Assembly: GCF_900604945.1 (NCBI RefSeq) | Contig: NZ_UWPB01000002.1 | Coordinates: 62,001-126,000 of the forward strand | Direction: 5' to 3' | Length of the DNA: 64,000 nucleotides | From: Ruminococcus sp. Marseille-P6503 | GTDB lineage: Bacteria > Bacillota > Clostridia > Oscillospirales > Ruminococcaceae | In this document: piece by piece, positions 1 to 64,000 of the stretch | Numbering within the stretch: position 1 is the stretch's first letter | Layout: each line of letters opens with the position of its first letter | The notes under the pieces: model-generated | Told to the model about the DNA's origin: nothing | Seen by the model: only the letters and a program-made list of their open reading frames with translations | Databases searched by the model: none | Made by a program: the position numbers and the translations under genes

Positions 1-948
1 TCCCACATTCTTACCTGTCTGCATTGCCGAATTTATGAGATGAACCTTATCGTCGCGTATCATCGCCTTGATATTATCCGTAGCGTTAAGTATTTCACAG
101 CAGGCGATACGGCTTGTTCCGTCGAAGGTACGGCACAGCGTCTGGGTGCATATTCCGACCAGAACCGAAGCAAGCTGGGTTCTTATCTGGTGCTGCTGGT
201 GCGCCGGAAAAACGTCGATAATACGGTCGATAGTTGAAGCGGCGTCGGTAGTATGCAGCGTACTCATTACAAGGTGTCCAGTTTCAGCGGCGGTTACCGC
301 GGCTTCGATAGTTTCAAAGTCACGCATTTCTCCTACGAGGATAATATCCGGGTCCTCACGAAGCGCGGCTCTCAGCGCCATAGAAAAGCTGGGAACATCG
401 GGACCTATCTCTCTCTGGTTTACCATACATCTTTTATGAGCGTGCATATACTCGATAGGGTCCTCGACTGTAATTATATGAGCCGATTTATGTATATTTA
501 CATGGTCGATCATCGCCGCAAGGGTCGTTGACTTACCGGAACCGGTAGGACCCGTTACAAGCACCAACCCTCTGGGGCGCATTGCAAATTCAGCAAGCAC
601 GGGAGGAAGATTAAGGTCCGTAAGCGTGGGTATATCGTTTCTCAGCAGACGGATAGCGATTGCGGTATTTCCTCTCTGACGGTATACATTGACACGGTGA
701 CGGAAGCCTCTTGACGAAACAAACGTAAAGTCGGTGTCAATATGATCCTTGATAGACTGTCTCTGCTTGTCGGTACACATATCCTCGCATATCTTGAGAA
801 TATCAATCTCCGTCATATCGGGATATGACGACAGCTTTCTGAGATTTCCTCCCTGTCTTACGATAGGGGGAATACCTACGGTAAAATGCAGGTCGGAACA
901 CCCCAAAGCCCTTGATTCGTCCAGTATCTTGTTAATATCAACTGACAT
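1..948 (-). CDS. pilT: PilT twitching/retraction ATPase, 3' end missing
   Basis: Hexameric cytoplasmic ATPase that powers pilus retraction. The reading frame runs leftward from ATG at 948, preceded by an AGGAGG Shine-Dalgarno, and is still open at base 1, so only the first 316 residues are seen (the family is about 350). Walker A GPTGSGKST lies near residue 131, the Walker B/Asp box PDIILVGEMRD near 197, and the His box GHLVMSTLHT follows. The N-terminus has the PAS-like PilT start (SDLHFTVGIPP). It differs from PilB downstream of it in lacking the MshEN N-domain and the C-terminal CxxC zinc motif, which supports PilT. It lies in the same leftward transcript as pilB. A PilU-type paralog cannot be excluded. 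Confidence 0.93.
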   Translation of the reverse strand, partial: MSVDINKILDESRALGCSDLHFTVGIPPIVRQGGNLRKLSSYPDMTEIDILKICEDMCTDKQRQSIKDHIDTDFTFVSSRGFRHRVNVYRQRGNTAIAIRLLRNDIPTLTDLNLPPVLAEFAMRPRGLVLVTGPTGSGKSTTLAAMIDHVNIHKSAHIITVEDPIEYMHAHKRCMVNQREIGPDVPSFSMALRAALREDPDIILVGEMRDFETIEAAVTAAETGHLVMSTLHTTDAASTIDRIIDVFPAHQQHQIRTQLASVLVGICTQTLCRTFDGTSRIACCEILNATDNIKAMIRDDKVHLINSAMQTGKNVG

Positions 949-1028
949 AGTTAATTAACCTCCTATATTTCTCACCGCGCAGCCCTGCTCAAGCTTTTTT
1001 CAACGCCGCACTCTTTTCTTTGCTTAAT

Positions 1029-1238
1029 TTAACCGTATATACTGAGCAATTCCACCGCTCTTTTATAGAGCGGATCAAATTCGCAGCCGCAGCTTCCGCA
1101 CTCTTTATCTGCGATTCTGACAGCTTTAATAAGCTCGCCGCTTGTTATTTTTCCGTCAAGCCAATCCTGCGACGGCTCTGAGATCAGCTCCCAGCCGGAA
1201 TTTATAAATTTTTCTACTATATCCTCAAGCTCAGTCAT
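1029..1238 (-). CDS. Small unknown protein between pilB and pilT
   Basis: A 69-residue protein, 27 bp downstream of pilB and 80 bp upstream of pilT, same strand, so probably co-transcribed. It is acidic and soluble, with no signal peptide or membrane segment. A CGSCGCEF cluster (three Cys in six residues) near residues 47-54 could bind a metal or be redox active. A GAGGT-like site precedes the ATG. I do not recognise a family. Its place inside the motor-ATPase operon suggests, but does not prove, a role in pilus assembly or its control. Confidence 0.7.
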   Translation of the reverse strand: MTELEDIVEKFINSGWELISEPSQDWLDGKITSGELIKAVRIADKECGSCGCEFDPLYKRAVELLSIYG

Positions 1239-1265
1239 TGCAGTACCTCTTTTTTCGTATCAGTA

Positions 1266-2942
1266 TCAGATAGCGTAGGTTACGCGGACAAGCTCGTCCA
1301 TAGAGGTCTTTCCCTCCTGAACCAGCTTTGAAACATTATCGCGAAGCAGCATACAGCCCTGTTTTCTTGCAAGCTCCTGAATAGCCTCAGATTTACCCTC
1401 CGCGGCGATAAGCTCCTTCATTTCGGGAGTCGCCAGCAGAATCTCGTGAATAGCGGTTCTTCCCTTATATCCTGTGTTCATGCATTTAGAACAGCCTACA
1501 GCTTCATAGATATTTACCGAATGGTCAATCTCCATCAAAGCGTTTTCACTTTCTGTAGACATTCTCTGTCTTTTGCATTCCGGACAGAGAACCTTAACAA
1601 GTCTTTGGGCAACTACGCCGATTAGCGAAGTCGCTACCATGTAAGCGTCGATACCCATATCAACAAGTCGCGTTACCGTCGAAGCGGCGTCGTTGGTATG
1701 CAGAGTTGAAAGCACCAGGTGACCTGTGATAGCGGCTCTGATACCAATCTCCGCGGTTTCGGTATCACGCATTTCTCCGATCATTATAATATCAGGGTCC
1801 TGACGGAGAATTGAACGAAGCGCCGCGCCGAAGGTCATTCCCGCCTTTTCATTTATCTGGCACTGGTTAATGTTAGCTATTTTCTTTTCGACAGGATCCT
1901 CAACGGTTATAACGTTAAGATTTGGCTTGGCGATTTCTCCCAGAGCCGCGTAAAGGGTCGTAGATTTACCTGAACCTGTAGGTCCGGTTACCAGCACAAC
2001 GCCCTGCGGAACCTTAAGGCATGAAACGAAACGTTCATAGTTATAATCGGTCATACCGAGATCCTGAATCCTTCTTACCGACTCGTCGCCGGCAAGAATA
2101 CGCAGAACTACCTTCTCTCCGTAAACCATAGGAAGATTGGATACACGGAGGTCGATATTCGAGCCGTCAACTATCTGCGACATACGTCCGTCCTGCGGGA
2201 TTCTCTTTTCGGCAATGTTCATGCCGCTTAATATCTTGAAACGCGTTACCAGCGAAACGTGAAGCGCCGGAGAAAGCGTCATAAGTTCGATAAGGTCGCT
2301 GTTTACACGGATACGGACCTTTGTCTGGTCCTTGAAAGGCTCGATGTGGATATCCGTCGCGCCCTGACGGTAAGCGTTTTCTACTATTGCGGTAGCGAGC
2401 TTAACAATAGGCGCGTTTTCGATTCTGTCCTCGGAAATATCCTTGAGCTCATCCAGATTAAGCTCTTCTTCCTTCTGCTTTGTCGCCTCGTCTACAACTG
2501 TGCTTACCTGTCCTTCAGAATACATTTTACCGATAGCTCTGTTGATAGCCGCCTTTGTGGAAAGCACTGAAGAAACGTTGCAGCCGGTTATAGCGCGTAT
2601 ATCCTCGAATATGTAGAAGTTGACCGGATCGTTTGTCGCGACCGTAATCCGCTTGCCTATTTTATTTACGGCTATAACGTTATATTTCCTTGCAACAGCC
2701 TCCGGAATTTTCTTTACTACATCGGGCATCAGCTGCGTATTGTCGAGATCGACAAACGGAACGTTAAGTCTTTCGGCAAGACACTGGGTAAACTGAATAT
2801 CCGAAACCAGTCCCATTTCGATCACTACGTCGCCGAACAGCTTGCCCTTGCTTTCCTTCTGCTTCGCAAGCGCCTGCTGAAGCTGTTCTTCGGTAATCAG
2901 GTTTCTCTCAACAAGATATTGTCCTATCGGTCCGTTTCTCAT
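1266..2942 (-). CDS. pilB: PilB type IV pilus extension ATPase
   Basis: GspE/PilB-family hexameric ATPase that drives pilin polymerisation. It has an N-terminal MshEN-type domain (residues 1-150, GQYLVERNLITEEQLQQAL), Walker A GPTGSGKST near 320, Walker B/Asp box PDIIMIGEMRD near 384, a His box, and a zinc-binding pair CPECKR near 450 and CSKCMNTGYKGR near 480. The chosen start (558 residues) is the ATG at 2942, which has GGAG nine bases upstream. The frame stays open to 3044, but that extension is unlike the family. MshEN domains in other PilB proteins bind c-di-GMP. No c-di-GMP riboswitch is visible in the 5' leader. Confidence 0.95.
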   Translation of the reverse strand: MRNGPIGQYLVERNLITEEQLQQALAKQKESKGKLFGDVVIEMGLVSDIQFTQCLAERLNVPFVDLDNTQLMPDVVKKIPEAVARKYNVIAVNKIGKRITVATNDPVNFYIFEDIRAITGCNVSSVLSTKAAINRAIGKMYSEGQVSTVVDEATKQKEEELNLDELKDISEDRIENAPIVKLATAIVENAYRQGATDIHIEPFKDQTKVRIRVNSDLIELMTLSPALHVSLVTRFKILSGMNIAEKRIPQDGRMSQIVDGSNIDLRVSNLPMVYGEKVVLRILAGDESVRRIQDLGMTDYNYERFVSCLKVPQGVVLVTGPTGSGKSTTLYAALGEIAKPNLNVITVEDPVEKKIANINQCQINEKAGMTFGAALRSILRQDPDIIMIGEMRDTETAEIGIRAAITGHLVLSTLHTNDAASTVTRLVDMGIDAYMVATSLIGVVAQRLVKVLCPECKRQRMSTESENALMEIDHSVNIYEAVGCSKCMNTGYKGRTAIHEILLATPEMKELIAAEGKSEAIQELARKQGCMLLRDNVSKLVQEGKTSMDELVRVTYAI

Positions 2943-3125
2943 ACCATAAAACTCCATTCTCCGCAGAAACAGATTATCATGGACATTGCCGTTCTGCGGG
3001 ACGGCAGCGCTCCGTATGGAAATAGGCTTAATAAAAATAAGCACAAAAATATATTTTATGCCACTTGTAATTGAACATTAATTATGTTAAAATAAAAATA
3101 TAAAATAGCTTAGGAGGATTTCACC

Positions 3126-3932
3126 TTGGACACGCAGTATTATATTTACGTCGCGATAATCTACATTTTTATATTTTTATTCGGCGCGGCGGTCGGAAGC
3201 TTTCTTAACGTATGTATATACCGGCTTCCGAAAGAAGAATCGCTTATCAGGAGAAAATCTCACTGCACGAGCTGCGGAGAACCGATAAAACGCCGGGATC
3301 TTATACCAATTATAAGCTGGTGTGTTCTCAAAGGAAAATGCCGCAGCTGCGGAGCGAAAATTTCACCCAGATATACCGTAGTCGAACTGCTCAACGCTTT
3401 ATGTTGGCTTTATGTCGCCTGGCATTTCGACGTTCTGATACAGCCTGTCAGATTCATATTCACAGCCCTGCTGTTCTCGGCGCTGATAGTAGTGTTTTTC
3501 ATGGACTGGGACACTCAGCTTATTTCAACCTATGTTGTAATTTTCATAGGTCTGCTTTCAATACCCAACTACATATTCTGCCACGAAGCTATGGGAACCG
3601 AGCTTAGCTCTCATATAATCGGATTCTTTGCCGTAAGCGTGCCGCTGCTGCTGATTGAGCTTTTATCTAAAGGAAAAGCAATGGGCAGAGGCGACGTTTA
3701 TCTGATGGCTGCCGGAGGCTTGTTCCTCGGCGTACAGAACATTTTAGCCGCGCTTTTCATCGGACTGATAAGCGGTTCGATAGCGGGACTTATAATCAAG
3801 TACAAAACTGAAAATTCCGTATTTGCATTCGGTCCGTGGCTTTCGCTTGGAATCGCGGTATCGGCGCTTTACGGCGACAGGCTTGTGCAGTGGTACATGA
3901 CCTTTACGGGACTTACCGAGCTTCTGGCGTAA
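3126..3932 (+). CDS. pilD: Prepilin leader peptidase/N-methyltransferase PilD
   Basis: Bifunctional membrane aspartic peptidase that cuts prepilin leaders after the conserved Gly and N-methylates the new first residue. 268 residues. It has the N-terminal DiS_P_DiS domain with two zinc-type CxxC pairs (CTSCGEP and CRSCGAK, residues 46-78), then several membrane helices. The catalytic Asp residues are in FFMDWDTQLIS (about 127-137) and the GxGD motif GRGDVYLM (about 190). The start is TTG at 3126, supported by AGGAGG seven bases upstream. No in-frame ATG lies nearby. It is divergent from pilB, convergent with the minor prepilin genes, and probably transcribed on its own. Confidence 0.95.
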   Translation: MDTQYYIYVAIIYIFIFLFGAAVGSFLNVCIYRLPKEESLIRRKSHCTSCGEPIKRRDLIPIISWCVLKGKCRSCGAKISPRYTVVELLNALCWLYVAWHFDVLIQPVRFIFTALLFSALIVVFFMDWDTQLISTYVVIFIGLLSIPNYIFCHEAMGTELSSHIIGFFAVSVPLLLIELLSKGKAMGRGDVYLMAAGGLFLGVQNILAALFIGLISGSIAGLIIKYKTENSVFAFGPWLSLGIAVSALYGDRLVQWYMTFTGLTELLA

Positions 3933-3960
3933 CGCGCGGAGGCAAAAAAGTCACAAAATT

Positions 3961-4071
3961 CCGCTCTCTTTACGAGGGCGGTTTGTTTTGCTCAAAAAAT
4001 CCTCTTAATAGAATGTTATGTGTTCTGTTAAGGGGATTTTTTCAGCAAGCAGACCCGTATGGGCCTGCTTG
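3961..4071. terminator. Three stacked hairpins between convergent pilus genes
   Basis: Hairpin 1 (3961-3981, arms CCGCtCTC/GAGgGCGG) is followed by TTTGTTTT and ends pilD. Hairpin 2 (about 3994-4042) has long arms with A-run/T-run ends on both sides, so it can stop transcription in both directions. Hairpin 3 (4048-4071, AAGCAG-CCC/GGG-CTGCTT) lies just after the stop of the leftward prepilin gene. Confidence 0.75.
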
Positions 4072-4077
4072 GAATTA

Positions 4078-4722
4078 TTATGAAATAGGCTCGTAATAAA
4101 TATAAATTGCGCTGTCATCTGTCCCTTCATTTACTGAAAATGATACGTTTGTGTTTTTAAGCATATCCCCATTATTAATATTGGTAAATGTAATAGACTT
4201 GCTGTAATTATAAATTACATCTGTATTCTTTACATATGCTCCCCCTTCATATTTCATAGGACAGCCCTCAAAATCCAGCATTAAAAAGCATTTTTCCGAA
4301 TCAGAATTGTATTCGCCTACAGTAATGCTATAAGCGTCCTCTCCATAAAAAGGTTCGCCCATTATTACCGACGAATTTGTTCCGTCAGCATCACTTTTAA
4401 TAACAACTCCCGGCGCTCCTTTTTTGCTGCCGCTTCTTGATCCTGTATTGTCTATTTTAAGAAGCTTAGTGCAGCCACTTGGCGGAGTACTGGGGTTAGT
4501 ATCGTTATAGTATACCGCAACCTTTCTCGCATACTGAATCTCATCAGCTATTGCGTCGCCCACAGCAATACAAACAGCTTCCTGATTTGTGGTGTTTTCA
4601 ACCTTATTGTGAAATTTCGCCGTCGGCGACATTATTGCCATTACCGCGCCCATTATAATTCCCATCAGCGCCATTACTACAATTAGCTCGACAAGAGTAA
4701 AACCTTTTTGATTTTTATTCAT
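4078..4722 (-). CDS. Type IV minor prepilin (pseudopilin-like)
   Basis: 214 residues. It has a class III prepilin signal: short basic leader MNKNQKG, cleavage after Gly7, then FTLVELIVVMALMGII with Phe1 and Glu5 of the mature helix. That matches major and minor pilins cut by PilD. The rest is a soluble, Asn/Ser/Thr-rich exodomain with few recognisable features, ending IYIYYEPIS. It is the last gene of the pilC operon and lies 18 bp after the preceding prepilin. It resembles PilW/GspJ-type minor pilins by position and size, but assignment to one subtype is uncertain. The DNA is more AT-rich than the assembly genes upstream. Confidence 0.85.
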   Translation of the reverse strand: MNKNQKGFTLVELIVVMALMGIIMGAVMAIMSPTAKFHNKVENTTNQEAVCIAVGDAIADEIQYARKVAVYYNDTNPSTPPSGCTKLLKIDNTGSRSGSKKGAPGVVIKSDADGTNSSVIMGEPFYGEDAYSITVGEYNSDSEKCFLMLDFEGCPMKYEGGAYVKNTDVIYNYSKSITFTNINNGDMLKNTNVSFSVNEGTDDSAIYIYYEPIS

Positions 4723-4740
4723 GTGTTTTTCCTCCTATGA

Positions 4741-5442
4741 CTACTTCATTCCGGTATCATCATATTTGTAGGTTTTTTTCCTGTCAGAATCAAAGCTGCT
4801 TTTATTTAGGCTATATGTTCCGTAAGTTGTGCCGGAATCTGTAACAAACCTAATCGTTATAGCTCCATCAGTAAACGACGAATTATAATAACCAAAATCA
4901 GCAGACTTGTTAGCCTGTACCGTTCTCACATAGCTTTTCGACGAATGTTTATATCCATCTGTGGTACTTCCTTCGTAAATATATCCGTCAGTTATCTCAA
5001 CATATGCAGTTATATTTTCCGATGAGTTGTTTTCAATATTTAATTTATATTCATCTTCTTTAGAATTGTCTGTTGATATGCTATTTATTGTACCTGACGT
5101 GAACGTTTTTATCTGAAAACCAAAATCTGCTCCGAACTGAGCCGCGTCGGCGGCATACAACGAAATATCATTAACGGTTTTGATAGATCCTCCGCCTACA
5201 GGAGTAAAAGTAATGGTATAATCTTTCTCAGAACCAATTACAGCCGTTTCCTGATCTGACTTTTTTCCAATTGCATTAGCCTGCTGCGCGGTTTCCAGAT
5301 CGCGTCTTCTGCTGCGGTTTGACATTTTCATCGCGGCGCCGACGACCGACATTATGCAAGCCGCCGCCAGCGCGAATATTGTCATTGAAACTATGACCTC
5401 TACAAGGGTCATTCCTTTGGAGAGCTTCTTGATTTTTTTCAT
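4741..5442 (-). CDS. Type IV minor prepilin
   Basis: 233 residues. Leader MKKIKKLSKG, then MTLVEVIVSMTIFALAAACIM, with Met at +1, Glu at +5 and the hydrophobic helix. The predicted cut is after Gly10. The exodomain starts with a basic RSRRRDLE stretch and continues as a beta-rich, Ser/Thr/Tyr-rich domain. It lies between the 741-residue prepilin and the 214-residue prepilin, so it is probably a member of a tip-priming minor pilin set (PilV/GspI-like by order). Start ATG with GGAGGGATTTTC upstream. The exact minor-pilin class cannot be told from the sequence alone. Confidence 0.83.
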   Translation of the reverse strand: MKKIKKLSKGMTLVEVIVSMTIFALAAACIMSVVGAAMKMSNRSRRRDLETAQQANAIGKKSDQETAVIGSEKDYTITFTPVGGGSIKTVNDISLYAADAAQFGADFGFQIKTFTSGTINSISTDNSKEDEYKLNIENNSSENITAYVEITDGYIYEGSTTDGYKHSSKSYVRTVQANKSADFGYYNSSFTDGAITIRFVTDSGTTYGTYSLNKSSFDSDRKKTYKYDDTGMK

Positions 5443-5454
5443 GAAAATCCCTCC

Positions 5455-7680
5455 TTAGCTTTTGTATTTGGTGAAGTATTCAAGTTTTAACACACCAGAA
5501 AGAGGTAATGCAGAATTTATAAAACCAAGAATTGAGTTATCAGCAGGAAGCACCCTTTCTATAAAAGCAGCATTCTGATTAGCTGCAACAGTAATTGACT
5601 TTGTTTTCACCTGACCATAAACTTTACTGCCGGCGTTATTTGGCAATTCATAATATGCATTGGGTCCATATATTATTGCCTGCAACGGCTGTTTCATTCC
5701 TGCTGTGCCATGCTTTAAAGTAATACCGTCAGGCAACAAAATAAAGATATTTGTAGTTGTTGAAGATGTATATAAATCACTTTTATTAAACTCGGCAAAC
5801 TCCTTATCGCAAATCAAAGGCGACTGTACATTCCTACCATTAAGATTATAAATAGGAGTTGTACCATCAGGATTTTCATTGTTTTTAGTATAGTAGTTAT
5901 TTAAAGTGTCATTGGGATCATAAAACATAAAGTAACAAAAATAGTCTCCAGTTTTATCATCATTATCAATTCTAAACTGCGTATTCAAGTTACCCTCCAT
6001 ATTAGTTAAAGGTAATAATACAACAATATCTTCATTAGTTAATTTTATTGTTATTTTTCCACCTTCCATTTCTGCTTGGTCGGTAGTCAAATAGCAACTT
6101 TTTTTAACAGTTATTCCATTTTTTAATGAATCATTATCAATATAATTATCTGAAACTTTTTCTCCAGTTGGATATGATGAATAAAGATTATGCATTAATG
6201 CGTCATTATATTTATCCTGTATATATTTAGCTGCTTTGGCTTTTTCAGTGTCTGAGTTTGTATAAGTACCAGCAGCATACATTGCATTTGGTGAAGCGGT
6301 TATACACGAAGAAGGTAAACTCAAAGTAGGATTATCTTTGACTCCATATTCATACAAACCAGGAGCATAGTCCATTGCCGGTTTAACTGCACGTACTAAC
6401 TCATCAGCATCAGTTGGCATTGAATTAATAATTTTATTTGTATCCATGTTATTAAGCCTTGACATATCAAAATTTGCATCACCATATTTATTTAAATTCT
6501 GATCATATATTGAACCAGTGTAATAAATCTTCCCCGTAACATTTAAACGGGTACCATTCTGGTTAAAAATATATATGTCCCCACCATCAACAATTAAATC
6601 GCCATTAATTGTGACTGTATTATTTGCATAAACAACAAAATCTCCGTCTTGAGCAGATGATGATCCTTTTATACAATAAAAATTACCATTAATAATTTGA
6701 CCTACATCATTAGTATTACTTCCACCATAGTCATTTTCTATTGTCGAGTACAATGCGCTATTATCTTTGTTACCATAATATTCCGGGACTTTGCCTATAA
6801 ATGCTCCACGACAATATATATCAATATCATTTTCTGAATCACCTATAGTAGGATTACCATTAGTTATAATTATCTTTGAATCAGTATTTATATATCCGTT
6901 CTTATTTAATAAAGCAGACTTATCATAAGTAGCATCCAGAGATGTTTTACCATTTTTGTCAGTTTTGCCCACATTTGTGGTCATTTCCAACTTATTAATG
7001 TATATATTTCCGAGAGCTGTGATTGTAGGAGCGTTACCTGTAAGAGTATCTTCAAATGTTTGTGTAGTCGTTCCGTCGCCTAATTTTATATTTCCGTTTG
7101 AATAAACATTGCTTTTATAGGAACCGTTATTATTCTTAAAAGTAGTTATTTTTGTTATATCTGAATTTTCAATCGTTATATCGCCTGAAACTGGTGCTGC
7201 TATATCATTAATATTATATGCATCATTAATTTCAATAGCGGCAACTGATTCATACGGATTACTGGCAGTTCCATCAAAATAAGCGCTAGCAACCTCAGTT
7301 TCCCCCGCATAAGTAGCCTCAGACTTTACAACAACTCCGCTGCCGCTCTTATAAATCTTGATCTGACAGGTTCCGGCGTCCGATACAGTATTACCGGCTG
7401 AATCCCGCATACTGACATTGACGATATTAGGAGATGATTCGCTCGTACCGGCAAGGCTTGCAAGATCATCATATTTGCCGCTAAAGCTGTTTATATACTC
7501 CTGCAAATAATTCTGCGCAGTAATCTCCGCCTGCGTACTGCGGATATTGTTATTGGACACCTTTGCGGAATAATTAGCCAGCGAAAGCGCGAGACTGGCG
7601 ATCAGCATACATACGGTAGTAAAGCATATTACCGTAAGCAAAACGGAACCCCTGCGGTTCTTCTTCATTCGCCTCTTCAT
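5455..7680 (-). CDS. Giant PilX-like prepilin with beta-rich exodomain
   Basis: 741 residues, about three to four times the size of a usual minor pilin. The leader (MKRRMKKNRRG) is followed by SVLLTVICFTTVCMLIASLALSLA. Like PilX/GspK proteins it lacks Glu5, which fits a tip position. From about residue 140 to 420 the sequence is full of short beta-strand-like repeats around NGNI, GDLIV and VTINGD, suggesting a beta-helix or bactofilin-like fold. The rest has no recognised domain. The start is ATG at 7680, with AGGTGG six bases upstream; an in-frame GTG at 7689 overlaps the Shine-Dalgarno. The exodomain DNA (5.5-7.3 kb) is clearly more AT-rich than its pil neighbours, hinting at an adhesin that changes quickly or was acquired. 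Confidence 0.8.
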   Translation of the reverse strand: MKRRMKKNRRGSVLLTVICFTTVCMLIASLALSLANYSAKVSNNNIRSTQAEITAQNYLQEYINSFSGKYDDLASLAGTSESSPNIVNVSMRDSAGNTVSDAGTCQIKIYKSGSGVVVKSEATYAGETEVASAYFDGTASNPYESVAAIEINDAYNINDIAAPVSGDITIENSDITKITTFKNNNGSYKSNVYSNGNIKLGDGTTTQTFEDTLTGNAPTITALGNIYINKLEMTTNVGKTDKNGKTSLDATYDKSALLNKNGYINTDSKIIITNGNPTIGDSENDIDIYCRGAFIGKVPEYYGNKDNSALYSTIENDYGGSNTNDVGQIINGNFYCIKGSSSAQDGDFVVYANNTVTINGDLIVDGGDIYIFNQNGTRLNVTGKIYYTGSIYDQNLNKYGDANFDMSRLNNMDTNKIINSMPTDADELVRAVKPAMDYAPGLYEYGVKDNPTLSLPSSCITASPNAMYAAGTYTNSDTEKAKAAKYIQDKYNDALMHNLYSSYPTGEKVSDNYIDNDSLKNGITVKKSCYLTTDQAEMEGGKITIKLTNEDIVVLLPLTNMEGNLNTQFRIDNDDKTGDYFCYFMFYDPNDTLNNYYTKNNENPDGTTPIYNLNGRNVQSPLICDKEFAEFNKSDLYTSSTTTNIFILLPDGITLKHGTAGMKQPLQAIIYGPNAYYELPNNAGSKVYGQVKTKSITVAANQNAAFIERVLPADNSILGFINSALPLSGVLKLEYFTKYKS

Positions 7681-7807
7681 AATTACCACCTTTCCATAAA
7701 ATAAAACATTACATTCAATTGACTATAATAAAATTTTTAATTATTATATAACACTTTTCGGCAGGGGCTTTTTCAGCCTTCTGCCTGCCAAAAAATGTAT
7801 TATAATT
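7681..7807 (-). other. Intergenic hairpin between pilO and the large prepilin
   Basis: A stem-loop at 7760-7789 (outer arms GGCAG/CTGCC, inner GGCT/AGCC) sits right after the pilO stop. On the minus strand it is followed by GAAAAGTGTTATATAAT and not by a T-run, so a full terminator is unlikely. It may be a partial attenuator or an mRNA-processing/stabilising element that sets prepilin levels. The AT-rich remainder may hold a weak internal promoter, but no good -35 box is seen. Confidence 0.4.
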
Positions 7808-8524
7808 TTATTCCGCCGCCGAATCAGCAGCCTCCTCCATCTCAAACATTTCCTCAGGAGAAAGTATCTGCGGAAGCATCATAAGATTCATAGTCATGGT
7901 TCCTTCTATCTCATCGGCGTTTACGTCCGTGATAGTACAGCTTGTAACTACCAGGCTCTTCTCGTTGTTTGTGGTAAGCTTATCAAGGAAAGACTTAAGA
8001 TCCTCAAACTCGCAGGTATATCCGAACGAAACCGTATAGCAGGGAATTGTCTCCGCGGTAGATTCCTGAACCTGAGTATTTGCCGCCGCGGCGTCAGCCG
8101 AGCTGTCGCCCTGACCCTCCAGCACTATATCTATATCCGTCTGCAATACCGTGCCGCTGTAGCTGAATTTGTCAAGCGCTACCGAAGAGTAAGCCGAAAT
8201 AGTCAGGCTGTCGTTTTTGATGTTATCTACATCAAGGAGAGTGTCGATCGTTTCCGCGACATCGTCGGTAGAAAGCTTTCCATAGAAATTTCCCGCTATG
8301 TTGGAAACATCGTCGTAAGCCTGATTGGCTTGCTGACGAAGATTCTCTTCATCCGCAACCTGCTTTTTCTTATTCTCATATTCTATAACCTTTTCAGTGT
8401 GCGTCTTGCTGGCGCTGTTCATATCCGCGAACGCCGGCTTGATGATAAGCATAAATCCGGCAACCCACACAGCAACGACCAAAACTGAAATCAAAATAAC
8501 TTTATCACGATATGTAAGCTTCAT
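7808..8524 (-). CDS. pilO: PilO-like inner-membrane alignment protein
   Basis: 238 residues. A short basic N-terminus is followed by one membrane helix (residues 9-28, VILISVLVVAVWVAGFMLII), then a coiled-coil stretch (35-75, Glu/Lys/Gln-rich) and a soluble ferredoxin-like domain. This is the layout of PilO, which dimerises with PilN in the pilus alignment complex. Its ATG overlaps the stop of the pilMN fusion by one base, a strong sign of translational coupling. The identification rests mainly on architecture and context, since PilO diverges widely in sequence. Confidence 0.82.
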   Translation of the reverse strand: MKLTYRDKVILISVLVVAVWVAGFMLIIKPAFADMNSASKTHTEKVIEYENKKKQVADEENLRQQANQAYDDVSNIAGNFYGKLSTDDVAETIDTLLDVDNIKNDSLTISAYSSVALDKFSYSGTVLQTDIDIVLEGQGDSSADAAAANTQVQESTAETIPCYTVSFGYTCEFEDLKSFLDKLTTNNEKSLVVTSCTITDVNADEIEGTMTMNLMMLPQILSPEEMFEMEEAADSAAE

Positions 8525-10002
8525 TATTCCTCACCCTGTCCTTTCATGTAAAGCTGAAGCGATGTGATAATAACAGGATCATCGCTCTCGCCCGTTCCGG
8601 TGTAGCCGGAAAACTGAACGTCGGCAAAATAGTTAAGATTCTTTATAGCTCTTACAAATTCAGGAGCCTCAAGCTGCTCGGTAAGCTTTACGTTCGAGAT
8701 CGTTACAAGACCCTGAGTTTCATCGTAAGTAAAGCCTTCGTACTCAATTTCCGAGCCTGTTGCCGAATCGATCTGATCAAACACCTGCTTTTTCAGCACA
8801 GGAAGAGATGAAAGATTGCTCTTTGCGTTTTCAACCATTGTCTTATAGCTTTCCGCCATGGTCAGGTACGCGTGATAAACCTTATTTCCCTCGATTATTT
8901 CATCGCACTGGGAAATATCATTTTCCACCGCGGCTATATCGTCCCGGATACCGTCCTCTCTGATTCCTATAAAAAGCGTAATCGCAGCTATCGCGATCGC
9001 CGAAGCGCATATTATAACGCCTGCCGTAACCAGAAGCGAGCTGACTCCGGCGCTGGACTTTCCGGTAGACGAATCGACCTCCAGAAGATTAATACGTTCA
9101 GTCTGCTTATTTCTTCTGTAAAGCGCTCCTATCGCGTTGGCAAAAACCGTAAACTCAAAATTTTCATATCCCGTGATCTGAGCGGGAACTCCGAGGATAG
9201 ACGCCTTGATATCAAGCTCGTCAAGAGCGTCGACAAGCTTTATGTAATCGTCGATCTGTCCGTACAAAATTACATTGTCAAGTCCCGGACCGCCTCTCGC
9301 CTTATTGAACTGCTCCATTCTGAAAATATTCTCATTAAGAGCCTCAATAAGATAATCCTCCGTTTCGTAATCCTCCGGCGAAATGGGGACGTATCTTGCA
9401 AACGCCATCTGTCCGTTTTCAAACAAAGTAAGACCGAGGAAGTTATTATCAAGCTGACAAACCAGCAAAGGCATTTTTTCAATATTTGACTTGTCGGCAA
9501 GAACGATTCTTGAAATTGAGTTACAGCTGATATTTACCGATTTCAGATTCAGGCTCATTATATTGAACAGCTTTCTGAAGGCTTCCACTATAGAGCTGGG
9601 GCAGGCGGTCGCCAGAACCTTGAGAGCACCCGGATTTTCCTCTCCGGCCTCTCCTACTATAGTATACGAAATTGAATACTCATCAGTGATACCCATCTCC
9701 TGGCTCATGTGGTTCTGAACCATTGTCAGAAATTCGTTGCCCTTTGCCTTAGGCACGACAAGCTCCTTAAATACGATATTGCTGGACGAAAAAGTAACTA
9801 TCGCGTCCTTGTCGTCCATCAATTCCGACTTCAGATTGGTCGTAAGCAGCTCGGCAAGACCGGAAAGGTTGATAACCTCTCCGTTGATAATCATATCCTC
9901 CGGAACGTCTACGGTCAGAGATTTTTCAATTCTGATCTTATTGGCGGAGTTATCGCCCATAACAATATTGATTTGTCTATCAGATATGTCAAATGACAGC
10001 AT
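8524..10002 (-). CDS. PilM-PilN fusion protein
   Basis: 492 residues in one open frame. Residues 1-300 match the actin-like PilM fold (MLSFDISDRQINIVMGDN start, later RGGPGLDNVILYGQ). At residues 303-307 comes INLLE, the N-terminal motif of PilN that normally binds PilM in trans. One membrane helix (about 322-344) and a PilN-like soluble domain to the end follow. Separate PilM (about 350) and PilN (about 190) are the norm, so this is a natural fusion that tethers the cytoplasmic ring to the membrane partner. It is followed directly by pilO (one-base overlap) and preceded by pilC. No frameshift or internal start is needed to read it. Confidence 0.88.
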   Translation of the reverse strand: MLSFDISDRQINIVMGDNSANKIRIEKSLTVDVPEDMIINGEVINLSGLAELLTTNLKSELMDDKDAIVTFSSSNIVFKELVVPKAKGNEFLTMVQNHMSQEMGITDEYSISYTIVGEAGEENPGALKVLATACPSSIVEAFRKLFNIMSLNLKSVNISCNSISRIVLADKSNIEKMPLLVCQLDNNFLGLTLFENGQMAFARYVPISPEDYETEDYLIEALNENIFRMEQFNKARGGPGLDNVILYGQIDDYIKLVDALDELDIKASILGVPAQITGYENFEFTVFANAIGALYRRNKQTERINLLEVDSSTGKSSAGVSSLLVTAGVIICASAIAIAAITLFIGIREDGIRDDIAAVENDISQCDEIIEGNKVYHAYLTMAESYKTMVENAKSNLSSLPVLKKQVFDQIDSATGSEIEYEGFTYDETQGLVTISNVKLTEQLEAPEFVRAIKNLNYFADVQFSGYTGTGESDDPVIITSLQLYMKGQGEE

Positions 10003-10028
10003 CTATCCTTCACCTCATTCTAAAAATA

Positions 10029-11225
10029 TTAACTGTTTTCGATTCCTTCCATTCCGCCGTAAAGCATCGGGAATATAGCTACCAGACAAAGACCTATGGC
10101 AAGACCCATGATAATGATCATAAGAGGCTCCATCAGGCCTACAAGTCTTTCGACCGCGGCGTCGGCTTCTTCTTCGTAGTAATCCGCGGTTTTTTCAAGA
10201 ATCTCGTCAAGCGCGCCGGATTCCTCGCCGACGTAAATTATCGAGCAGAACATACCCTCGAATATTTCCGTCCTTGCCAACGACTGGGAAAGCGGAGCGC
10301 CCTGCTTGACCTCGTCGATTACCTGAATGAACAATTTATCTACATATGAATTTCCAAGTATCCTTGACGAACGCTCAAGACATTCCACCATTGAGATACC
10401 GCTTGAATAAAGCGAAGAAAGCGTTCTCGCAAACCTTCCCTCGTATATCTTCACCATAAGCGGTCCTACCGCGGGCATTTTTATTTTAATTCTGTCGAAC
10501 CACAGCCTTACCGATTCAACCTTGAGAGCATAGATCCAGCCGACTATCAGAACGATTATCGCCGCTATCAGTATGTAGTATCTTTCCTTTATAAAATCGC
10601 TGAACGCAAACATTCCTTTCTGAAGCGCGTTCATGTTTTCCTCGCCCATCATTCCCGCAAACTGAGGCAGGATAAGCGTAAACATTCCGATTACCATTAC
10701 TATGCACAGAATTCCGAGAATAATAGGATAGGTCATCGCGCTCTTTACCTTGTTGTTCAGCTTGTTGCTGTTAGCGTAATAATCGCTCAGACGCTGCATG
10801 GTTATATCAAGGTTTCCGGCTGACTCGCCCGCGTCCACCATGCTTATAAAGAAATCGGGGAAGCTTCCCTTGCGCGCTTCAAGAGCCTCGGTAAAGGTAG
10901 AACCTTTGTTAACGTCCTCATAAACGCCAAGCCAGGTTTCCTTCGCGCCCTTGTTTTCCTCCTCTTTATACAGAATATCCAAAGCCTTGACGATCGTAAG
11001 TCCTGACGACATCATCGCCGCCAGCTGACGGCAGGAAAAAGCCAGCGCTTTGGTTTTAAATTTATAAACGCTCTTCTTGGATCCGCCTAAAGCCTCGCTG
11101 TAGCTGACGCAGAACCAGCCCTGCTCGTGAATTTTGTCACGCACCTCCTGCTCGTTCTCCGCCTCAATAACACCTTTCATGGTCTTTCCGGTGGTATCCT
11201 TAGCAACATAGGTAAACTTTTTCAT
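10029..11225 (-). CDS. pilC: PilC type IV pilus platform protein
   Basis: 398 residues, standard for the family. Inner-membrane platform that links the PilB/PilT motors to pilin assembly. It has an N-terminal leader domain (MKKFTYVAKDTTGKTMKGVIEA), then two T2SSF domains (about 68-190 and 270-395) with three hydrophobic segments near 170, 215 and 370. The first contains LAAMMSSGLTIVKALDIL and the second ARTLSSLYSSGISMVECLE, the usual paired motifs. The start at 11225 was chosen because the family begins at MKKFxY; a GGAGG site lies somewhat far (13 bases) upstream. First gene of the minor-pilin operon. Confidence 0.95.
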   Translation of the reverse strand: MKKFTYVAKDTTGKTMKGVIEAENEQEVRDKIHEQGWFCVSYSEALGGSKKSVYKFKTKALAFSCRQLAAMMSSGLTIVKALDILYKEEENKGAKETWLGVYEDVNKGSTFTEALEARKGSFPDFFISMVDAGESAGNLDITMQRLSDYYANSNKLNNKVKSAMTYPIILGILCIVMVIGMFTLILPQFAGMMGEENMNALQKGMFAFSDFIKERYYILIAAIIVLIVGWIYALKVESVRLWFDRIKIKMPAVGPLMVKIYEGRFARTLSSLYSSGISMVECLERSSRILGNSYVDKLFIQVIDEVKQGAPLSQSLARTEIFEGMFCSIIYVGEESGALDEILEKTADYYEEEADAAVERLVGLMEPLMIIIMGLAIGLCLVAIFPMLYGGMEGIENS

Positions 11226-11303
11226 TTTTCCAGTTACACCTCCACTGTGTAAACGCATTCCGGCGGCCGTTTTCACTAAACCAACACAAAACGCATTTTT
11301 ATT

Positions 11304-11332
11304 ATTATAACACTTTTCATAATAATAATCAA
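11304..11332 (-). promoter_or_regulatory. Sigma-A promoter of the pilC operon
   Basis: Minus strand TTGATT (11327-11332), 17-bp spacer, TATAAT (11304-11309). Transcription would start near 11297, giving a leader of about 72 nt before pilC. No riboswitch-like structure is visible in that leader. Confidence 0.8.
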
Positions 11333-11471
11333 TAAATAAGTGAATATTTTTTGCAATTTCATTGACAAAATATCCACTCGTTTTTTATTCAATCTAACCA
11401 AATTGAATAAAATAAATATTAATAGCTTCTTTTAATTAAACAATAAAAACGCCTATCCCTAACAATAAGCC

Positions 11472-12038
11472 TTATTCTTCCGTCGTCTCAGCTTCCGGCT
11501 CCGCCGGTTCCAGCCGGCGGAGGATAACCGGATGCTTTTTTACATAAAGCTTAAAGGAAAGAAGATACATCAGAAAGCAGAATAACAGAATAACGCCTAT
11601 GCCGAGCGCCACGCTCAAAGTATACTCAACTCCCGCCCTTTGATTAAGCCATCTGCAGGGGAAATAAAAAAACTCGTAAAAAATCTTTCCCTTTCCTTCG
11701 GAATGAAAGGAATCCCGGAATATTGCAGGCACAAAATAAATCAGCAGCATTAGTATCAAAGTAATAGTTACGTTTACGCTGCTCCACGACTCGTACGCCG
11801 CGTGACGCTTTCCGTCGTCAAGAAAGATTATTCCCAGCACTGCCAGCATGGTGATCCAGGCAACTATAGAACCGTTATCCGAGCTGGTAAAAAAGCTGTT
11901 TATACCGCTCATGGAATCGGGCACAAATGATGACAGTATCGGAAAAAACAGCTTTCCGAAAATCAGCGCAAGCACAAGCGACGCTAGCATAAGACCTATT
12001 CTCGCCAGCGTATAAAGCAGAAATTTAAGCGAATCCAT
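11472..12038 (-). CDS. Unknown membrane protein
   Basis: 188 residues with about four membrane helices (about 8-35, 58-75, 88-106, 140-165), separated by short loops, and an acidic, Glu/Ala-rich cytoplasmic tail (EPAEPEAETTEE). The second loop holds a basic segment (DDGKRHAAYESW). I do not recognise a family. It stands alone between the pilC promoter region and the LUD/recG operon and has its own promoter. A link to the pilus is possible only by proximity. Confidence 0.7.
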   Translation of the reverse strand: MDSLKFLLYTLARIGLMLASLVLALIFGKLFFPILSSFVPDSMSGINSFFTSSDNGSIVAWITMLAVLGIIFLDDGKRHAAYESWSSVNVTITLILMLLIYFVPAIFRDSFHSEGKGKIFYEFFYFPCRWLNQRAGVEYTLSVALGIGVILLFCFLMYLLSFKLYVKKHPVILRRLEPAEPEAETTEE

Positions 12039-12136
12039 TGCCTTGCCTCCAGTTTTACTTAATTTATTAATTCTATTGGAACAATCAGCAGAAGCACGTC
12101 TGCCGCTGCTTAAAATACAAATAATTCAACAAAATT

Positions 12137-12165
12137 ATTATACCATATATACTTAATAAATACAA
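12137..12165 (-). promoter_or_regulatory. Promoter of the 188-residue membrane protein
   Basis: Minus strand TTGTAT (12160-12165), 17-bp spacer, TATAAT (12137-12142). The leader to the ATG at 12038 is about 90 nt with GGAGG before the start. Confidence 0.7.
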
Positions 12166-12269
12166 CAGTTTTTTTACTGCTATTCCGAAAATTTTTTCTG
12201 TTTCAAGCAATTGATTCCAGTATTATGCTGCATACCGCCGCCGATTTCATAAGTCCGCTGCAGCGAAAA

Positions 12270-12309
12270 GCCCGAATATCCGTCCGATTCCACAGACGGA
12301 TATTCGGGC
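12270..12309 (-). terminator. Terminator of the recG-LUD operon
   Basis: A perfect 15-bp stem (GCCCGAATATCCGTC with its complement) and a 10-base loop, followed on the minus strand by TTTTCG. It lies 27 bp past the LUD gene stop. Confidence 0.8.
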
Positions 12310-12335
12310 AGGAGCTTCTGTTTACAAAGCCTGCG

Positions 12336-13013
12336 TCAGTATCCTAAGCTTTCCTTAACTATAATGACCTTGAACCGGTTTTTCTTTCTCTGCCACGCCG
12401 ACACTACATAATTGCAGCATACTCTGCCCTCACAGGCGCAGCCCGAAGGCATATCTCCCCCGTTTTTCAGCGACACGCACTCTCCCGTCTGCGAGCAGGG
12501 AGTTTCACAGCCCAGACGGATGCAGTTAGCCGGCGCCGCGCAGGTTTTGACCCTTTTTACCGCTTCGTCAAGATCTCTCACCAGCTTATTGATCCCCACC
12601 ACAAAAATCACAGATTTCGGACCGTAGCATATTGCCGCGACCCTGTTTGAATTTCCGTCAACATTATAAAGCTGGCCGCTCTCGGTAACAGCGTTGGCGG
12701 ACGTAAGGTAAGCGTCTGCAAAAAACGCCTTTCTGTACATCTCCTCGGTTTCCTCCCTGCTTTCAGCCTTAGAACGGTCAATGAAATCATACCTGCCGCT
12801 TTTCATCAGCTCCGTCATACCGCTTTCGGCAAGGGTCGCCGAGCCGCCGCAGGTAATCGTTTCGCCATCATTGAGAATACCCTCCATAAGCCTTACCGCC
12901 TCGGCGCTGTTTTCAGCTACAAACACCTCCATATTATTCTTACGGAGATTTTCCGCCGTTTTTTCGATCCTCTTTTCGATAATCGCTTCCATATTTCTGT
13001 CCATATACAACAT
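12336..13013 (-). CDS. LUD-domain protein (LutC/YkgG-like)
   Basis: 225 residues. LUD-domain proteins (formerly DUF162) resemble NagB/CoA-transferase folds and are linked to lactate use or to related redox pathways. Seen: TITCGGSATLAESG near 53-66, an SANAVTESGQL segment near 103-113 and PKSVIFVVGINKLV, all typical of the family. The C-terminus has nine Cys in about 45 residues (such as CETPCSQTGEC and CACEGRVCC), as in the LUD members that may carry a metal or Fe-S site. It starts 23 bp after recG and is likely co-transcribed. The substrate is not evident, and no LutA/LutB partners are nearby. Confidence 0.85.
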   Translation of the reverse strand: MLYMDRNMEAIIEKRIEKTAENLRKNNMEVFVAENSAEAVRLMEGILNDGETITCGGSATLAESGMTELMKSGRYDFIDRSKAESREETEEMYRKAFFADAYLTSANAVTESGQLYNVDGNSNRVAAICYGPKSVIFVVGINKLVRDLDEAVKRVKTCAAPANCIRLGCETPCSQTGECVSLKNGGDMPSGCACEGRVCCNYVVSAWQRKKNRFKVIIVKESLGY

Positions 13014-13036
13014 ATCCCTTCCATATAAAATATTTA

Positions 13037-15070
13037 TCAGTCGCTCGTCTTCTGTGAAAACAGCCTTTGAGCCGCTTCTCTCAGACCCTTGTTTTCAGGC
13101 GCTTCAAGATCAGGATCGCTCTCCGTTACAAGCCCCGCGGTTTTCTGAGCAAGCAACAGAATGTCGGTGTCCTGCGACATATCGGCTATCTTGAGTCTGG
13201 GCAGCCCATGCTGACGGCTCCCGAAAAAATCTCCCGGGCCGCGCAGCTTCAGATCTTCCTCGGATATTCTGAATCCGTCCGAAGTGCCGGAAAGTATCCT
13301 CAGTCTTTTCCTTATTTCCTCCGTTACATTGTCGGTTATCAGAATACAATACGACTTATGTTGTCCCCTGCCTACGCGCCCTCTGAGCTGATGAAGCTGC
13401 GACAGACCGAATCTGTCCGAATTTTCTATTACCATAACCGCCGCGTTCGGGACGTCTACTCCCACCTCCACCACAGTCGTCGATACAAGCAGGTCAATTT
13501 CTCCGTCTTTAAATCTCTGCATGACCGATTCCTTTTCAGCGGACGGAAGCCTGCCGTGCAGAAGCCCTATGGCGTAACCGCGGAAATCCTCCGCCGCAAG
13601 CTTTTCGGCATAGCTTTTTACGCTTTGAACGTCAAGCTCGCTTTCCTCTACAGCGGGACAGACTATATATCCCTGACGCCCCTCGTCAAGCCTCTCCTTC
13701 ACAAATCCGAACGCCCTTTTGCGGAGCTTTCCGGTTACGGCATAGGTTTCCACAGGCTGCCTTCCCTTCGGCAGCTCCTTCAGCACGGAAAGATCCAGAT
13801 CCCCGTATATCATCAGCGCAAGCGTTCTGGGGATAGGCGTCGCCGACATGACCAGACGGTGAGGATTTTCCCCCTTGGCAGCCAGCATGGCTCTCTGTTC
13901 CACGCCGAAGCGGTGCTGCTCGTCGGTAATAACAAGCCCGAGATTATTAAATTCCGTGGACTGCTGAACAAGGGCGTGAGTTCCCACTATAACCTGATAT
14001 TCTCCGAACGCTATCTTCTCCTTCAGCGTTTTTTTCTGCTTTGCCGAGAGAGAGCCGGTGAGCAGGCACACCTTGATGCCAAGCTTCTCAAAAAATCCCG
14101 TCAGGGTTTCGTAATGCTGAATACTAAGTATTTCCGTAGGCGCCATAAGCGCGATCTGATATCCGTTGGCAGCCGCGAAATAAGCGGCTCCGGCAGCGGC
14201 GGCGGTCTTTCCCGAGCCAACGTCCCCCTGAATAAGTCTGTTCATAGGGTAGTCCCTGCACATATCCCCCGCGCAGTCCTCTATAGCCGCTTTCTGACCC
14301 TCCGTCAGCTCAAAGGGCAGCGAATCATAAAACCGCTTAAGGGAAACGCTGTGCATTACACAGCCCGTACGGCTGCGGTTTTTTCTTCTCAGCAGATTCA
14401 TTCCAAGCTGAAGCGACAAAAGCTCGTCAAAAACCAGCCGCCGCTTGGCAATATCAAGGGAATGAGCGTCCTTTGGAAAATGAATGTTTTCATAAGCGAA
14501 ATCAAGGGAGCAAAGCCCGTTTTCTTTCATTATCCACTTGGGAAGCGGTTCATATATCTTTTTGTCAAAGGAAGAAAGAGCGCTTCGGACCGCCTGTCTT
14601 ACCAGCTGCTGAGAAAGCCCGTCGGTAAGAGAATACAGCGGCTGTATCTTCTCGTTGCTGTCCGCCGGTATGAACATAGGCGAATTGATCTCCTTGCGCA
14701 CCATATTTCCCGTTATTCTGCCGTACAGGATATATTCGGCGCCTACCGACAGCTTATCGAACGCAAAGCCGCTGTTGTATATTATGATCGTAAGATCCGC
14801 GGTATCGTCGGTAAAAATCGCCTTGTAAACGGTAAGACCTTTTCTGATACGCGCCGGAGGAAGCTTTTTCACCACTCTGCCCTTTACCGCGCGGCTTTCA
14901 TTGACGGGACAGCTTTTTATATCTGCCGTGGCCGTATAATCAATATAATCTCTGGGAAAATGGTTGAGCAGGTCGTAAACGCTGCTTATCCCCAGCTTTT
15001 GATAAAGCTCCGACCTTTTCGGTCCTACTCCTTTTAAATATGTCACAGACCTTTCAAGCTCAGCCGGCAT
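13037..15070 (-). CDS. recG: ATP-dependent DNA helicase RecG
   Basis: 677 residues, the usual length. RecG reverses stalled replication forks and branch-migrates Holliday junctions. It has an N-terminal wedge/OB domain (1-240, with YLKGVGPKRSELYQKLGI), Walker A GDVGSGKTAAA near 283, a DEQH box (TDEQHRFGVEQR) near 388, motif III SATPIPRTLAL, a helicase C-terminal domain with QLRGRVGRG, and the TRG region near the end (DLKLRGPGDFFGSRQ). The start is ATG at 15070 with GGGAGG seven bases upstream, rather than the ATG six codons earlier. First gene of a two-gene operon. Confidence 0.97.
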   Translation of the reverse strand: MPAELERSVTYLKGVGPKRSELYQKLGISSVYDLLNHFPRDYIDYTATADIKSCPVNESRAVKGRVVKKLPPARIRKGLTVYKAIFTDDTADLTIIIYNSGFAFDKLSVGAEYILYGRITGNMVRKEINSPMFIPADSNEKIQPLYSLTDGLSQQLVRQAVRSALSSFDKKIYEPLPKWIMKENGLCSLDFAYENIHFPKDAHSLDIAKRRLVFDELLSLQLGMNLLRRKNRSRTGCVMHSVSLKRFYDSLPFELTEGQKAAIEDCAGDMCRDYPMNRLIQGDVGSGKTAAAAGAAYFAAANGYQIALMAPTEILSIQHYETLTGFFEKLGIKVCLLTGSLSAKQKKTLKEKIAFGEYQVIVGTHALVQQSTEFNNLGLVITDEQHRFGVEQRAMLAAKGENPHRLVMSATPIPRTLALMIYGDLDLSVLKELPKGRQPVETYAVTGKLRKRAFGFVKERLDEGRQGYIVCPAVEESELDVQSVKSYAEKLAAEDFRGYAIGLLHGRLPSAEKESVMQRFKDGEIDLLVSTTVVEVGVDVPNAAVMVIENSDRFGLSQLHQLRGRVGRGQHKSYCILITDNVTEEIRKRLRILSGTSDGFRISEEDLKLRGPGDFFGSRQHGLPRLKIADMSQDTDILLLAQKTAGLVTESDPDLEAPENKGLREAAQRLFSQKTSD

Positions 15071-15126
15071 TACGTTCCCTCCCTGCATTACTCATCAGCA
15101 CAGTCGCCCTGCGCCGCGTTAAATAA

Positions 15127-15155
15127 ATAATAGCACATTTTTATAAAAACTTCAA
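15127..15155 (-). promoter_or_regulatory. recG promoter
   Basis: Minus strand TTGAAG (15150-15155), 17-bp spacer, TATTAT (15127-15132), about 57 bp before the recG start. Confidence 0.65.
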
Positions 15156-15185
15156 GCGATACCGCCTCGCGTTTCCAAAACTCAC

Positions 15186-15221
15186 AAAAAACCCTTCGGC
15201 TAGTCGGACCGAAGGGTTTTT
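15186..15221. terminator. Strong hairpin terminator
   Basis: Arms AAAAACCCTTCGG/CCGAAGGGTTTTT with a 9-base loop, A-run on one side and T-run on the other, so functional in both directions. It most probably ends the leftward transcript of the 46-residue membrane protein. Confidence 0.8.
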
Positions 15222-15341
15222 CGTATTGAGAAGGATATGTTCTTTAGATGCAAGAAATTCAGAGGCAAGGCTCGTGCCTTAAACACAATATTCTATAAAA
15301 GCCGCCCTCCCTCTGAATTTCCTGAATCAATTTAAAGCATA
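15222..15341 (-). other. Structured 3' region of the small-protein transcript
   Basis: No gene is seen. On the minus strand an 11-bp inverted repeat (AAATTCAGAGG and its complement, roughly at 15259-15269 and 15310-15320) encloses a smaller hairpin AAGGCacgaGCCTT. The structure is followed by the terminator at 15186-15221. It could be a 3' UTR structure or a small RNA derived from it. Confidence 0.35.
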
Positions 15342-15482
15342 TTAAACAGTATTGTCGTTTTCCAAGGCTTCTGTCTGCCGGCTGTCCTTTTCAGTCAGCT
15401 TATAATACATTTTCAACGCCGTAAGCCTTACAGCCGTTACCGAAGCAATAATAAAAACGCATAACAGCAGCACAAAGATCAT
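15342..15482 (-). CDS. 46-residue single-pass membrane protein
   Basis: Begins MIFVLLLCVFIIASVTAVRL (a membrane helix) and continues with a charged tail rich in Lys, Glu and Asp that ends ALENDNTV. The Shine-Dalgarno is weak (GGGAG 13 bases away). A better GGAGG site lies before a seven-codon upstream ORF (MLLQGAK) that stops seven bases before this ATG, so translation may be coupled. It is divergent from the DtxR-like regulator and its promoter carries the palindromic operator, so it is probably metal-regulated. Size and context are like small partner proteins of metal transporters, but no transporter is adjacent. No family recognised. Confidence 0.6.
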   Translation of the reverse strand: MIFVLLLCVFIIASVTAVRLTALKMYYKLTEKDSRQTEALENDNTV

Positions 15483-15621
15483 AACTTTTATTTTGCTCCC
15501 TGAAGGAGCATACCTCCTTGGGATTTTTCACAGGCTTTTTCTCAAAGCCGCCGGAAGCTTTCCGCCGCCTAAAGCCTGAAGCATATTTTATATTATGCGG
15601 CGAAACGAAAGCTGTGTGCGG

Positions 15622-15635
15622 TTAGCAATTGCTAA
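15622..15635. promoter_or_regulatory. Palindromic operator, probable DtxR/MntR-type box
   Basis: Perfect 14-bp palindrome TTAGCAATTGCTAA, just downstream of the leftward -10 box (15647-15652), where a bound repressor would block transcription. The half-site TTAGCAA recurs at 15683 and 15820 in the same divergent region. Confidence 0.6.
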
Positions 15636-15646
15636 TCACAAGTATT

Positions 15647-15674
15647 ATTATACACATTCCTGCGCAAAAGTCAA
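15647..15674 (-). promoter_or_regulatory. Leftward promoter of the 46-residue protein
   Basis: Minus strand TTGACT (15669-15674), 16-bp spacer, TATAAT (15647-15652). Start near 15640, giving a leader of about 160 nt that contains stem-loops, including GCTCC/GGGAGC near the start codon. Confidence 0.75.
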
Positions 15675-15681
15675 TATCAAA

Positions 15682-15696
15682 TTTAGCAAAACTAAA
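15682..15696. promoter_or_regulatory. Second operator-like palindrome
   Basis: TTTAGCAAAACTAAA (arms TTTAG/CTAAA) lies between the two divergent promoters and contains the same TTAGCAA half-site as the perfect palindrome at 15622. Confidence 0.45.
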
Positions 15697-15785
15697 AAAA
15701 CTGTATATTTGCACATATTTAAGTTATCACACGCTAACTAAAGCTGTGCATATCGCACACAATACAAAACTCCATAAAATTCATA

Positions 15786-15814
15786 TTGACAATTGCCGCT
15801 TCAGGTTATATAAT
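15786..15814 (+). promoter_or_regulatory. Promoter of the DtxR-like regulator, with operator half-site
   Basis: TTGACA (15786-15791), 17-bp spacer, TATAAT (15809-15814). GTTAGCAATAAGCAAC follows at 15819-15834, overlapping the start of transcription. This suggests autoregulation. Confidence 0.8.
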
Positions 15815-15875
15815 TAAGTTAGCAATAAGCAACTATATCATAAAACAGAAAGGAGCAGGGCGTAAAGCCGAAAAA

Positions 15876-16259
15876 ATGACAGACGCACTGAAAAGATACC
15901 TGCTGGCAATATACGAATTAAGCGACGGAGGAAAGCCGGTCAAATCGGCGGAGGTTTCCAAAAAGCTCAGCGTTACAAAATCCTCGACTGCGAAAATGAC
16001 AGCAAAGCTGGAGCTTCACGGGCTTATTTCAAAGCCCTATTATTCAGAAATAACCCTTACTCCAACCGGAATCGCCTGCGCGGGAAAGCTTTACACCAAC
16101 AAGGTAATAATCCATGAATTTCTTTCGCGCTTCATGAAAATCGCCGAGCCGGACGCCGAAAACGACGCCGTAACCTGTATTTGCAGTCTTTCTGACAAAA
16201 CAGTTGAAAGACTTGCAAGGCTCACCATTAAAAACGTTGAGAAAAGAACCCGAAAATAA
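15876..16259 (+). CDS. DtxR/MntR-family metal-dependent repressor
   Basis: 127 residues. The DNA-binding winged helix comes first (DALKRYLLAIYEL, then AEVSKKLSVTKSSTAKMTAKLELHGLI), followed by the family's LTPTGIACAGKLYTNKVIIHEFL helix with a His/Glu-type metal site and a short dimerisation region. It is shorter than MntR of Bacillus (142) and lacks the SH3 domain of DtxR. The start at 15876 is chosen because the domain begins there; the AGGAG site lies about 20 bases upstream, which is unusually far, so translation may be weak. It likely represses the divergent small membrane protein and itself in response to Mn(II) or Fe(II). Confidence 0.85.
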   Translation: MTDALKRYLLAIYELSDGGKPVKSAEVSKKLSVTKSSTAKMTAKLELHGLISKPYYSEITLTPTGIACAGKLYTNKVIIHEFLSRFMKIAEPDAENDAVTCICSLSDKTVERLARLTIKNVEKRTRK

Positions 16260-16343
16260 AAGCGGGACCGGAAAACGCCGGACCCGCTAAGAGGAGAAAA
16301 TTTATTAAAAACAAAATTGAGCCGATACCCTTTCAGTACCGCC

Positions 16344-16883
16344 TTAATAGTTTTCAGCCTTAACCTGAAAATACGACTGAGGATGGCTGCAAACCGGACA
16401 AATCTCCGGAGCTTTTTTTCCTACAACAATGTGTCCGCAGTTCCTGCACTCCCAGATCTGATCTCCGTCCTTGGAGAACACCAGATCTCCCTCAACGTTC
16501 TTAAGCAGCCTTCTGAAACGCTCTTCATGGGTCTTTTCGATATCCCCAACCTTCTCGAAAAGATATGCTATATGATCAAAACCCTCTTCCTTAGCTACTT
16601 TTGCAAACTCAGCGTACATATCAGTCCACTCGTAATTCTCTCCCTCCGCCGCGTCAAGCAGATTCTCAGGAGTAGAAGGAATACCGTCATGAAGCAGCTT
16701 GAACCAAATCTTAGCGTGTTCCTTTTCATTGTTTGCGGTTTCCTCAAAAAGCGCCGCTATCTGCTGATAGCCGTCCTTCTTCGCCTTGCTGGCGTAATAT
16801 GTATATTTATTTCTTGCCTGTGATTCGCCTGCGAACGCAGTCATCAGATTCTGTTCCGTTCTGGAACCCTTTAACTCTGCCAT
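16344..16883 (-). CDS. rbr: Rubrerythrin
   Basis: 179 residues. Non-haem di-iron peroxidase that removes hydrogen peroxide in anaerobes. The ferritin-like domain (1-140) has the metal-binding Glu and ExxH motifs (GESQARNKY near 20, [10 protein letters not shown] near 52, EKTHEERFR near 118). The C-terminal rubredoxin domain carries CRNCGH and CPVCSHP. The start is ATG at 16883 with AAGGAGTG upstream. Monocistronic, with its own promoter. Its closeness to the metal-responsive regulator may be functional, but no shared operator is seen in its promoter. Confidence 0.95.
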
Positions 16884-16918
16884 AACCAAACACTCCTTTG
16901 CATAATTTTATTGTACAT

Positions 16919-16947
16919 AGTATACCAGATAATTTGTTAATGGTCAA
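16919..16947 (-). promoter_or_regulatory. Rubrerythrin promoter
   Basis: Minus strand TTGACC (16942-16947), 17-bp spacer, TATACT (16919-16924). Confidence 0.75.
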
Positions 16948-17024
16948 TAAGTTTTTATAGAAATGAAATAAATTTTGCAAATATTAATTAATTTGTTTGA
17001 CTTAATTATATCTGCCTGCAAAAA

Positions 17025-17063
17025 GGCGCCGCACGGGGCTGTCCTGAAGCCTTGTGCGGCGCC
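17025..17063 (-). terminator. Terminator of the O-acetylation operon
   Basis: Arms GGCGCCGCAC/GTGCGGCGCC, with an inner AAGGCT/AGCCCC pairing, followed on the minus strand by TTTTTGC. It lies 44 bp past the DHHW gene. Confidence 0.85.
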
Positions 17064-17106
17064 GCGCTCTTTTGGCTGTGTAAATGCTGATACACAGCTT
17101 TTTCAG

Positions 17107-19089
17107 TTATTTGATCAGATCCTCTTCAAGCGCCTCGATATGCGAAGGAGTATAGCAGGCCGACAGCGAAATTGAAAACAGTACGTCCGTCGCGCCGACA
17201 TTCTCCATAAATTCCTTTGCGTTTATATCCATATATCTGAAATCGCAAACATAAATCTTTGAAAAGCTGTGGGTGAGGAACGGAACCAGAGCGTTTCCGT
17301 AGCTGTCCTTCATTATGACAAGCACTCTGCCGTTTTCACAGTCTGTCGTGATCTCCGTTATCTGCTCGTCCTTGTTGAGAATTGCCGAATAGCAGTTTAC
17401 TCCGCTGGCGTAGTCGAAGAACAGCGAGCCCTCGTAGCCGTTTTCAAAGGCGGTATCATAATATTTTACAGTATAATCGTTATCCGGCTTGTAGTAAATA
17501 AACGTATCGGGATTTTCGTTAAGCTCCTCGTCATAGTCGCTGTAGGCGTACATCGTGCCTACAAAGCCCTCTATTTCGCATTTTTCATAGGCGCTTAAAG
17601 CAGGAAAATCAACTCCCGCCTTCTGAGCGAATACCTGAGCCGCATAATAAGCTCCTCTCGGCTGCCAGTGATGATCTGTCCTTGAATAGATATATTCGTC
17701 CGTGTGCTTTTCCAGAGCGGCGTAAACATTGCAGTCTATTACTCCGCTCAGATTCAGCCCGATATTTTCAATGCAGTCCTTCTGATCGGAAAAGGAATCC
17801 TTGAGATTATCCGGCATATAGAACGCCGACGAAAGCGGTATGCTCATGTTATACACGTTTACTCCGCCGCCCAGCGCCTCCTTATAGCTGTTTACCGCCT
17901 GAGCGTATTTTTCCCCGTTTTCAAAAATTCCGTAAAAAGCGCTCATAGCCCTTACATTTTTTCCAGAACCTGCAACTACTACATTTCCCGCCCACGCGCC
18001 GTCGTCAAGCTTCGGCTCTTCTTTCTTTTTGCTCGTTGTGGTCTTCTTTTTGGACGCCGTAGTCGTAGTTTCCGATGTTTTCTTTGTAGTAACGCTTCCC
18101 GTAAAAGCGGTCACCGTTGTGGTGGTCGCCTTTTTGTTTTCATCAAGCTGTTCTTTTTCCACAACGGAAACATCGCCTTTTATTTTAACGTCGTTTATGT
18201 GTATTCCCAGAATATCCGAAAAGACGCTGCTGAATTTTTTCAGATTTTCACGGTTCGGTATAGTATCCGTATAATACTCGGTTATTCCGCTTGTAAACTC
18301 TCCGCTGAGATACGACGATATGCTGAACTTGGGAAATTCAGCAAGATTGCGGTTTTCGGAATCTATAAATCCGCTTTCACGATGCATAACCACCAGCGCG
18401 ATTCCCACACCAAATATAAGCAGTATGCAAAGCACCGAATTTATAAAATTAAACTCAAGGTCATGATCCTTATATCCTTCATTTTCCTTTTCAGCTTTGG
18501 CCGACCTGTCGCTTCCCGCATTGTCAGCTTTCGCAGGTTCTTCCTCAGCCGCCGCGCCGGACGCGGTTTTTCCTATATTTATTTCAACCGTCTGCTTAAA
18601 GCCGCTTGCCCTCGTCTGTTTATATTCCTCCGTATTGCGCTGAATATCCTGAGTACCGGGCACTCCGAAGCCCTCGTAATACTCCTTGGGAATCTTAAGC
18701 ACAAAAGCTTTCTTTGCCGGCTGTCCCTTGGGCTCTTCCGCGGTTATCGGCTTGAGCGGCTTCTGAGGCGGTTCATTCCTCTCCGGCGAAGTTGGTTCAT
18801 CAGCATCCTCGCCGCCGTCAAGCCATATGCTTTTTCTGACAGGTATCACAGGCTCGTCAGTCCATATGCTTTTGTTAGCTCTGCGGCGCCTTGCAACCTC
18901 CTCAAGCATTTTTTCAAATACCTCTTCGGACTCCTCGTCTGATTTTCCGTGTTTCTCCGGCTCGGAAGCTTGTTCGGTCAGACCCAGCCGTTCAAGACTT
19001 TCACGGTACGCCTGCTCCAGCTTTTCTATATTCGGCTCTTTGAAATCTCTTTTATTCTTATCTATGCTTTTATCCTTGTTGTTTTCCAT
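17107..19089 (-). CDS. DHHW-family SGNH-like protein with long cytoplasmic and Thr-rich parts
   Basis: 660 residues. DHHW proteins resemble AlgJ/AlgX and act outside the membrane with an MBOAT acyltransferase to O-acylate a glycan. Layout: a long, charged cytoplasmic part (1-220), one membrane helix (about 222-242, INSVLCILLIFGVGIALVVM), a Thr/Lys-rich linker (about 325-365), and the DHHW domain with GSGKN-type motif and RTDHHWQPRGAYYAAQVF near 480. The gene starts 17 bp after the MBOAT gene, so the two work as a pair. The cytoplasmic extension (two repeats of KSIWxDxxxP near 72 and 86) is unusual for the family. The glycan substrate is not known. Confidence 0.87.
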   Translation of the reverse strand: MENNKDKSIDKNKRDFKEPNIEKLEQAYRESLERLGLTEQASEPEKHGKSDEESEEVFEKMLEEVARRRRANKSIWTDEPVIPVRKSIWLDGGEDADEPTSPERNEPPQKPLKPITAEEPKGQPAKKAFVLKIPKEYYEGFGVPGTQDIQRNTEEYKQTRASGFKQTVEINIGKTASGAAAEEEPAKADNAGSDRSAKAEKENEGYKDHDLEFNFINSVLCILLIFGVGIALVVMHRESGFIDSENRNLAEFPKFSISSYLSGEFTSGITEYYTDTIPNRENLKKFSSVFSDILGIHINDVKIKGDVSVVEKEQLDENKKATTTTVTAFTGSVTTKKTSETTTTASKKKTTTSKKKEEPKLDDGAWAGNVVVAGSGKNVRAMSAFYGIFENGEKYAQAVNSYKEALGGGVNVYNMSIPLSSAFYMPDNLKDSFSDQKDCIENIGLNLSGVIDCNVYAALEKHTDEYIYSRTDHHWQPRGAYYAAQVFAQKAGVDFPALSAYEKCEIEGFVGTMYAYSDYDEELNENPDTFIYYKPDNDYTVKYYDTAFENGYEGSLFFDYASGVNCYSAILNKDEQITEITTDCENGRVLVIMKDSYGNALVPFLTHSFSKIYVCDFRYMDINAKEFMENVGATDVLFSISLSACYTPSHIEALEEDLIK

Positions 19090-19106
19090 ATTTATACTCT
19101 CTCCAA

Positions 19107-20528
19107 TTAAAATCTGAAATACAGAAACGGATTGTTGGTATTATTAAGCAGCAGCAGACTGCTTACCGAGAGAACGGCGATATTGCAGACAATTCCAGCC
19201 GTCCTCGCAGCATAGTGCGTTCCGGCTCTTTTCGCCGCAAGCTCTTTTATTTTGGGTATAACAGGGCAGGAAAGAATAATCGCCGCCGCAAAGAGAAAAA
19301 TATTATTCATAAACAGATTATTTGTCACAGGGTCGGTCAGCTTATTTCCGTTTGCTCCCGCAAGAGCTTTAAAAAACGTGCCGAGAGCGCCGAGCTCTTC
19401 AAAATAGAAAATTCCGAAGCCTGCCGCAATAACGATTTTGCTGTAAATATGACTGACCGCCGCCGGCCACTTTTTCATGCGTTTTTTTCCTATCCACATT
19501 TCAATGCAGATAAACAGTCCGTAATAAAGTCCCCAGAAAATAAAATTCCAGCTTGCCCCATGCCACAGTCCGGTGCAGAACCATACAAGGAACAGTCCCC
19601 CGTATTTTCTTCTCTTTCCGAAAATAGGCACATACAAAAGATAATCTCTGAAAAACGAGCCTAGAGAGATATGCCATCTCTGCCAGAATTCAGTAATGTT
19701 CCTGCATACAAACGGATATCTGAAGTTTTCCTCAAAATGAAAGCCGAATATCCTGCCCAGACCGATTGCAATATCAGAATATCCCGAAAAATCGAAATAA
19801 TACCACAAAGCCACAAGCGCCGTTCCGTACCATGCTCCCGCAATCGAAAGAGTCTTTATCGCCTCATAGCCGTTGTCGGCGGTTCCGAAGCAGGCGGTCA
19901 CCACGCTGTTAAGGCTGTTGGCTATTACGACCTTTTTTCCTAAGCCCAGTATTATCCTCGAAAAGCCGTCGGACAGATCCTTAGCGGTTGTTTTTCTGCA
20001 ATCTATCTCCGCGGCGATAGTTGAATACCTTACGATAGGCCCCGCGACCAGCTGCGGAAACATCGAAACGTAAAGCAGAAACTTAGCGAAGCTTTTCTGG
20101 GCGCTTACTTTTCCCCAATAGCAGTCCAGAGAATAGGAAATAGTCTGAAACGTATAGAAGGAAATTCCGATAGGAAGGGCAATATCAGGTACTTTCAGCG
20201 AGACGCCGAATAAGACGTTTATGTTATCGGCAAAAAATCCGCTGTATTTGAAAATTCCCAGAACTCCCAGGTCGATTATAAGCGAAAGCGCCAGAACCGC
20301 TTTAGCTCCCTTTCTTCCCCTGAAACGCTCTATAAGCAGTCCCGTCAAATAATTTATCAGAGAGTATCCTACCAGCAGGCAAAGCCACACCGGCTCGCCC
20401 CACGCATAAAAAACCAGAGAAAACACAATTAGAACAGCGTTTCTGATACCCGTTTTTCTGGTGGCGAAATAAAAAATCAGACACAGAGGCAGAAAGAAAT
20501 AAATAAAAAACAAATCCGCGAAAACCAC
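19107..20528 (-). CDS. MBOAT-family O-acyltransferase
   Basis: 473 residues, polytopic, moves an acyl (probably acetyl) group across the membrane to an extracellular glycan. Seen: family start VFADLFFIYFFLPLCLIFYF, multiple helices, FRYPFVCRNITEFWQRWHISLGS and the catalytic-His segment TGLWHGASWNFIFWGLYYG. The start is GTG at 20528, with AAGGAG seven bases upstream; the frame extends further but that part is unlike the family. It is AlgI/PatA/DltB-like and works with the downstream DHHW protein. No dlt genes are near, so teichoic acid D-alanylation is unlikely. Confidence 0.92.
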   Translation of the reverse strand: MVFADLFFIYFFLPLCLIFYFATRKTGIRNAVLIVFSLVFYAWGEPVWLCLLVGYSLINYLTGLLIERFRGRKGAKAVLALSLIIDLGVLGIFKYSGFFADNINVLFGVSLKVPDIALPIGISFYTFQTISYSLDCYWGKVSAQKSFAKFLLYVSMFPQLVAGPIVRYSTIAAEIDCRKTTAKDLSDGFSRIILGLGKKVVIANSLNSVVTACFGTADNGYEAIKTLSIAGAWYGTALVALWYYFDFSGYSDIAIGLGRIFGFHFEENFRYPFVCRNITEFWQRWHISLGSFFRDYLLYVPIFGKRRKYGGLFLVWFCTGLWHGASWNFIFWGLYYGLFICIEMWIGKKRMKKWPAAVSHIYSKIVIAAGFGIFYFEELGALGTFFKALAGANGNKLTDPVTNNLFMNNIFLFAAAIILSCPVIPKIKELAAKRAGTHYAARTAGIVCNIAVLSVSSLLLLNNTNNPFLYFRF

Positions 20529-20614
20529 GACGACACTCCTTACAATATCAATGCCGGAAAACCAGCCGAAAGTCATACTGGCGCTGTATTTCCCCAAATT
20601 TCGATACACAATTT

Positions 20615-20643
20615 ATTATATCACCGCCGGGTTCTGCCGTCAA
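20615..20643 (-). promoter_or_regulatory. Promoter of the MBOAT-DHHW operon
   Basis: Minus strand TTGACG (20638-20643), 17-bp spacer, TATAAT (20615-20620). Confidence 0.8.
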
Positions 20644-20717
20644 TAGAAATAAGTCCATAAAATCACACAGTTTTGCGCCGCAGTTTTCATGATTTTTGAC
20701 ATATTTTAAAACAAAAA

Positions 20718-20742
20718 ACAACGGAGCGCTGCTCCGCTGTTC
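20718..20742 (-). terminator. Terminator of the 208-residue membrane protein gene
   Basis: Stem CGGAGC/GCTCCG flanked by AACA/TGTT pairing, followed on the minus strand by TTGTTTTTTGTTTT. Confidence 0.75.
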
Positions 20743-20769
20743 ATCGCAGATAGGTTAAATTGATAAAAG

Positions 20770-21396
20770 TCAGTCGATTATGCTCTTTACAGGAGCGTTG
20801 TCCTTCTCCCTCTGTTCCGCGCGTTTTTTCCTGATACGCTTAACGATATATATAGCAAGCAGCGCCGCTGAAATGACCGTCATTATAATCAGAGGATAAA
20901 AATATGTCATATACGTTTTATCCAGCTTCTGGAGCTCGGCATCGGACACATAATTCAGCTCAAGCTTTTTCTGCGTTTCGGAAATTATATATTCCGCCGA
21001 GTACATAAAGCTTACCGTTCCGGCGGCGACAAAGGCAAACTGAAGTATATATCTGCTGAAAAACGCCAAAAATAATCCTGCCAGGCACAGCGCCGCTCCG
21101 ATCCCCAGAAATACGGCGATCCTTTTAGGCATACCTACCATTTCGCCGGTAGCTATTCCCACAATAAATATTCCTCCGTAGTAAAACGCCGAGTATCCAA
21201 ACGGTAGAATCATCAGCAGCTTTAATATGAGGGTAATTATATTATCTCCCTTTCTGGCTTTTCTTCTCAGCTTTTCTCCAGCCTTGCTGGAGCCCGCAAA
21301 AGCCTCTTCCCTTTCGGCAAGCTCCTGACGCTCCAGTTCCTTTTTAAGAATAAGCTGTTTTTCGCTTTGCGCTTTAAGTCTGTCCTTTTTTGACAT
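20770..21396 (-). CDS. Unknown membrane protein with basic N-terminal coil
   Basis: 208 residues. The N-terminus (1-50) is strongly charged and helical (KDRLKAQSEKQLILKKELER), probably cytoplasmic. About four membrane helices follow (about 53-75, 90-112, 117-137, 165-188), and the tail is basic (RIRKKRAEQREKDN). The start is ATG at 21396 with AGAGGTG upstream. It is divergent from spoIVB and monocistronic with its own terminator. I do not recognise the family, and no functional claim is possible. Confidence 0.7.
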   Translation of the reverse strand: MSKKDRLKAQSEKQLILKKELERQELAEREEAFAGSSKAGEKLRRKARKGDNIITLILKLLMILPFGYSAFYYGGIFIVGIATGEMVGMPKRIAVFLGIGAALCLAGLFLAFFSRYILQFAFVAAGTVSFMYSAEYIISETQKKLELNYVSDAELQKLDKTYMTYFYPLIIMTVISAALLAIYIVKRIRKKRAEQREKDNAPVKSIID

Positions 21397-21684
21397 AATA
21401 CACCTCTGTATATGTATTAAAATATTTATACGGTATCGCCCTAATATTGTACCACACATACCCGAAAATATCAAGTCCAAGGGTAATTTTAAAGAAATCT
21501 CCCGCTCATACCCGCAGAACCTAGCTTTCTGACACCGCCATTAATAAATCCCAAAGAAACTTTTTTCAGTTCTTCCAATGAAAAATATACTTGCCTGACT
21601 CTCTGAATTAAAAACCGGACGCAGTCAACAATAAAATCATAAAGGATAAAAAACGGAATCTGAAAAAAGAAAGGAATGATCAAA

Positions 21685-22938
21685 ATGGGCAGGTTAATAA
21701 AAAGCGCGGCAGCGGCGATCGGGATAGTTACGCTCGGAATCATGGGACTGGTCGGATTTTATTCCAGCGCGCTGCCGGATTTTTACTATGTTTCAGACGG
21801 CGGTCAGCTTACAGTCAATTCAATGTTTTCAATTTCTGCCGAATCCTCCGGACAATCGGTTCAGGCAGCAGAATCATTGGAGGGAAAAACAGAGGTGAAT
21901 ATTAAAAGCTCGGAGGCTTCCGTAACAAAGGTTGAGGACAAAACCTTAATGCTTTTCGGCACGATTCCGATCAAGGACGTTCAAACAGGTCAGATATCAA
22001 GGCCAAAGCTTGTTCCGTGCGGACAACCCTTCGGAATAAGACTCGTCACTGACGGCGTAATGGTCATCGACCTTGAAAAGCTGGAGGGCGGCTGTCCCGC
22101 GGCGGAATGCGGCATCAAAAAAGGAGACGTTATAATTTCCGTAAACGGAGTAAGCGTTTCCACCAACAAAGGAATAAGCGATATTATATCCGGTTCAAAG
22201 GGAAAGCCCTGCACAGTCGAGTACAGAAGCGGCAGCGATGAAAAAACCGCCACGCTTACTCCGGTCTACCACGACGGCACATACAAAGCCGGAATATGGG
22301 TAAGAGATTCTTCAGCCGGAATCGGAACGCTTACATTTTACGATCCAAGCTCGGGAGCCTTCGGAGGGCTGGGTCATCCCATCTGCGACGCCGATACAAA
22401 GCTTCCTCTGCCTCTTTCCCACGGCACTGTCGGAGAGGTGAAAATAACCGGCTTCAACAAAAGCGTAAAGGGCGACCCCGGTCAGCTGCTGGGCGAGTTT
22501 TCCTCGTCAGCGTCGGTCGGAGACATAGCTTTAAACAACGAATCAGGCGTTTTCGGAACGCTCAACGCCTCTCCCAGCGAGCATAAAGCAATAGAACTCG
22601 GCTTTCGTCAGGAGGTCCACACAGGCGAAGCGTCGATTTATACTACGATAGACGACGGAGAAACCAGAGAATATAAAATCAGCATAGAAAAGGTCGATCT
22701 CAGCGACGACGCGGAGCATGACCTGATAGTTAAGATCACCGATCCGGAGCTGCTTGAAAAAACAGGCGGTATACTTCAGGGCATGAGCGGAAGTCCCATT
22801 ATTCAGGACGGAAGGCTGGTAGGAGCGGTAACCCACGTATTTATTGACGACCCTCAGCAGGGCTACGGAATATTTGCCGACTCAATGTACAGCAATTCGT
22901 CAAAATGCTCAAAGACGGAGCTTGGACTTGCAGGCTGA
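21685..22938 (+). CDS. spoIVB: SpoIVB peptidase (S55 family)
   Basis: 417 residues. Serine protease made in the forespore and secreted into the intermembrane space, where it triggers pro-sigma-K processing and so late mother-cell gene expression. N-terminal membrane anchor (residues 8-26), PDZ domain (about 115-195, GGCPAAECGIKKGDVIISVNG), then the S55 domain with the catalytic His in GLGHPICD and Ser in GMSGSPIIQDGRLVGAVTHVF. The start is ATG at 21685 with AAAGGA upstream; another ATG three codons earlier abuts the Shine-Dalgarno. The spoIVB-spo0A order is conserved in Firmicutes. No sigma-F/G promoter could be defined with confidence. Confidence 0.95.
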   Translation: MGRLIKSAAAAIGIVTLGIMGLVGFYSSALPDFYYVSDGGQLTVNSMFSISAESSGQSVQAAESLEGKTEVNIKSSEASVTKVEDKTLMLFGTIPIKDVQTGQISRPKLVPCGQPFGIRLVTDGVMVIDLEKLEGGCPAAECGIKKGDVIISVNGVSVSTNKGISDIISGSKGKPCTVEYRSGSDEKTATLTPVYHDGTYKAGIWVRDSSAGIGTLTFYDPSSGAFGGLGHPICDADTKLPLPLSHGTVGEVKITGFNKSVKGDPGQLLGEFSSSASVGDIALNNESGVFGTLNASPSEHKAIELGFRQEVHTGEASIYTTIDDGETREYKISIEKVDLSDDAEHDLIVKITDPELLEKTGGILQGMSGSPIIQDGRLVGAVTHVFIDDPQQGYGIFADSMYSNSSKCSKTELGLAG

Positions 22939-23310
22939 CAACCGCGCAACAGCGTGAAATCCCTCAAATCTTATCATTTTCTGAAGTTAGAATTTTGTCG
23001 GTTAATACTATACCATGTCTTATAAACAAGAATTATTAATTATTGTTATATTTCTTGCTGATTAGTTGTTATTTTTGCACAAAGCAGTCGATAAAAAATT
23101 GACGTTTTTTCTAAAAAAGTATTGATTTTTATATTTACCTGTGCTAAAATATTTCTAGTGAAGAAATAACTCAGCTGATATTTTCTTGTAAAGTTCCTAG
23201 ATAACGGCACTGAGCATTCTGTATTTACAAAATAGTCGACGATTTTATTTTACAGCAATGCAGTTGACCCAAGCTTTAATCTGACATTTAAATTTACGGA
23301 GGAAATAATT
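22939..23310 (+). promoter_or_regulatory. spo0A upstream control region and promoter
   Basis: 372 bp with no gene. A good sigma-A promoter lies at 23122-23150: TTGATT, 17-bp spacer, TAAAAT, giving a 150-nt leader. Three weak TGTCGAA-like (0A box) words are seen (near 22996, 23087 and 23232), none a full match. No sigma-H promoter with the usual spacing was found. No terminator is seen after spoIVB, so some read-through is possible. Confidence 0.5.
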
Positions 23311-24093
23311 ATGACAAACAAAATCAAGATTCTTATCGGTGACGATTCCGCTCAGTACGGAGTAAGCTGCGCTTCTGCCCTCAGATCAATGGGCTTCTTT
23401 GTGATCACCCGCCCCAAAGACGGTCTTACTATTTTTGACGCCATCAAAAACGAAGTTCCGGACGTGGTTATCATAGAAGCGGTAATGCCGAATCTGGACG
23501 CTATCGAGCTTATAAAGAAGCTTCAGGCTTCTTCCTATAAAAAGCCGTTGTTTATTGTTACCAGCGCTTATGAAAATTCATTCATCGAACAGCAGGTAAT
23601 GACCGCGGGCGCGGCATATTTTATGCTTAAGCCTTTCGACGTAAAAATTCTCGGAGAGCGCATAAAAGCCATGCTGGACATCGACACCGATATCGTTTCC
23701 GATATGTCCTTTTCAAGAGCAAAGTCCAATCCTAATCTGGAGATCATAGTTACCGACATTATCCATCAGATCGGAGTTCCCGCCCACATCAAAGGCTATC
23801 ATTATCTGAGAGAAGCGATAATTCAGTCGGTCAATGACAAGGAAATGCTTGAGAGCGTTACAAAGCTATTATATCCCGCGGTTGCTAAAAAATTCAGCAC
23901 GACGCCGTCAAGAGTTGAGCGCGCCATCAGACACGCGATTGAAATCGCATGGGACAGAGGCGATATTGACACTCTCAACAGCTTTTTCGGCTACACTGTA
24001 AACACCGGAAAAGGAAAGCCTACAAATTCCGAGTTTATCGCGCTTATCACGGATAAGATATGCCTGAAATATAAAACCACCATGCCGGCATAA
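23311..24093 (+). CDS. spo0A: Spo0A sporulation master regulator with Glu at the phosphorylation site
   Basis: 260 residues. The receiver domain (1-125) keeps the acidic pair Asp11-Asp12, Thr84 and Lys107, but the phosphoryl-accepting Asp is Glu56 (IIEAVMP where the family has LDIIMP); the codon is GAA at 23476-23478. The C-terminal DNA-binding domain (about 145-260) is well conserved, including [15 protein letters not shown] and [22 protein letters not shown]. In other receivers an Asp-to-Glu change can mimic or prevent phosphorylation, so activation here may not need a phosphorelay. Start ATG with GGAGGAAATAATT upstream. It follows spoIVB in the usual order. Confidence 0.96.
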
Positions 24094-24112
24094 GCTATAC
24101 GAGCTAACGCAA

Positions 24113-24180
24113 AACGGGCGACTGACAGCCGTTTCCGCAGATAATTCCGCGGGAACGAGTATCAATCGCCCGTTATTTTT
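24113..24180. terminator. Terminator after spo0A
   Basis: Outer arms AACGGGCGA/TCGCCCGTT, inner arms GTTtCCGC/GCGGgAAC, followed by ATTTTTG. Confidence 0.8.
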
Positions 24181-24233
24181 GATTTTTCAGAATTTAGAAA
24201 TCAGCCTGGCAAAGCCGACCCATGCAACAAAAA

Positions 24234-24255
24234 AGGGACGGAATAACCGTCCCTT
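24234..24255 (-). terminator. Terminator of the rplJ-rplL operon
   Basis: GGGACGG/CCGTCCC stem followed on the minus strand by TTTTTTG, 26 bp after rplL. Confidence 0.8.
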
Positions 24256-24280
24256 GATCTGCAATATTCAAACTGCCGAA

Positions 24281-24652
24281 TTACTTAAGCTCAACAGTAG
24301 CGCCGGCATCCTCAAGCTTAGCCTTGATCTCCTCAGCGTCAGCCTTGGAAACGCCTTCCTTGATAGCCTTAGGAGCGCCCTCAACAAGCTCCTTGGATTC
24401 CTTAAGACCAAGACCTGTGATCTCCTTAACAGCCTTGATTACAGCCATCTTAGCGTCGCCGAAGGAAGCGAGAACTACATCGAACTCAGTCTTCTCCTCA
24501 GCAGCAGCGCCTGCGCCGCCGGCAGCAGGAGCGGCAGCAACAGCGGCTGTTACGCCGAATTCTTCCTGAATAGCGTCAACGAGCTCGGCAAGCTCGAGAA
24601 CGGAAAGAGTCTTGATATCTTCTACAAATTTCATAATCTTCTCTGAAGCCAT
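24281..24652 (-). CDS. rplL: Ribosomal protein L7/L12
   Basis: 123 residues. Stalk protein that recruits and activates translation factors. N-terminal dimerisation domain ([25 protein letters not shown]), Ala/Gly-rich hinge (about 36-52), and the C-terminal factor-binding domain with [21 protein letters not shown]. It lies 63 bp after rplJ, as in almost all bacteria. Start ATG with AAGGAG upstream. Confidence 0.99.
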
Positions 24653-24715
24653 GATAATAATCTCCTTTTTAATTTAAAATTTCCGGGAATATTCCCCTAG
24701 CCTACGCCGCGCAAA

Positions 24716-25225
24716 TCAAGCGGCGTCGTTCTCCTTGTCCACAACAGCCTGCAATGTAGCGGCAAGCTTCTGGATAGGACCCTGGAGCGAACCGACAAGC
24801 TGAGCGAGCAGCACTTCTCTTGAAGGGATCTTCGAAAGAGCCTTTACGCCTGCCTCGTCGTAGATTTCCTCACCGATAAATCCGGCTTTAAGGTTGAACT
24901 TTTCACCGTTGCAGCTCTCGGAGAATTTTCCGAGAATTCTTGCAGGAGCAGTCTGATCCTCACTGGAAACGGCGATAGCCGTCGTACCCTCCAGAACGTT
25001 TGTAAGTCCTGAAAGACCAGCGTTATCCATTGCGAAACGAAGCATTGTGTTCTTTTCTACAAAATAGGTTACGCCTGCCTCACGCAGCTCCTTACGAAGC
25101 TTTGTATCCTCCTCAACGGTAATTCCTCTGTAGTCAACGAGTACGCCGGCCGCGGAATTCTTGAGAAGCTCGGTCAGCTTTTCAACCTTTTCCTGCTTTG
25201 CGAGCAGAACCTTTTCACTTGGCAT
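24716..25225 (-). CDS. rplJ: Ribosomal protein L10
   Basis: 169 residues. Forms the stalk base that holds the L7/L12 dimers on 23S rRNA. Seen: SEKVLLAKQEKVEKLTELL, GVLVDYRGITVEEDTKLRKELREAGV and the C-terminal helix that binds L12 dimers. The start is ATG at 25225 with GAGGTG upstream; the frame extends further but that part is the leader RNA. Controlled by the L10 leader just upstream. Confidence 0.98.
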   Translation of the reverse strand: MPSEKVLLAKQEKVEKLTELLKNSAAGVLVDYRGITVEEDTKLRKELREAGVTYFVEKNTMLRFAMDNAGLSGLTNVLEGTTAIAVSSEDQTAPARILGKFSESCNGEKFNLKAGFIGEEIYDEAGVKALSKIPSREVLLAQLVGSLQGPIQKLAATLQAVVDKENDAA

Positions 25226-25269
25226 GATAATTTCACCTCTTTGAATCGCCGTAAAAACGACGTATATTC

Positions 25270-25400
25270 GCAGCGCACTAAAAAGAAAAGTTCCTTTCGT
25301 CAAAAGACAAAAGGAACGTATAAGCAAAACTATTATTTGCTATTCCTCCTCGGTCGGACTTCCGCTTTCCAGCCGCCGACTGTCTTTAGATACGAATGCA
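25270..25400 (-). ncRNA. Ribosomal protein L10 leader with attenuator
   Basis: The untranslated leader of rplJ. It contains the kink-turn-like region GACAGTCGGCGGC...GTCCGACCGAGG (about 25340-25385) typical of the L10(L12)4 binding site, followed by a hairpin GTTCCTTT/AAAGGAAC (25290-25317) and a T-run (25280-25289), an intrinsic terminator. Excess L10-L12 complex would bind the leader and favour termination. Confidence 0.8.
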
Positions 25401-25406
25401 AAAAAT

Positions 25407-25435
25407 ATTATATCAAATTAAAATCAGACTGTCAA
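25407..25435 (-). promoter_or_regulatory. rplJ-rplL promoter
   Basis: Consensus TTGACA (25430-25435), 17-bp spacer, consensus TATAAT (25407-25412) on the minus strand. Confidence 0.9.
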
Positions 25436-25517
25436 TAGATTTTCAAAAACAAATATTAATTTTTTGTAAATTAAAAGCGGCGGTGGAAAATTTCGCTGCG
25501 CCGCCTTATTTAAAGCT

Positions 25518-26255
25518 TCAAGCCGATTTTTCTTTCTTAACGCTTTCCTTTTTCTTTTTTCTCTTCCTGTTTTTCTTTATAAGCATAAGCGGATCTCCCA
25601 GGCGTTCCTTTGCCGCCTCGGTATTGACAGCCGGCTCGGAGATATTGTCACTGTGCATAGTCAGGCTGGACATTTCCTGCATAAGCATATTTTTTTCAAA
25701 GCAGTCCACAGCCTCCTCGCAGGTTGAGGCTTCTCCGCTTTCAAGATAAGACCTTATCTGCCCTATATTTTTCATATAGTCAAGGGACATGAAGTCCACG
25801 CGCTTTTCAAGCTCCCTGTAATAATCCTCCTTCTGACGCACCAGCTGACCGTCCCTGATATCAAGCAGCTCCAGCTGCTCGCCGATACCCTCGTTGACCT
25901 CCGCCTGACGCTTCTTTGCCTCCGAAAGCCGGAAGTGCTGAAGGCATACGCCGAAAACCGCCAGAAGAACAAACGCCGACGCTCCGCCTATCGCGGAAAT
26001 AAACAGCATATCCAAGCCCAGAAGCCCAGTCATGACTCCGAATACCAACGCGCCCGCGGCAAAGCAAAGACCCACGGATTTCAGTCTTTTGGCTTTCAGA
26101 TTGAAATTCTTTTCAACATAAGCGTTGTCATGTATATATGTTTTCAGATATTCGCTGTTTTCCTTGTTTATTCTTATAGCGTCCTCAAATTCATAGTAAC
26201 GCGCGAAATAGTTTTCCGCCTGATCGATTTTTTCAAGCTCAGTCATTTCAGCCAT
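25518..26255 (-). CDS. Unknown two-helix membrane protein with coiled coil
   Basis: 245 residues. The N-terminal soluble helical part (1-60) is followed by two close membrane helices (about 62-84 and 88-108), then a coiled coil (about 110-165, Glu/Lys/Gln-rich) and a very basic tail (KKNRKRKKKKESVKKEK). The start is taken as ATG at 26255, with GAGAGG eight bases upstream. A hairpin with T-rich flank at about 25475-25506 ends the gene. No family is recognised. It sits between the rplJL operon and rpsT. Confidence 0.7.
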   Translation of the reverse strand: MAEMTELEKIDQAENYFARYYEFEDAIRINKENSEYLKTYIHDNAYVEKNFNLKAKRLKSVGLCFAAGALVFGVMTGLLGLDMLFISAIGGASAFVLLAVFGVCLQHFRLSEAKKRQAEVNEGIGEQLELLDIRDGQLVRQKEDYYRELEKRVDFMSLDYMKNIGQIRSYLESGEASTCEEAVDCFEKNMLMQEMSSLTMHSDNISEPAVNTEAAKERLGDPLMLIKKNRKRKKKKESVKKEKSA

Positions 26256-26498
26256 ATTCATTACCTCTCCGAAATTGTTTCGCTTATAAACATTTCCATT
26301 TTCTTTTGCTAAGTATATCATATTTATATATAAAAGTCAATAAGATCGGCGCAATTTTTATATAAAATATTTAAGAAATAAACCCTTTATTCTGAATGTC
26401 AGACTGAAAACTCCGCAGACGCTATAACTGCGGCGAAAAATTTTCGTAAAATATTTCGCTTATAATAAAATTATTTATAAATTTTATAACAATAAAAA

Positions 26499-26520
26499 AG
26501 AGCTGCCGAAGCAGCTCCTG
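26499..26520 (-). terminator. rpsT terminator
   Basis: GAGCTGC/GCAGCTC stem with tetraloop, followed on the minus strand by TTTTTTATTG. Confidence 0.85.
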
Positions 26521-26531
26521 ATTTGCGGAAA

Positions 26532-26786
26532 TTAAGCGTTAAGCGACTTAGCAAGCTGGGACTTCTTTCTTGCAGCCTTATTCTTGTGCAGAATTCCCTT
26601 TGTGCAAGCCATATCAACCTTCTTAATAGCAGCCTTGACAACCTCCGCCTTGTTGTCAGCGTTCTCGGCAACAGCGGCGTCAGCTTTTTTCAGAGCTGTT
26701 TTAAGATCAGATTTGATCATCTTGTTCTTCAGCGTTTTTGCTTCAATAACCTTAACTCTCTTCTTTGCGGACTTAATGTTCGGCAT
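26532..26786 (-). CDS. rpsT: Ribosomal protein S20
   Basis: 84 residues, all-helical, binds 16S rRNA early in 30S assembly. Seen: [13 protein letters not shown] and the C-terminal [20 protein letters not shown]. The start at 26786 has GGAGGTGCCGAT upstream. rpsT next to and divergent from gpr is a conserved arrangement in spore-formers. Confidence 0.98.
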
Positions 26787-26891
26787 ATCGGCACCTCCCT
26801 CATTCATTGTATAATTTTGCACTTATTCGGATAAACTAACTGCACGACTGAGAGGAAAATGCAGCAGTCATTTAAACAAGCCTTGTGATTT

Positions 26892-26920
26892 AGTATAACA
26901 CAAACCAAATTAAAATGCAA
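26892..26920 (-). promoter_or_regulatory. rpsT promoter
   Basis: Minus strand TTGCAT (26915-26920), 17-bp spacer, TATACT (26892-26897). Confidence 0.7.
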
Positions 26921-27079
26921 GGGCTTTTAACAAAAATTTTCACCGATTCAGGCACAAAAAATTGTGCATTATGCAGAAATACTGTTATTTATGCCGGACG
27001 AAAACGGCTCGCCGCCTCTCTGACCGTTCAAAAACCGTATATGTCTGTATACATATTATAATGAAAGGCAGGAATTTAT

Positions 27080-27949
27080 ATGTCGCTCCGCACAGACTTA
27101 GCGCTTGAATCAGCCCAGCAGGTATCGCTGCAAACACAGCTTGAGGGAGTTTCCCAGCTCAGGAGAAGCTATGAAAGCATAAAGCTTGAGGTAACGGAAA
27201 TAACGGTCGAAAGCGAAAAAGCCGCGCGCCTTTTAAATAAGCCGGCGGGCAGATATATAACCGTCGAAAGCGCCGACGGCCATTTTTCCTCATACAGCGA
27301 TTTTTTTGACGGAAGAGTAAAATGCATTGCAAACGAGATCAAAAGACTCTGCGAAATTCCGGAAAGAGTGCTGGTAGTCGGTCTCGGAAACAGAGCGATT
27401 ACTCCCGACAGCCTGGGACCGTGCGCGGCGGAAAAGATTTTTGCCACAAGACATATCAAGAAGCTTGCAAAGGATCTTGATACCTCCGACCTGTCCGACG
27501 TCGCGGTGCTCACAACCGGAGTAATGGCGCAGACGGGCGTTGAATCCTCGGCTTCCGTCAGGGCGGTCTGCAATGAGATATCTCCCCAGCTGGTGATCGT
27601 TATAGACGCTCTTGCCTGCTCGGAGCTGAGCCACCTCGGAACTACCGTGCAGCTGTGCAATACCGGAATATCTCCGGGAAGCGGCGTTGAAAACGCGCGG
27701 AAGGAGCTTTCCGAAAAAACTCTGGGAATCCCGTGCGTCGCCGTAGGAGTGCCTACCGTTACGGATATGGCTACCATCGCGCAGGCGGCGTCTTTGGACC
27801 CGCTGCCGAAAGAATTCCAGGGCATGATCGTAACCCCCAAAACCATCGACAATCTTATCCGCAGGACCTCCGCCATGATCGCGGCTTCTGTCAACAAAGC
27901 TCTTCATCCTACTCTGACGTTCGAGGAAATACAGTCATTGATAATGTAA
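27080..27949 (+). CDS. gpr: Germination protease GPR
   Basis: 289 residues. Aspartic-type protease (A25 family) that degrades the small acid-soluble spore proteins when spores germinate. Seen: the N-terminal propeptide region ending near RTDLALE, VLVVGLGNRAITPDSLGP, LTTGVMAQTGVESS and QLVIVIDALACSEL, all family landmarks. It is slightly shorter than Bacillus GPR (368). Start ATG with AAAGGCAGG upstream. Expected to be forespore-specific; a CATATTATA word lies 25 bp upstream, but no matching -35 was found, so the sigma factor is not assigned. Confidence 0.95.
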   Translation: MSLRTDLALESAQQVSLQTQLEGVSQLRRSYESIKLEVTEITVESEKAARLLNKPAGRYITVESADGHFSSYSDFFDGRVKCIANEIKRLCEIPERVLVVGLGNRAITPDSLGPCAAEKIFATRHIKKLAKDLDTSDLSDVAVLTTGVMAQTGVESSASVRAVCNEISPQLVIVIDALACSELSHLGTTVQLCNTGISPGSGVENARKELSEKTLGIPCVAVGVPTVTDMATIAQAASLDPLPKEFQGMIVTPKTIDNLIRRTSAMIAASVNKALHPTLTFEEIQSLIM

Positions 27950-28012
27950 ATACTGAATTCAGACCGTTTTCAATCCGGTAAATTTTTTGTGAATTAATTT
28001 GAAATCGTTTCC

Positions 28013-28024
28013 GAAAACGTTTTC
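28013..28024. promoter_or_regulatory. LacI/CcpA-type palindromic operator
   Basis: GAAAACGTTTTC is a perfect 12-bp palindrome with the central CG typical of LacI-family operators. Similar half-sites (GAAATCGTTTC and TGAAAACG) flank it. It lies about 90 bp upstream of the promoter of the binding protein. Confidence 0.5.
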
Positions 28025-28106
28025 TGAAAACGTAACCATATATTTTTCTATGATTCTTTTGTCATTATCCACAAAAATCCAAGCCATTTATATTGCAAGT
28101 TGCTGA

Positions 28107-28135
28107 TTGACTAAAAATAATTGTTTTGTTATTAT
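28107..28135 (+). promoter_or_regulatory. Promoter of the solute-binding protein
   Basis: TTGACT (28107-28112), 17-bp spacer, TATTAT (28130-28135). Leader of about 85 nt ending in AAGGAGGT. Confidence 0.7.
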
Positions 28136-28226
28136 TGAAATAGACGAAATATCTATGTATATATTTGCGTATAATATAGTGTTTTGTGCAGGACAATGGG
28201 TCCATATTTTAAGGAGGTATTTTTTA

Positions 28227-29666
28227 ATGAAATTGGCAAAAAAAATTATGGCTGCTGCGCTTGCGCTGACAATGGCCGCCGGTATGGCTGCCTGCGGTGA
28301 TAAGGAAGATTCTTCTAACGGCAGCTCTGTTGCTCCCGGCAAGGATCTTGACGACAGCCAGAAGCAGATAGTAGACGCTCACGCAGGCGAACTTCCCGAC
28401 AAGGAATTGTCAAACAAAACGATCACATGGATGGCTCACTATGATATCAACCCGACCGAAGGAAAAGTAAAGTCTCCTGCAATTCAGCTTTTTGAGACGA
28501 AATACGGCGGTCAGATAGCATATAAGCAGACAACATGGGAAAACCGCTATAATGATCTTGCCGCGGCTGTAATGGCTAATGAATCTCCGGATTTCTTCCC
28601 TGCCGACGATATGGACACATTCCCCAAAGGCGCTATCAAGGCGATGTTCCAGCCTGTCGACGATTATATCGATCTCGATTCCGAGCTGTGGGCGGCTTCA
28701 AAGAGCGTCTGCGACTCTTTTATGTTTAATGGAAAGCATTACATAGCCGCAATCGAGGCTCAGCCTACATATGCCTGTGTTTACAACAGAACTACAATAA
28801 ATGAAAACGGTTACGACGATCCTGCTGAGCTGTTTGCAAACGGAGAGTGGGATTGGGATATATTTACCGAGATGTGCCTTGATTTCACCGACCCGGATCA
28901 GGATAAATACGCTCTCGACGGCTACTGGTACAACAAGGCTCTTTCCGAAACCAGCGGCGTTCCTATGATAGGTCTTGAGGACGGAAAGCTTGTTCAGAAT
29001 ATGTCTGATCCCGCGATAGAAAAGGTTCAGGAAAGAATGTACAATCTCCAGAAAAACGGCGTTGTATTCCCGCGTTCCGAAAACAACTGGAAGACTAGAG
29101 GCGACGGCGCCAACGGCGAAGGTCTCGGCTCTTATCTGACGCTGTTTGTTCCTATCGGACTTTACGCTATTGAGTGTCCTCCTGAGTCCTGCACGCCTTT
29201 CGGCGACATTGAAGCAGGCGAGGTAATGTTTGTTCCTATGCCTAAGGATCCGGATTCGGATACTACCTACATTTCCGCCAGAGTTCACGGCTATGTTATC
29301 TGCACAGGCGCGCCTAATCCCGAGGGAGTAGCGGCATACCTTGACTGCGAGCAGGTTACAAATCAGGCCGAGGATATCAAGCAGATCACAACCGATACAC
29401 TTAAAAACGAGTATAAGTGGACTGATGAAATGATCGAAATGCGTGAAACGCTTTACCAGATGGCGGCAGAAACTCCTGTATTCGATCTTCAGGACGGCGT
29501 TTCAGACGATCTTTCCTCTCTTATGATGACTGTTTCTCAGGCAACAATGATTTCCGGCGGCGGAGAAACCACATGGGCAGCCTGCCGTTCAGAAAACGAA
29601 GTTGCTGTTGAGTATCTTATCAATGAAGCAAACACCAGCATTTCCGCAATTCCTACCGAGGACTAA
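28227..29666 (+). CDS. Extracellular solute-binding lipoprotein (family 1)
   Basis: 479 residues. Lipoprotein signal peptide (1-22) with lipobox MAAC. The mature part is a type I (sugar-type) periplasmic-binding-like fold with ENRYNDLAAAVMANESPDFFPAD and a Trp-rich middle (NGEWDWDIFTEMC). Such proteins deliver oligosaccharides or other solutes to an ABC transporter. No permease or ATPase gene is nearby, and a terminator follows at once, so it is an orphan. The upstream LacI-type operator suggests sugar control. The high Asp/Glu and Gln content and a strong AAGGAGG site suggest it is abundant. The ligand is unknown. Confidence 0.85.
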   Translation: MKLAKKIMAAALALTMAAGMAACGDKEDSSNGSSVAPGKDLDDSQKQIVDAHAGELPDKELSNKTITWMAHYDINPTEGKVKSPAIQLFETKYGGQIAYKQTTWENRYNDLAAAVMANESPDFFPADDMDTFPKGAIKAMFQPVDDYIDLDSELWAASKSVCDSFMFNGKHYIAAIEAQPTYACVYNRTTINENGYDDPAELFANGEWDWDIFTEMCLDFTDPDQDKYALDGYWYNKALSETSGVPMIGLEDGKLVQNMSDPAIEKVQERMYNLQKNGVVFPRSENNWKTRGDGANGEGLGSYLTLFVPIGLYAIECPPESCTPFGDIEAGEVMFVPMPKDPDSDTTYISARVHGYVICTGAPNPEGVAAYLDCEQVTNQAEDIKQITTDTLKNEYKWTDEMIEMRETLYQMAAETPVFDLQDGVSDDLSSLMMTVSQATMISGGGETTWAACRSENEVAVEYLINEANTSISAIPTED

Positions 29667-29681
29667 TAAAACCATTTCCAA

Positions 29682-29713
29682 GGAGCCGCAGCCGATTCTG
29701 CGGCTCTTTTTTT
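29682..29713 (+). terminator. Terminator of the solute-binding protein gene
   Basis: GAGCCGCAG/CTGCGGCTC stem followed by TTTTTTTG. Confidence 0.88.
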
Positions 29714-29847
29714 GCGCATTAAGTATTACAGCCGGAAAACACCGGCGGAACAGGAAAGGGCTCAGAAATTTTTTGTCTGCCTGTATGTATCATGTTCCGA
29801 ATACCGCTGAGCCCGATTTTTATAAAGTTATTTTTTATAAAACACTA

Positions 29848-29876
29848 TTGACAAAATCAAACGGTTACTATATAAT
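29848..29876 (+). promoter_or_regulatory. Promoter of the riboswitch-ATPase transcript
   Basis: Consensus TTGACA (29848-29853), 17-bp spacer, consensus TATAAT (29871-29876). Start near 29883, right at the base of the aptamer. Confidence 0.88.
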
Positions 29877-29883
29877 AATAAAG

Positions 29884-30037
29884 TAAAAGAGAGTAGCTGG
29901 CGGAATTTTTTATAAAAAATTCTGTTTATGTTTGCGTCAATACGGTCGGTCTGCCGACCCGCTGCATATCTAAACAGCGAGACTTTTATTGAAATAATTG
30001 CGCTGCGCAGTTTTTCCAATAAACGTCTCGTTTTTTT
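29884..30037 (+). ncRNA. Probable yybP-ykoY (Mn2+) riboswitch with terminator
   Basis: The aptamer base stem pairs TAAAAG (29884-29889) with CTTTTA (29983-29988). Inside are GAGAGTAGCTGGCGG (like the GGGGAGUAG loop of the class), two internal hairpins (about 29904-29923 and 29944-29959) and TGCATATCTAAACAGCGAGACTTT (class 3' loop in split form, 29963-29986). The 3' strand CGAGACTTTTATTG can instead pair with CAATAAACGTCTCG (30017-30030) followed by TTTTTTT, a terminator. The two folds exclude each other, so ligand should turn expression on. A P-type ATPase follows, as with known Mn-exporting ATPases of this riboswitch class. Confidence 0.75.
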
Positions 30038-30149
30038 ATGCGGAAACTGCGCTGACATCTGTCCGTCAATAAATTGCCCTGCCGCGACTATTCGGCAGTT
30101 TTACGGGAAAAATATTACCGGCGGATCAATATTGAAAGGAATGTTGTTA

Positions 30150-32741
30150 ATGAGCGAACGCTATCGCCAGAAACCGGAAGAGCTTTATTCGGAGTTCGGT
30201 TCCTCCGAAAACGGTCTTACCTCTCAGCAGGCAGAAAAAAACTCTGAAAAGTACGGAAAAAATCAGATCTCAGAGGGCAGGAAAAAAAGCACCCTGGTTA
30301 TTTTTCTGGAACAGTTCAAGGACTTTCTTGTAATAATACTTATAATTGCCGCAGTTGTATCCGCCTGCATGGGGGACGCTGAAAGTACGATAGTTATTCT
30401 GGTAGTTATAACCATGAACGCGATACTCGGCACCGTTCAGACCCTTAAAGCCGAAAAGTCCCTCAGCAATCTGAAAAAGCTATCCTCTCCCAACGCTAAG
30501 GTAATGAGAAACGGCGAGGCTGTAATTATTCCTTCCGAGGAAGTTACCGTAGGCGACATCGTACTTATTGAAGCGGGAGATCAGATACCTGCGGACGGAC
30601 GTCTTATTGAATGTGCTTCCGTTCAAGTAAACGAAAGCGCTCTTACTGGCGAAAGCCTGAACATTGACAAAAGCGTTGAGGATATCGACAGGGAATGTCC
30701 TCTGGGCGACCGGGTTAATATGGTCTTTTCAGGCAGCTTTGTTACCTACGGACGCGGAAAGTTTATTGTTACCGACATAGGCATGAATACCGAGGTCGGC
30801 AAGATCGCCTCTCTTATCCAGAACGCTGAGGAAAGAAAAACTCCCCTGCAAAATTCACTGGATTCTTTCGGCAAAAAGCTGTCTATTGCGATCCTTATAA
30901 TATGCGCTCTTGTTTTCGGACTGAGCCTTATTCAGGCAGATAAGATAAACTCCGGCGAGGTTATGAACTCGCTGATGTTCGCGATAGCCCTTGCCGTTGC
31001 GGCCATTCCCGAAGCGTTAAGCTCTATAGTAACGATAGTGCTTTCCTTCGGCACGCAGAAAATGTCCCGAGAAAACGCGATCATCCGCAAGCTTCAGGCG
31101 GTGGAAGGGCTAGGCTCGGTGTCCGTCATCTGCTCCGACAAAACAGGTACTCTCACCCAGAACAAGATGACTGTAAGAAAAATCGTAGTAGACGGTCATA
31201 TAATTTCCGCTGAGGACTCCGACCCGGAAACTGCCGAAGAAAAAAATCTCATGATCGCTTCAGTTCTGTGCAACGATTCCCAGTGCAAGGACGGGGTTGA
31301 GATCGGAGATCCGACCGAGACCGCGCTTATAAACTTCGCCGCTTCCAAAGGTCTGAGCTACGCCAAGATAAGAGAAAATTTCCCGAGGGTCAGCGAAATA
31401 CCCTTTGATTCCGACAGAAAGCTTATGTCTACCCTGAACGTTGTAAACGGAGAGAATATAATGTTTACAAAGGGCGCGGCAGACGTTCTGACGGACAGAA
31501 TGACCTGCTCTCATGAAACAAAGGAGCAGATAAAGTCTCAGGTATCGGAGCTTTCCGCTCAGGGACTCAGGATTCTCTGCTTCGCTTCCAAAAAGTACAA
31601 CGCCGCTGACATAACGGTTGAGGACGAGTACGAGCTTGATTTTATAGGGCTTATCGCGATGATGGATCCGCCGAGAGCCGAATCCAAGCAGGCTGTAGAG
31701 GAATGTAAGACGGCGGGAATAAAGCCCGTCATGATCACAGGCGACCATATCGTAACCGCGTCGGCTATAGCTAAGGAGATCGGTATCCTCAGCGATTATT
31801 CAGAGGCGGTCGAGGGCTCGGCACTCGACGGGCTCACAGACGAGCAGCTGGTCGATTTTGTCAAGGATAAATCCGTTTACGCCAGAGTTACTCCGGAGCA
31901 TAAGATCAGAATAGTAAAGGCATGGCAGAGCAACGACAAGATAGTTGCCATGACCGGCGACGGAGTAAACGACGCTCCCGCTCTCAAGCAGGCCGACGTA
32001 GGAGTAGCTATGGGAATCACGGGAACAGAGGTTTCTAAGGACGCCGCTTCCATGGTTCTTGCAGACGATAATTTCGCTACTATAATCAAAGCCGTCAAAA
32101 ACGGAAGAAATATCTATGAGAACATTAAAAAAGCTATTCTTTTCCTGCTTTCCGGCAACCTTGCGGGAATCATTACGGTTCTGTTCTGCTCTCTGTGCGC
32201 TCTGCCGGTTCCGTTCGCGGCTATACACCTGCTGTTTATCAACCTTCTTACCGATTCGCTTCCTGCCATTGCTCTGGGACTTGAGCCTCACACCGACAAC
32301 GTTATGAAGCAGAAGCCCCGCCGCGCAGGAGAAACTATTCTTACAAAGCCATTTATGCTGAGAATAGGCTATTCCGGATTGGTTATAAGCATCGCGACCA
32401 TTGCGGCGTTCCTGCTGGGCAATCATTATTCGGGCGCCGGAGCCGCAAGCACCATGGCGTTTGCAACTCTTTGTATGTCAAGGCTTTTCCATGGCTTCAG
32501 CTGCAAGGACGACGAGCCTGTTATTTTCACCGGAAGAATGTTCAATAACTCGTTCGGAATACTTGCGTTTGTCATTGGAATGATCCTTATAAACTGCGTG
32601 CTTCTTATCCCTGCCCTATCGGGATTATTCAAGGTCGTAAAGCTCACAGGCGGACTTCTTGCCGCGACCTACGGATTAAGCTTCGGCTCTATGATAATAA
32701 TACAGATCATTAAAGCAGTGTTTTACAGGATAAAAAAATAA
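30150..32741 (+). CDS. P2-type cation-transporting ATPase (Ca2+/Mn2+ type)
   Basis: 863 residues. Exports divalent cations using an aspartyl-phosphate cycle. Landmarks: ALTGESL near 164, membrane motif AVAAIPEAL (PEGL-like, ion site) near 289, phosphorylation motif CSDKTGTLTQNKM near 330, hinge MTGDGVNDAP near 600, and ten predicted helices. It belongs to the SERCA/PMCA-like (P2) group. The start is ATG at 30150 with GAAAGGA nine bases upstream. The upstream Mn2+-type riboswitch suggests manganese efflux as a main duty, by analogy with YoaB-like ATPases; calcium transport is the alternative. Followed by no partner gene. Confidence 0.93.
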   Translation: MSERYRQKPEELYSEFGSSENGLTSQQAEKNSEKYGKNQISEGRKKSTLVIFLEQFKDFLVIILIIAAVVSACMGDAESTIVILVVITMNAILGTVQTLKAEKSLSNLKKLSSPNAKVMRNGEAVIIPSEEVTVGDIVLIEAGDQIPADGRLIECASVQVNESALTGESLNIDKSVEDIDRECPLGDRVNMVFSGSFVTYGRGKFIVTDIGMNTEVGKIASLIQNAEERKTPLQNSLDSFGKKLSIAILIICALVFGLSLIQADKINSGEVMNSLMFAIALAVAAIPEALSSIVTIVLSFGTQKMSRENAIIRKLQAVEGLGSVSVICSDKTGTLTQNKMTVRKIVVDGHIISAEDSDPETAEEKNLMIASVLCNDSQCKDGVEIGDPTETALINFAASKGLSYAKIRENFPRVSEIPFDSDRKLMSTLNVVNGENIMFTKGAADVLTDRMTCSHETKEQIKSQVSELSAQGLRILCFASKKYNAADITVEDEYELDFIGLIAMMDPPRAESKQAVEECKTAGIKPVMITGDHIVTASAIAKEIGILSDYSEAVEGSALDGLTDEQLVDFVKDKSVYARVTPEHKIRIVKAWQSNDKIVAMTGDGVNDAPALKQADVGVAMGITGTEVSKDAASMVLADDNFATIIKAVKNGRNIYENIKKAILFLLSGNLAGIITVLFCSLCALPVPFAAIHLLFINLLTDSLPAIALGLEPHTDNVMKQKPRRAGETILTKPFMLRIGYSGLVISIATIAAFLLGNHYSGAGAASTMAFATLCMSRLFHGFSCKDDEPVIFTGRMFNNSFGILAFVIGMILINCVLLIPALSGLFKVVKLTGGLLAATYGLSFGSMIIIQIIKAVFYRIKK

Positions 32742-32940
32742 CCGCTTATGAGGCAGTAATTTTAGTTGAGGCACAGAAATTTATTTGGTGATATTTTGAA
32801 AAGGCGTCTGTTAAAAGTAAGAGCAAAACACTTTAAACGGTGATTCAGACAATGAAAATAACAATTGAGGGCATTATCCCTGAATGCAGCAGTCCGTTTA
32901 TTTTTATGCGAATTATATATTATATCAAACAAGATAAAAA

Positions 32941-32969
32941 TACCGCTCTGCCAACAAAACAGAGCGGTA
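32941..32969 (-). terminator. Terminator of the unknown membrane-anchored protein gene
   Basis: TACCGCTCTG/CAGAGCGGTA stem with a 9-base loop, followed on the minus strand by TTTTTATC. Confidence 0.85.
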
Positions 32970-32981
32970 AACAAAATAAGC

Positions 32982-33710
32982 TCATATAATATTAACTGTA
33001 TAAGGCAGCCGCATAGCTTCCACCTGCTGTTTTACAGTCGTCACATCGTCATCACCGACAAATAAATACATTTCTTTAACCGAATCCAATTCGTCAAGAA
33101 TTGAAAAATCCGTATCGCCGTCAATTGGAACGTTCACTATAAGGTACTCTGCATTATTAAAATATGCTATATCTGAAAAGGATAGTGAATCTTCATTCAA
33201 TGAAGTTATCCGTATGCAGCTGAAATCATCAAGTTTTTCTTTGTTTTTACCCATATTATATATGTTGCTGAAGGATACATAATTCGCGTCCATACCATAT
33301 ACTATTTCTACGGTAATTCCATTAAAATCATTAATTTCACATTGCGGATTATCAGATAGATATTGTGAAACATATGAAGAAACTGCAATGGAATCCTCAA
33401 TCCATTGATCTTTATCTTTTTCCTGAATTTCTAACCTGACAGAATAGTTTTCTTTTACATCATTTTTAGAGGGACTGTGCAGCGGCGAAATGCTGTCTAT
33501 TTCTACATTTTCAAATTCGTTGATAACATTACTCCATAAATCGCCTCCGCAGAATTCATCCACATTCTTTTTGTCTATTGCGGGATATATCGGTATCAAT
33601 CCTTTAAAAAATAAAATACAAAAAACACAAAAAGCGATTATACACAATAGGGCAATTGAACCGATTATTCTTATTATAACAGCTTTTAATGAAAGTTTTG
33701 CGGTTTTCAT
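32982..33710 (-). CDS. Unknown membrane-anchored extracellular protein
   Basis: 242 residues. One N-terminal membrane helix (about 10-38, rich in Ile, Leu, Phe, Cys), then an acidic soluble domain presumably outside the cell. No family is recognised. The last 60 residues (YFNNAEYLIVNVPIDGDTDF, later MYLFVGDDDVTTV) look like alternating strands and helices. The Shine-Dalgarno is poor (GGAGC 18 bases upstream of ATG), so a different start cannot be excluded. Last chromosomal gene before the ICE. Confidence 0.65.
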   Translation of the reverse strand: MKTAKLSLKAVIIRIIGSIALLCIIAFCVFCILFFKGLIPIYPAIDKKNVDEFCGGDLWSNVINEFENVEIDSISPLHSPSKNDVKENYSVRLEIQEKDKDQWIEDSIAVSSYVSQYLSDNPQCEINDFNGITVEIVYGMDANYVSFSNIYNMGKNKEKLDDFSCIRITSLNEDSLSFSDIAYFNNAEYLIVNVPIDGDTDFSILDELDSVKEMYLFVGDDDVTTVKQQVEAMRLPYTVNII

Positions 33711-33804
33711 AATTTTATTTCAGTTGCTCCTTTTCACCTGCGCATAAATCATCGCTGCGTTCAGCGCGTATTCAGTTCCTTCACTGTTGTGAATTTTCGA
33801 AAAA

Positions 33805-33846
33805 AAAGCAACGCAGCTTGGACTTTAAGGTTCAAACTGCGTTAGG
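33805..33846 (-). terminator. Terminator of the tRNA-Arg gene
   Basis: Hairpin CGCAG-TTG-AC/GT-CAA-CTGCG followed on the minus strand by TTGCTTTTTTTT. It sits 11 bp beyond the tRNA 3' end and belongs to the chromosome. Confidence 0.75.
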
Positions 33847-33856
33847 GTTCTCAATA

Positions 33857-33919
33857 TGGCGCGCTGCAAGGGACTCGAACCCCTGACCTACTGGTTCGTA
33901 GCCAGTCACTCTATCCAGC
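33857..33919 (-). repeat. Displaced 3' part of tRNA-Arg(ACG): ICE attachment site
   Basis: Minus strand holds positions from the D-arm (GCTGGATAGAG) through the anticodon stem ACTGG-CTACGAA-CCAGT (anticodon ACG), T-arm (TTCGAGT loop), acceptor 3' strand and encoded CCA. The acceptor 5' strand and first half of the D-arm are missing; AT-rich, unrelated sequence follows instead. This is what is expected at the far junction when an element integrates into the 3' part of a tRNA gene. The restored full tRNA should lie at the other end, to the right of this window. Confidence 0.82.
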
Positions 33920-34200
33920 ACTAAGTATAAATTAATACTTTATAATAATTCAAGTAATTTAAGATAAATATTTTGGGAAATGAGGTAAACCATATGAAAA
34001 TATCAATAACAATTGACGTTGAATATAAAATTTGAAATATCATGAACTGTGCCGGTGATCCTGATCGCCGGCATACTTGATGATATATTATCATCAGCAT
34101 AGACAAGGTCGCTCCTTGAGCAGCAGGTTAAGTGTTCTTCCCTGCTGCTTTTTCTATGCCAAAACTGAAGAACACAAAGAATTTGAAAGGACTTGATCTT
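33920..34200. other. Left terminal region of the ICE
   Basis: No full gene. It holds a 13-codon ORF (33994-34035, MKISITIDVEYKI) with a GAGGT site, a hairpin TGCCGG/CCGGCA (34050-34074), and a terminator-like hairpin AGCAGCAGG/CCTGCTGCT followed by TTTTTC (about 34119-34153) that stands 45 bp upstream of parA. The last could limit read-through into parA or act as an attenuator. No -35/-10 pair of good quality was found for parA. Confidence 0.5.
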
Positions 34201-34986
34201 ATGAAGAACACAAAAGTAATCGCAATCGCCAACCAGAAAGGCGGAGTAGGAAAAACAACAACTGCCGTTAATCTGGGAGCCGCTCTGGGAATGAAAGGAT
34301 ATAAAGTCTTGCTTATAGACCTCGATCCGCAGGGAAATCTGAGCAGCTACTTAGGATATGAATATTCAGCAGATCAGATAACAATTACAGAACTTATGCT
34401 GTCTGTAGTCCACAACTCCTTTTTTGACATTTATAAATCAATATGTAACAGTGAAGCAAATCATGTTGACTACATTCCGGCTGACATTAACTTGTCTTCA
34501 GCTGAGCTTTTTTTAGCTCAGACCTTGAGCCGTGAAACAGTTTTGAAAAGAATATTGATGAAAGAAAATCTTGAGTACGATTATATTATTATTGATTGCT
34601 TGCCTTCGCTAGGAATTTTACTGATGAACGCTTTAGCTGCGGCAGATAGTCTGGTAGTTCCGGTGCAGGCTCAAAAATTTGCTTTAGACGGGATAAATCT
34701 TTTGCTTGACGTGACTCAGCAGGTGCAGCAAACCCTCAATCCTCAGCTGAAGCTTGCAGGAGTAGTTGTTACAATGGCCGATAACACAAATATGTCAAAA
34801 GCTGTTATCAAACAGCTTAAACACCAATTTAACGATAAGCTGTTTTCAACGCGCATAAGCAAATCAGTTTCTGCTACATATAGCACATATACAGAAAAAG
34901 CTCTCGTGCTTTACAAAAATAAATTAGGCGAAGAATATAAGTCGCTTGCAAATGAAATTGAAAGTGCGACATTATGTCGCATTTGA
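34201..34986 (+). CDS. parA: ParA-family partition ATPase
   Basis: 261 residues. Segregation ATPase that positions DNA together with ParB. The deviant Walker A KGGVGKTTTAVNLG (residues 14-27) and Walker A' VLLIDLDPQGNLSSYLG are clear, as is the switch-like YIIIDCLPSLGILLMNAL. Soj-like, with no N-terminal HTH. The start is ATG at 34201, AAAGGA nine bases upstream. Its stop lies just before the ParB start. A 17-bp palindrome lies at its very end (34965-34981). In ICEs such systems stabilise the excised circle. Confidence 0.93.
   Translation: MKNTKVIAIANQKGGVGKTTTAVNLGAALGMKGYKVLLIDLDPQGNLSSYLGYEYSADQITITELMLSVVHNSFFDIYKSICNSEANHVDYIPADINLSSAELFLAQTLSRETVLKRILMKENLEYDYIIIDCLPSLGILLMNALAAADSLVVPVQAQKFALDGINLLLDVTQQVQQTLNPQLKLAGVVVTMADNTNMSKAVIKQLKHQFNDKLFSTRISKSVSATYSTYTEKALVLYKNKLGEEYKSLANEIESATLCRI
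34965..34981. promoter_or_regulatory. Candidate parS site 1
   Basis: Perfect palindrome TGCGACAT-T-ATGTCGCA within the last codons of parA, just upstream of parB. The same sequence with a different central base is at 36585-36601. Confidence 0.6.
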
Positions 34987-35003
34987 TGAAGGAAGTGTTT
35001 GCA

Positions 35004-35852
35004 ATGAAAATAGATTTCTCAAAAGAAAGTAAACCACGCGCAAGCTTTTCAAGCTTTGAAACACTTTTTGAAAACGAGAATATCAAACAGCTTCCTGTAG
35101 ATTTGCTTATCCCATTTGAAGATCAGCCTTTTAAGCTATATCATGCTGAAAAGCTTGCGGAACTTGCGGCGGATATTAAAGAGAACGGCATTCTGTCGCC
35201 AGTGATCGTGCGGCCTTTTAACACAAAATATCAGATCCTGTCGGGTCATAATCGAACAAATGCCGGAAAGCTTGCAGGACTTAATACAATTCCTTGCATT
35301 ATCAAAGACTGTGACGAGCGAACCGCAAAACTTATCATGGTTAATTCAAACCTGATCCAGCGAGAGGAATTGCTGCCATCGGAACGTGCTTACGCATATA
35401 AAATTCAGAAGGAGTGTTCAAGCGTAAAAAGCATAGCGCTTAAAGAATCCCAGGACAGACGTCAGATTCAGCGATATATACGGCTTACATATCTCATCAA
35501 ACCTTTGCTTGAAAAAGTTGACTGTGGTGAAATAACCTTTGTGGCAGGCGTTAATCTTTCGTATCTTTCACAATTAAATCAGCAATTTCTCACTGAGTTT
35601 ATAGATGAGAATGAATATAAGGTTACACCTAAAATTTCACAAATCTTAAAACTCAAATGCCAAGACTTTAATTTAACCGAAGATTTTCTTTTTTCAATTT
35701 TTAATCCTAATAAAATTGAAAAGAAGAAGATAACTTTTAAAAGAGAGGATTTTTCAAAATATTTTTCCGACACCCTAGAGCCTGATAAGATAAAAGAAAG
35801 CATACTCAACATTTTAGACGAATATTTTAAAAATCATAAAAACACGACATAA
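35004..35852 (+). CDS. parB: ParB-family partition protein
   Basis: 282 residues. N-terminal ParB/Srx domain (about 30-120: PVDLLIPFEDQPFKLYHAEKL, then VIVRPFNTKYQILSGHNRTNAGKLAG), a central HTH region (about 125-200) and a basic, Lys-rich C-terminal dimerisation part. The GHNR motif corresponds to the CTP-binding GERRxRA region of chromosomal ParB, in variant form. Start ATG at 35004, with GGAAGTG upstream. It forms a pair with parA and probably binds the palindromes at 34965, 35843 and 36585. Confidence 0.9.
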   Translation: MKIDFSKESKPRASFSSFETLFENENIKQLPVDLLIPFEDQPFKLYHAEKLAELAADIKENGILSPVIVRPFNTKYQILSGHNRTNAGKLAGLNTIPCIIKDCDERTAKLIMVNSNLIQREELLPSERAYAYKIQKECSSVKSIALKESQDRRQIQRYIRLTYLIKPLLEKVDCGEITFVAGVNLSYLSQLNQQFLTEFIDENEYKVTPKISQILKLKCQDFNLTEDFLFSIFNPNKIEKKKITFKREDFSKYFSDTLEPDKIKESILNILDEYFKNHKNTT

Positions 35853-35859
35853 TGTTGCA
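35843..35859. promoter_or_regulatory. Candidate parS site 2 (degenerate)
   Basis: CACGACAT-A-ATGTTGCA overlaps the parB stop. It matches the TGCGACAT-N-ATGTCGCA palindrome with three mismatches in the arms. Confidence 0.45.
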
Positions 35860-35874
35860 TTATGTATAATTGAT

Positions 35875-35919
35875 ATGTGCGCACAATGTATTGACAACAG
35901 CTTGATATAATGATATAAT
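35875..35919 (+). promoter_or_regulatory. Toxin-antitoxin promoter with palindromic operator
   Basis: TTGACA (35891-35896), 17-bp spacer, TATAAT (35914-35919). Just upstream is the palindrome TGTGCGCACA (35875-35884), a likely site for RelB-type autoregulation. Confidence 0.75.
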
Positions 35920-35950
35920 AAAAGTAACAAAACCAAAGGAGCTGTTAGTT

Positions 35951-36253
35951 ATGGAAAAAACAACGATCAACGTTCGGATTAATAAGCAGGATAAGGATAA
36001 TGCAAAAATGATCTTTGACAGTCTGGGTCTTGATATGTCAACGGCAATAAATATGTTTATCCGCCAGACGATCATTGAAAACGGACTTCCGTTCAGACCT
36101 ACCCTCGACGCGCCGCAAAGACTTCAGGCAGCCAGCTACAGTGAACTGCTTGAAAAGCTTGCCGAGGGAGAGCGTTCTTTAAAAGAGGGAAATACGGCGC
36201 CGGCAGATGAATTTTTGAAAAAAATGAGTGACAAGTATGATTTCAAATTATGA
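35951..36253 (+). CDS. RelB/DinJ-family antitoxin
   Basis: 100 residues. The N-terminal ribbon-helix-helix (TTINVRINKQDKDNAKMIF, then LGLDMSTAINMFIRQ) is the DinJ/RelB DNA-binding fold. The C-terminal part (SYSELLEKLAEGERSLKEG) would wrap the toxin. It overlaps the toxin gene by 17 bp, with a coupled start. Start ATG with AAAGGAGC upstream. Confidence 0.9.
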   Translation: MEKTTINVRINKQDKDNAKMIFDSLGLDMSTAINMFIRQTIIENGLPFRPTLDAPQRLQAASYSELLEKLAEGERSLKEGNTAPADEFLKKMSDKYDFKL

Positions 36254-36548
36254 AGTAGTAATTTCTGATGAAGCGCAGAAAGACATTGACTGCTTGTTTG
36301 AATATATCTGCAATGCTTTAACCGCAGAAAAAGCCGCTAAACGAATAGTTCAGCAAATAAGCAGATCAATTTTAGGACTGAGCAGTTTTCCGCAGAAAGG
36401 TGTAGAAACAAGAATTAAAGCATATGACGGAAGCAATTACCGGAAGCTGATCGTAGATAAGTATATTGTTTTCTACTTAGTTTACGATGAAATGAAAACC
36501 GTTAAGATCGTAAGGGTTATAGACGGAAGAACAAATTATAATATGTAG
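36237..36548 (+). CDS. RelE/ParE-superfamily toxin
   Basis: 103 residues. Seen: SDEAQKDIDCLFEYICN, FPQKGVETRI and the C-terminal strand pair KLIVDKYIVFYLVYDEMKTVKIVRVIDGRTNY, typical of ParE/RelE folds. The ParE-like form is suggested by the YIVFYLV-type core. The start is ATG at 36237; an in-frame GTG at 36228 is less likely. It overlaps the antitoxin. Whether it targets gyrase (ParE) or ribosome-bound mRNA (RelE) cannot be decided. Confidence 0.88.
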   Translation: MISNYEVVISDEAQKDIDCLFEYICNALTAEKAAKRIVQQISRSILGLSSFPQKGVETRIKAYDGSNYRKLIVDKYIVFYLVYDEMKTVKIVRVIDGRTNYNM

Positions 36549-36584
36549 AGAAAAGGCGATTGAATTATCAGTCGTCTTTTTTTA

Positions 36585-36601
36585 TGCGACATGATGTCGC
36601 A
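36585..36601. promoter_or_regulatory. Candidate parS site 3
   Basis: Perfect palindrome TGCGACAT-G-ATGTCGCA, 20 bp before the next gene. Identical to site 1 except for the central base. It could both serve as a centromere and control the gene that follows. Confidence 0.6.
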
Positions 36602-36621
36602 CTAAAAAAGGAGTGAAAAGA

Positions 36622-38523
36622 ATGGCAATTGAAACCGGAATTTACGGCGAGGTTACAATACGCCACGAACTGGCGCATGGAATTTATCAGCTTGTGCTTG
36701 CGGCCGGAAAGGGATTAAGAGCCTTGATCATCGGCAAGGACTTTGCGCAACAGGTTCTGTCTCAGACGGCGCTGGCAAAAGCCGATGAGTACGATGAAAA
36801 CAATTTAGGCTATCCTGAACAGGACGGAAGAATGTCAATTCCCATGTATGAGCTTAACCAAAAAGGGCTTCTAAACCTCCCTTTTCAGGAAGCAAAAGCG
36901 CATTTCAATAATCTTGTTCATTTGATTCCTGATTATCTGCGAGCCAGAGGAATATTAAAGGAAAAACCGTTGCCGGATATACAGACAAAGCTTGCCGATG
37001 AAGCACGGCAGTTTGAAAAGCAGCTTTCCGGCAGATCGAAAAAGGACCTGATAGCCTCAGCGGAAGAAATCTTAAATTTCAATAAAATTAAAGATATTAT
37101 TGGCAGCAGCGAATTTCCGTTAAGAAATCAGGGGCTGCTGATAGCTGCTCCGAACCTCGTCAAATCTGTTCAAAAGACTTTGCATGAGCTGAACCTTGAA
37201 ATAAACGAGGAAAATGTGCAGAAGGTATGCGGAAGCTTTGACGAAGCGGTTAAAATTGATAATAAAGTAATTGAAGACGCTTTAAGCGATATTCGCAGTG
37301 AGCTGGAACGTACTTTTATTTCAAGAGTAAAAACTGTAGTCATGCAAATAACTATTGACGGTAAAACGCACGATTTGGCTTTGTCAGTGCAGAATTTTGA
37401 GAAAATGCTGCTTACTGATGAAATTAAATGTAAGTTTGCAAAAGCATATATGCTTGATTTCCCCGTTCCCGATTATTACGGTCAGGAATATAAGTGGCTT
37501 TATGAATCGCTGTTTCTTAAAAGATTCGGTGAAAATGTTCAGGAATACTGGGAGAGGTTCGCTCCGCAGGGCGAAAATGTGCAGCTGCACCTTAAGGCGT
37601 TATCAACGGAAATAGCGGTAACTGACAGTTATTCCGATCTGCGGAACATCGCTCAGATAAAAGGCTATTTGCAGTCCGCGTATGAAAAGCCGGAAAGATA
37701 TATTGAAAGTCTGATGAAATCAGATGAGCTTGAGGCTCATAAGAAAACCATTAATGAAATACAGCAGCTTATAGACCAAGCTGAACAGACTTCGTCTCCG
37801 GATAACCTTCAAGCGGACAGGAAACCAGCAATGACAACTGAACCGGCTGAAATAAAAAAATCAGCTATGCGGCAGTCTGATATAGAGTTTGTGAAAAAAG
37901 AGGTAAAAAAGCGCAAGCCTACACCCGAGAGCCGTAAAATGCTTAACAAAGCCAGGATAATAACAGCACAGGAGGCTGAAAGCTTATCCGAAACTCTGAT
38001 AAAAGAACGTATAGAGCGTCCCGGCTCCAACCGCGTTATGTATGTTCTTAATAAACAAAAACCGAATGAGGTTATAAGGCTTTACACAAATTATGATGAT
38101 AAGACCAAATCCGCGGATATTGTTATACAATCATATGACAGCGATCAATTATACAGCATACATGATATTACCCCTCTGTCTGAATCGGATTTCAAGGACT
38201 ATTTGGGTCATCTGACTAAGCCTGTGGTTATGACAGAGGCGGCTTACAAAGCCTATAGCGATCAAAGGCTCTTGGAACAAGCAACAAAATTTGAAAAGGA
38301 AGTCAATCCTTTTATTCAGAAGGAACCGCTGCCCCAGGAGGCAGTCGAGGTTATAATTTCTGATATAGCGATTGAATCGGTCGATGAGATAATAAATGAA
38401 ACGATTGAAAATAGAATCGAAGGTGAAATATCAGCTGAAGCGAATGTTTCTGATATTCAGCCGTATCAGGAACGGATTACCGAAGAAATAATTGAAGAAG
38501 AAATGGAATTTGAAATAGGGTGA
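36622..38523 (+). CDS. Large unknown ICE protein
   Basis: 633 residues, no membrane segment, no signal peptide. N-terminal domain of about 120 residues (MAIETGIYGEVTIRHELAHG, later GKGLRALIIGKDFAQQVL), a helical middle (about 120-420) and an acidic C-terminus that ends EEEMEFEIG. The HELAHG word resembles a metalloprotease HExxH but has only HExAH-type spacing at residues 15-19 with no nearby third ligand, so I do not claim protease activity. AAGGAG precedes ATG 36622. Large cytoplasmic proteins of this kind are common in clostridial ICEs; the function is unknown. Confidence 0.8.
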   Translation: MAIETGIYGEVTIRHELAHGIYQLVLAAGKGLRALIIGKDFAQQVLSQTALAKADEYDENNLGYPEQDGRMSIPMYELNQKGLLNLPFQEAKAHFNNLVHLIPDYLRARGILKEKPLPDIQTKLADEARQFEKQLSGRSKKDLIASAEEILNFNKIKDIIGSSEFPLRNQGLLIAAPNLVKSVQKTLHELNLEINEENVQKVCGSFDEAVKIDNKVIEDALSDIRSELERTFISRVKTVVMQITIDGKTHDLALSVQNFEKMLLTDEIKCKFAKAYMLDFPVPDYYGQEYKWLYESLFLKRFGENVQEYWERFAPQGENVQLHLKALSTEIAVTDSYSDLRNIAQIKGYLQSAYEKPERYIESLMKSDELEAHKKTINEIQQLIDQAEQTSSPDNLQADRKPAMTTEPAEIKKSAMRQSDIEFVKKEVKKRKPTPESRKMLNKARIITAQEAESLSETLIKERIERPGSNRVMYVLNKQKPNEVIRLYTNYDDKTKSADIVIQSYDSDQLYSIHDITPLSESDFKDYLGHLTKPVVMTEAAYKAYSDQRLLEQATKFEKEVNPFIQKEPLPQEAVEVIISDIAIESVDEIINETIENRIEGEISAEANVSDIQPYQERITEEIIEEEMEFEIG

Positions 38524-38528
38524 TTTTT

Positions 38529-39602
38529 ATGAACAGCATACAATATATAGATCCGGCAAAGCTGAAAAGCTATAGGGATCATATTTTTCCTCTGTACAGC
38601 GGAGATCGGCTTGACCGGCTTGTTGAATCTATTAAAACTCTGGGAGTATTAACTCCGATCATAGTTCGCGCGCTGGACTTCAAGGGCAACAGCTATGAAA
38701 TACTTGCCGGACATAATCGTGTACACGCCTGTCGGATCGCAGGGATTCAGGAAGTGCCGGCGATTGCGGTTATCCCAAAATCCGAGGAAGAAGCAAAGCT
38801 GATCGCTATTGAAACAAATATGTGCCAGCGGTCGCTTGAAGAAATACCTGTGTCGGTAAAGGCAAGAGCGATAGCGCAGTGGTACAGCTGCATAAAAGCT
38901 CAGGGCATGAGGACAGATCTGCTTGACGAGATAGCACAGCTGGAACGAATTGAACAGCTTGATTATTCTATTCCTGAAGACACAAAAAATTTCACTGAAA
39001 ATAACGCCGCAAAGCCCGATGAAACCGAGGAAAATTTAACTTCTGTTCAAATTGAACAGAAGTCTGAAGCACGGGAATATATTTCAGAAAAAACAGGTAT
39101 ATCTGCGGCAGAAATCCAGCGCCTGATCCGCATATCAAAGCTGTCCGATCAGCTGCTGGAAAAGGTTGATAATGGCACGATTCCATACACCGCAGCATAT
39201 GAGCTGTCGTTTGTGCCGGCTGACACTCTTTTTGCTCTTAACATTATATACGACAGTCATAAAACTTTATCAATAACGATCAAAGCAGCTCAGAGGCTGC
39301 GTTATGCAACCAAAAACGGAAAGAATATAACTAACGGAAACGAGATTTTAAAAATCATTTCAGGCGACGAAAAATTGAAAAAAGAAAAGCCAATGTCCGT
39401 TACGCTGAAACCAAAGTTGCTAACCAAATATTTTGGCGACATAAAGAGTAAAAAATCTGTGACTGAAAAAGTGGAGAAATCACTTGAACTTACTGAGGTT
39501 GTAATACCTCAAATACTTCAAAAGCATAATGTTTCCGCTGTTGCTGATTATGATAGCATAGTAACCGAAGCGCTGAATATGTATTTTCAATCAAAAAAAT
39601 AA
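38529..39602 (+). CDS. Second ParB-like protein
   Basis: 357 residues. N-terminal ParB/Srx domain (about 8-110: LVESIKTLGVLTPIIVRAL, then YEILAGHNRVHACRIAGIQEVPAI), a long middle insertion (about 150-200), an HTH-like segment (ISEKTGISAAEIQRLIRISKL) and a C-terminal helical domain. It is only distantly like the parB product at 35004. No parA-like partner lies beside it. Such extra ParB-like proteins in ICEs have been linked to transcription control or DNA nicking, but neither is shown here. The start is ATG at 38529, with the Shine-Dalgarno AGGGTG inside the end of the previous gene. Confidence 0.85.
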   Translation: MNSIQYIDPAKLKSYRDHIFPLYSGDRLDRLVESIKTLGVLTPIIVRALDFKGNSYEILAGHNRVHACRIAGIQEVPAIAVIPKSEEEAKLIAIETNMCQRSLEEIPVSVKARAIAQWYSCIKAQGMRTDLLDEIAQLERIEQLDYSIPEDTKNFTENNAAKPDETEENLTSVQIEQKSEAREYISEKTGISAAEIQRLIRISKLSDQLLEKVDNGTIPYTAAYELSFVPADTLFALNIIYDSHKTLSITIKAAQRLRYATKNGKNITNGNEILKIISGDEKLKKEKPMSVTLKPKLLTKYFGDIKSKKSVTEKVEKSLELTEVVIPQILQKHNVSAVADYDSIVTEALNMYFQSKK

Positions 39603-39619
39603 ATTAGGAGGTACGAAAA

Positions 39620-39823
39620 ATGCTAAAGGACAATGAAATAATCGGCTGGTACAACGGAAAGGCTCTGACAGTCGATGAAAATAACGAGATCAGCTATTAT
39701 GAAATGCCGGAAGAATACGCGGTCAAAGGAGAGATTCTGAATTGTGATGATCTGAAGCATATATCTGAGCTTCCGGCAGATGAAGTCATAGCGATAATGG
39801 ATCATCTTGCACAGGAGGCATAG
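39620..39823 (+). CDS. Small unknown acidic protein
   Basis: 67 residues, acidic (MLKDNEIIGWYNGKALTVDE, later DDLKHISELPADEV). No signal peptide or membrane segment. TTAGGAGG lies before the start. It lies between the ParB-like gene and the ArdC-like gene, in the same operon, with a two-base gap to the next start. No family recognised. It may be a small partner of the ArdC-like protein. Confidence 0.72.
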   Translation: MLKDNEIIGWYNGKALTVDENNEISYYEMPEEYAVKGEILNCDDLKHISELPADEVIAIMDHLAQEA

Positions 39824-39824
39824 C

Positions 39825-40913
39825 ATGAAGGTCTCAAATGAAAAAAGAATGCAGCATTCCAAGGATATACAGCTTCAGAAAGAAAAACTGCAAAAGGAAA
39901 TTGAGAATATCGCTCTTAACTATACTGACAGTCCGGAAAAGCTTGCTGAGCTTGCCGAGTTCCGTTCCAGGTTCCATAATTACAGCGTCAGAAACACCAT
40001 GCTTATTTATGCTCAGAATCCAGCCGCTTCTTTTATCGGAAGCTATGCGCGGTTCAAAGAGCTGGGAAAAGAAATAGCAGTTGAAAACGGCGAGTTTGAC
40101 GATAAAGGCAATATTCCGTATTTCGGAGTAAAGGCCGGTCAGACGGGTATGAAGATTTTTGTGCCGGCTGAAATAACGTTTATTTGTGTAGATAAAGTCA
40201 ATAACGAATGGATCAGAATGTCCGAAGCGACAGCACAGCAAAAAAACGCGGCCAAAGCAGGGACGCTTGAAACAAAAACAGGGCTTACGTTCAGGCTGGG
40301 AACTGTCTTTGATATTTCTCAGACGGCGATACCGTCAAAGTATTATCCGCAGATTTATTCCATGGGTTACAGCTCAGAGCAGCACGCTGAAATATTTGAG
40401 GGACTAAAAGCATATATCGAAAATGAGCTTGACTGTCCGGTAAAAATTGAAATAGATAATTCAATAACGCTTCGCGGCTTCTGCTATACCTCGGAGATAA
40501 AGGGTATAGGTTTGAATAACAGGCTGGAGGATACCCAGAGGCTTTCTACTTTATGCCATGAGCTGGGGCATTTTCTTATGCACAGAACAAAAGAAGCCGA
40601 AAATAAGCTTTCCGCTCAGCGCGAGGTTGAAGCGGACATATATAACATAATGCTTAATTCTCATTTTGGTATAGAAACAAACGATATACGCAAGGCGCAC
40701 CTTGCAGGCAGCTATCGTCAATATACAGAGGCTATATCAGAAATGGGGTCAAAGGCAAACGGAGATAAGAACGCCTTTGAAAATCTTGAAACAATTTTTT
40801 CAAATGCCGGCAGGGCTTTTAACGAATCAATTCAGGAGATCGACAGCTATGTTAATCTGTATGTGTCTGAAATGAAAGCTGAAACGGCGGAAGAATATTC
40901 AATTGAGGCTTGA
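39825..40913 (+). CDS. ArdC-like antirestriction protein with zinc metallopeptidase domain
   Basis: 362 residues. The N-terminal ssDNA-binding ArdC-like part (about 1-140: SRFHNYSVRNTMLIYAQNP and FGVKAGQTGMKIFVPAE) is followed by a metallopeptidase domain with HELGHFLMH near 244 and the third ligand in REVEADIYNIML. ArdC-type proteins protect incoming single-stranded plasmid or ICE DNA from restriction in a new host. The gene is in the leading part of the element, as expected for an early-entry function. Start ATG with AGGAGG upstream. Confidence 0.87.
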   Translation: MKVSNEKRMQHSKDIQLQKEKLQKEIENIALNYTDSPEKLAELAEFRSRFHNYSVRNTMLIYAQNPAASFIGSYARFKELGKEIAVENGEFDDKGNIPYFGVKAGQTGMKIFVPAEITFICVDKVNNEWIRMSEATAQQKNAAKAGTLETKTGLTFRLGTVFDISQTAIPSKYYPQIYSMGYSSEQHAEIFEGLKAYIENELDCPVKIEIDNSITLRGFCYTSEIKGIGLNNRLEDTQRLSTLCHELGHFLMHRTKEAENKLSAQREVEADIYNIMLNSHFGIETNDIRKAHLAGSYRQYTEAISEMGSKANGDKNAFENLETIFSNAGRAFNESIQEIDSYVNLYVSEMKAETAEEYSIEA

Positions 40914-41007
40914 CAACGTATAATTTTTGATACATAATATATACATATAACGCCTCAGTTTTTTGGACGGAGCAAGGCTCCGAATAAAAATCAAGGAGGA
41001 AACATTT

Positions 41008-41304
41008 ATGAGTAAGTATATTGAGGCGGCTAATCGGCTCAAGGACGGAATGCCTTTATCGGAGGAAGCGGCAGAGGCGCTGAAAAACGGCGCGGATATT
41101 CTGGAAAGCGTACCTGATATATATAAGGTTCCGGCGCTGCTTGCAAAACAGCAAAAAGGCTTTGCGCTGAACAAGATTGAAAAAGAATATCTGAGTATGC
41201 AGCTTATGATTTTATCAGATTCGGAAGATGATGAAACTGCTGATGAAGCGGAGGCAAACGATAAGCTTGCTGAAGAACTGCTGAAAGACCGGACGCGTAA
41301 TTAA
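41008..41304 (+). CDS. Small acidic unknown protein
   Basis: 98 residues. Helical N-terminal half (YIEAANRLKDGMPLSEEAAEAL), a middle with LLAKQQKGFALNKIEKEYL and a strongly acidic C-terminal half (SDSEDDETADEAEANDKLAEEL). AAGGAGGA before the ATG. It precedes the PemK-like gene, but a terminator hairpin separates them. It could be the antitoxin of that gene (acidic, small), but it has no recognisable DNA-binding domain. Confidence 0.7.
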   Translation: MSKYIEAANRLKDGMPLSEEAAEALKNGADILESVPDIYKVPALLAKQQKGFALNKIEKEYLSMQLMILSDSEDDETADEAEANDKLAEELLKDRTRN

Positions 41305-41341
41305 CTTGTCTGCGTCACTGTAAACTTAATATTTATCCTTA

Positions 41342-41372
41342 AAGGAAGAACATTTTTGGTGTTCTTCCTTTT
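41342..41372 (+). terminator. Terminator/attenuator before the PemK-like gene
   Basis: Stem AAGGAAGAACA/TGTTCTTCCTT followed by TTTTTTG. It ends about 20 bp before the Shine-Dalgarno of the next gene. Confidence 0.8.
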
Positions 41373-41390
41373 TTGTTCGGAGGGAAAGCA

Positions 41391-41786
41391 ATGGAAATAG
41401 GAGATATATATTTGGTGAATTTTCACTACGAGGAAAACACGGGAATGGCTAAGCTCAGACCCGCGGTCTGTATTCTTGTTAATTCAGATAATAATGAATT
41501 TGCCGGACTTAAGGTAACGTCTAAGGAACGTACATATGACAGGTACAGTATCAGGCTTGCCGAAAGTCAGGCAGCCGGATTGAATTTTCAGTCGTTTGTC
41601 CGCTGTAACAAGATCGAGTTCTTTAAACAGTCTGAGGTGATCGCTAAGCTGGGAAATTTGACAGATCGTGATCTGCGGTCCGTTATTATCGGCTTCAATA
41701 ATTATTATTCAAGACTTTCTGAAATCAACCGGAGCATAATACAATATCAAGCAGAACCGGAGCAGCCTGATCTGGAAATGGAGTGA
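41391..41786 (+). CDS. PemK/MazF-family protein
   Basis: 131 residues. Family start GDIYLVNF (the usual GDIYxVxF), then RPAVCILVNSDNNEFAGLKVTS and a C-terminal RSVIIGF. MazF-type proteins cut mRNA at short sequences. No RHH or AbrB-type antitoxin gene lies directly upstream, so it may be an orphan or paired with the 98-residue acidic protein. It ends PDLEME, a tail shared with the SpoVG-family protein farther along. GGAGGG precedes ATG at 41391. The last codons hold the Shine-Dalgarno of the next gene. Confidence 0.82.
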   Translation: MEIGDIYLVNFHYEENTGMAKLRPAVCILVNSDNNEFAGLKVTSKERTYDRYSIRLAESQAAGLNFQSFVRCNKIEFFKQSEVIAKLGNLTDRDLRSVIIGFNNYYSRLSEINRSIIQYQAEPEQPDLEME

Positions 41787-41792
41787 TAAAAA

Positions 41793-42881
41793 TTGAACAG
41801 AAACAATTATCCTTTTACTCAGGACGAAATGAAAGCCGCTTATGAAACTTCCGTTTTGGATTTGGCAATGCAGTATGGCTATGAGCTTAAAGCCGAACGC
41901 AATGTTTTCCGCGTGAAAAATTATTCAGGAGGGTTATATATCTGGAGCAACGGCTTAGGCTGGTATGAGCATGACACAGGCGAAAAAGGAAACAATGTTG
42001 AGTTTCTGATAAAATACTGCGGTATACAAAAGAAAACCGAAGCTATAAAAATGCTGCTTATCTGCGCCAACATCACTCCGTCCAGAGAGCTGCGCATAAA
42101 CAATGAGCCGCCGAAGCCAAAAGGAGAAATAAAGCTGCCGGAAACTTTTCACGGTACGTTCGGTAATCTCTATTGGTTTCTGATGACTAAGCGCTGCATT
42201 GATAAAGACGTGGTATATAAATGCCTTTACGACCGCAGCATATATCAGGATATTCACCGGAATGTAGTTTTCTGCGGTAAGGACAACAGCGGTACTATAA
42301 AATATGCGAATGTGCGCGGCACGGTTGAAATTAAAGGCAAAGAGCCGTTTAAAGGAGAGGTTTTAAACAGCGATAAAAAATACGGCTTCAGGATAGACGG
42401 TACAAGCGACCGTCTTTTTGTTTTTGAGGCGCCAATCGACGCGATGAGCCATGCAACCTTGTGTAAGCTGTCAGGCCTGGATTGGAAAAATGACACACGG
42501 CTCGCGCTTGGCGGCACGTCCGATCTGGCTCTTAAGCAGTATCTTTCCGATAATCCGCGAATCAGACAGATAATTTTTTGCTTGGATAATGACTACTACA
42601 AATTTGATAAGAATCTGCACTGCTGGAACAACGTAGGACAAAACGCGATTTTAAAATACGTTGAAATATATAAAAGCAAATATGTAATCGGCCGTTCCAG
42701 ACCTCCGGTTCCGTACAAAGATTTTAACGAATATCTGACCGGAACACTGCACCCGGAATTTGCGCAGCAGTGCAGAGAAAAGGCTTGTCAATGCTTTATG
42801 CAGCACGATTCTCCTGAAAAGATCGAGGAGTTTTTTCCTCAGTCAGCTCAGCCCGAAGCGGTTTCGACAATGGAGGTCTGA
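41793..42881 (+). CDS. DUF3991/Toprim-domain protein
   Basis: 362 residues. A CHC2/DUF3991-like N-terminus (about 10-110: DLAMQYGYELKAERNVFRV, then WYEHDTGEKGNNVEFLI), followed by a Toprim-like domain with FVFEAPIDAMS and IIFCLDND (the acidic pair). Such proteins are primase-like relatives found in mobile elements, and may prime the transferred strand. The start is TTG at 41793, with GGAGTG upstream; no ATG is nearby. It lies just before the oriT-like region and is the last gene before the mobilisation genes. Confidence 0.85.
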   Translation: MNRNNYPFTQDEMKAAYETSVLDLAMQYGYELKAERNVFRVKNYSGGLYIWSNGLGWYEHDTGEKGNNVEFLIKYCGIQKKTEAIKMLLICANITPSRELRINNEPPKPKGEIKLPETFHGTFGNLYWFLMTKRCIDKDVVYKCLYDRSIYQDIHRNVVFCGKDNSGTIKYANVRGTVEIKGKEPFKGEVLNSDKKYGFRIDGTSDRLFVFEAPIDAMSHATLCKLSGLDWKNDTRLALGGTSDLALKQYLSDNPRIRQIIFCLDNDYYKFDKNLHCWNNVGQNAILKYVEIYKSKYVIGRSRPPVPYKDFNEYLTGTLHPEFAQQCREKACQCFMQHDSPEKIEEFFPQSAQPEAVSTMEV

Positions 42882-42924
42882 ACCTTTTTCTTTTCAATTT
42901 TTTCAGCTGCGGAGCAGCGCACCG

Positions 42925-43060
42925 AAAGGGCAAAAATCGAAGTGAAACGAGATTTTTACCCAAAAGGGCAGGAATAGCTGTCATACGACAGCTTAGCACA
43001 GCTCGCAGGCAAAGCCTTCGACGCGTCAGACAACTATATATTTTGTCTGACAATTGTATG
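42925..43060. other. Probable origin of transfer (oriT) region
   Basis: 220 bp between the Toprim gene and the relaxosome genes hold three stem-loops: about 42928-42962 (GGG-AAAAATC/GATTTTT-CCC), 42976-42993 (AGCTGTC-ATAC-GACAGCT), and 43025-43051 (GTCAGACAA, 9-base loop, TTGTCTGAC), followed by CAATTGTATGACAATC. Non-coding and rich in inverted repeats next to an RHH protein and a relaxase is the usual oriT setting. The nick site is not identified. Confidence 0.6.
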
Positions 43061-43104
43061 ACAATCATGTAAAGGCGGTTTACTTTACAAAAAAGGAGGA
43101 TAAC

Positions 43105-43596
43105 ATGGACAAAACGCAAAGATACACAGTAAGAGTTCCGGCAGATATGGCTGGAAGATTGGAACAAAAAGCCGCCGCCGAACATATTACCGTATCAGAC
43201 CTTGTAAGGCGTTACATTGACAAAGGGCTTAATATGGAAGGGTATAAAACAGAGATTGATTTCTTAACTGAAATCATGCAGACGGTTTTATCCGGCATAC
43301 TTGAACCGCAGGTAGAGAGAATTATTAAGCTGATCATAAAGCTTGGCAAGATTACCGGCGGAAGCTATTATCTTCAGCTCGCTAATCTGTTAAACGAGGA
43401 TAACAAATCTGACATCGGGGATATATCTGAAATTGTAAACCGCTGTAATCGTTTGGCTATAAAATATATGTCGCAGAAGGACAGCGATGTTGAAAGATTT
43501 CTGCTCAATAACACAGAGCTGCTGAAAGAAGCGCTTAGGCTTAAGGATAATCCTTACGGATTCGATTTTAACGCGATAGGCGGCAGTGATGAGTAG
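43105..43596 (+). CDS. Ribbon-helix-helix accessory mobilisation protein
   Basis: 163 residues. N-terminal CopG/Arc-like RHH domain (TQRYTVRVPADMAGRLEQKA, then HITVSDLVRRYIDKGL), followed by a helical C-terminal domain. By position (oriT-side, overlapping the relaxase gene) it is a MobC-like DNA-binding protein that assists nicking. AGGAGG precedes ATG at 43105. The relaxase start lies eight bases before its stop, so the two are translationally coupled. Confidence 0.85.
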   Translation: MDKTQRYTVRVPADMAGRLEQKAAAEHITVSDLVRRYIDKGLNMEGYKTEIDFLTEIMQTVLSGILEPQVERIIKLIIKLGKITGGSYYLQLANLLNEDNKSDIGDISEIVNRCNRLAIKYMSQKDSDVERFLLNNTELLKEALRLKDNPYGFDFNAIGGSDE

Positions 43597-44827
43597 CGCC
43601 GTTCTCATATATAAGGCGAGAGGATATAACAAGCGGACTGACGGCAACCGAACCGTTAAGAACATGGCTCATGTAGAATACATAGCTACCCGACCGGGAG
43701 CGTGGAAAGAGCCTGAACAGGAAAGCGCGCTGTTCGGCAGCTTTAATCAGCAGTTTCTTAACGTTATTTCCGTAGAAGACGGCATGAAGACGATTGCCGA
43801 GGTCACGGATAAATATAAGACGACATACCGGGATGTGATCTCATTTACCTCAGAGCAGGCTGCTCATCTTGGACTTAACACTCTTGGGGACTGGAAAAAA
43901 TACGTCAAGGAACAGGTTCTGGTAATTGCCAAGGAAAGAGGGATAAAGTATGAAAATCTTGAATGGGAAGCGGCAATTCACAATAAGAAGGGACAGCCTC
44001 ATGCTCACATAGTAATGTGGGACAAATCAAACGCGATCCAGCCTAACAGTTTTGATACAAAGCTATACAAGCAAACCCGCAGAAAGCTGATTCAGAAAAC
44101 ATACAAGCCGGAGTTCCAGGAATTTTTCAAGACGCAGAATGAAGCAAAAAACGTACTTCGAGCCGACAGCAGAGCGATTCTTAAAGAATTTGAGGAATAT
44201 TTAGCTTCTCAGAGGATAAACACCTGTGACGTAAATGATTATCTTGACGGAACGGTCCAATTTGACGTTTCCGGGTTAAGCAGCTTTGATATTCTCAACA
44301 CTCCTAACGCGGAGGATATTTTGGTGGAATATCTTCGTGTGAGAATGGTAGTGATGAAGCACAAAGGCCGATTAGCGTACAGGTGTCTGGCGCCGGAGCG
44401 TAAAGTCATGGTAGATAATTTTGTGAAGCTGCTGCTTAACAGCAATGATAAGCTAAAAGCGTTGGCTGATAATTTTGTTTCAGCTCATATTGAGGTTTTT
44501 AAGTTTTATTCGGCAAAGGACAACGAACTGAAATATGAGGCCGGAAAATATTCAAAAATTGCGGTAAAAATGATAGCAAACGCTCTTTTACAATCAATGA
44601 AAGACTATCAGTTTGAAGACTGCCTTCAGGACGGAGAAGCCGGACAGCGGCAGGCGGAGTATATAGCCGGAGGGATACTGGCGGCGTTTGCAAATCTGGC
44701 TAGGCTTATAAGGCAGAGCAGCGCGAGAGCTGCGGAATATAACGCTTTGTCTAAAAGCGGCGATCTGTCAAAGGAAGCTATAAAAGAGCTTATAAAGCAA
44801 AGAAAGGACAGGGGGTTGGAAATTTGA
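43589..44827 (+). CDS. MobP-family relaxase
   Basis: 412 residues. Nicks oriT and stays bound to the 5' end of the transferred strand. The histidine motif GQPHAHIVMWD near residues 148-158 (HxH) is the metal site. Expected Tyr lies in the N-terminal region (VEYIATR near 30). The layout fits the MobP3-like relaxases of clostridial ICEs. The C-terminal half is helical and ends RKDRGLEI. The start is ATG at 43589, overlapping the RHH gene. Overlap of four bases with the coupling-protein gene. Confidence 0.85.
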   Translation: MSSAVLIYKARGYNKRTDGNRTVKNMAHVEYIATRPGAWKEPEQESALFGSFNQQFLNVISVEDGMKTIAEVTDKYKTTYRDVISFTSEQAAHLGLNTLGDWKKYVKEQVLVIAKERGIKYENLEWEAAIHNKKGQPHAHIVMWDKSNAIQPNSFDTKLYKQTRRKLIQKTYKPEFQEFFKTQNEAKNVLRADSRAILKEFEEYLASQRINTCDVNDYLDGTVQFDVSGLSSFDILNTPNAEDILVEYLRVRMVVMKHKGRLAYRCLAPERKVMVDNFVKLLLNSNDKLKALADNFVSAHIEVFKFYSAKDNELKYEAGKYSKIAVKMIANALLQSMKDYQFEDCLQDGEAGQRQAEYIAGGILAAFANLARLIRQSSARAAEYNALSKSGDLSKEAIKELIKQRKDRGLEI

Positions 44828-46917
44828 AAAAAGGCAAAATACCGCTGCTGATCATATTATTCGGGATAGCTTGCGCTATCAGCTTTTTTACGGCTCCGGG
44901 CGTTTATCTGTTCATATCCAAGCAAACAGATAAATTTAAAGCTTGTCCTCCGCAAGCTTGTTTTGAGATACTCAAAGCTGAAAAGGACGCTCGGATGCTT
45001 TTCATATGTATTGCCGGATTTGCATTGATACTGTGTTACTTTCTGCTGTTTTCAAACACAAAGGACGATTACCGCGCGGAGCTGTACAGCGTTACTCCTG
45101 ACATTCAGATACCTAAGCCTGTCGGGCAGTATCAGCACGGATCCGCGTGGTTTTTATCCGCCGATAAATTCTGTGAGGATTACCCGATTGTAAAGATCAA
45201 CTTAAAAGCTCCTGTTTTCCGCTATCTTTTGCAGCATGGAAAACAGGATATAAATGAAGTAAAGAAATACCGCATATCCAATGGAGAACTCAGGCAAAGA
45301 AAGCTTTTTCAAAAACTGCCGCACAGAAAGGTATATATTTGTCTTTTAAACAAATATACTCACTCGGAGCTATATCTTAAAAGGCAGGCAAAAATGCTAA
45401 AAAGACTAGATACCGAACCGCTGAAAAACACGGGCGGAGGATTAGTTGTCAGTTATAGGAAAAAATGGCATACAGAACTGTTAAATGTTCTGATAAACGA
45501 TGTTCACTCTATGTGCATAGGCTCAACAGGTTCAGGCAAATCACGATATCTGGTTATACAGTCAATAATATGTCAGCTGCTTGCCGGTGAATCGGTTTTT
45601 GTATCCGACATCAAAGGTGAACTTTATCAATATTTATGCAGACTGCTTGAAAGACTGGGCGTAAATGCAATAGTGCTTGATTATCGTGATATGAGTAAAT
45701 CAATGAGCTATAATTTTTTACAGCCCGTCATTGATAAGCTTAAATCCGGCGATGTGAATAAAGCAATGCAGCTGTGCCGCGATTACGCTACAATGATTGC
45801 CGGAAAGAAAAGTGAACAGACAGAGTCTCTTTGGCACGATGGAAAGGTTGCCGTATTGGCTGCCGGAATGATGGCCTGCACCTATGATAATATGGATCAT
45901 CCTGAAAATCAGAATTTATGCTATGTATATGAGTGGCTTACGCGAATGTGCGCCGAGCGACCAGGGGGAAAGGGACTTCTGCTGAATGAATATCTGAAAG
46001 CCGTAGGGGAGGAACATCCTGCGAATCTTATTTTCGCGCAGGCGAAGGTTGCCCCAAGCAAAACAAGAGGCAGCTTTTATACCTCAGCCTGTACGGCGCT
46101 TACCGTATTTACTGATCGGCAGCTGTATCACATATGCAGCAAGTCGGATTTTAAGCTTACCGACCTTGCGACAAAAAAGACTGCCATGTTTGTAATACTT
46201 CCGGAGAGCAAGACAACTTTTTATCCGCTGGTATCGCTTCTTGTATCTCAGATTTACGAAGCTTTGGACGATTACAGCAACAATGTTCTGGGATCAGGGC
46301 GGCTGCCTCGCAGAGTGCACTTTGATCTGGACGAGTTCGGTAATTTTTCGCCATTCCCTGATTTCAACATGAAACTGACGGTAGCCCGTTCAAAGGGTAT
46401 TATATTCAATCTGTTTCTGCAGAGCTTTGCTCAGATGAAGGAGAATTACAACGATAACATATGCGAAATAATCAAAGGCAACTGTACAAATCAGATATAC
46501 CTTAAATCTACCGATGATTCCGGCACAAACAAAGCTATATCGGACAGCTTGGGTAAATATACAACATCAAGCTATTCACTCTCATCAAACAGCGGCAAAT
46601 ATAACAGCAGCGGATCTACTTCAATGAATCTGTCTGAACGTAATCTGCTATATCCCGACGAGCTGAAGCGTCTGAAAAGGCCATATATGCTTGTGATCGG
46701 TGACAGCGGCTGCAAGATCACAAAGTCGCCAGATCTGAGCAAATGGGCATTTAATAAAATGCTTGGCTTAGGAAACAGAAAGCATAATGAAAAGGTAAGA
46801 GCTTTAAGACAAGCTCAGAGACCTAAGCTTCAGGATGTCGATAAGCCGCCAAGCTATACCGGTATGTGGAAGCTAAAAAATTTTACGGATTTTCTTAAAA
46901 AGCAAAAAAGATTATAA
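44824..46917 (+). CDS. VirD4/TraG-family coupling ATPase
   Basis: 697 residues. Brings the relaxase-DNA complex to the mating channel. Two N-terminal membrane helices (about 5-25 and 57-75), then the TraG/VirD4 ATPase domain: Walker A GSTGSGKSR near 235, Walker B FDLDEFGNF near 501, and a RecA-like C-terminal region with LFLQSFAQMKENY. Start TTG, overlapping the relaxase stop. The preceding gene and this one are clearly one operon. Confidence 0.93.
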   Translation: MKKGKIPLLIILFGIACAISFFTAPGVYLFISKQTDKFKACPPQACFEILKAEKDARMLFICIAGFALILCYFLLFSNTKDDYRAELYSVTPDIQIPKPVGQYQHGSAWFLSADKFCEDYPIVKINLKAPVFRYLLQHGKQDINEVKKYRISNGELRQRKLFQKLPHRKVYICLLNKYTHSELYLKRQAKMLKRLDTEPLKNTGGGLVVSYRKKWHTELLNVLINDVHSMCIGSTGSGKSRYLVIQSIICQLLAGESVFVSDIKGELYQYLCRLLERLGVNAIVLDYRDMSKSMSYNFLQPVIDKLKSGDVNKAMQLCRDYATMIAGKKSEQTESLWHDGKVAVLAAGMMACTYDNMDHPENQNLCYVYEWLTRMCAERPGGKGLLLNEYLKAVGEEHPANLIFAQAKVAPSKTRGSFYTSACTALTVFTDRQLYHICSKSDFKLTDLATKKTAMFVILPESKTTFYPLVSLLVSQIYEALDDYSNNVLGSGRLPRRVHFDLDEFGNFSPFPDFNMKLTVARSKGIIFNLFLQSFAQMKENYNDNICEIIKGNCTNQIYLKSTDDSGTNKAISDSLGKYTTSSYSLSSNSGKYNSSGSTSMNLSERNLLYPDELKRLKRPYMLVIGDSGCKITKSPDLSKWAFNKMLGLGNRKHNEKVRALRQAQRPKLQDVDKPPSYTGMWKLKNFTDFLKKQKRL

Positions 46918-46929
46918 GGAGAATTAGTT

Positions 46930-47271
46930 ATGAAAGCAATATTGAAAAAAAGATTATTGGCGTTTGCCGCCGTATTAATATCCGCGGTTATATTTGCTCC
47001 TTGCGTATTCGCGGCAAACAATACCGGTTTCGGCAGCTCTAAGATAGCTACCGGAACTACGAAACTGATCAATGATGTTTTAACATGGATCCAGATCCTC
47101 GCGATACCTTTTGGAACTCTTTTCATAATATATTTTCAGATCAGAAAAGGCGGCGCGGATCAGCAGGATCAGAAGGATTGGCAGAAAAGAACCAATACAG
47201 CTATTATATCCACTGTTGCCGCCGAGATCGCAGCAACAATAATTAATTTAATACTGAGCTATTATACATAA
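46930..47271 (+). CDS. VirB2/TrbC-like small membrane protein
   Basis: 113 residues. Signal peptide (1-28, ending FAAN) and two hydrophobic segments (about 48-70 and 90-112) with a charged loop (RKGGADQQDQKDWQKR) between. This is the layout of VirB2/TrbC-type pilin-like channel proteins. AAGGAG precedes the ATG by nine bases. It follows VirD4 directly, as usual. Confidence 0.75.
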   Translation: MKAILKKRLLAFAAVLISAVIFAPCVFAANNTGFGSSKIATGTTKLINDVLTWIQILAIPFGTLFIIYFQIRKGGADQQDQKDWQKRTNTAIISTVAAEIAATIINLILSYYT

Positions 47272-47287
47272 CATAGGAGTGGATTTT

Positions 47288-47725
47288 ATGAAAATAAAGG
47301 TTTCTATCGAGCGAAGCTTTAATAAGCCTGAAATAAAGCTGAAAGCGCTTGCAAGAATTACTATAGATAATGTTTTTACGATTCAAGGCTTCAGGATCAT
47401 GCCGGGCAGCGATGGACAGCTGAAGGTTCTTATGCCTCAGCAGTCCTATGTGGACAGAAACGGAAAAACACAGTACAGGGATATAGCATACCCGATAACC
47501 CCGGAAGCAAGGAGCATAATATGCGGTACTATTCTTAAAGCATATGATTCACATATGCAGAGGGAGGCGGCTGAGAAGAACACTTCGGTTAAAGCACAGA
47601 GCAATGTTCTGGATAACAGCGCTGAATTAAAGCCTCAGCTGAATCAGAATTATAATTATCAGGACTGGAACAGCTTGCTGCAACAGGCCGAAGCCGGAAC
47701 AGAGCCTGATCTGGAAATGGGGTGA
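47288..47725 (+). CDS. SpoVG-family protein in the conjugation operon
   Basis: 145 residues. Residues 1-95 align with SpoVG: a LKALARITIDNVFTIQGFRI strand region and FRDIAHPI-like YRDIAYPITPEARSIICGTI. SpoVG proteins bind DNA and RNA and act as global regulators in Firmicutes. The C-terminal 50 residues are Gln/Asn/Glu-rich and end EPDLEMG. The start is ATG at 47288, with TAGGAG nine bases upstream. A regulator placed between a pilin-like and a VirB6-like gene may control the transfer operon or the new host after entry; this is inference. Confidence 0.85.
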   Translation: MKIKVSIERSFNKPEIKLKALARITIDNVFTIQGFRIMPGSDGQLKVLMPQQSYVDRNGKTQYRDIAYPITPEARSIICGTILKAYDSHMQREAAEKNTSVKAQSNVLDNSAELKPQLNQNYNYQDWNSLLQQAEAGTEPDLEMG

Positions 47726-47733
47726 GCTTTAAA

Positions 47734-48642
47734 ATGACGACACTGGTTTTAATTGCGGTTTGCGCCTTGTTAGGACTTTTAGCCCCGGTTTTGCTGGAGC
47801 AAATTGAGGATAAAGTTCAAGAATTGGCTTCAACTGGATTTTGTGTAGACGAACTAATAAACACAACTACTAATTCGACTGTAACAAGTTCAATTGCTAA
47901 CGTTTTTGCTTCAATAGGTATATCGCTATTAATGCTTCTCTTTTTGGTAAAGGGCTTTCAGACATATGTTTTATACACGGACGGAGATGCTGAGAGTGAT
48001 CCGATCAATTTTCTTACCTTATTTGTCAAAGGATTAGTTGTAGCCGTTTGCGGAAATACGATCTTAAGTTGGTTTGCCGATATTGTAATTAATTTGTCGG
48101 ATTCTGCGCTAACAGCAGTTGAAAATGCATTAGGCAGTGATGCTGTTTGGCAAGGTCTTGTTGACGAATTTGGGGTTTGGACGGAAGATCTAATAGGCGA
48201 TTTACTTTTTGGATTTATTTTCGTAGCTATATTTGCGGTTCTTTTCTGGATACTTTATTTCAAATGCCTTAGCAATGGAATAGAACTTTGGATTTTAAAA
48301 ATTGCATTGCCTATATGCTCAATAGGACTTATCAACTCAGATAAAGGTATATTTAAAAACTATGTTATGAGTGTTTCAAAGGTTATGGTGACAATACTTG
48401 TACAGATAACACTTACACAACTTGGTTTTTCAATTTTGATAGCAGGTGACAATAACGATAATCTTTTTCTTGGCAGCGTTTTAGGAATTGCTTGTTTGAT
48501 AACCGCTTTAAGAAGTCCTAAAATGCTAGGTGAGTTTATGATCCCTTCACAAGGCGGAGGAAATTTATTGATGAAAGCGTATTATTCAAGCAGTATGATT
48601 CGCAGCGTAAGAGGTTCGTTTAAAAGGTTTTTCAGGAAATAA
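47734..48642 (+). CDS. VirB6/TrbL-like polytopic membrane protein
   Basis: 302 residues. About six membrane helices (about 3-22, 58-80, 95-118, 160-185, 195-215, 235-275), with loops containing PINFLTLFVKG and LWILKIALPI, and a Gly-rich QGGGN stretch near the C-terminus. It forms part of the inner-membrane channel. AT-rich compared with neighbours. The start is ATG at 47734 with GGGGTGAG inside the end of the SpoVG gene. Confidence 0.8.
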   Translation: MTTLVLIAVCALLGLLAPVLLEQIEDKVQELASTGFCVDELINTTTNSTVTSSIANVFASIGISLLMLLFLVKGFQTYVLYTDGDAESDPINFLTLFVKGLVVAVCGNTILSWFADIVINLSDSALTAVENALGSDAVWQGLVDEFGVWTEDLIGDLLFGFIFVAIFAVLFWILYFKCLSNGIELWILKIALPICSIGLINSDKGIFKNYVMSVSKVMVTILVQITLTQLGFSILIAGDNNDNLFLGSVLGIACLITALRSPKMLGEFMIPSQGGGNLLMKAYYSSSMIRSVRGSFKRFFRK

Positions 48643-48651
48643 GGTGTGCGT

Positions 48652-48858
48652 ATGACTATATCAAGTATCATAAACGGGCTGTTAGTTTTAATTCCGCTCG
48701 GCGGCTCCCTGAGGATAGCGATACTTGCCGTATCTCTGATAAGCAATCAGGACGAAGAAAAAGCTATAAAGGGTAAGATATTCAATACGATAAAATTCGT
48801 TGTTATAGCGTCCTGCGTGGGCATAATAAAGGATCTTGTCCTGCGTTACTATAACTGA
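48652..48858 (+). CDS. Small two-helix membrane protein
   Basis: 68 residues with two hydrophobic helices (about 5-28 and 44-62), joined by a charged loop (NQDEEKAIKGK). Sits between VirB6-like and VirB3-like genes. The start is ATG at 48652, with AAGGTG upstream. Similar small membrane proteins are usual at this point in Gram-positive T4SS operons. No firm family. Confidence 0.72.
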   Translation: MTISSIINGLLVLIPLGGSLRIAILAVSLISNQDEEKAIKGKIFNTIKFVVIASCVGIIKDLVLRYYN

Positions 48859-48873
48859 AGGGGGTGTAAAGAT

Positions 48874-49212
48874 TTGAATGAAAATAAATGCTATTTTCCG
48901 GTCGACGTATCTATTGAAAAGGAATATACTCCCGGATTAGGCAAAAAGGAAATGCGAGGAACTGTTAAGGGAAGCTTTGCCGTGCTGGTTCTGTCGATTA
49001 TATTTTATATGTCATTTAGTAATCTGCTGTCTTCTATGATAATGTTTACTGTAGGTTCAATAGGCTGCGGAATGTTTTGTATACGGAATCATGAAACCAA
49101 CATATCCATTGTTGACGAGATTAAAAATCTTGTTTCTTACATAAAAGCTCAGAAGGTTTTTCTTTTTCAATATTCAGACGAATGGAGAGAACTGAATGAA
49201 AACGATAATTGA
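48874..49212 (+). CDS. VirB3/PrgI-like membrane protein
   Basis: 112 residues, with two close membrane helices (about 32-52 and 55-75) after a 30-residue N-terminal cytoplasmic part. The C-terminal tail (YIKAQKVFLFQY) is typical of PrgI-type proteins. The start is TTG at 48874, with GGGGGTG upstream. In most systems VirB4 follows at once; here it is about 10 kb away. Its stop overlaps the next start by 17 bases. Confidence 0.78.
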   Translation: MNENKCYFPVDVSIEKEYTPGLGKKEMRGTVKGSFAVLVLSIIFYMSFSNLLSSMIMFTVGSIGCGMFCIRNHETNISIVDEIKNLVSYIKAQKVFLFQYSDEWRELNENDN

Positions 49213-49957
49213 CGGGTTTAAATATGATACGGAAACGGCAGTATTGGTTATGTCGTACTTACTGAACAAATATGAAAAAGGCGAGCTGTACCGTAACCGC
49301 AAATACAAGTTTTTCAGTCTGAATATGCTGCAGAAGGAAAATGATTCTGAAAAAGAGCTTAAATATGATTACAAGATCATACCCTTAACAAAGCAGCAGG
49401 CAATGGAGCTGCTTATTAACTATGAGAAAATTGATGAATATGAAAAGCTGTTCGGTGAAATTCCCGAAGCGGAGGGAGAAGACTTTATTCCGGAGTCTGA
49501 AGAAGATAATGTGCTTACAGCTGAGAATGAATATATAACGGCGGAGATCCCGGAACCTGCCGAAATTGACAAAGCTGACAAAGCTGTTCCTGCCATAGAA
49601 AAGAGAACAAGACCTCTGCACAGAGTTCAGAAAAAGCTTCTTGCAGCCTGTGAAGATAACGATATAAAAACTGGTCAGGCTTGCATTACCTGCGGAGCTG
49701 TACCCGGCGCTGCACATATCAGAAAAGCAATTCTTTACGCTTCAAAGGATATACTCCGTCTGATTCTTGCTGATTTTCCTGACTTGAAAATAAGCAAAAA
49801 GGAAATACGTCTTGCGGTTCTAAAAGGCGATACTGAAATTTTTAAGCTGATTATTGAAAAAAGGCCGGATCTGGCACAGTATGCTTTGAAAATAAGCAAA
49901 AAATATCTTATCGTTCCAATAGTCGAGTATTTAGATCAAAGTGTAAATTTTAGGTAA
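49196..49957 (+). CDS. Unknown protein with ankyrin-like C-terminus
   Basis: 253 residues, soluble. N-terminal part (1-90) unknown, acidic middle (about 92-135), and a C-terminal part (about 150-245) with helix-turn-helix repeats such as IRLAVLKGDTEIFKLIIEKRPDLAQ, close to the ankyrin pattern though without the TPLH motif. It overlaps the VirB3-like gene by 17 bp and so belongs to the transfer operon. It may be a protein-binding factor. The assignment of ankyrin repeats is uncertain. Confidence 0.7.
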   Translation: MKTIIDGFKYDTETAVLVMSYLLNKYEKGELYRNRKYKFFSLNMLQKENDSEKELKYDYKIIPLTKQQAMELLINYEKIDEYEKLFGEIPEAEGEDFIPESEEDNVLTAENEYITAEIPEPAEIDKADKAVPAIEKRTRPLHRVQKKLLAACEDNDIKTGQACITCGAVPGAAHIRKAILYASKDILRLILADFPDLKISKKEIRLAVLKGDTEIFKLIIEKRPDLAQYALKISKKYLIVPIVEYLDQSVNFR

Positions 49958-50101
49958 ATAGATTAACGGCGGCTTTCAGTTTTCAGATAAAATATTATAT
50001 TATTGTCAATTTATACAATTATCTCGCTCCTCTTTTATTTATTACCTACAAATTTATAATTCAATTTTAATAATTTGTTTCGGGTAAAACTTATCTTATT
50101 T

Positions 50102-50130
50102 TTGACAATTTAGCTCCCGTATTTTAAAAT
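50102..50130 (+). promoter_or_regulatory. Promoter of the 95-residue gene
   Basis: TTGACA (50102-50107), 17-bp spacer, TAAAAT (50125-50130). First clear promoter in the cargo island. Confidence 0.75.
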
Positions 50131-50162
50131 ATTTATTGGACTTTAATTACGGAGGCTTTACA

Positions 50163-50450
50163 TTGAACAGCAGCAAATACAAATCAAATATCAGATCCTT
50201 TAACGAATCCGATTCATGGAATACCAGCAGATACATAGTCTACTCCTGCAAACGGCGGAGCAGCTACCGCTGTAAATTTGATCCGGGTACTGAAGCGGTA
50301 CTCAGGACAGACAATCTTATGCAGGCTCTCGCGTACATAAAGAAAAATTCCGATCGGATAAATCACTACAAGCTGTACGACAGAAAGCTTGTGACCTTTG
50401 ACCGCAAAAGGATCATGAGGGCAGCTATGCTGGAGGAAGAGGAGCGATAA
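50163..50450 (+). CDS. Small basic unknown protein
   Basis: 95 residues, basic and soluble (CKRRSSYRCKFDPG and DRKRIMRAAMLEEEER). The start is TTG at 50163, with GGAGG seven bases upstream. Two Cys lie 8 residues apart. It has its own promoter and a terminator, so it is a separate unit. No family recognised. Confidence 0.7.
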   Translation: MNSSKYKSNIRSFNESDSWNTSRYIVYSCKRRSSYRCKFDPGTEAVLRTDNLMQALAYIKKNSDRINHYKLYDRKLVTFDRKRIMRAAMLEEEER

Positions 50451-50458
50451 GTCAGAAT

Positions 50459-50490
50459 AAGCGCTTTGCATTACTGCAAGGTGCTTTTTG
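50459..50490 (+). terminator. Terminator before the coiled-coil membrane protein
   Basis: AGCgCtTTGCA/TGCAAgGtGCT stem and TTTTTG. Closely similar to the hairpin at 51209-51240. Confidence 0.7.
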
Positions 50491-50515
50491 ATTGTATATA
50501 ATATGATATAATACA

Positions 50516-51199
50516 ATGGAGGAAAAATTGAAATATATACCTATTATACTTTCAGAAGTATGCATAATTATTTACTATTTCTTTAGATTTGGAGAAGGTT
50601 TCATGTCAGATACTATAATAAGCATAATTCTTGCAGCTGCTGCCATCCTTGGTCCAATTGTGACTATAATTATATCAAAAATAAGTTTATCTCAAAAATT
50701 GGGTAGTTTTGATGATAAATCTTTAAAATCAGTTATAGACGATGACTTAATCAAAGGCGCTATCGGATTTTATGGAGGGGAAACAAGTAAATCGCTTTCA
50801 GAGCAACACGAAAAAATAATTGATGAGCTTACTAGACGAGAAAAAATGCTCAGCAAAAAGATAAAAACATTAAATGCTAATTCCAAAGAGATATATAAAA
50901 CTGCTGAAGCTGTTAATTTCATTTTAGAAGATTGGGTAAATATAAAGAGTGAACATACAATGCTTTTAAATAAAGTGAACGAATTAACCCAACGCTTAAA
51001 TAATGAAAAAGAGAAAAATGTTGACCTGGTAAAATGTCTAGGAAATATTAAACAAGAAAACGCTTCTCTTTGTAAAGAAAATGAATTACTACGAGAAATG
51101 AATTCGGTTGCACATAGTCCCGATCCATATTTAAATTTTCTGGAAGAAATAGAAGGGGGCGATAGAGAAGAAACTGACGAAGATGAATTAGAGCTATAA
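50516..51199 (+). CDS. Unknown coiled-coil membrane protein
   Basis: 227 residues (or 223). Two hydrophobic N-terminal segments (about 8-24 and 33-55), a middle linker, then a long coiled coil (about 95-195) rich in Glu, Lys, Leu, and an acidic end. The ATG at 50516 overlaps the -10 region; TTG at 50528, with GGAGG five bases upstream, is the more probable start. AT-rich. It is bracketed by two similar terminators, like an inserted cassette. No family recognised. Confidence 0.65.
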   Translation: MEEKLKYIPIILSEVCIIIYYFFRFGEGFMSDTIISIILAAAAILGPIVTIIISKISLSQKLGSFDDKSLKSVIDDDLIKGAIGFYGGETSKSLSEQHEKIIDELTRREKMLSKKIKTLNANSKEIYKTAEAVNFILEDWVNIKSEHTMLLNKVNELTQRLNNEKEKNVDLVKCLGNIKQENASLCKENELLREMNSVAHSPDPYLNFLEEIEGGDREETDEDELEL

Positions 51200-51208
51200 A
51201 GCTACGGC

Positions 51209-51240
51209 ACTTTGTAATTACTGCAAAGTGCCTTTGTTAT
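51209..51240 (+). terminator. Terminator after the coiled-coil membrane protein
   Basis: GGCACTTTG/CAAAGTGCC stem, then TTTGTTAT. Same core (GCACTTTG...TACTGCAA) as the terminator at 50459. Confidence 0.75.
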
Positions 51241-51296
51241 ATCACAAGTAAGCGATAAGCAGTCCGTCAAAACGTACTGATTCTGGAAAATTTATG

Positions 51297-51325
51297 TTGA
51301 CAATCCTCGGAAACGATAGTATAAT
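51297..51325 (+). promoter_or_regulatory. Promoter of the Thr-rich lipoprotein gene
   Basis: Consensus TTGACA (51297-51302), 17-bp spacer, consensus TATAAT (51320-51325). Confidence 0.85.
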
Positions 51326-51364
51326 AAAATTGAAAAAGAAAACAAATTATAGGAGGAAAATACA

Positions 51365-52243
51365 ATGAAAACAACATTGAAGCTTACAGCAGCGGTTTTA
51401 TCGCTTACAATGATTATTTCATCATTAACGTCTTGCGGTTCTGTAGACGATACAGCTGACGTTAAGATAACAACTACGACAACTACCACAACCGCCGTTT
51501 CCTCAAAAGACGAGTGGCAGCCTGAATTAATCACTTCGGCTCAGACTACTGCCGTCTCATCGGCGGCAACTACGACTACTACAAAGAAAGCCGAAACTAC
51601 AAAAAAGAAAACCACGACCTCTAAAGAGAAATCGGAGAAAACCACTACAACGAAAAAAGCCGTTACCACGGCCCAGAATAATGGCGGAGGTAACAGCAAT
51701 TCAGGTGGAGGTAATTCCAGCGGTAATACTTACACTCAGACGCCGACTACAGTTCAAACTCAGCCGAACAGCGATAACGGCGGTAATGGAAATACCATGA
51801 CAGCGCAGAAAACTACGACTGCAAAGAAAACTACAACAGCAAAGCAGACTACGACTAAAAAGAAAACAACCACCACAGCTGCGGCGGCTAAGCTTACTCA
51901 GTCGGACATTGATAAGCTTGTGAAGGAAATGCAGGAGTATTCTAATAGTAAAGTCAAGGATAGAATTGTTAAGGAGATTGAAGAAAATAAGGATTTGTTG
52001 CCTGAGGGATATTCTTGGGAAGATTATCTTCAAAAACGTTATGGGCATACCCCTTCCAACAGCTCGTATGACCCTTCTGAAACTTATCATTCAGCATATT
52101 TGACCTATGGAGAGGCTAAAAAAAGATTAATAAATGCAATAGATGATCAATATCTAGCTCATCCAGACTCACATATTGTAGTTTATGCTGCAAAAAGGGC
52201 AAATGAAAAGGGTGACTACTGGGAGATATATATGTTAAGATAA
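51365..52243 (+). CDS. Thr/Lys-rich surface lipoprotein
   Basis: 292 residues. Lipoprotein signal (1-24) with lipobox LTSC. A long low-complexity linker (about 32-185) is rich in Thr, Lys, Ser, with a Gly/Asn-rich patch near 105-120. It contains DEWQPELITSAQTT, a motif also found at the ICE protein at 62246. The C-terminal domain (about 185-292) is globular, with a Tyr-rich segment SSYDPSETYHSAYLTYGEAKK. The linkers resemble those of Ruminococcus surface proteins. Function unknown; the domain is likely displayed away from the membrane. Confidence 0.75.
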   Translation: MKTTLKLTAAVLSLTMIISSLTSCGSVDDTADVKITTTTTTTTAVSSKDEWQPELITSAQTTAVSSAATTTTTKKAETTKKKTTTSKEKSEKTTTTKKAVTTAQNNGGGNSNSGGGNSSGNTYTQTPTTVQTQPNSDNGGNGNTMTAQKTTTAKKTTTAKQTTTKKKTTTTAAAAKLTQSDIDKLVKEMQEYSNSKVKDRIVKEIEENKDLLPEGYSWEDYLQKRYGHTPSNSSYDPSETYHSAYLTYGEAKKRLINAIDDQYLAHPDSHIVVYAAKRANEKGDYWEIYMLR

Positions 52244-52246
52244 CAC

Positions 52247-52376
52247 TTGACAAACCAAATCAGATATGATATATTTAAAGTAGAAAAAGGAGCATACCGA
52301 TAGACGGTTGCCCTTGTTGCCTTAAAGTTAAATAACCGTCAGGTTTCTCAGGCGCTGGCGGTTATTTTCTTTTATT
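52247..52376 (+). ncRNA. Antitoxin RNA of a Fst/TxpA-like type I toxin-antitoxin locus
   Basis: Promoter TTGACA (52247-52252), 17-bp spacer, TATATT (52270-52275). The RNA starts near 52282, carries GGAGCATACC (52289-52298) and ends in the hairpin AAATAACCG/CGGTTATTT (52330-52367) with T-run. No ORF. It converges on the toxin mRNA; both RNAs share the GGAGCATACC word and CGGTTG near their 5' ends and overlap at their 3' ends, the signature of par/Fst-type RNA antitoxins. Confidence 0.78.
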
Positions 52377-52454
52377 ACTAAAAAGAAGATAGCAGAGGGA
52401 AACTACGCTTAATATGATTCCGACAAATTGGAACAGTTCAGTATATGTAACCAT
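52362..52454 (-). CDS. 30-residue holin-like type I toxin
   Basis: Too short for routine gene calls. It begins MVTYTELFQFVGIILSVV, is one hydrophobic helix, and ends in the basic tail SNKRK. This matches the putative holin-like toxins (Fst/TxpA type) that depolarise the membrane. The Shine-Dalgarno GGAGGTGAT is near perfect and four bases from the ATG. Stop TAA lies inside the shared terminator hairpin. The mRNA would start near 52511, with a 57-nt leader whose CCTC can pair with the GAGG of the Shine-Dalgarno, limiting translation. Confidence 0.82.
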   Translation of the reverse strand: MVTYTELFQFVGIILSVVSLCYLLFSNKRK

Positions 52455-52517
52455 GACTATCACCTCCCTCCTAAGAGTGAGGACAACCGCCTACCGTTTT
52501 TGGTATGCTCCGTAATT

Positions 52518-52546
52518 AATATATCATAAAAAGTGAATATTGTCAA
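52518..52546 (-). promoter_or_regulatory. Promoter of the type I toxin mRNA
   Basis: Minus strand TTGACA (52541-52546), 17-bp spacer, TATATT (52518-52523), with ATGA just before the -10 as in the antitoxin promoter, which it resembles closely. Confidence 0.8.
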
Positions 52547-52651
52547 TATTAAGAACGTCTTGAAGTTTTCAGGCGTTCTTTTTTGTTTTAAATAATCTCC
52601 GCAAGGAGTTGACATAGATAAAATCAAATATGAAAGGAAAAGTGAAAGAAA

Positions 52652-55600
52652 ATGCAGAAATTAAAAAAAGCAAAAGCGACTTATTCGCCATTGGCGAATA
52701 AGTTATGGGTTATGCTTATGTCAATCGTTATGACCGTTTTCATGTTATCGGAAGGAATAACGGCATTTGCGGCAGTAACTACAGACGAAGCGTACGCCAT
52801 ATCGGTTCAAGCTCAGACGCAGAGTGATAACGACGGTAAAACGACAACGGACAAAACCTACGCCTTATCCGGCGGCTGGGGTTATGACTTCCGTAACTCG
52901 GGTTTGCCTAACGCATACGACCCTCTTACACAGGCAAACACAAATAACCAGTTTCGCTATCAGTGGGCAAATAACTTTTACTACTTCAAGAACGCCGAGG
53001 GAAAGTTTTGTTACTGCGTTCAGCTGGGTACTGTTAATGTTGACGGCACTACCATGGAAGAACTGGATTTAGAAAATAATGCAAATAAATATTATCCTGA
53101 TTCAACACAACTGCGTAATTTACGTTATGCAACTATTTACGCATACAAAGGCACCTGCAAATACGGCTACAGCTGGGAAGTTGAGCTTGTAGCTTCTCAG
53201 GCTCTGAGCTGGTCAATTAGCGGAAAGTATTTTGACAGTTCCACAACAACTCTTTCAGCTAATGAAAATACGCTGCTTAAATGTATTAAAGCTCCAACCG
53301 CCGCACTTTGGAATGATATGAAAGAGTGTTATAAAAAAATGAAAGCCGACGTATTGGATCATGGCAGTTATCCGAAAGGAACGGTTGACAATGATTCAAC
53401 TTTAAGTTTAATAAAAGCAACATATGAACTGAAATACAACAAATCAACCTGCCGCTGGGAAACAACGATCATCATGGACAGCGCTCTTTCACAATTCAAG
53501 CTGCCAAGCGTAAGCGGAGTGACATTTACAAGAAGCGGTTCAAAGCTGAAGATCTCCGCAACCGAAGCCGGCAGAAAGATTGTTGAAGATCAGATCCTTT
53601 CTCTGACTAAGACAAAAGCAAAGTACGCAAACAAAATCGAGGAATGTACGCCTGTTTTCCTTGCAGTGAAGAACCCAAACAACTCATCTCAGGCAAAGAT
53701 TTCTTACACTATGAAAGATGACCCTATTCAGGCATATTTCAAGCTTACTTCCGCAACGGGAAATCTGAAGCTAAACAAACAGCTTCTTACTGCAAGCGGA
53801 CAGAAAGTCAACGGCACAGCCGAACAGTATAACAGTATCCTATTCCAGTTATCTTTCCTGGATTCAGATAATACAAGACGCTATCTGACTTCAACAAAGG
53901 ATTCAGACGAAGCATATACATACGCCAACACTACAACAGACAGCAGCAGCTCGGCAAGTCTTTACAGGGTCGGAGCAGACGGAACGCTTCAGATAAAAGG
54001 ACTTCCTGCCGGAACGTTCAATCTTTCCGAGTACAAAACAGCAGACGGCTTTAAGCTTGCCGGAGACGTTCATGTTACAGTCAATGCGGATAAAACAACA
54101 AGCCTAACCGTTAAAAACAGCGGAACAGGCTCGCATATAGACGTATATAAATCAGCTCAGGACTGGAACGGCTCGGAGATTGAAGACACCGCGCTGCTTG
54201 AAAAGATCTATTCAGCAACGAAGTTCAGAGCGTATGTAATAGACAACGGAGTAAAGAAGTACATTACCGCCGAACCAGACACACAGACAGGAACAGAACA
54301 TTCAAGTGAGAGATATTTTATCGCAAATTACACAGGTCTTACCGATAATGTGGACAATGCTGCCGTTCTTAGCCTGTATTCCGATTATGACGGCTATTAC
54401 AATACAAACAACTACAGCTTTTTCGGAACGGCAAGGCTTAGAAATGTACCTGAGGAATTATCAAGAATATATTTTGAGGAAATACAAAGCTATGACAGCT
54501 TTGGCTTCTACAACGGAAATATAAAGTTATCGCAGAATAAAAATGACGTAAACTTTGTTAATCAGGCGTATCACTTCCGTGCCGGATTCAATAAATATAT
54601 TTCAGGTACAGAAACTTTTCTTTCTGACGGAGTATTCGGACTTTACGCTTCCGAGGACGTGTATTTCAATGATACGCTGATATATTCGGCAGGACAGGAA
54701 ATCGAACATATTAATTCAAGTGGTTCTACAACATATTTTAATACTACATTACCCGGCTGGGGAGCATATTACATTCAGGAAATTGAGGCTCCTTCTGGCT
54801 ACGTTAAAGACGATACCATGTATGAGGTAAAGGCAAATATGCCTGTACAGCTTACAAGCTCAAGACTTTCAGACGTTGTGCTGAATATTGAAAACGAGGA
54901 AATAAAGTTTGCTGTTTCAAAGCAGGACGCATACGGAGCAGAAATTTCAGGTGCTCAAATGCAGCTTATTGACGAAACAGGCGGCGTTGTTGAAGAATGG
55001 ACGTCTGCCGAAACAGAGCATATTGTTTCAGGACTTGCCGCCGGAAACTATACCTTGCATGAATACTACGCACCGTCGGGCTACTGCATAGCTACCGATA
55101 TTTCCGTTACTATCGACGAATACGGTAAAATATTCGCCGATAACACCGAAGTAACGGCAGTATCAAACGACGGTCTGCCGCTTGTCGTTATGATAGACGA
55201 AGCCACAAAGGTTGAGATTTCAAAGAAAGACATTACTTGTGATGATGAGTTGCCAGGAGCTGCCCTTCAGGTGATTGATCGGGACGGAAACATTGTAGAC
55301 GAATGGGTATCAGGAAACGAAGCGCACTATATCGAAGGCGTTCTGATTGCCGGAGAAACTTATACGCTCAAGGAAACTATCGCGCCTAACGGCTATGCGC
55401 TGACAAGCGACATAGAGTTTACTGTAAATGCAGACGGCAGCGTTACTTATGTTGTCATGTACAATTCAGACGCTACAGGAACAGTACAGATTCAGAAGCG
55501 CACCGAAGGAATGATGAATGTGGAGGGTATCACATTGGTTCTTTCCGGCGTTTCTGATTCTGGTCATGAGGTAAAGCTTACCGCTGTTACCGACAAAGAC

Positions 55601-56431
55601 GGATTTGCTGCTTTCACGGCTGTTCCGGTAGGAACATACACTGTAACTGAAGACGCTGATACTGTTCCGATCGCATACATGGTTGCCGATCCGATAAAGG
55701 TTACGGTTTATGAAGCTGAAACTGTAAACGCTGAGATCTATAACGTTGAGAAAAGCGGAACGATTGAGATCAACAAGACAACCGAGGGTATGACGAATCT
55801 TCAAGGCATAGAGTTTATTCTTTCCGGCACATCTGATTCCGGTAGAGATATTAAAATAACGGCTGTGACAGATAAGAACGGAATAGCCACATTTACAAGC
55901 GTTCCAATCGGAACTTACTCAATTACCGAAAATGAAAAAACTGTACCGTATGCTTACTTAACTGCCGAGCCGCAGGAGGTAAGCGTTTTTTATGCGGAAA
56001 CCACGACGGTTGAGATAAACAACGAGGAAAAGACAGGTTCGATCCAGATTCAGAAGACTACTGAGGGTATGACCGATCTTGAGGGTATAGAGTTTATTCT
56101 TTCCGGCACATCTGATTCTGGCAGAGAGATCATGCTCACAGCTGTGACCGACAAGGACGGAAAAGCCACATTTACAAGTATTCCAATCGGAACCTACACT
56201 ATCACCGAAAACGGCGATACTGTTCCGGTCGGCTATATGGTTGCAGACGATCAGACTGTTCAGGTGTTCTATGCTGAAACTACAAATGTTGTAGTAAATA
56301 ATGAGAAGATTCCTGAGACGCCTTCTGTTCCTGACACACCTCCGGCAACCGGATCCGCGGCTGTAGGTATTCCGGCAATACTGCTTCTCGGTGGATTTAT
56401 GCTTTCGCTCAAAAGAAAAAATGAAAAGTAA
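52652..56431 (+). CDS. Thioester/Cna-B repeat cell-wall adhesin
   Basis: 1259 residues. Signal peptide (about 1-42). A thioester domain (about 50-270) with Cys in FCYCVQLG and Gln in ASQALSW, the pair that can form a reactive Cys-Gln bond. Several Cna-B/SpaA-like domains follow, many with Lys and Glu residues for isopeptide bonds. Three tandem 93-residue repeats (residues about 943-1221) end the extended part. The C-terminus has PPATG (LPXTG-like sorting motif), a membrane helix and a basic tail. The protein probably binds a host or partner surface. No sortase gene is in the window. Start ATG with GAAAGG upstream. Confidence 0.9.
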   Translation: MQKLKKAKATYSPLANKLWVMLMSIVMTVFMLSEGITAFAAVTTDEAYAISVQAQTQSDNDGKTTTDKTYALSGGWGYDFRNSGLPNAYDPLTQANTNNQFRYQWANNFYYFKNAEGKFCYCVQLGTVNVDGTTMEELDLENNANKYYPDSTQLRNLRYATIYAYKGTCKYGYSWEVELVASQALSWSISGKYFDSSTTTLSANENTLLKCIKAPTAALWNDMKECYKKMKADVLDHGSYPKGTVDNDSTLSLIKATYELKYNKSTCRWETTIIMDSALSQFKLPSVSGVTFTRSGSKLKISATEAGRKIVEDQILSLTKTKAKYANKIEECTPVFLAVKNPNNSSQAKISYTMKDDPIQAYFKLTSATGNLKLNKQLLTASGQKVNGTAEQYNSILFQLSFLDSDNTRRYLTSTKDSDEAYTYANTTTDSSSSASLYRVGADGTLQIKGLPAGTFNLSEYKTADGFKLAGDVHVTVNADKTTSLTVKNSGTGSHIDVYKSAQDWNGSEIEDTALLEKIYSATKFRAYVIDNGVKKYITAEPDTQTGTEHSSERYFIANYTGLTDNVDNAAVLSLYSDYDGYYNTNNYSFFGTARLRNVPEELSRIYFEEIQSYDSFGFYNGNIKLSQNKNDVNFVNQAYHFRAGFNKYISGTETFLSDGVFGLYASEDVYFNDTLIYSAGQEIEHINSSGSTTYFNTTLPGWGAYYIQEIEAPSGYVKDDTMYEVKANMPVQLTSSRLSDVVLNIENEEIKFAVSKQDAYGAEISGAQMQLIDETGGVVEEWTSAETEHIVSGLAAGNYTLHEYYAPSGYCIATDISVTIDEYGKIFADNTEVTAVSNDGLPLVVMIDEATKVEISKKDITCDDELPGAALQVIDRDGNIVDEWVSGNEAHYIEGVLIAGETYTLKETIAPNGYALTSDIEFTVNADGSVTYVVMYNSDATGTVQIQKRTEGMMNVEGITLVLSGVSDSGHEVKLTAVTDKDGFAAFTAVPVGTYTVTEDADTVPIAYMVADPIKVTVYEAETVNAEIYNVEKSGTIEINKTTEGMTNLQGIEFILSGTSDSGRDIKITAVTDKNGIATFTSVPIGTYSITENEKTVPYAYLTAEPQEVSVFYAETTTVEINNEEKTGSIQIQKTTEGMTDLEGIEFILSGTSDSGREIMLTAVTDKDGKATFTSIPIGTYTITENGDTVPVGYMVADDQTVQVFYAETTNVVVNNEKIPETPSVPDTPPATGSAAVGIPAILLLGGFMLSLKRKNEK
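55478..56314 (+). repeat. Three tandem 279-bp repeats in the adhesin gene
   Basis: Units start at 55478, 55757 and 56036 and each encodes 93 residues, beginning G-[TS]-[VI]-xI-xK-xTEGM and ending in an E-x-N-N-E-style border. Units 2 and 3 are most alike. Repeat number may vary by recombination. Confidence 0.85.
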
Positions 56432-56549
56432 ATATTAAGATAAAATTCGGAGCCTGGCACGTTTGTGACAGGCTCTGAGTTTTGAAATAGTAATTCGTTT
56501 ATCAAGATTAAAACTGACATCTCCAACTATAAGGAGGAAAAGAATAAAA

Positions 56550-57008
56550 ATGAAAAAAATAATTACTTTAATTATAGTAATAATACTTCTGATTTTCATA
56601 TGTAGTATTATCTTGTCAACTTTTCATATAAAAGATTTTACTCTTATGGGTTATGAAAATAATTCTATTGTAACATCAATTGCAAAATATTTAGTAGAAT
56701 TTATTATGATTTTTGCAATAGTGATATACGCCATATACACACTTTTATGGTGCATTAGGATGTATGTAATAATCAACAGTAAGAATAAACATAAGCTAAA
56801 AAAATACTTAATTTATGCTTTATGCCAAGTAGGTATCTTTATTATTGCTGTTTACCATCTTGGACTTTATTATGGGTTAATAGTTTCACATATTATTACA
56901 TTCAATATCACAACACTAATCTCGTTATACTCACCGTCATTAAAGTTACCAAACATGATTTGCGAATTACGAGATTGGGCGGATGGGGATAATGATAATA
57001 ATCAATAA
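56550..57008 (+). CDS. AT-rich membrane protein of unknown function
   Basis: 152 residues, with about four membrane helices (about 4-27, 45-72, 88-108, 112-132), an acidic C-terminus (DWADGDNDNN). The AT content is far above the neighbouring transfer genes. AAGGAGG precedes the ATG. It converges on the next gene, and the two overlap tail to tail by 42 bp. No family recognised. Confidence 0.65.
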   Translation: MKKIITLIIVIILLIFICSIILSTFHIKDFTLMGYENNSIVTSIAKYLVEFIMIFAIVIYAIYTLLWCIRMYVIINSKNKHKLKKYLIYALCQVGIFIIAVYHLGLYYGLIVSHIITFNITTLISLYSPSLKLPNMICELRDWADGDNDNNQ

Positions 57009-57791
57009 ATTTGACATTATTATTGCAGCAACAGAAGCCAAAAACAATAGAGCTTTCTTATTTTTGGACTTTGTGATAGAATAATTATATATGGCGTTAG
57101 GTAATTTGGTTGTCATTTTACAAGCAACATCTATTAACAGCATTAGCATCCACAAAATAGAAGAAATGCATTGCATTACTGCATATACAGTATATTTTAA
57201 ATTGCTAATATCAAGAATATTAGCGTTATCTAGAAATTCAATGTATTTGCTCGTTGTGCCAAACGGAAAAACAAAAAATATAATAGAAACAATAAAAGTC
57301 AAAACAAACCAGATATCAGATTTGCTTTTTAATATTATTTTATATCTATCTTTGGGGAATCCGATGTACAATGAGAATAAAATCATCATAATCAATAAAA
57401 TCATAGAATGATATTTTACAAATACATATCCTAGTATACCGATCAAAATTAGCATATACACAATCGATACATCCGTATCTGCATTGCTTTTAGTCTTTTC
57501 ATTATTTGATATAATCACGGTAGTATTATTACTATTATGTTGAATGTTACTGCCAATTTGATAATTACTATTATTTTGATAATTACTATTATTTTGATAA
57601 TTACTATTATTTTGATAGTTACTATTTTCTTGTGATATATAAGTATTGTAACTTTGTACCTTTTGTATTTTGTGTTTGTTCACTTCCCTTTTATGAGAAG
57701 CTTCTCTCTTATTGGGGAGATAATGCAACACTACTGGAACAACCATACCGCTTAACAAAGAAATAACTAAATTTAAAATGCTTATTGTCAT
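56967..57791 (-). CDS. AT-rich membrane protein with Asn-rich repeats
   Basis: 274 residues. One N-terminal helix (about 4-22), a basic stretch, then four tandem NNSNYQ-type hexapeptides (about 55-78), a linker, and about four to five C-terminal helices (about 108-265). AAAGGATGG precedes ATG at 57791. The Asn/Tyr/Gln repeats are encoded by an 18-bp tandem DNA repeat. Opposite in direction to the rest of the element. No family recognised. It shares AT-richness and location with the gene it overlaps, so the two may act together. Confidence 0.68.
   Translation of the reverse strand: MTISILNLVISLLSGMVVPVVLHYLPNKREASHKREVNKHKIQKVQSYNTYISQENSNYQNNSNYQNNSNYQNNSNYQIGSNIQHNSNNTTVIISNNEKTKSNADTDVSIVYMLILIGILGYVFVKYHSMILLIMMILFSLYIGFPKDRYKIILKSKSDIWFVLTFIVSIIFFVFPFGTTSKYIEFLDNANILDISNLKYTVYAVMQCISSILWMLMLLIDVACKMTTKLPNAIYNYSITKSKNKKALLFLASVAAIIMSNLLIIIIIPIRPIS
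57558..57629 (-). repeat. Four tandem 18-bp repeats
   Basis: Unit ttgataattactattatt on the plus strand, starting at 57558, 57576, 57594 and 57612 (the last is slightly changed). In frame with the gene, so copy number changes would add or remove six residues at a time. Confidence 0.85.
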
Positions 57792-57821
57792 AAAGCAACC
57801 ATCCTTTCACTATTTTTAGCA

Positions 57822-57850
57822 ATTATAGCATATATAAAGGATGTTGTCAA
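57822..57850 (-). promoter_or_regulatory. Promoter of the Asn-repeat membrane protein
   Basis: Consensus TTGACA (57845-57850), 17-bp spacer, consensus TATAAT (57822-57827) on the minus strand. Confidence 0.85.
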
Positions 57851-57945
57851 TCAATTTAAATAAATGTAGAAATTTGTATTTATAAATCAAATTATTTTAT
57901 ATTGTAATTTTTATTCGGAAAGAAACAAAGGAGTGATAACGTGAA

Positions 57946-58139
57946 ATGAAAGACCCTAACAAACTGTATTCAGCCCTCGACACAAGTGGTTCAATTCTTT
58001 AGATGATTTTCACAAGCCGACCGATAAAGAAGCAAGGGAAAGACATATTGTCGAAAAGGCTATGTTAATGTCTGATGATGATTTTGAAAAGTTTGTTGAA
58101 AGACTGACAAAAGCAGTAAGCAACGAATTCAATCACTAG
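57946..58139 (+). pseudogene. Frameshifted small gene
   Basis: ATG at 57946 reads MKDPNKLYSALDTSGSIL and stops at a TAG. The sequence continues in another frame as KWFNSLDDFHKPTDKEAR...to TAG at 58137-58139. Removing two bases from the CGACACAAG stretch (57978-57986) joins the frames into one protein of about 63 residues (LYSALDKWFNSLDDF). So a two-base slip (ACAC from AC) broke the gene, unless the frame is changed on purpose. Family not recognised; the C-terminal part is helical and charged. Confidence 0.65.
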
Positions 58140-58185
58140 CGAGATTTTAAATGAAATTACTGAAAACAACGCTAAATATTATGTC

Positions 58186-58214
58186 AAAAAGCTTTGCTTA
58201 TGCAAGGCTTTTTT
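58186..58214 (+). terminator. Terminator upstream of the AbrB-like gene
   Basis: AAAAAGCTTTGC/GCAAgGCTTTTTT stem with a short loop and T-run. Confidence 0.75.
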
Positions 58215-58249
58215 ATATATCAATTTTTAAATTTATGGAGGTTAAAATT

Positions 58250-58540
58250 ATGAAATCAACAGGAATTGTAAGAAAAGTAGACGAGCTGGGCAGGATAGTG
58301 CTGCCTATCGAGCTGAGAAGAACATTCGACTTGAATCCGTGTGATCCAGTTGAAATCTACACAAACGGCGATATGATCGTACTCAAAAAGTTTCAGCGCA
58401 CCTGCATATTCTGCAACAGCGCTGAGGACGTAATAGAGTACAAGGACAAGACTGTCTGCTCCGAGTGTATGGCTGAGCTGATGGGGAAGGAGGACAAAAA
58501 TGATCAACAGAGTAATTCTAATGGGACGTATTACAAATGA
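58250..58540 (+). CDS. AbrB/SpoVT-family regulator with zinc-ribbon tail
   Basis: 96 residues. N-terminal swapped-hairpin AbrB domain (STGIVRKVDELGRIVLPIEL, then FDLNPCDPVEIYTNGDMIVL), followed by two CxxC pairs (CIFC and CSEC) that likely bind zinc. The last 40 bases overlap ssb in another frame. GGAGG precedes ATG at 58250. It marks the resumption of the transfer operon after the cargo island and may control it. Confidence 0.88.
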   Translation: MKSTGIVRKVDELGRIVLPIELRRTFDLNPCDPVEIYTNGDMIVLKKFQRTCIFCNSAEDVIEYKDKTVCSECMAELMGKEDKNDQQSNSNGTYYK

Positions 58541-58946
58541 GCTTGAACTCCGAAAAACTTCTAACGGGTTTTCAGTGCTCACCTTTACCGTCGCGGTTCA
58601 GAGAAATTACGCAAAACAAAATGAAGACCATCAGACCGACTTTATAAACTGTGTAGCATGGCGGCAGCAGGCGGACTTTATTGGCAAGTATTTTGCAAAA
58701 GGCAGAATGATAGCCATTGAAGGACAACTCAGGACGAGAACCTACGATGATAAAAAAGGCACAAGGCATTATGTTACAGAGGTTTTTGTAGATAATACGT
58801 CTTTCACAGGAGAACCAAAACCCCAGGGACAAGACGGTCATCAGAGCAGACCTCCGCAAAATGAGCTTCCACCTCCTGACGATCCGCTTAATACGGGGAA
58901 TTTTGAGGAATATGATTTGATAAGCGACGGCGGAGTACCATTTTAA
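58500..58946 (+). CDS. ssb: Single-stranded DNA-binding protein
   Basis: 148 residues. OB-fold (about 1-108: NRVILMGRITNELELRKTSNG, then FINCVAWRQQADFIGKYFAKG), Pro/Gln/Gly-rich linker, and an acidic C-terminal tail ending ISDGGVPF, the usual protein-binding tip (DDDIPF-like). It protects the transferred strand. AAGGAGG precedes ATG. Starts inside the end of the AbrB-like gene. Confidence 0.96.
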   Translation: MINRVILMGRITNELELRKTSNGFSVLTFTVAVQRNYAKQNEDHQTDFINCVAWRQQADFIGKYFAKGRMIAIEGQLRTRTYDDKKGTRHYVTEVFVDNTSFTGEPKPQGQDGHQSRPPQNELPPPDDPLNTGNFEEYDLISDGGVPF

Positions 58947-58968
58947 TTTTGAAAAGGAAAAGAAAGCT

Positions 58969-59640
58969 ATGGATAATACAATAATATCTGTTGTTATGCT
59001 GGGCGTATGTCTTTTGATATACGCCTCATACATTGTGTACAATAAAATAATCGTGCCGCGTCGCGCATCAAAGGAAGAAACAGCAAGAAAAATGTCCGCA
59101 AATACATGGACAAACGTCATAGATATAGACGATGCTATTTATACAAGAGACGGATATATAATCTCCGTTTTCAGAATATCCCCGGTAAATACCGAGCTGA
59201 TGACAAAGCGTGAAAAGGCGGAGTTTGTAAAAATTGTTTCCGGCTCGCTGTCGTCGATCAGAACTCCGTATAAGCTTCTTGCAGTTCCGCAGCCGTTCGA
59301 TGTTCAGCCGTATCTAGATAATCTCAACGAGCAGAAAAGAACCGGGTCTAATGTACGAAAGCTGATAATATCAGATGAAATAAACTATATGAACAGCATG
59401 GCGGCTTCCGGAACAATGGTTGAAAAGAAATTCTACATAGTAACCTGGAGCAAGGCAGAGGACGACTATGTTAAAGAACGAGAGGATTTTATCACGCACT
59501 GGAATGACAGCAGGAAGCTCGAGACACAGCTGCTCAGCCGTCAGGAAATCATACAGCTTTGCAATTTGATTTTTAATCCGGCTGTCAAGGACGAGATTTA
59601 CGACGACCCCGCGTTCGCGCTGCCGAGAATCAGAAAATAG
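58969..59640 (+). CDS. Stand-alone VirB4 N-terminal-like protein
   Basis: 223 residues. One N-terminal membrane helix (about 5-25), a basic stretch (VPRRASKEETARK), then a domain (about 40-215) resembling the N-terminal region of VirB4/TraE proteins (VIDIDDAIYTRDGYIISVFRI and KLLAVPQPFDVQPYL). The ATPase part is encoded separately by the next gene, 15 bp on. The pair could form a split VirB4. An alternative is a VirB3/TcpC-type channel protein. Confidence 0.65.
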   Translation: MDNTIISVVMLGVCLLIYASYIVYNKIIVPRRASKEETARKMSANTWTNVIDIDDAIYTRDGYIISVFRISPVNTELMTKREKAEFVKIVSGSLSSIRTPYKLLAVPQPFDVQPYLDNLNEQKRTGSNVRKLIISDEINYMNSMAASGTMVEKKFYIVTWSKAEDDYVKEREDFITHWNDSRKLETQLLSRQEIIQLCNLIFNPAVKDEIYDDPAFALPRIRK

Positions 59641-59655
59641 CAGGAGGTAATAAGC

Positions 59656-61479
59656 TTGAAAAAGAAAAACACTTCAGCAGATAAACAGATAAATAATTCT
59701 GTAGTGAACGTCATATCCCCTCAGTCATTATTCAATAACATAAAGGATATTGAAATATCAGGGTATAAGGCGGAGGGATATTTTGTGAGTAAATATCCCG
59801 GCAGGCTTGACTACGACTGGCTTACCAGAATCGTTAATATGGAAAACTCCATTGTCAGCATAGGAGTTTCACCGGTCGACGAAGCGGAATTTTTAGACGC
59901 GCTTAACAGAAACATAATCAACAAGGAAAATGAAGCTGAAGAAAACAATAATCCTCTTAAGCAGCAAAGAGCTGAAACTGCCGCAAATGACAGCAGAAAG
60001 CTAATGCAGGAAATTGACAACGAGGGTATCTCAGTATGCCAAATGGGGATAAACTTTCTTACGGTTGCTCCAAACGATAAGGAGCTGCAGAGAGCTTCAA
60101 GACGTGCAAAATCAATTCTGTCCGGTATGGGCATAAAGACCAGACTTGCCTCAAGAAGACAAGATAAAATACTTAAGCAATGCGTTCCCACCTATACTTT
60201 AGATCCGGAGGTAAATCAGATAAGCAACAGAATAGTGCCACTGACAACGCTTATCGGCGGTTTTCCTTTCAGCTCGTCCGGCTTCTCCGATGTAAACGGA
60301 GACTATTTTGCTAAATCTCTGGACAACAATATTATGATGATCGACTTCTGGTACAGAGGCGGCGACCGCACAAATTCAAATATGGTTATAATGGGACAGG
60401 CGGGTCAAGGCAAATCGGCTTTTGTCAAGGCGTTTGCGATAATTCAGTTTAAAAACGGAGTAAAGCAGATTTTTATTGATCCTGACGCGGAATATGTTGA
60501 GCTTGCTCATAATCTCGGCGGAGCGGTCATTAATCTGGGCGGAGGCGGCAATACAAGGATAAATCCGCTTGAAATACGTCCGGCGCCGAAGGACGAAGAA
60601 AAAGAGCTGAACAGATTATACATAGACGATGGAAACGGCATGGGAGATCTTGCGCTTCATATTAAGACCCTCGAAATTTTCTTTTCAATGTATCTTCCTG
60701 ATTTAACTATGATACAGAAGTCATTATTGAAAAAAACAATAATCGAGCTGTACAGTCAGTTTGATATAACCTGGGAAACAGACGTTACAAAGCTGTCGCA
60801 TACTGATTTTCCGATTTTTTCAGATCTCTATAGGCTGCTAAAGCAGAAGCTGGAGGAAAGCGGCGGCGATAAAGATTATCGGGAGCTTGTAGAGCTGCTT
60901 ACAGATATATCCGAAGGCTCGGACAACTTTATATGGAACGGTCACACGACGCTCGATACAGAAGCTGATATTATCGTACTGAACACCAAAGCGCTTCAGA
61001 CAACGCCGGACACAGTTAAGCGGACTCAGTATTTTAACATACTGACCTGGTGCTGGGAGCAGATGACTAAAGACAGAGAAACTAAAGTATTACTCTATGA
61101 AGACGAGGCTTATCTGTCTATTGACCGCAGCGTTCCTCAGTCGCTTGCCTGGCACAGAAACTCCATTAAGCAGGACAGGAAATACGAGGCCGGAATAGTT
61201 ATCATATCCCACAGCGTTGTTGATTTTCTTGATCCTGATATTAAGCTGTACGGACAGGCAATGCTTGATATACCTTGCTACAAAGTGCTTTTCGGCACAG
61301 ACGGACAGAATCTGCTGGAGCTGAAGCAGCTTTACAACCTTACCGAAGCCGAGGAAGAATTATTATTGAAGAAGAAAAGAGGTCAGGCGCTCTTTTTTGC
61401 AGGCTCCAAACGTTTGGGAGTGCGCTTTGAGATTCCTGACTATAAGCTGGAAATGATGGGGACGGCAGGAGGCAGATAA
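59656..61479 (+). CDS. VirB4/TraE conjugation ATPase
   Basis: 607 residues. Powers T4SS assembly and substrate movement. Short N-terminal part (to about 200), Walker A GQAGQGKSAF near 252, Walker B KVLLYEDEAYLS near 477, and the VirB4-like HRNSIKQDRKYEAGIVIISHS. Start TTG or ATG near 59656; AGGAGGT precedes it. It lies directly after the N-terminal-like gene and before the M23-like gene. Confidence 0.93.
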   Translation: MKKKNTSADKQINNSVVNVISPQSLFNNIKDIEISGYKAEGYFVSKYPGRLDYDWLTRIVNMENSIVSIGVSPVDEAEFLDALNRNIINKENEAEENNNPLKQQRAETAANDSRKLMQEIDNEGISVCQMGINFLTVAPNDKELQRASRRAKSILSGMGIKTRLASRRQDKILKQCVPTYTLDPEVNQISNRIVPLTTLIGGFPFSSSGFSDVNGDYFAKSLDNNIMMIDFWYRGGDRTNSNMVIMGQAGQGKSAFVKAFAIIQFKNGVKQIFIDPDAEYVELAHNLGGAVINLGGGGNTRINPLEIRPAPKDEEKELNRLYIDDGNGMGDLALHIKTLEIFFSMYLPDLTMIQKSLLKKTIIELYSQFDITWETDVTKLSHTDFPIFSDLYRLLKQKLEESGGDKDYRELVELLTDISEGSDNFIWNGHTTLDTEADIIVLNTKALQTTPDTVKRTQYFNILTWCWEQMTKDRETKVLLYEDEAYLSIDRSVPQSLAWHRNSIKQDRKYEAGIVIISHSVVDFLDPDIKLYGQAMLDIPCYKVLFGTDGQNLLELKQLYNLTEAEEELLLKKKRGQALFFAGSKRLGVRFEIPDYKLEMMGTAGGR

Positions 61480-61481
61480 TA

Positions 61482-62216
61482 ATGACTAAATATCTGCTGC
61501 TCATGAAATTAATCCAGCAGGATAACGGTCACGCCGGAAGAAACGCTGCAATCGCAGTCATAGCTTTGATAATGCTGTTTCCTCTTTTTATAATTATACT
61601 TATAGCGACCGCTTTATCTATGCCGGCTGAATGGATCAAAGAACATCTGCTGCTTGAAGGCACTCCGGCGGAGGAGCTGTATATCATACAGCAGATACGT
61701 CCCGATCTTATACAGCAGGATCAGACTGTTCTTGAAGGCTATGATTTCGGTATGCCTATTAACCGGACAATACAGCATTACTTTGGTGATGAAGTAAACG
61801 GACGGACGCTTGATTATCTTACCTACAACTGCGACGGCGATAATCTTTACGCCATCGCTGACGGAGAGGTAGTCGAGGTTGATTCGTCCGAAGCGCTTGG
61901 AGGCTGGTATATTGTCGTTGAACACGAAGCGCCTGTGGACGACGAGGCAAATTGGTATTTATACAGTAAATACTGGGCTGTGGACATGGAGGCTGAACAC
62001 GTTGAAGCCGGAGACAGTGTAGAACAGGGAGAAATAATCGGTCACGCTCTTACGGCTGACGTGGATCATGCTACTATGATCTTCTGCTTTCAGATGTATG
62101 GCGATTCCGATTATGAGCCTGTTGATCCTTTGCCTTACATAGGCGAGAAAGAGTTTGATGAGGAAATTATTAAGCACCATTGGGATAATGTTGTTATTGT
62201 CGGGAATGCAAAGTGA
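61482..62216 (+). CDS. M23-like (LytM-fold) protein lacking catalytic residues
   Basis: 244 residues. One membrane helix (about 23-45), then an M23/LytM-like domain (about 90-230) with fold landmarks such as LYAIADGEVVEV, VEAGDSVEQGEIIGHAL and the VDPLPYI end. Active enzymes have HxxxD and HxH zinc ligands; here the first is LTYNCDG and the second is MIFCFQM, so the zinc site is lost. It may therefore be a binding or scaffold protein at the mating channel rather than a wall hydrolase. It starts two bases after VirB4. Confidence 0.78.
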   Translation: MTKYLLLMKLIQQDNGHAGRNAAIAVIALIMLFPLFIIILIATALSMPAEWIKEHLLLEGTPAEELYIIQQIRPDLIQQDQTVLEGYDFGMPINRTIQHYFGDEVNGRTLDYLTYNCDGDNLYAIADGEVVEVDSSEALGGWYIVVEHEAPVDDEANWYLYSKYWAVDMEAEHVEAGDSVEQGEIIGHALTADVDHATMIFCFQMYGDSDYEPVDPLPYIGEKEFDEEIIKHHWDNVVIVGNAK

Positions 62217-62245
62217 TTTAACATTGAAAATAGGAGATAATTTAA

Positions 62246-63421
62246 ATGCAAACATACGCTATAGTTGATATACAGTTTCAAAAAAAGCTGCAAAGCTGTG
62301 CCGGCGGCGACATAGAAATTAAAACAGTCAGAAACAGCTATTCTTTTCAAACCTTTCTCAAAAAGGATATGCAGCTGCACAAACACTGCAAAAGAATAAT
62401 TCTTCAGCGAAGCTGCATTTCAGAAAGCGATGAAGATTTGTCGGAGCTGGCGGAGCAGTTTTTAATTATATATAAGGATACGTCCATCATTTTTATATAT
62501 CCGGGAGCAAAAACACGCTCTGCCGATTTTCTGAAAGCAATATTAAAGCTTGACATATTGAATATAGTTACTGCTGAAGACGAGCAGGAGCAATGCAGAG
62601 AGCTTGAGCGTTGTTTGACTGAAGGCATGGACGCATTAGGCTGGATCAGGCTGTTTCCTGAGCTTGTCAGCGGCAGCGATGAAAGTAACGAACACAAAAA
62701 TATTGAAAAGAAAAAGCTTCTGCTGCGCTTCGACAAAAAATACAGCGTTTTGATCTGCGCCAGTATATTGCTGGTCTTTGCCGGAATCTTTACTGTGTTT
62801 CTGTTTTCAAATCGGACCGATAACAACGATTCAGTAGCAGCTGAAACTTATGCCGGAACTAAGCAAACGACGTTTTCCGACACAGAAACATGGCAGCCTG
62901 AGCTTGTTGCCACCGCAGCTCAAACTACGACAACCTCATCGGCAGCGACTACAACGACTGCTTCAAAGACCTCCTCAACGAAAAAAGCGGTAACGACCGT
63001 TAAAAAGAAAACTGAAAAAGCGGAAACTACAAAAAAGACGGTTTCCGCTCAGAGTAGCAATAAAATAAATACTGTCAGAACAGCTTCCAAGCCTGTGATC
63101 ACGACGACAACGACTACCGCTGCAAAAACCGCCGCAGCGACGACTAGAAAAACAGTGATAAACGTAACAGGTATAAGTCTGAATACAGGATATACTGCAA
63201 ATAACGTTATATTACCCGTCAATAAGTCTGTAAGCATATCGGCTGTAATATCACCGGATAATGCCGATAACAAAAGTGTGTCATGGTCGAGTAACCATCC
63301 CGATATAGCAGTTGTAGACAGCAGCGGCAGAATCACTGCTAAAAGCAAAGGCAAAGCTATTATTACCGCCACATCTCAGGACGGAAGCTTGTCTGCTTCC
63401 TGTATGGTGACTGTACAATAA
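62246..63421 (+). CDS. Membrane protein with Thr-rich linker and Ig-like domain
   Basis: 391 residues. Cytoplasmic N-terminal domain (1-150, receiver/P-loop-like pattern, IILQRSCIS and SIIFIYPGA) of unknown function, one membrane helix (about 172-192), a Thr/Lys/Ser-rich outer linker (about 205-300) with TWQPELVATAAQTT, and a C-terminal Big_2-type Ig domain (about 302-391: VTGISLNTG, SVSISAVISPDNADNKSVSW). It shares the WQPEL and linker style with the cargo lipoprotein at 51365. GGAGAT precedes ATG. It may sense or hold the outer surface during mating. Confidence 0.8.
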   Translation: MQTYAIVDIQFQKKLQSCAGGDIEIKTVRNSYSFQTFLKKDMQLHKHCKRIILQRSCISESDEDLSELAEQFLIIYKDTSIIFIYPGAKTRSADFLKAILKLDILNIVTAEDEQEQCRELERCLTEGMDALGWIRLFPELVSGSDESNEHKNIEKKKLLLRFDKKYSVLICASILLVFAGIFTVFLFSNRTDNNDSVAAETYAGTKQTTFSDTETWQPELVATAAQTTTTSSAATTTTASKTSSTKKAVTTVKKKTEKAETTKKTVSAQSSNKINTVRTASKPVITTTTTTAAKTAAATTRKTVINVTGISLNTGYTANNVILPVNKSVSISAVISPDNADNKSVSWSSNHPDIAVVDSSGRITAKSKGKAIITATSQDGSLSASCMVTVQ

Positions 63422-63423
63422 TA

Positions 63424-63616
63424 AAAAATTCGGCTGTTTCCTCCCACCGAAACAGCCGATCAGTTTTTGAAGACATACATATGGTTCACCAAACCGTCTT
63501 ACATTTCTCAGCTTCCGTTCAGGGAGCTTTTTTTGTAATTATGGCGCTATAAAAAACAAACACCCATTTTTTTACTTAAAGAAATGAAAGAAAAAGTACA
63601 TCTCTTAACCTCTTAA
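63424..63616 (-). ncRNA. Candidate leftward small RNA upstream of the rep-like gene
   Basis: Minus-strand promoter TTGACG (63640-63645), 17-bp spacer, TATTAT (63617-63622), and a terminator CGGCTGTTTC/GAAACAGCCG (63431-63458) followed by AATTTTTTATT would give a transcript of about 185 nt. It has no ORF longer than about ten codons. It also contains a hairpin AGCTtCC/GGaAGCT (63511-63529). The same terminator can also end the gene at 62246 from the other side. Confidence 0.4.
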
Positions 63617-63631
63617 ATAATAGCATATTTT

Positions 63632-63661
63632 TTGCAAAACGTCAACTATATCAGCTATATT
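63632..63661 (+). promoter_or_regulatory. Promoter of the rep-like gene
   Basis: TTGCAA (63632-63637), 18-bp spacer, TATATT (63656-63661). It overlaps the leftward promoter at 63617-63645, so the two directions may compete. Confidence 0.6.
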
Positions 63662-63701
63662 TAACAAAAAGTTTACTTGTGATATGAAAGGAATAAAAGT
63701 A

Positions 63702-64000
63702 ATGAAACGGTATTATAAGGTACCTAACGTGATGTTTGAGCTTAAGCTGTCCGCTTCAGCTTTTGTTATATACGTTCTTATTACTAACAGATTTTATTTT
63801 ACAGGCACAGTTAAAATAAAGCTTCATACCTTATCCGCTCATACAGGTTTTTGTGTAAACACCGTTCAGACTGCCATTAAGGAGCTGCACAGCAAAGATC
63901 TTCTGAAGGTGATACCGCGCTTTAAAAACGGGCGCAGAACCACAAATGAATACATCTTAAATCGCTTGCAGGGAAATTTCAGCAGAATAGACCGCAGGCT
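63702..64000 (+). CDS. Replication-initiator-like winged-helix protein, 3' end missing
   Basis: Only the first 99 codons are seen, still open at the edge. YYKVPNVMFELKLSASAFVIYV and then VNTVQTAIKELHSKDLLKVIPR look like the RepA_N/initiator N-terminal winged helix used by Firmicute plasmids and ICEs. The start is ATG at 63702, with AAAGGA nine bases upstream; an in-frame ATG at 63684 overlaps that site. If a true initiator, the excised element may replicate. It could instead be a transcription regulator. Confidence 0.65.
   Translation, partial: MKRYYKVPNVMFELKLSASAFVIYVLITNRFYFTGTVKIKLHTLSAHTGFCVNTVQTAIKELHSKDLLKVIPRFKNGRRTTNEYILNRLQGNFSRIDRR

Follow-up and report, generated by a model that had tools for sequence, protein, structure and literature searches.

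What governs Spo0A when its receiver domain lacks the aspartate that is normally phosphorylated? The question is raised by the spo0A gene of Ruminococcus sp. Marseille-P6503 (genome G000; 7 contigs totalling 2.64 Mb, with 99.98% completeness), which lies in the 64,000 nucleotide stretch of DNA analysed here and referred to below as the window. Phosphorylation of Spo0A has been called the key switch into sporulation in bacilli and clostridia (PMC3533761, PMC11210211; all papers given by PMC number are cited from extracts), and having spo0A is taken as an initial criterion for a potential spore former (extract of PMC11536998).

A Spo0A with glutamate at the phosphoacceptor position

The open reading frame at 23311–24093 matches the Spo0A profile TIGR02875 over its full length (273.9 bits, residues 3–256, in a profile search with a curated cut-off of 200 bits). 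Its receiver is recognised by the Response_reg profile (56.6 bits) and its DNA-binding domain by Spo0A_C (152.5 bits), with the recognition helix intact. When the protein is aligned with the solved Spo0A receiver 5wq0, Glu56 stands at the Asp of LLLDIIMP, so that the phosphorylatable Asp56 is absent and the normal phosphate acceptor is lost, as the initial annotation had claimed from the Glu codon that it read at this position (GAA at 23476–23478, within 23461–23490). The other active site residues, Asp11, Asp12, Ser85 and Lys107, are retained. The annotation was right about the acidic pair and Lys107, but it had taken Thr84 for the conserved Ser/Thr, whereas the alignment puts Ser85 there with Thr84 preceding it. 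Judged by its sequence, the window protein is Spo0A by descent, the canonical phosphorylated mechanism forming no part of that claim, and its receiver fits the aspartate-less (or pseudo-) receiver class, being recognised by its profile in the absence of the acceptor Asp.

Table 1. Coordinates of features in the window
Feature	Coordinates	Strand	Remarks
spoIVB, SpoIVB peptidase, directly upstream of spo0A	21676..22938	+	TIGR02860, 338.4 bits
0A-box-like AGTCGATAA (predicted)	23086..23094	+	225 bases before spo0A start
spo0A, 260 aa	23311..24093	+	receiver ~7-118, Spo0A_C DNA-binding domain 147-250
codons 11-12, Asp-Asp, acidic pair retained	23341..23346	+	
codon 56, GAA (Glu), phosphoacceptor position	23476..23478	+	
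codon 85, Ser at conserved Ser/Thr position	23563..23565	+	alignment to 5wq0, column counts
codon 107, conserved Lys, retained	23629..23631	+	
RVERAIR, core of recognition helix	23911..23931	+	
relaxase-like ORF	43586..44827		putative integrative conjugative element
VirD4-like ORF	44824..46917		putative integrative conjugative element
VirB4-like ORF	59656..61479		putative integrative conjugative element

Elsewhere in the window, by reading of the open reading frames alone, the stretch 34132–63421 resembles an integrative conjugative element, with ParA/ParB-like frames in addition to those in Table 1, and a cluster at 1266–11276 resembles those of type IV pili or type II secretion, its frames being GspE/PilB-like, prepilin peptidase-like, pilin-like and PilC-like.

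Glu56 within Ruminococcus

Spo0A is present in all 16 genomes of the genus, with Asp56 in 11 and Glu56 in five (G000, G002, G008, G010 and G014). Glu56 is also found in two named assemblies, L043 ('uncultured Ruminococcus sp.') and L044, whose proteins are identical to those of G010 and G002 respectively and which are probably the same genomes. The window's Spo0A is 97% identical to that of L043 and 81% identical to that of R. albus. In a best tree of 36 rows with column 56 omitted, the seven Glu56 rows from Ruminococcus (the five genomes plus the two identical named rows) group together as a single, weakly supported clade (81/52); this tree requires three changes at residue 56, and the Asp56 row nearest to the window's Spo0A is that of G015. 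The initial annotation had raised the possibility of a clade in which Glu56 is fixed, and at this level of support there is one, comprising five of the 16 genomes.

Over the 10 pairs of Glu56 proteins the receiver has a mean pN of 0.047 and a mean pS of 0.74 (pairwise pS 0.51–0.86), most pairs being saturated so that dN/dS proper is based on few of them, and the DNA-binding domain has a pN of 0.017. Positions 56, 72 and 230 are the only ones that distinguish every Glu56 from every Asp56 protein of the genus. Because pN is low relative to pS and just three positions separate the two sets of proteins, the Glu56 receiver, as far as these comparisons go, is under strong purifying selection and is not decaying.

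Recurrent loss of Asp56 across the order

From the named relatives we infer that the surveyed order is Oscillospirales, and we will refer to it simply as the order. A Spo0A_C match occurs in 184 of its 197 genomes, from which we took 110 proteins, one per genome, comprising the 30 best-scoring loci and 80 chosen for spread over families and genera; the 80 were drawn among the matches listed, where the weakest matches are absent, and 74 matching genomes lie outside the sample. Residue 56 is Asp in 81 of these proteins, Glu in 16, Asn in seven, Ser in two, Gly and Trp in one each, and deleted or unalignable in two. Elsewhere in the class 101 of 118 genomes have a Spo0A_C match, four of these belonging to the same order, and among 70 sampled from the other 97 the residue is Asp in 67, Glu in one, Asn in one and masked in one, which was dropped to leave 69. 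Asp56 is thus absent from 29 of 110 proteins in the order as against 2 of 69 in the rest of the class (p 2.6e-5). Of the 80 nearest named loci one has no gene call; in the other 79 we see Asp in 64, Glu in 12, and Asn, Pro and Ser in one each. A FastTree phylogeny of 275 rows (274 scored, column 56 omitted) requires at least 32 changes between Asp and non-Asp, a figure that near-duplicates and tree error make rough.

The combination of an acidic residue at 11, Asp56, Ser/Thr85 and Lys107 is complete in 62 of the 110 order proteins compared with 63 of 69 elsewhere in the class. Four residues of the recognition helix that we take to touch DNA, Arg201, Glu203, Arg204 and Arg207 (RERR), are found in 80 of the 81 Asp56 proteins of the order, one being gapped, and in all 29 non-Asp56 proteins. 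The window's Spo0A has the same four residues, which together with its Spo0A_C score bears out the annotation's view of an intact DNA-binding domain.

Other departures from the usual receiver were seen in this survey. At loci L164 and L166 (genomes G178 and G203) the acceptor loop of Spo0A is deleted or unalignable, and SpoIVA, SpoIIR and SASP are present. Lys107 is replaced by Met or Ile in Anaerotruncus sp. G3 (L061), Anaerotruncus colihominis (L066) and Clostridium sporosphaeroides (L087), all with Asp56 retained; the latter two species are spore formers.

Spore genes and the status of sporulation

SpoIVA, SpoIIR and SASP, which are markers and no proof of sporulation, were surveyed in 80 genomes (the 16 of the genus, all 29 with non-Asp56 proteins and 35 of the 81 with Asp56). 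Outside the genus, SpoIVA is found in 29/29 non-Asp56 versus 34/35 Asp56 genomes, SpoIIR in 27/29 versus 31/35, and SASP in 27/29 versus 32/35; two of the four Asp56 genomes without SpoIIR, G044 and G103, are members of a neighbouring genus. As the markers do not differ between the two groups, losing Asp56 does not go along with losing these markers. A single Spo0A_C gene is present in 20 of the 29 non-Asp56 genomes, 17 of which retain all three markers. We suggest tentatively, at rather less than even odds, that an unphosphorylatable Spo0A is a recurrent sporulation strategy in the order, in which receivers escaped kinase control repeatedly without loss of the DNA-binding domain or of spore genes, and in which paralogues with pseudo-receivers may be new signal inputs.

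Within Ruminococcus, SpoIVA is found in 15 and SASP in 13 of the 16 genomes, and SpoIIR in none of the 16, Asp56 and Glu56 alike. G000 retains the sets spoIIAA-spoIIAB-sigF, spoIIGA-sigE, sigG, spoIVA and spoIVB as well as one SASP. The matches for spoIVA (700.5 bits), sigE (362.7), sigG (399.1), spoIVB and spoIIAB are above their curated cut-offs; those for spoIIGA (67.3 of 209.55), sigF (213.4 of 321.45) and spoIIAA (90.9 of 114.75) are below, and these three genes stand in the usual gene order. The SpoIIGA-like gene and sigE are thus kept in G000 although SpoIIR was found in no genome of the genus.

The initial annotation spoke of entry into sporulation, which presumes that the organism sporulates, and this cannot be taken as given with SpoIIR missing from the 16 genomes and with R. 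albus 7 appearing in PMC3533761 (Table 5, extract, with a caution on such profiles) as a non-spore-former that carries Spo0A. According to the same extract R. albus 7 is without spmA, spmB, spoIIM, spoIIR, spoIIIAB, spoIIIAF, spoIIIE, spoVE, yabQ and yqfC. The Spo0A of R. albus (L048, L049) has Asp56. With SpoIIR missing in the genus, Spo0A there may no longer drive sporulation.

An explanation along these lines is that sporulation in Ruminococcus has been lost or is being lost, and that Spo0A is kept for stationary-phase or metabolic control with selection for its phosphorylation lapsed. The genus-wide lack of SpoIIR beside its frequency outside, the R. albus 7 profile and the three G000 proteins under their cut-offs are all consistent with it, but SpoIVA and SASP persist in most of the genus, G000 retains the gene sets listed above, the Glu56 receiver is not decaying, and elsewhere in the order the loss of Asp56 is not accompanied by loss of spore markers. 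Moreover, SpoIIR loss is common to Asp56 and Glu56 genomes and so does not track the change at residue 56. We regard this explanation as unlikely, though it deserves to be kept in view.

Glu56 as a possible mimic of phosphate

The initial annotation proposed that Glu may mimic the phosphorylated state, and in its strongest form this would mean that Glu56 is a true phosphomimic that locks Spo0A in the active state, with expression alone starting the program. Among the non-Asp residues of the order Glu is the most frequent (16 of 29), above the 26% at which it is the commonest replacement in aspartate-less receivers, themselves common according to the extract of PMC4395418, and the pocket that a mimic would need (Asp11, Asp12, Ser85 and Lys107) is retained in the Ruminococcus Glu56 receivers. 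On the other hand, Asp to Glu is one base change, which would itself enrich Glu, and other lineages of the order have Asn, Ser, Gly or Trp at site 56. The Asp-to-Glu substitution alone is, in addition, often insufficient, with Spo0A named as a case (PMC4395418, extract, citing Green 1991). Mimicry of phosphate is accordingly unproven, and we doubt that Glu56 is a lock of this kind.

Histidine kinases and other components of phosphate control

HisKA and Response_reg searches covered the same nine genomes of the genus. A response-regulator domain lies within 2.2 kb of 13/13 HisKA kinases in G000, 11/11 in G010, 2/2 in G002, 4/4 in G014 and 2/3 in G008, that is of 32 of the 33 in the five Glu56 genomes, the 33rd (in G008) being interrupted by a contig end. 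None of the 33 frames contains a receiver among the receivers listed (19 of 24 for G000), and with 32 paired and one at a contig end we found neither an orphan nor a hybrid HisKA kinase in the Glu56 clade, as judged against these receivers, the annotation having asked whether orphan kinases are missing. The paired kinases could cross-talk.

The longest HisKA frames in the Glu56 genomes are of 828, 844 and 822 aa, and from their size and pairing are probably KdpD. HisKA frames do not exceed 844 aa in any of the Glu56 genomes, whereas 10 of the 11 Asp56 genomes of the genus have one above 845 aa (Fisher p 0.0014, kinship ignored), the exception being G011, which is 74% complete. As the five Glu56 genomes form one clade, this contrast amounts to one evolutionary event. 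Receiver matches lie in frames of hybrid length in G006, G007, G012 and G015, and in the remaining six Asp56 genomes hybrids are assigned from frame length. G015 has two HisKA-HATPase-REC-REC hybrids, one bearing an SBP_bac_3 sensor, together with a PAS-HisKA kinase with no regulator seen nearby; a G015 kinase 2.7 kb from a regulator was counted as paired, the limit in the script being 2.6 kb. The independent Glu56 lineage G061 has 11 HisKA matches, with one frame of 901 aa, which may or may not be a hybrid, and the others of at most 559 aa, and it counts neither for nor against the pattern.

Small size or incompleteness of the genomes was considered as the cause of the missing hybrids. Size alone fails to explain it, since there are two hybrids in G015 (2.0 Mb) but none in the larger G000 (2.64 Mb) and G010 (2.2 Mb); this cause is insufficient for G000 and G010 and possible for G002, G008 and G014, three of the five Glu56 genomes being 80–93% complete.

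HATPase_c matches occur at 23 places in G000, 13 of which are the HisKA kinases. Four further proteins adjoin regulators (L251, L252, L254 and L255), and the other matches include L258, which reads as CheA-like, SpoIIAB (190.6 bits) and three proteins of 644–712 aa. An unpaired HATPase_c protein of 372 aa (L253:2119–3234, minus strand) has no HisKA match and no neighbouring regulator, is flanked by genes reading as gpmI and gap, and has FLGNIRLELSEII as its would-be H-box, without His. Its counterpart in G010 (L257:2121–3179, minus strand) has the same gene position, and on sequence the two are a pseudokinase candidate in two Glu56 genomes.

The initial annotation suggested that sporulation entry here might not rely on a phosphorelay; this would not be special to the strain, as the review PMC11210211 (extract) already gives the relay as absent from Ruminococcaceae. 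What is special to the Glu56 clade is the missing acceptor combined with the missing orphan and hybrid kinases. The one single-domain receiver of G000 that was examined as a possible Spo0F was not taken as such, since it scores best with the CheY model, below the CheY cut-off. A Spo0E-type phosphatase (PF09388) was found in none of 80 genomes of the order, the B. subtilis control being positive, and as this absence is order-wide it gives no contrast for the turnover of phosphate on Spo0A.

These results also bear on whether Spo0A continues to act as a switch, set by phosphate or by some other modification of Asp11/12, Ser85, Thr84 or Glu56 itself. The conserved pocket residues would allow for it, and Glu can be modified (PMC4395418, extract), but, as far as the listed receivers go, the Glu56 genomes yielded no orphan or hybrid HisKA kinase that could be dedicated to it; the lack of the phosphatase points the same way but, being common to the order, provides no contrast. 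We consider such a switch highly improbable. An assembly or sequencing error, for which we found no point in favour, can be set aside with near certainty because Glu56 is seen in five genomes of the genus, with GAA as its codon in three of them and GAG in the other two.

Spo0A paralogues and a site upstream of spo0A

Thirteen of the 16 Ruminococcus genomes contain one to four extra Spo0A_C matches. G000 has two additional proteins, paralogue A (L002, L042:8865–9689) and paralogue B (L003), in both of which Pfam recognises Spo0A_C only. Paralogue A is flanked by a ylmC-like gene and sigG, with spoIVA 4 kb away, and lies between spoIIGA-sigE and sigG-spoIVA. Its AlphaFold model has a receiver-like N-terminal domain followed by a Spo0A_C domain (mean pLDDT 82), and a structure search with it gives the full-length regulators VraR and DesR as best matches, with Spo0F (1srr, 6ifh) and Spo0A (1lq1, 5wq0, 1qmp) in the top 20. 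Paralogue B is modelled poorly (mean pLDDT 56.5), so that just its N-terminal domain was used, and loosely; it gives a looser match to receivers, with FrzS first. Spo0A_C proteins with degenerate receivers were also noted as a family, seen in G000 (C7; L042:8865–9689 and L041:8651–9415) and at loci L019–L037.

Position 56 is Ser in paralogue A and Thr in paralogue B, and with Glu in Spo0A itself Asp56 is absent from all three G000 proteins. Both paralogues retain Glu203, Arg204 and Arg207, with Ser at residue 201. There are 19 further paralogue rows in the genus, two of them fragments lacking column 56, and Asp is present in four of the other 17 (L026, L032, L033 and L034), three of which have other pocket residues changed; L026, from the Asp56 genome G004, retains Thr85 and Lys107. 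The N-terminal domains of the paralogues diverge while the C-terminal domains are conserved, and we suggest, as a conjecture, that the paralogues are partners or competitors of Spo0A.

Upstream of spo0A in all five Glu56 genomes we find (T/A)GTCGATAAAAAA. The 0A-box-like site in Table 1 is weak on its own, as 33 of 300 shuffles of the upstream stretch contain an equally good match. The exact sequence TGTCGAA, which we take to be the B. subtilis-type 0A box, occurs within 373 bases upstream of spo0A in one of 16 genomes, which is not above expectation. The variant TGTCGATAA is present exactly in 2/5 Glu56 and 3/11 Asp56 genomes, with one mismatch in a further three of each, and with two mismatches in the other five Asp56 genomes; it is found at neither of two loci of R. 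albus (L048, L049), and as this motif was chosen post hoc it is suggestive only. The predicted site hints at autoregulation of spo0A.

Discussion

Taking these results together, we propose, with a probability of roughly 0.55, that this Ruminococcus clade has a Spo0A that naturally lacks the aspartate but is a functional regulator, uncoupled from histidine kinases and governed by its amount or by its partners. In this model, Glu56 would preserve the negative charge of the receiver pocket and hold the receiver in a single conformation, allowing some dimerisation and DNA binding in the absence of phosphate. Control of Spo0A by phosphate would be absent. Output would then be set by the quantity of Spo0A, with the 0A-box-like upstream site hinting at autoregulation, and partner proteins would possibly add control, for which the two Spo0A paralogues, with their degenerate receivers, are the obvious candidates.

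If roughly one in four Spo0A proteins in a gut order are unphosphorylatable at the usual site while spore genes are retained, the textbook switch is not universal; searches for kinases in this order would then be seeking the wrong input, and the presence of spo0A would tell less than is assumed. The Asp56 and Glu56 species of Ruminococcus provide a natural experiment on disconnecting a response regulator from its kinases. In the titles and abstracts that we searched, which leave most subscription journals outside their coverage, we found no description of a natural Spo0A without Asp56, nor of its recurrence in one order.

The window protein shares its two domains with the Spo0A of Bacillus and Clostridium (TIGR02875; 1lq1, 1fc3, 1qmp, 5wq0), and the DNA-binding domains are closely alike. 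Unlike these proteins it has Glu at the phosphorylated Asp, in a genome that yielded neither orphan nor hybrid HisKA kinases. In the orphan-kinase-driven Spo0A systems of Clostridia no Spo0F/Spo0B relay is expected, and likewise here; in those systems the conserved Asp is phosphorylated and hybrid and orphan kinases act, or are thought to act, on Spo0A (PMC11210211, extract), and the Asp56 species of Ruminococcus seem to be alike in having such kinases.

Aspartate-less receivers such as those of ChxR and RitR likewise combine an acceptor-less receiver with a DNA-binding regulator (PMC4395418, PMC12632262; extracts). ChxR has Glu at the acceptor site, like the window's Spo0A, and works without phosphate (extracts of PMC4395418 and PMC3960148 respectively). 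Both acidic residues and the Lys are kept here, the second acidic residue being kept in 29% of aspartate-less receivers (PMC4395418, extract). Unlike these examples, the protein described here is the master regulator of endospore formation, and its loss of the acceptor is recurrent across one order. BldM and WhiI of Streptomyces, which we take to belong to a family other than Spo0A and whose spores are different in kind from endospores, provide a model for Spo0A and its paralogues, heterodimers being conjecture in the present case. These two orphan atypical response regulators control development as a heterodimer (PMC4125116, extract).
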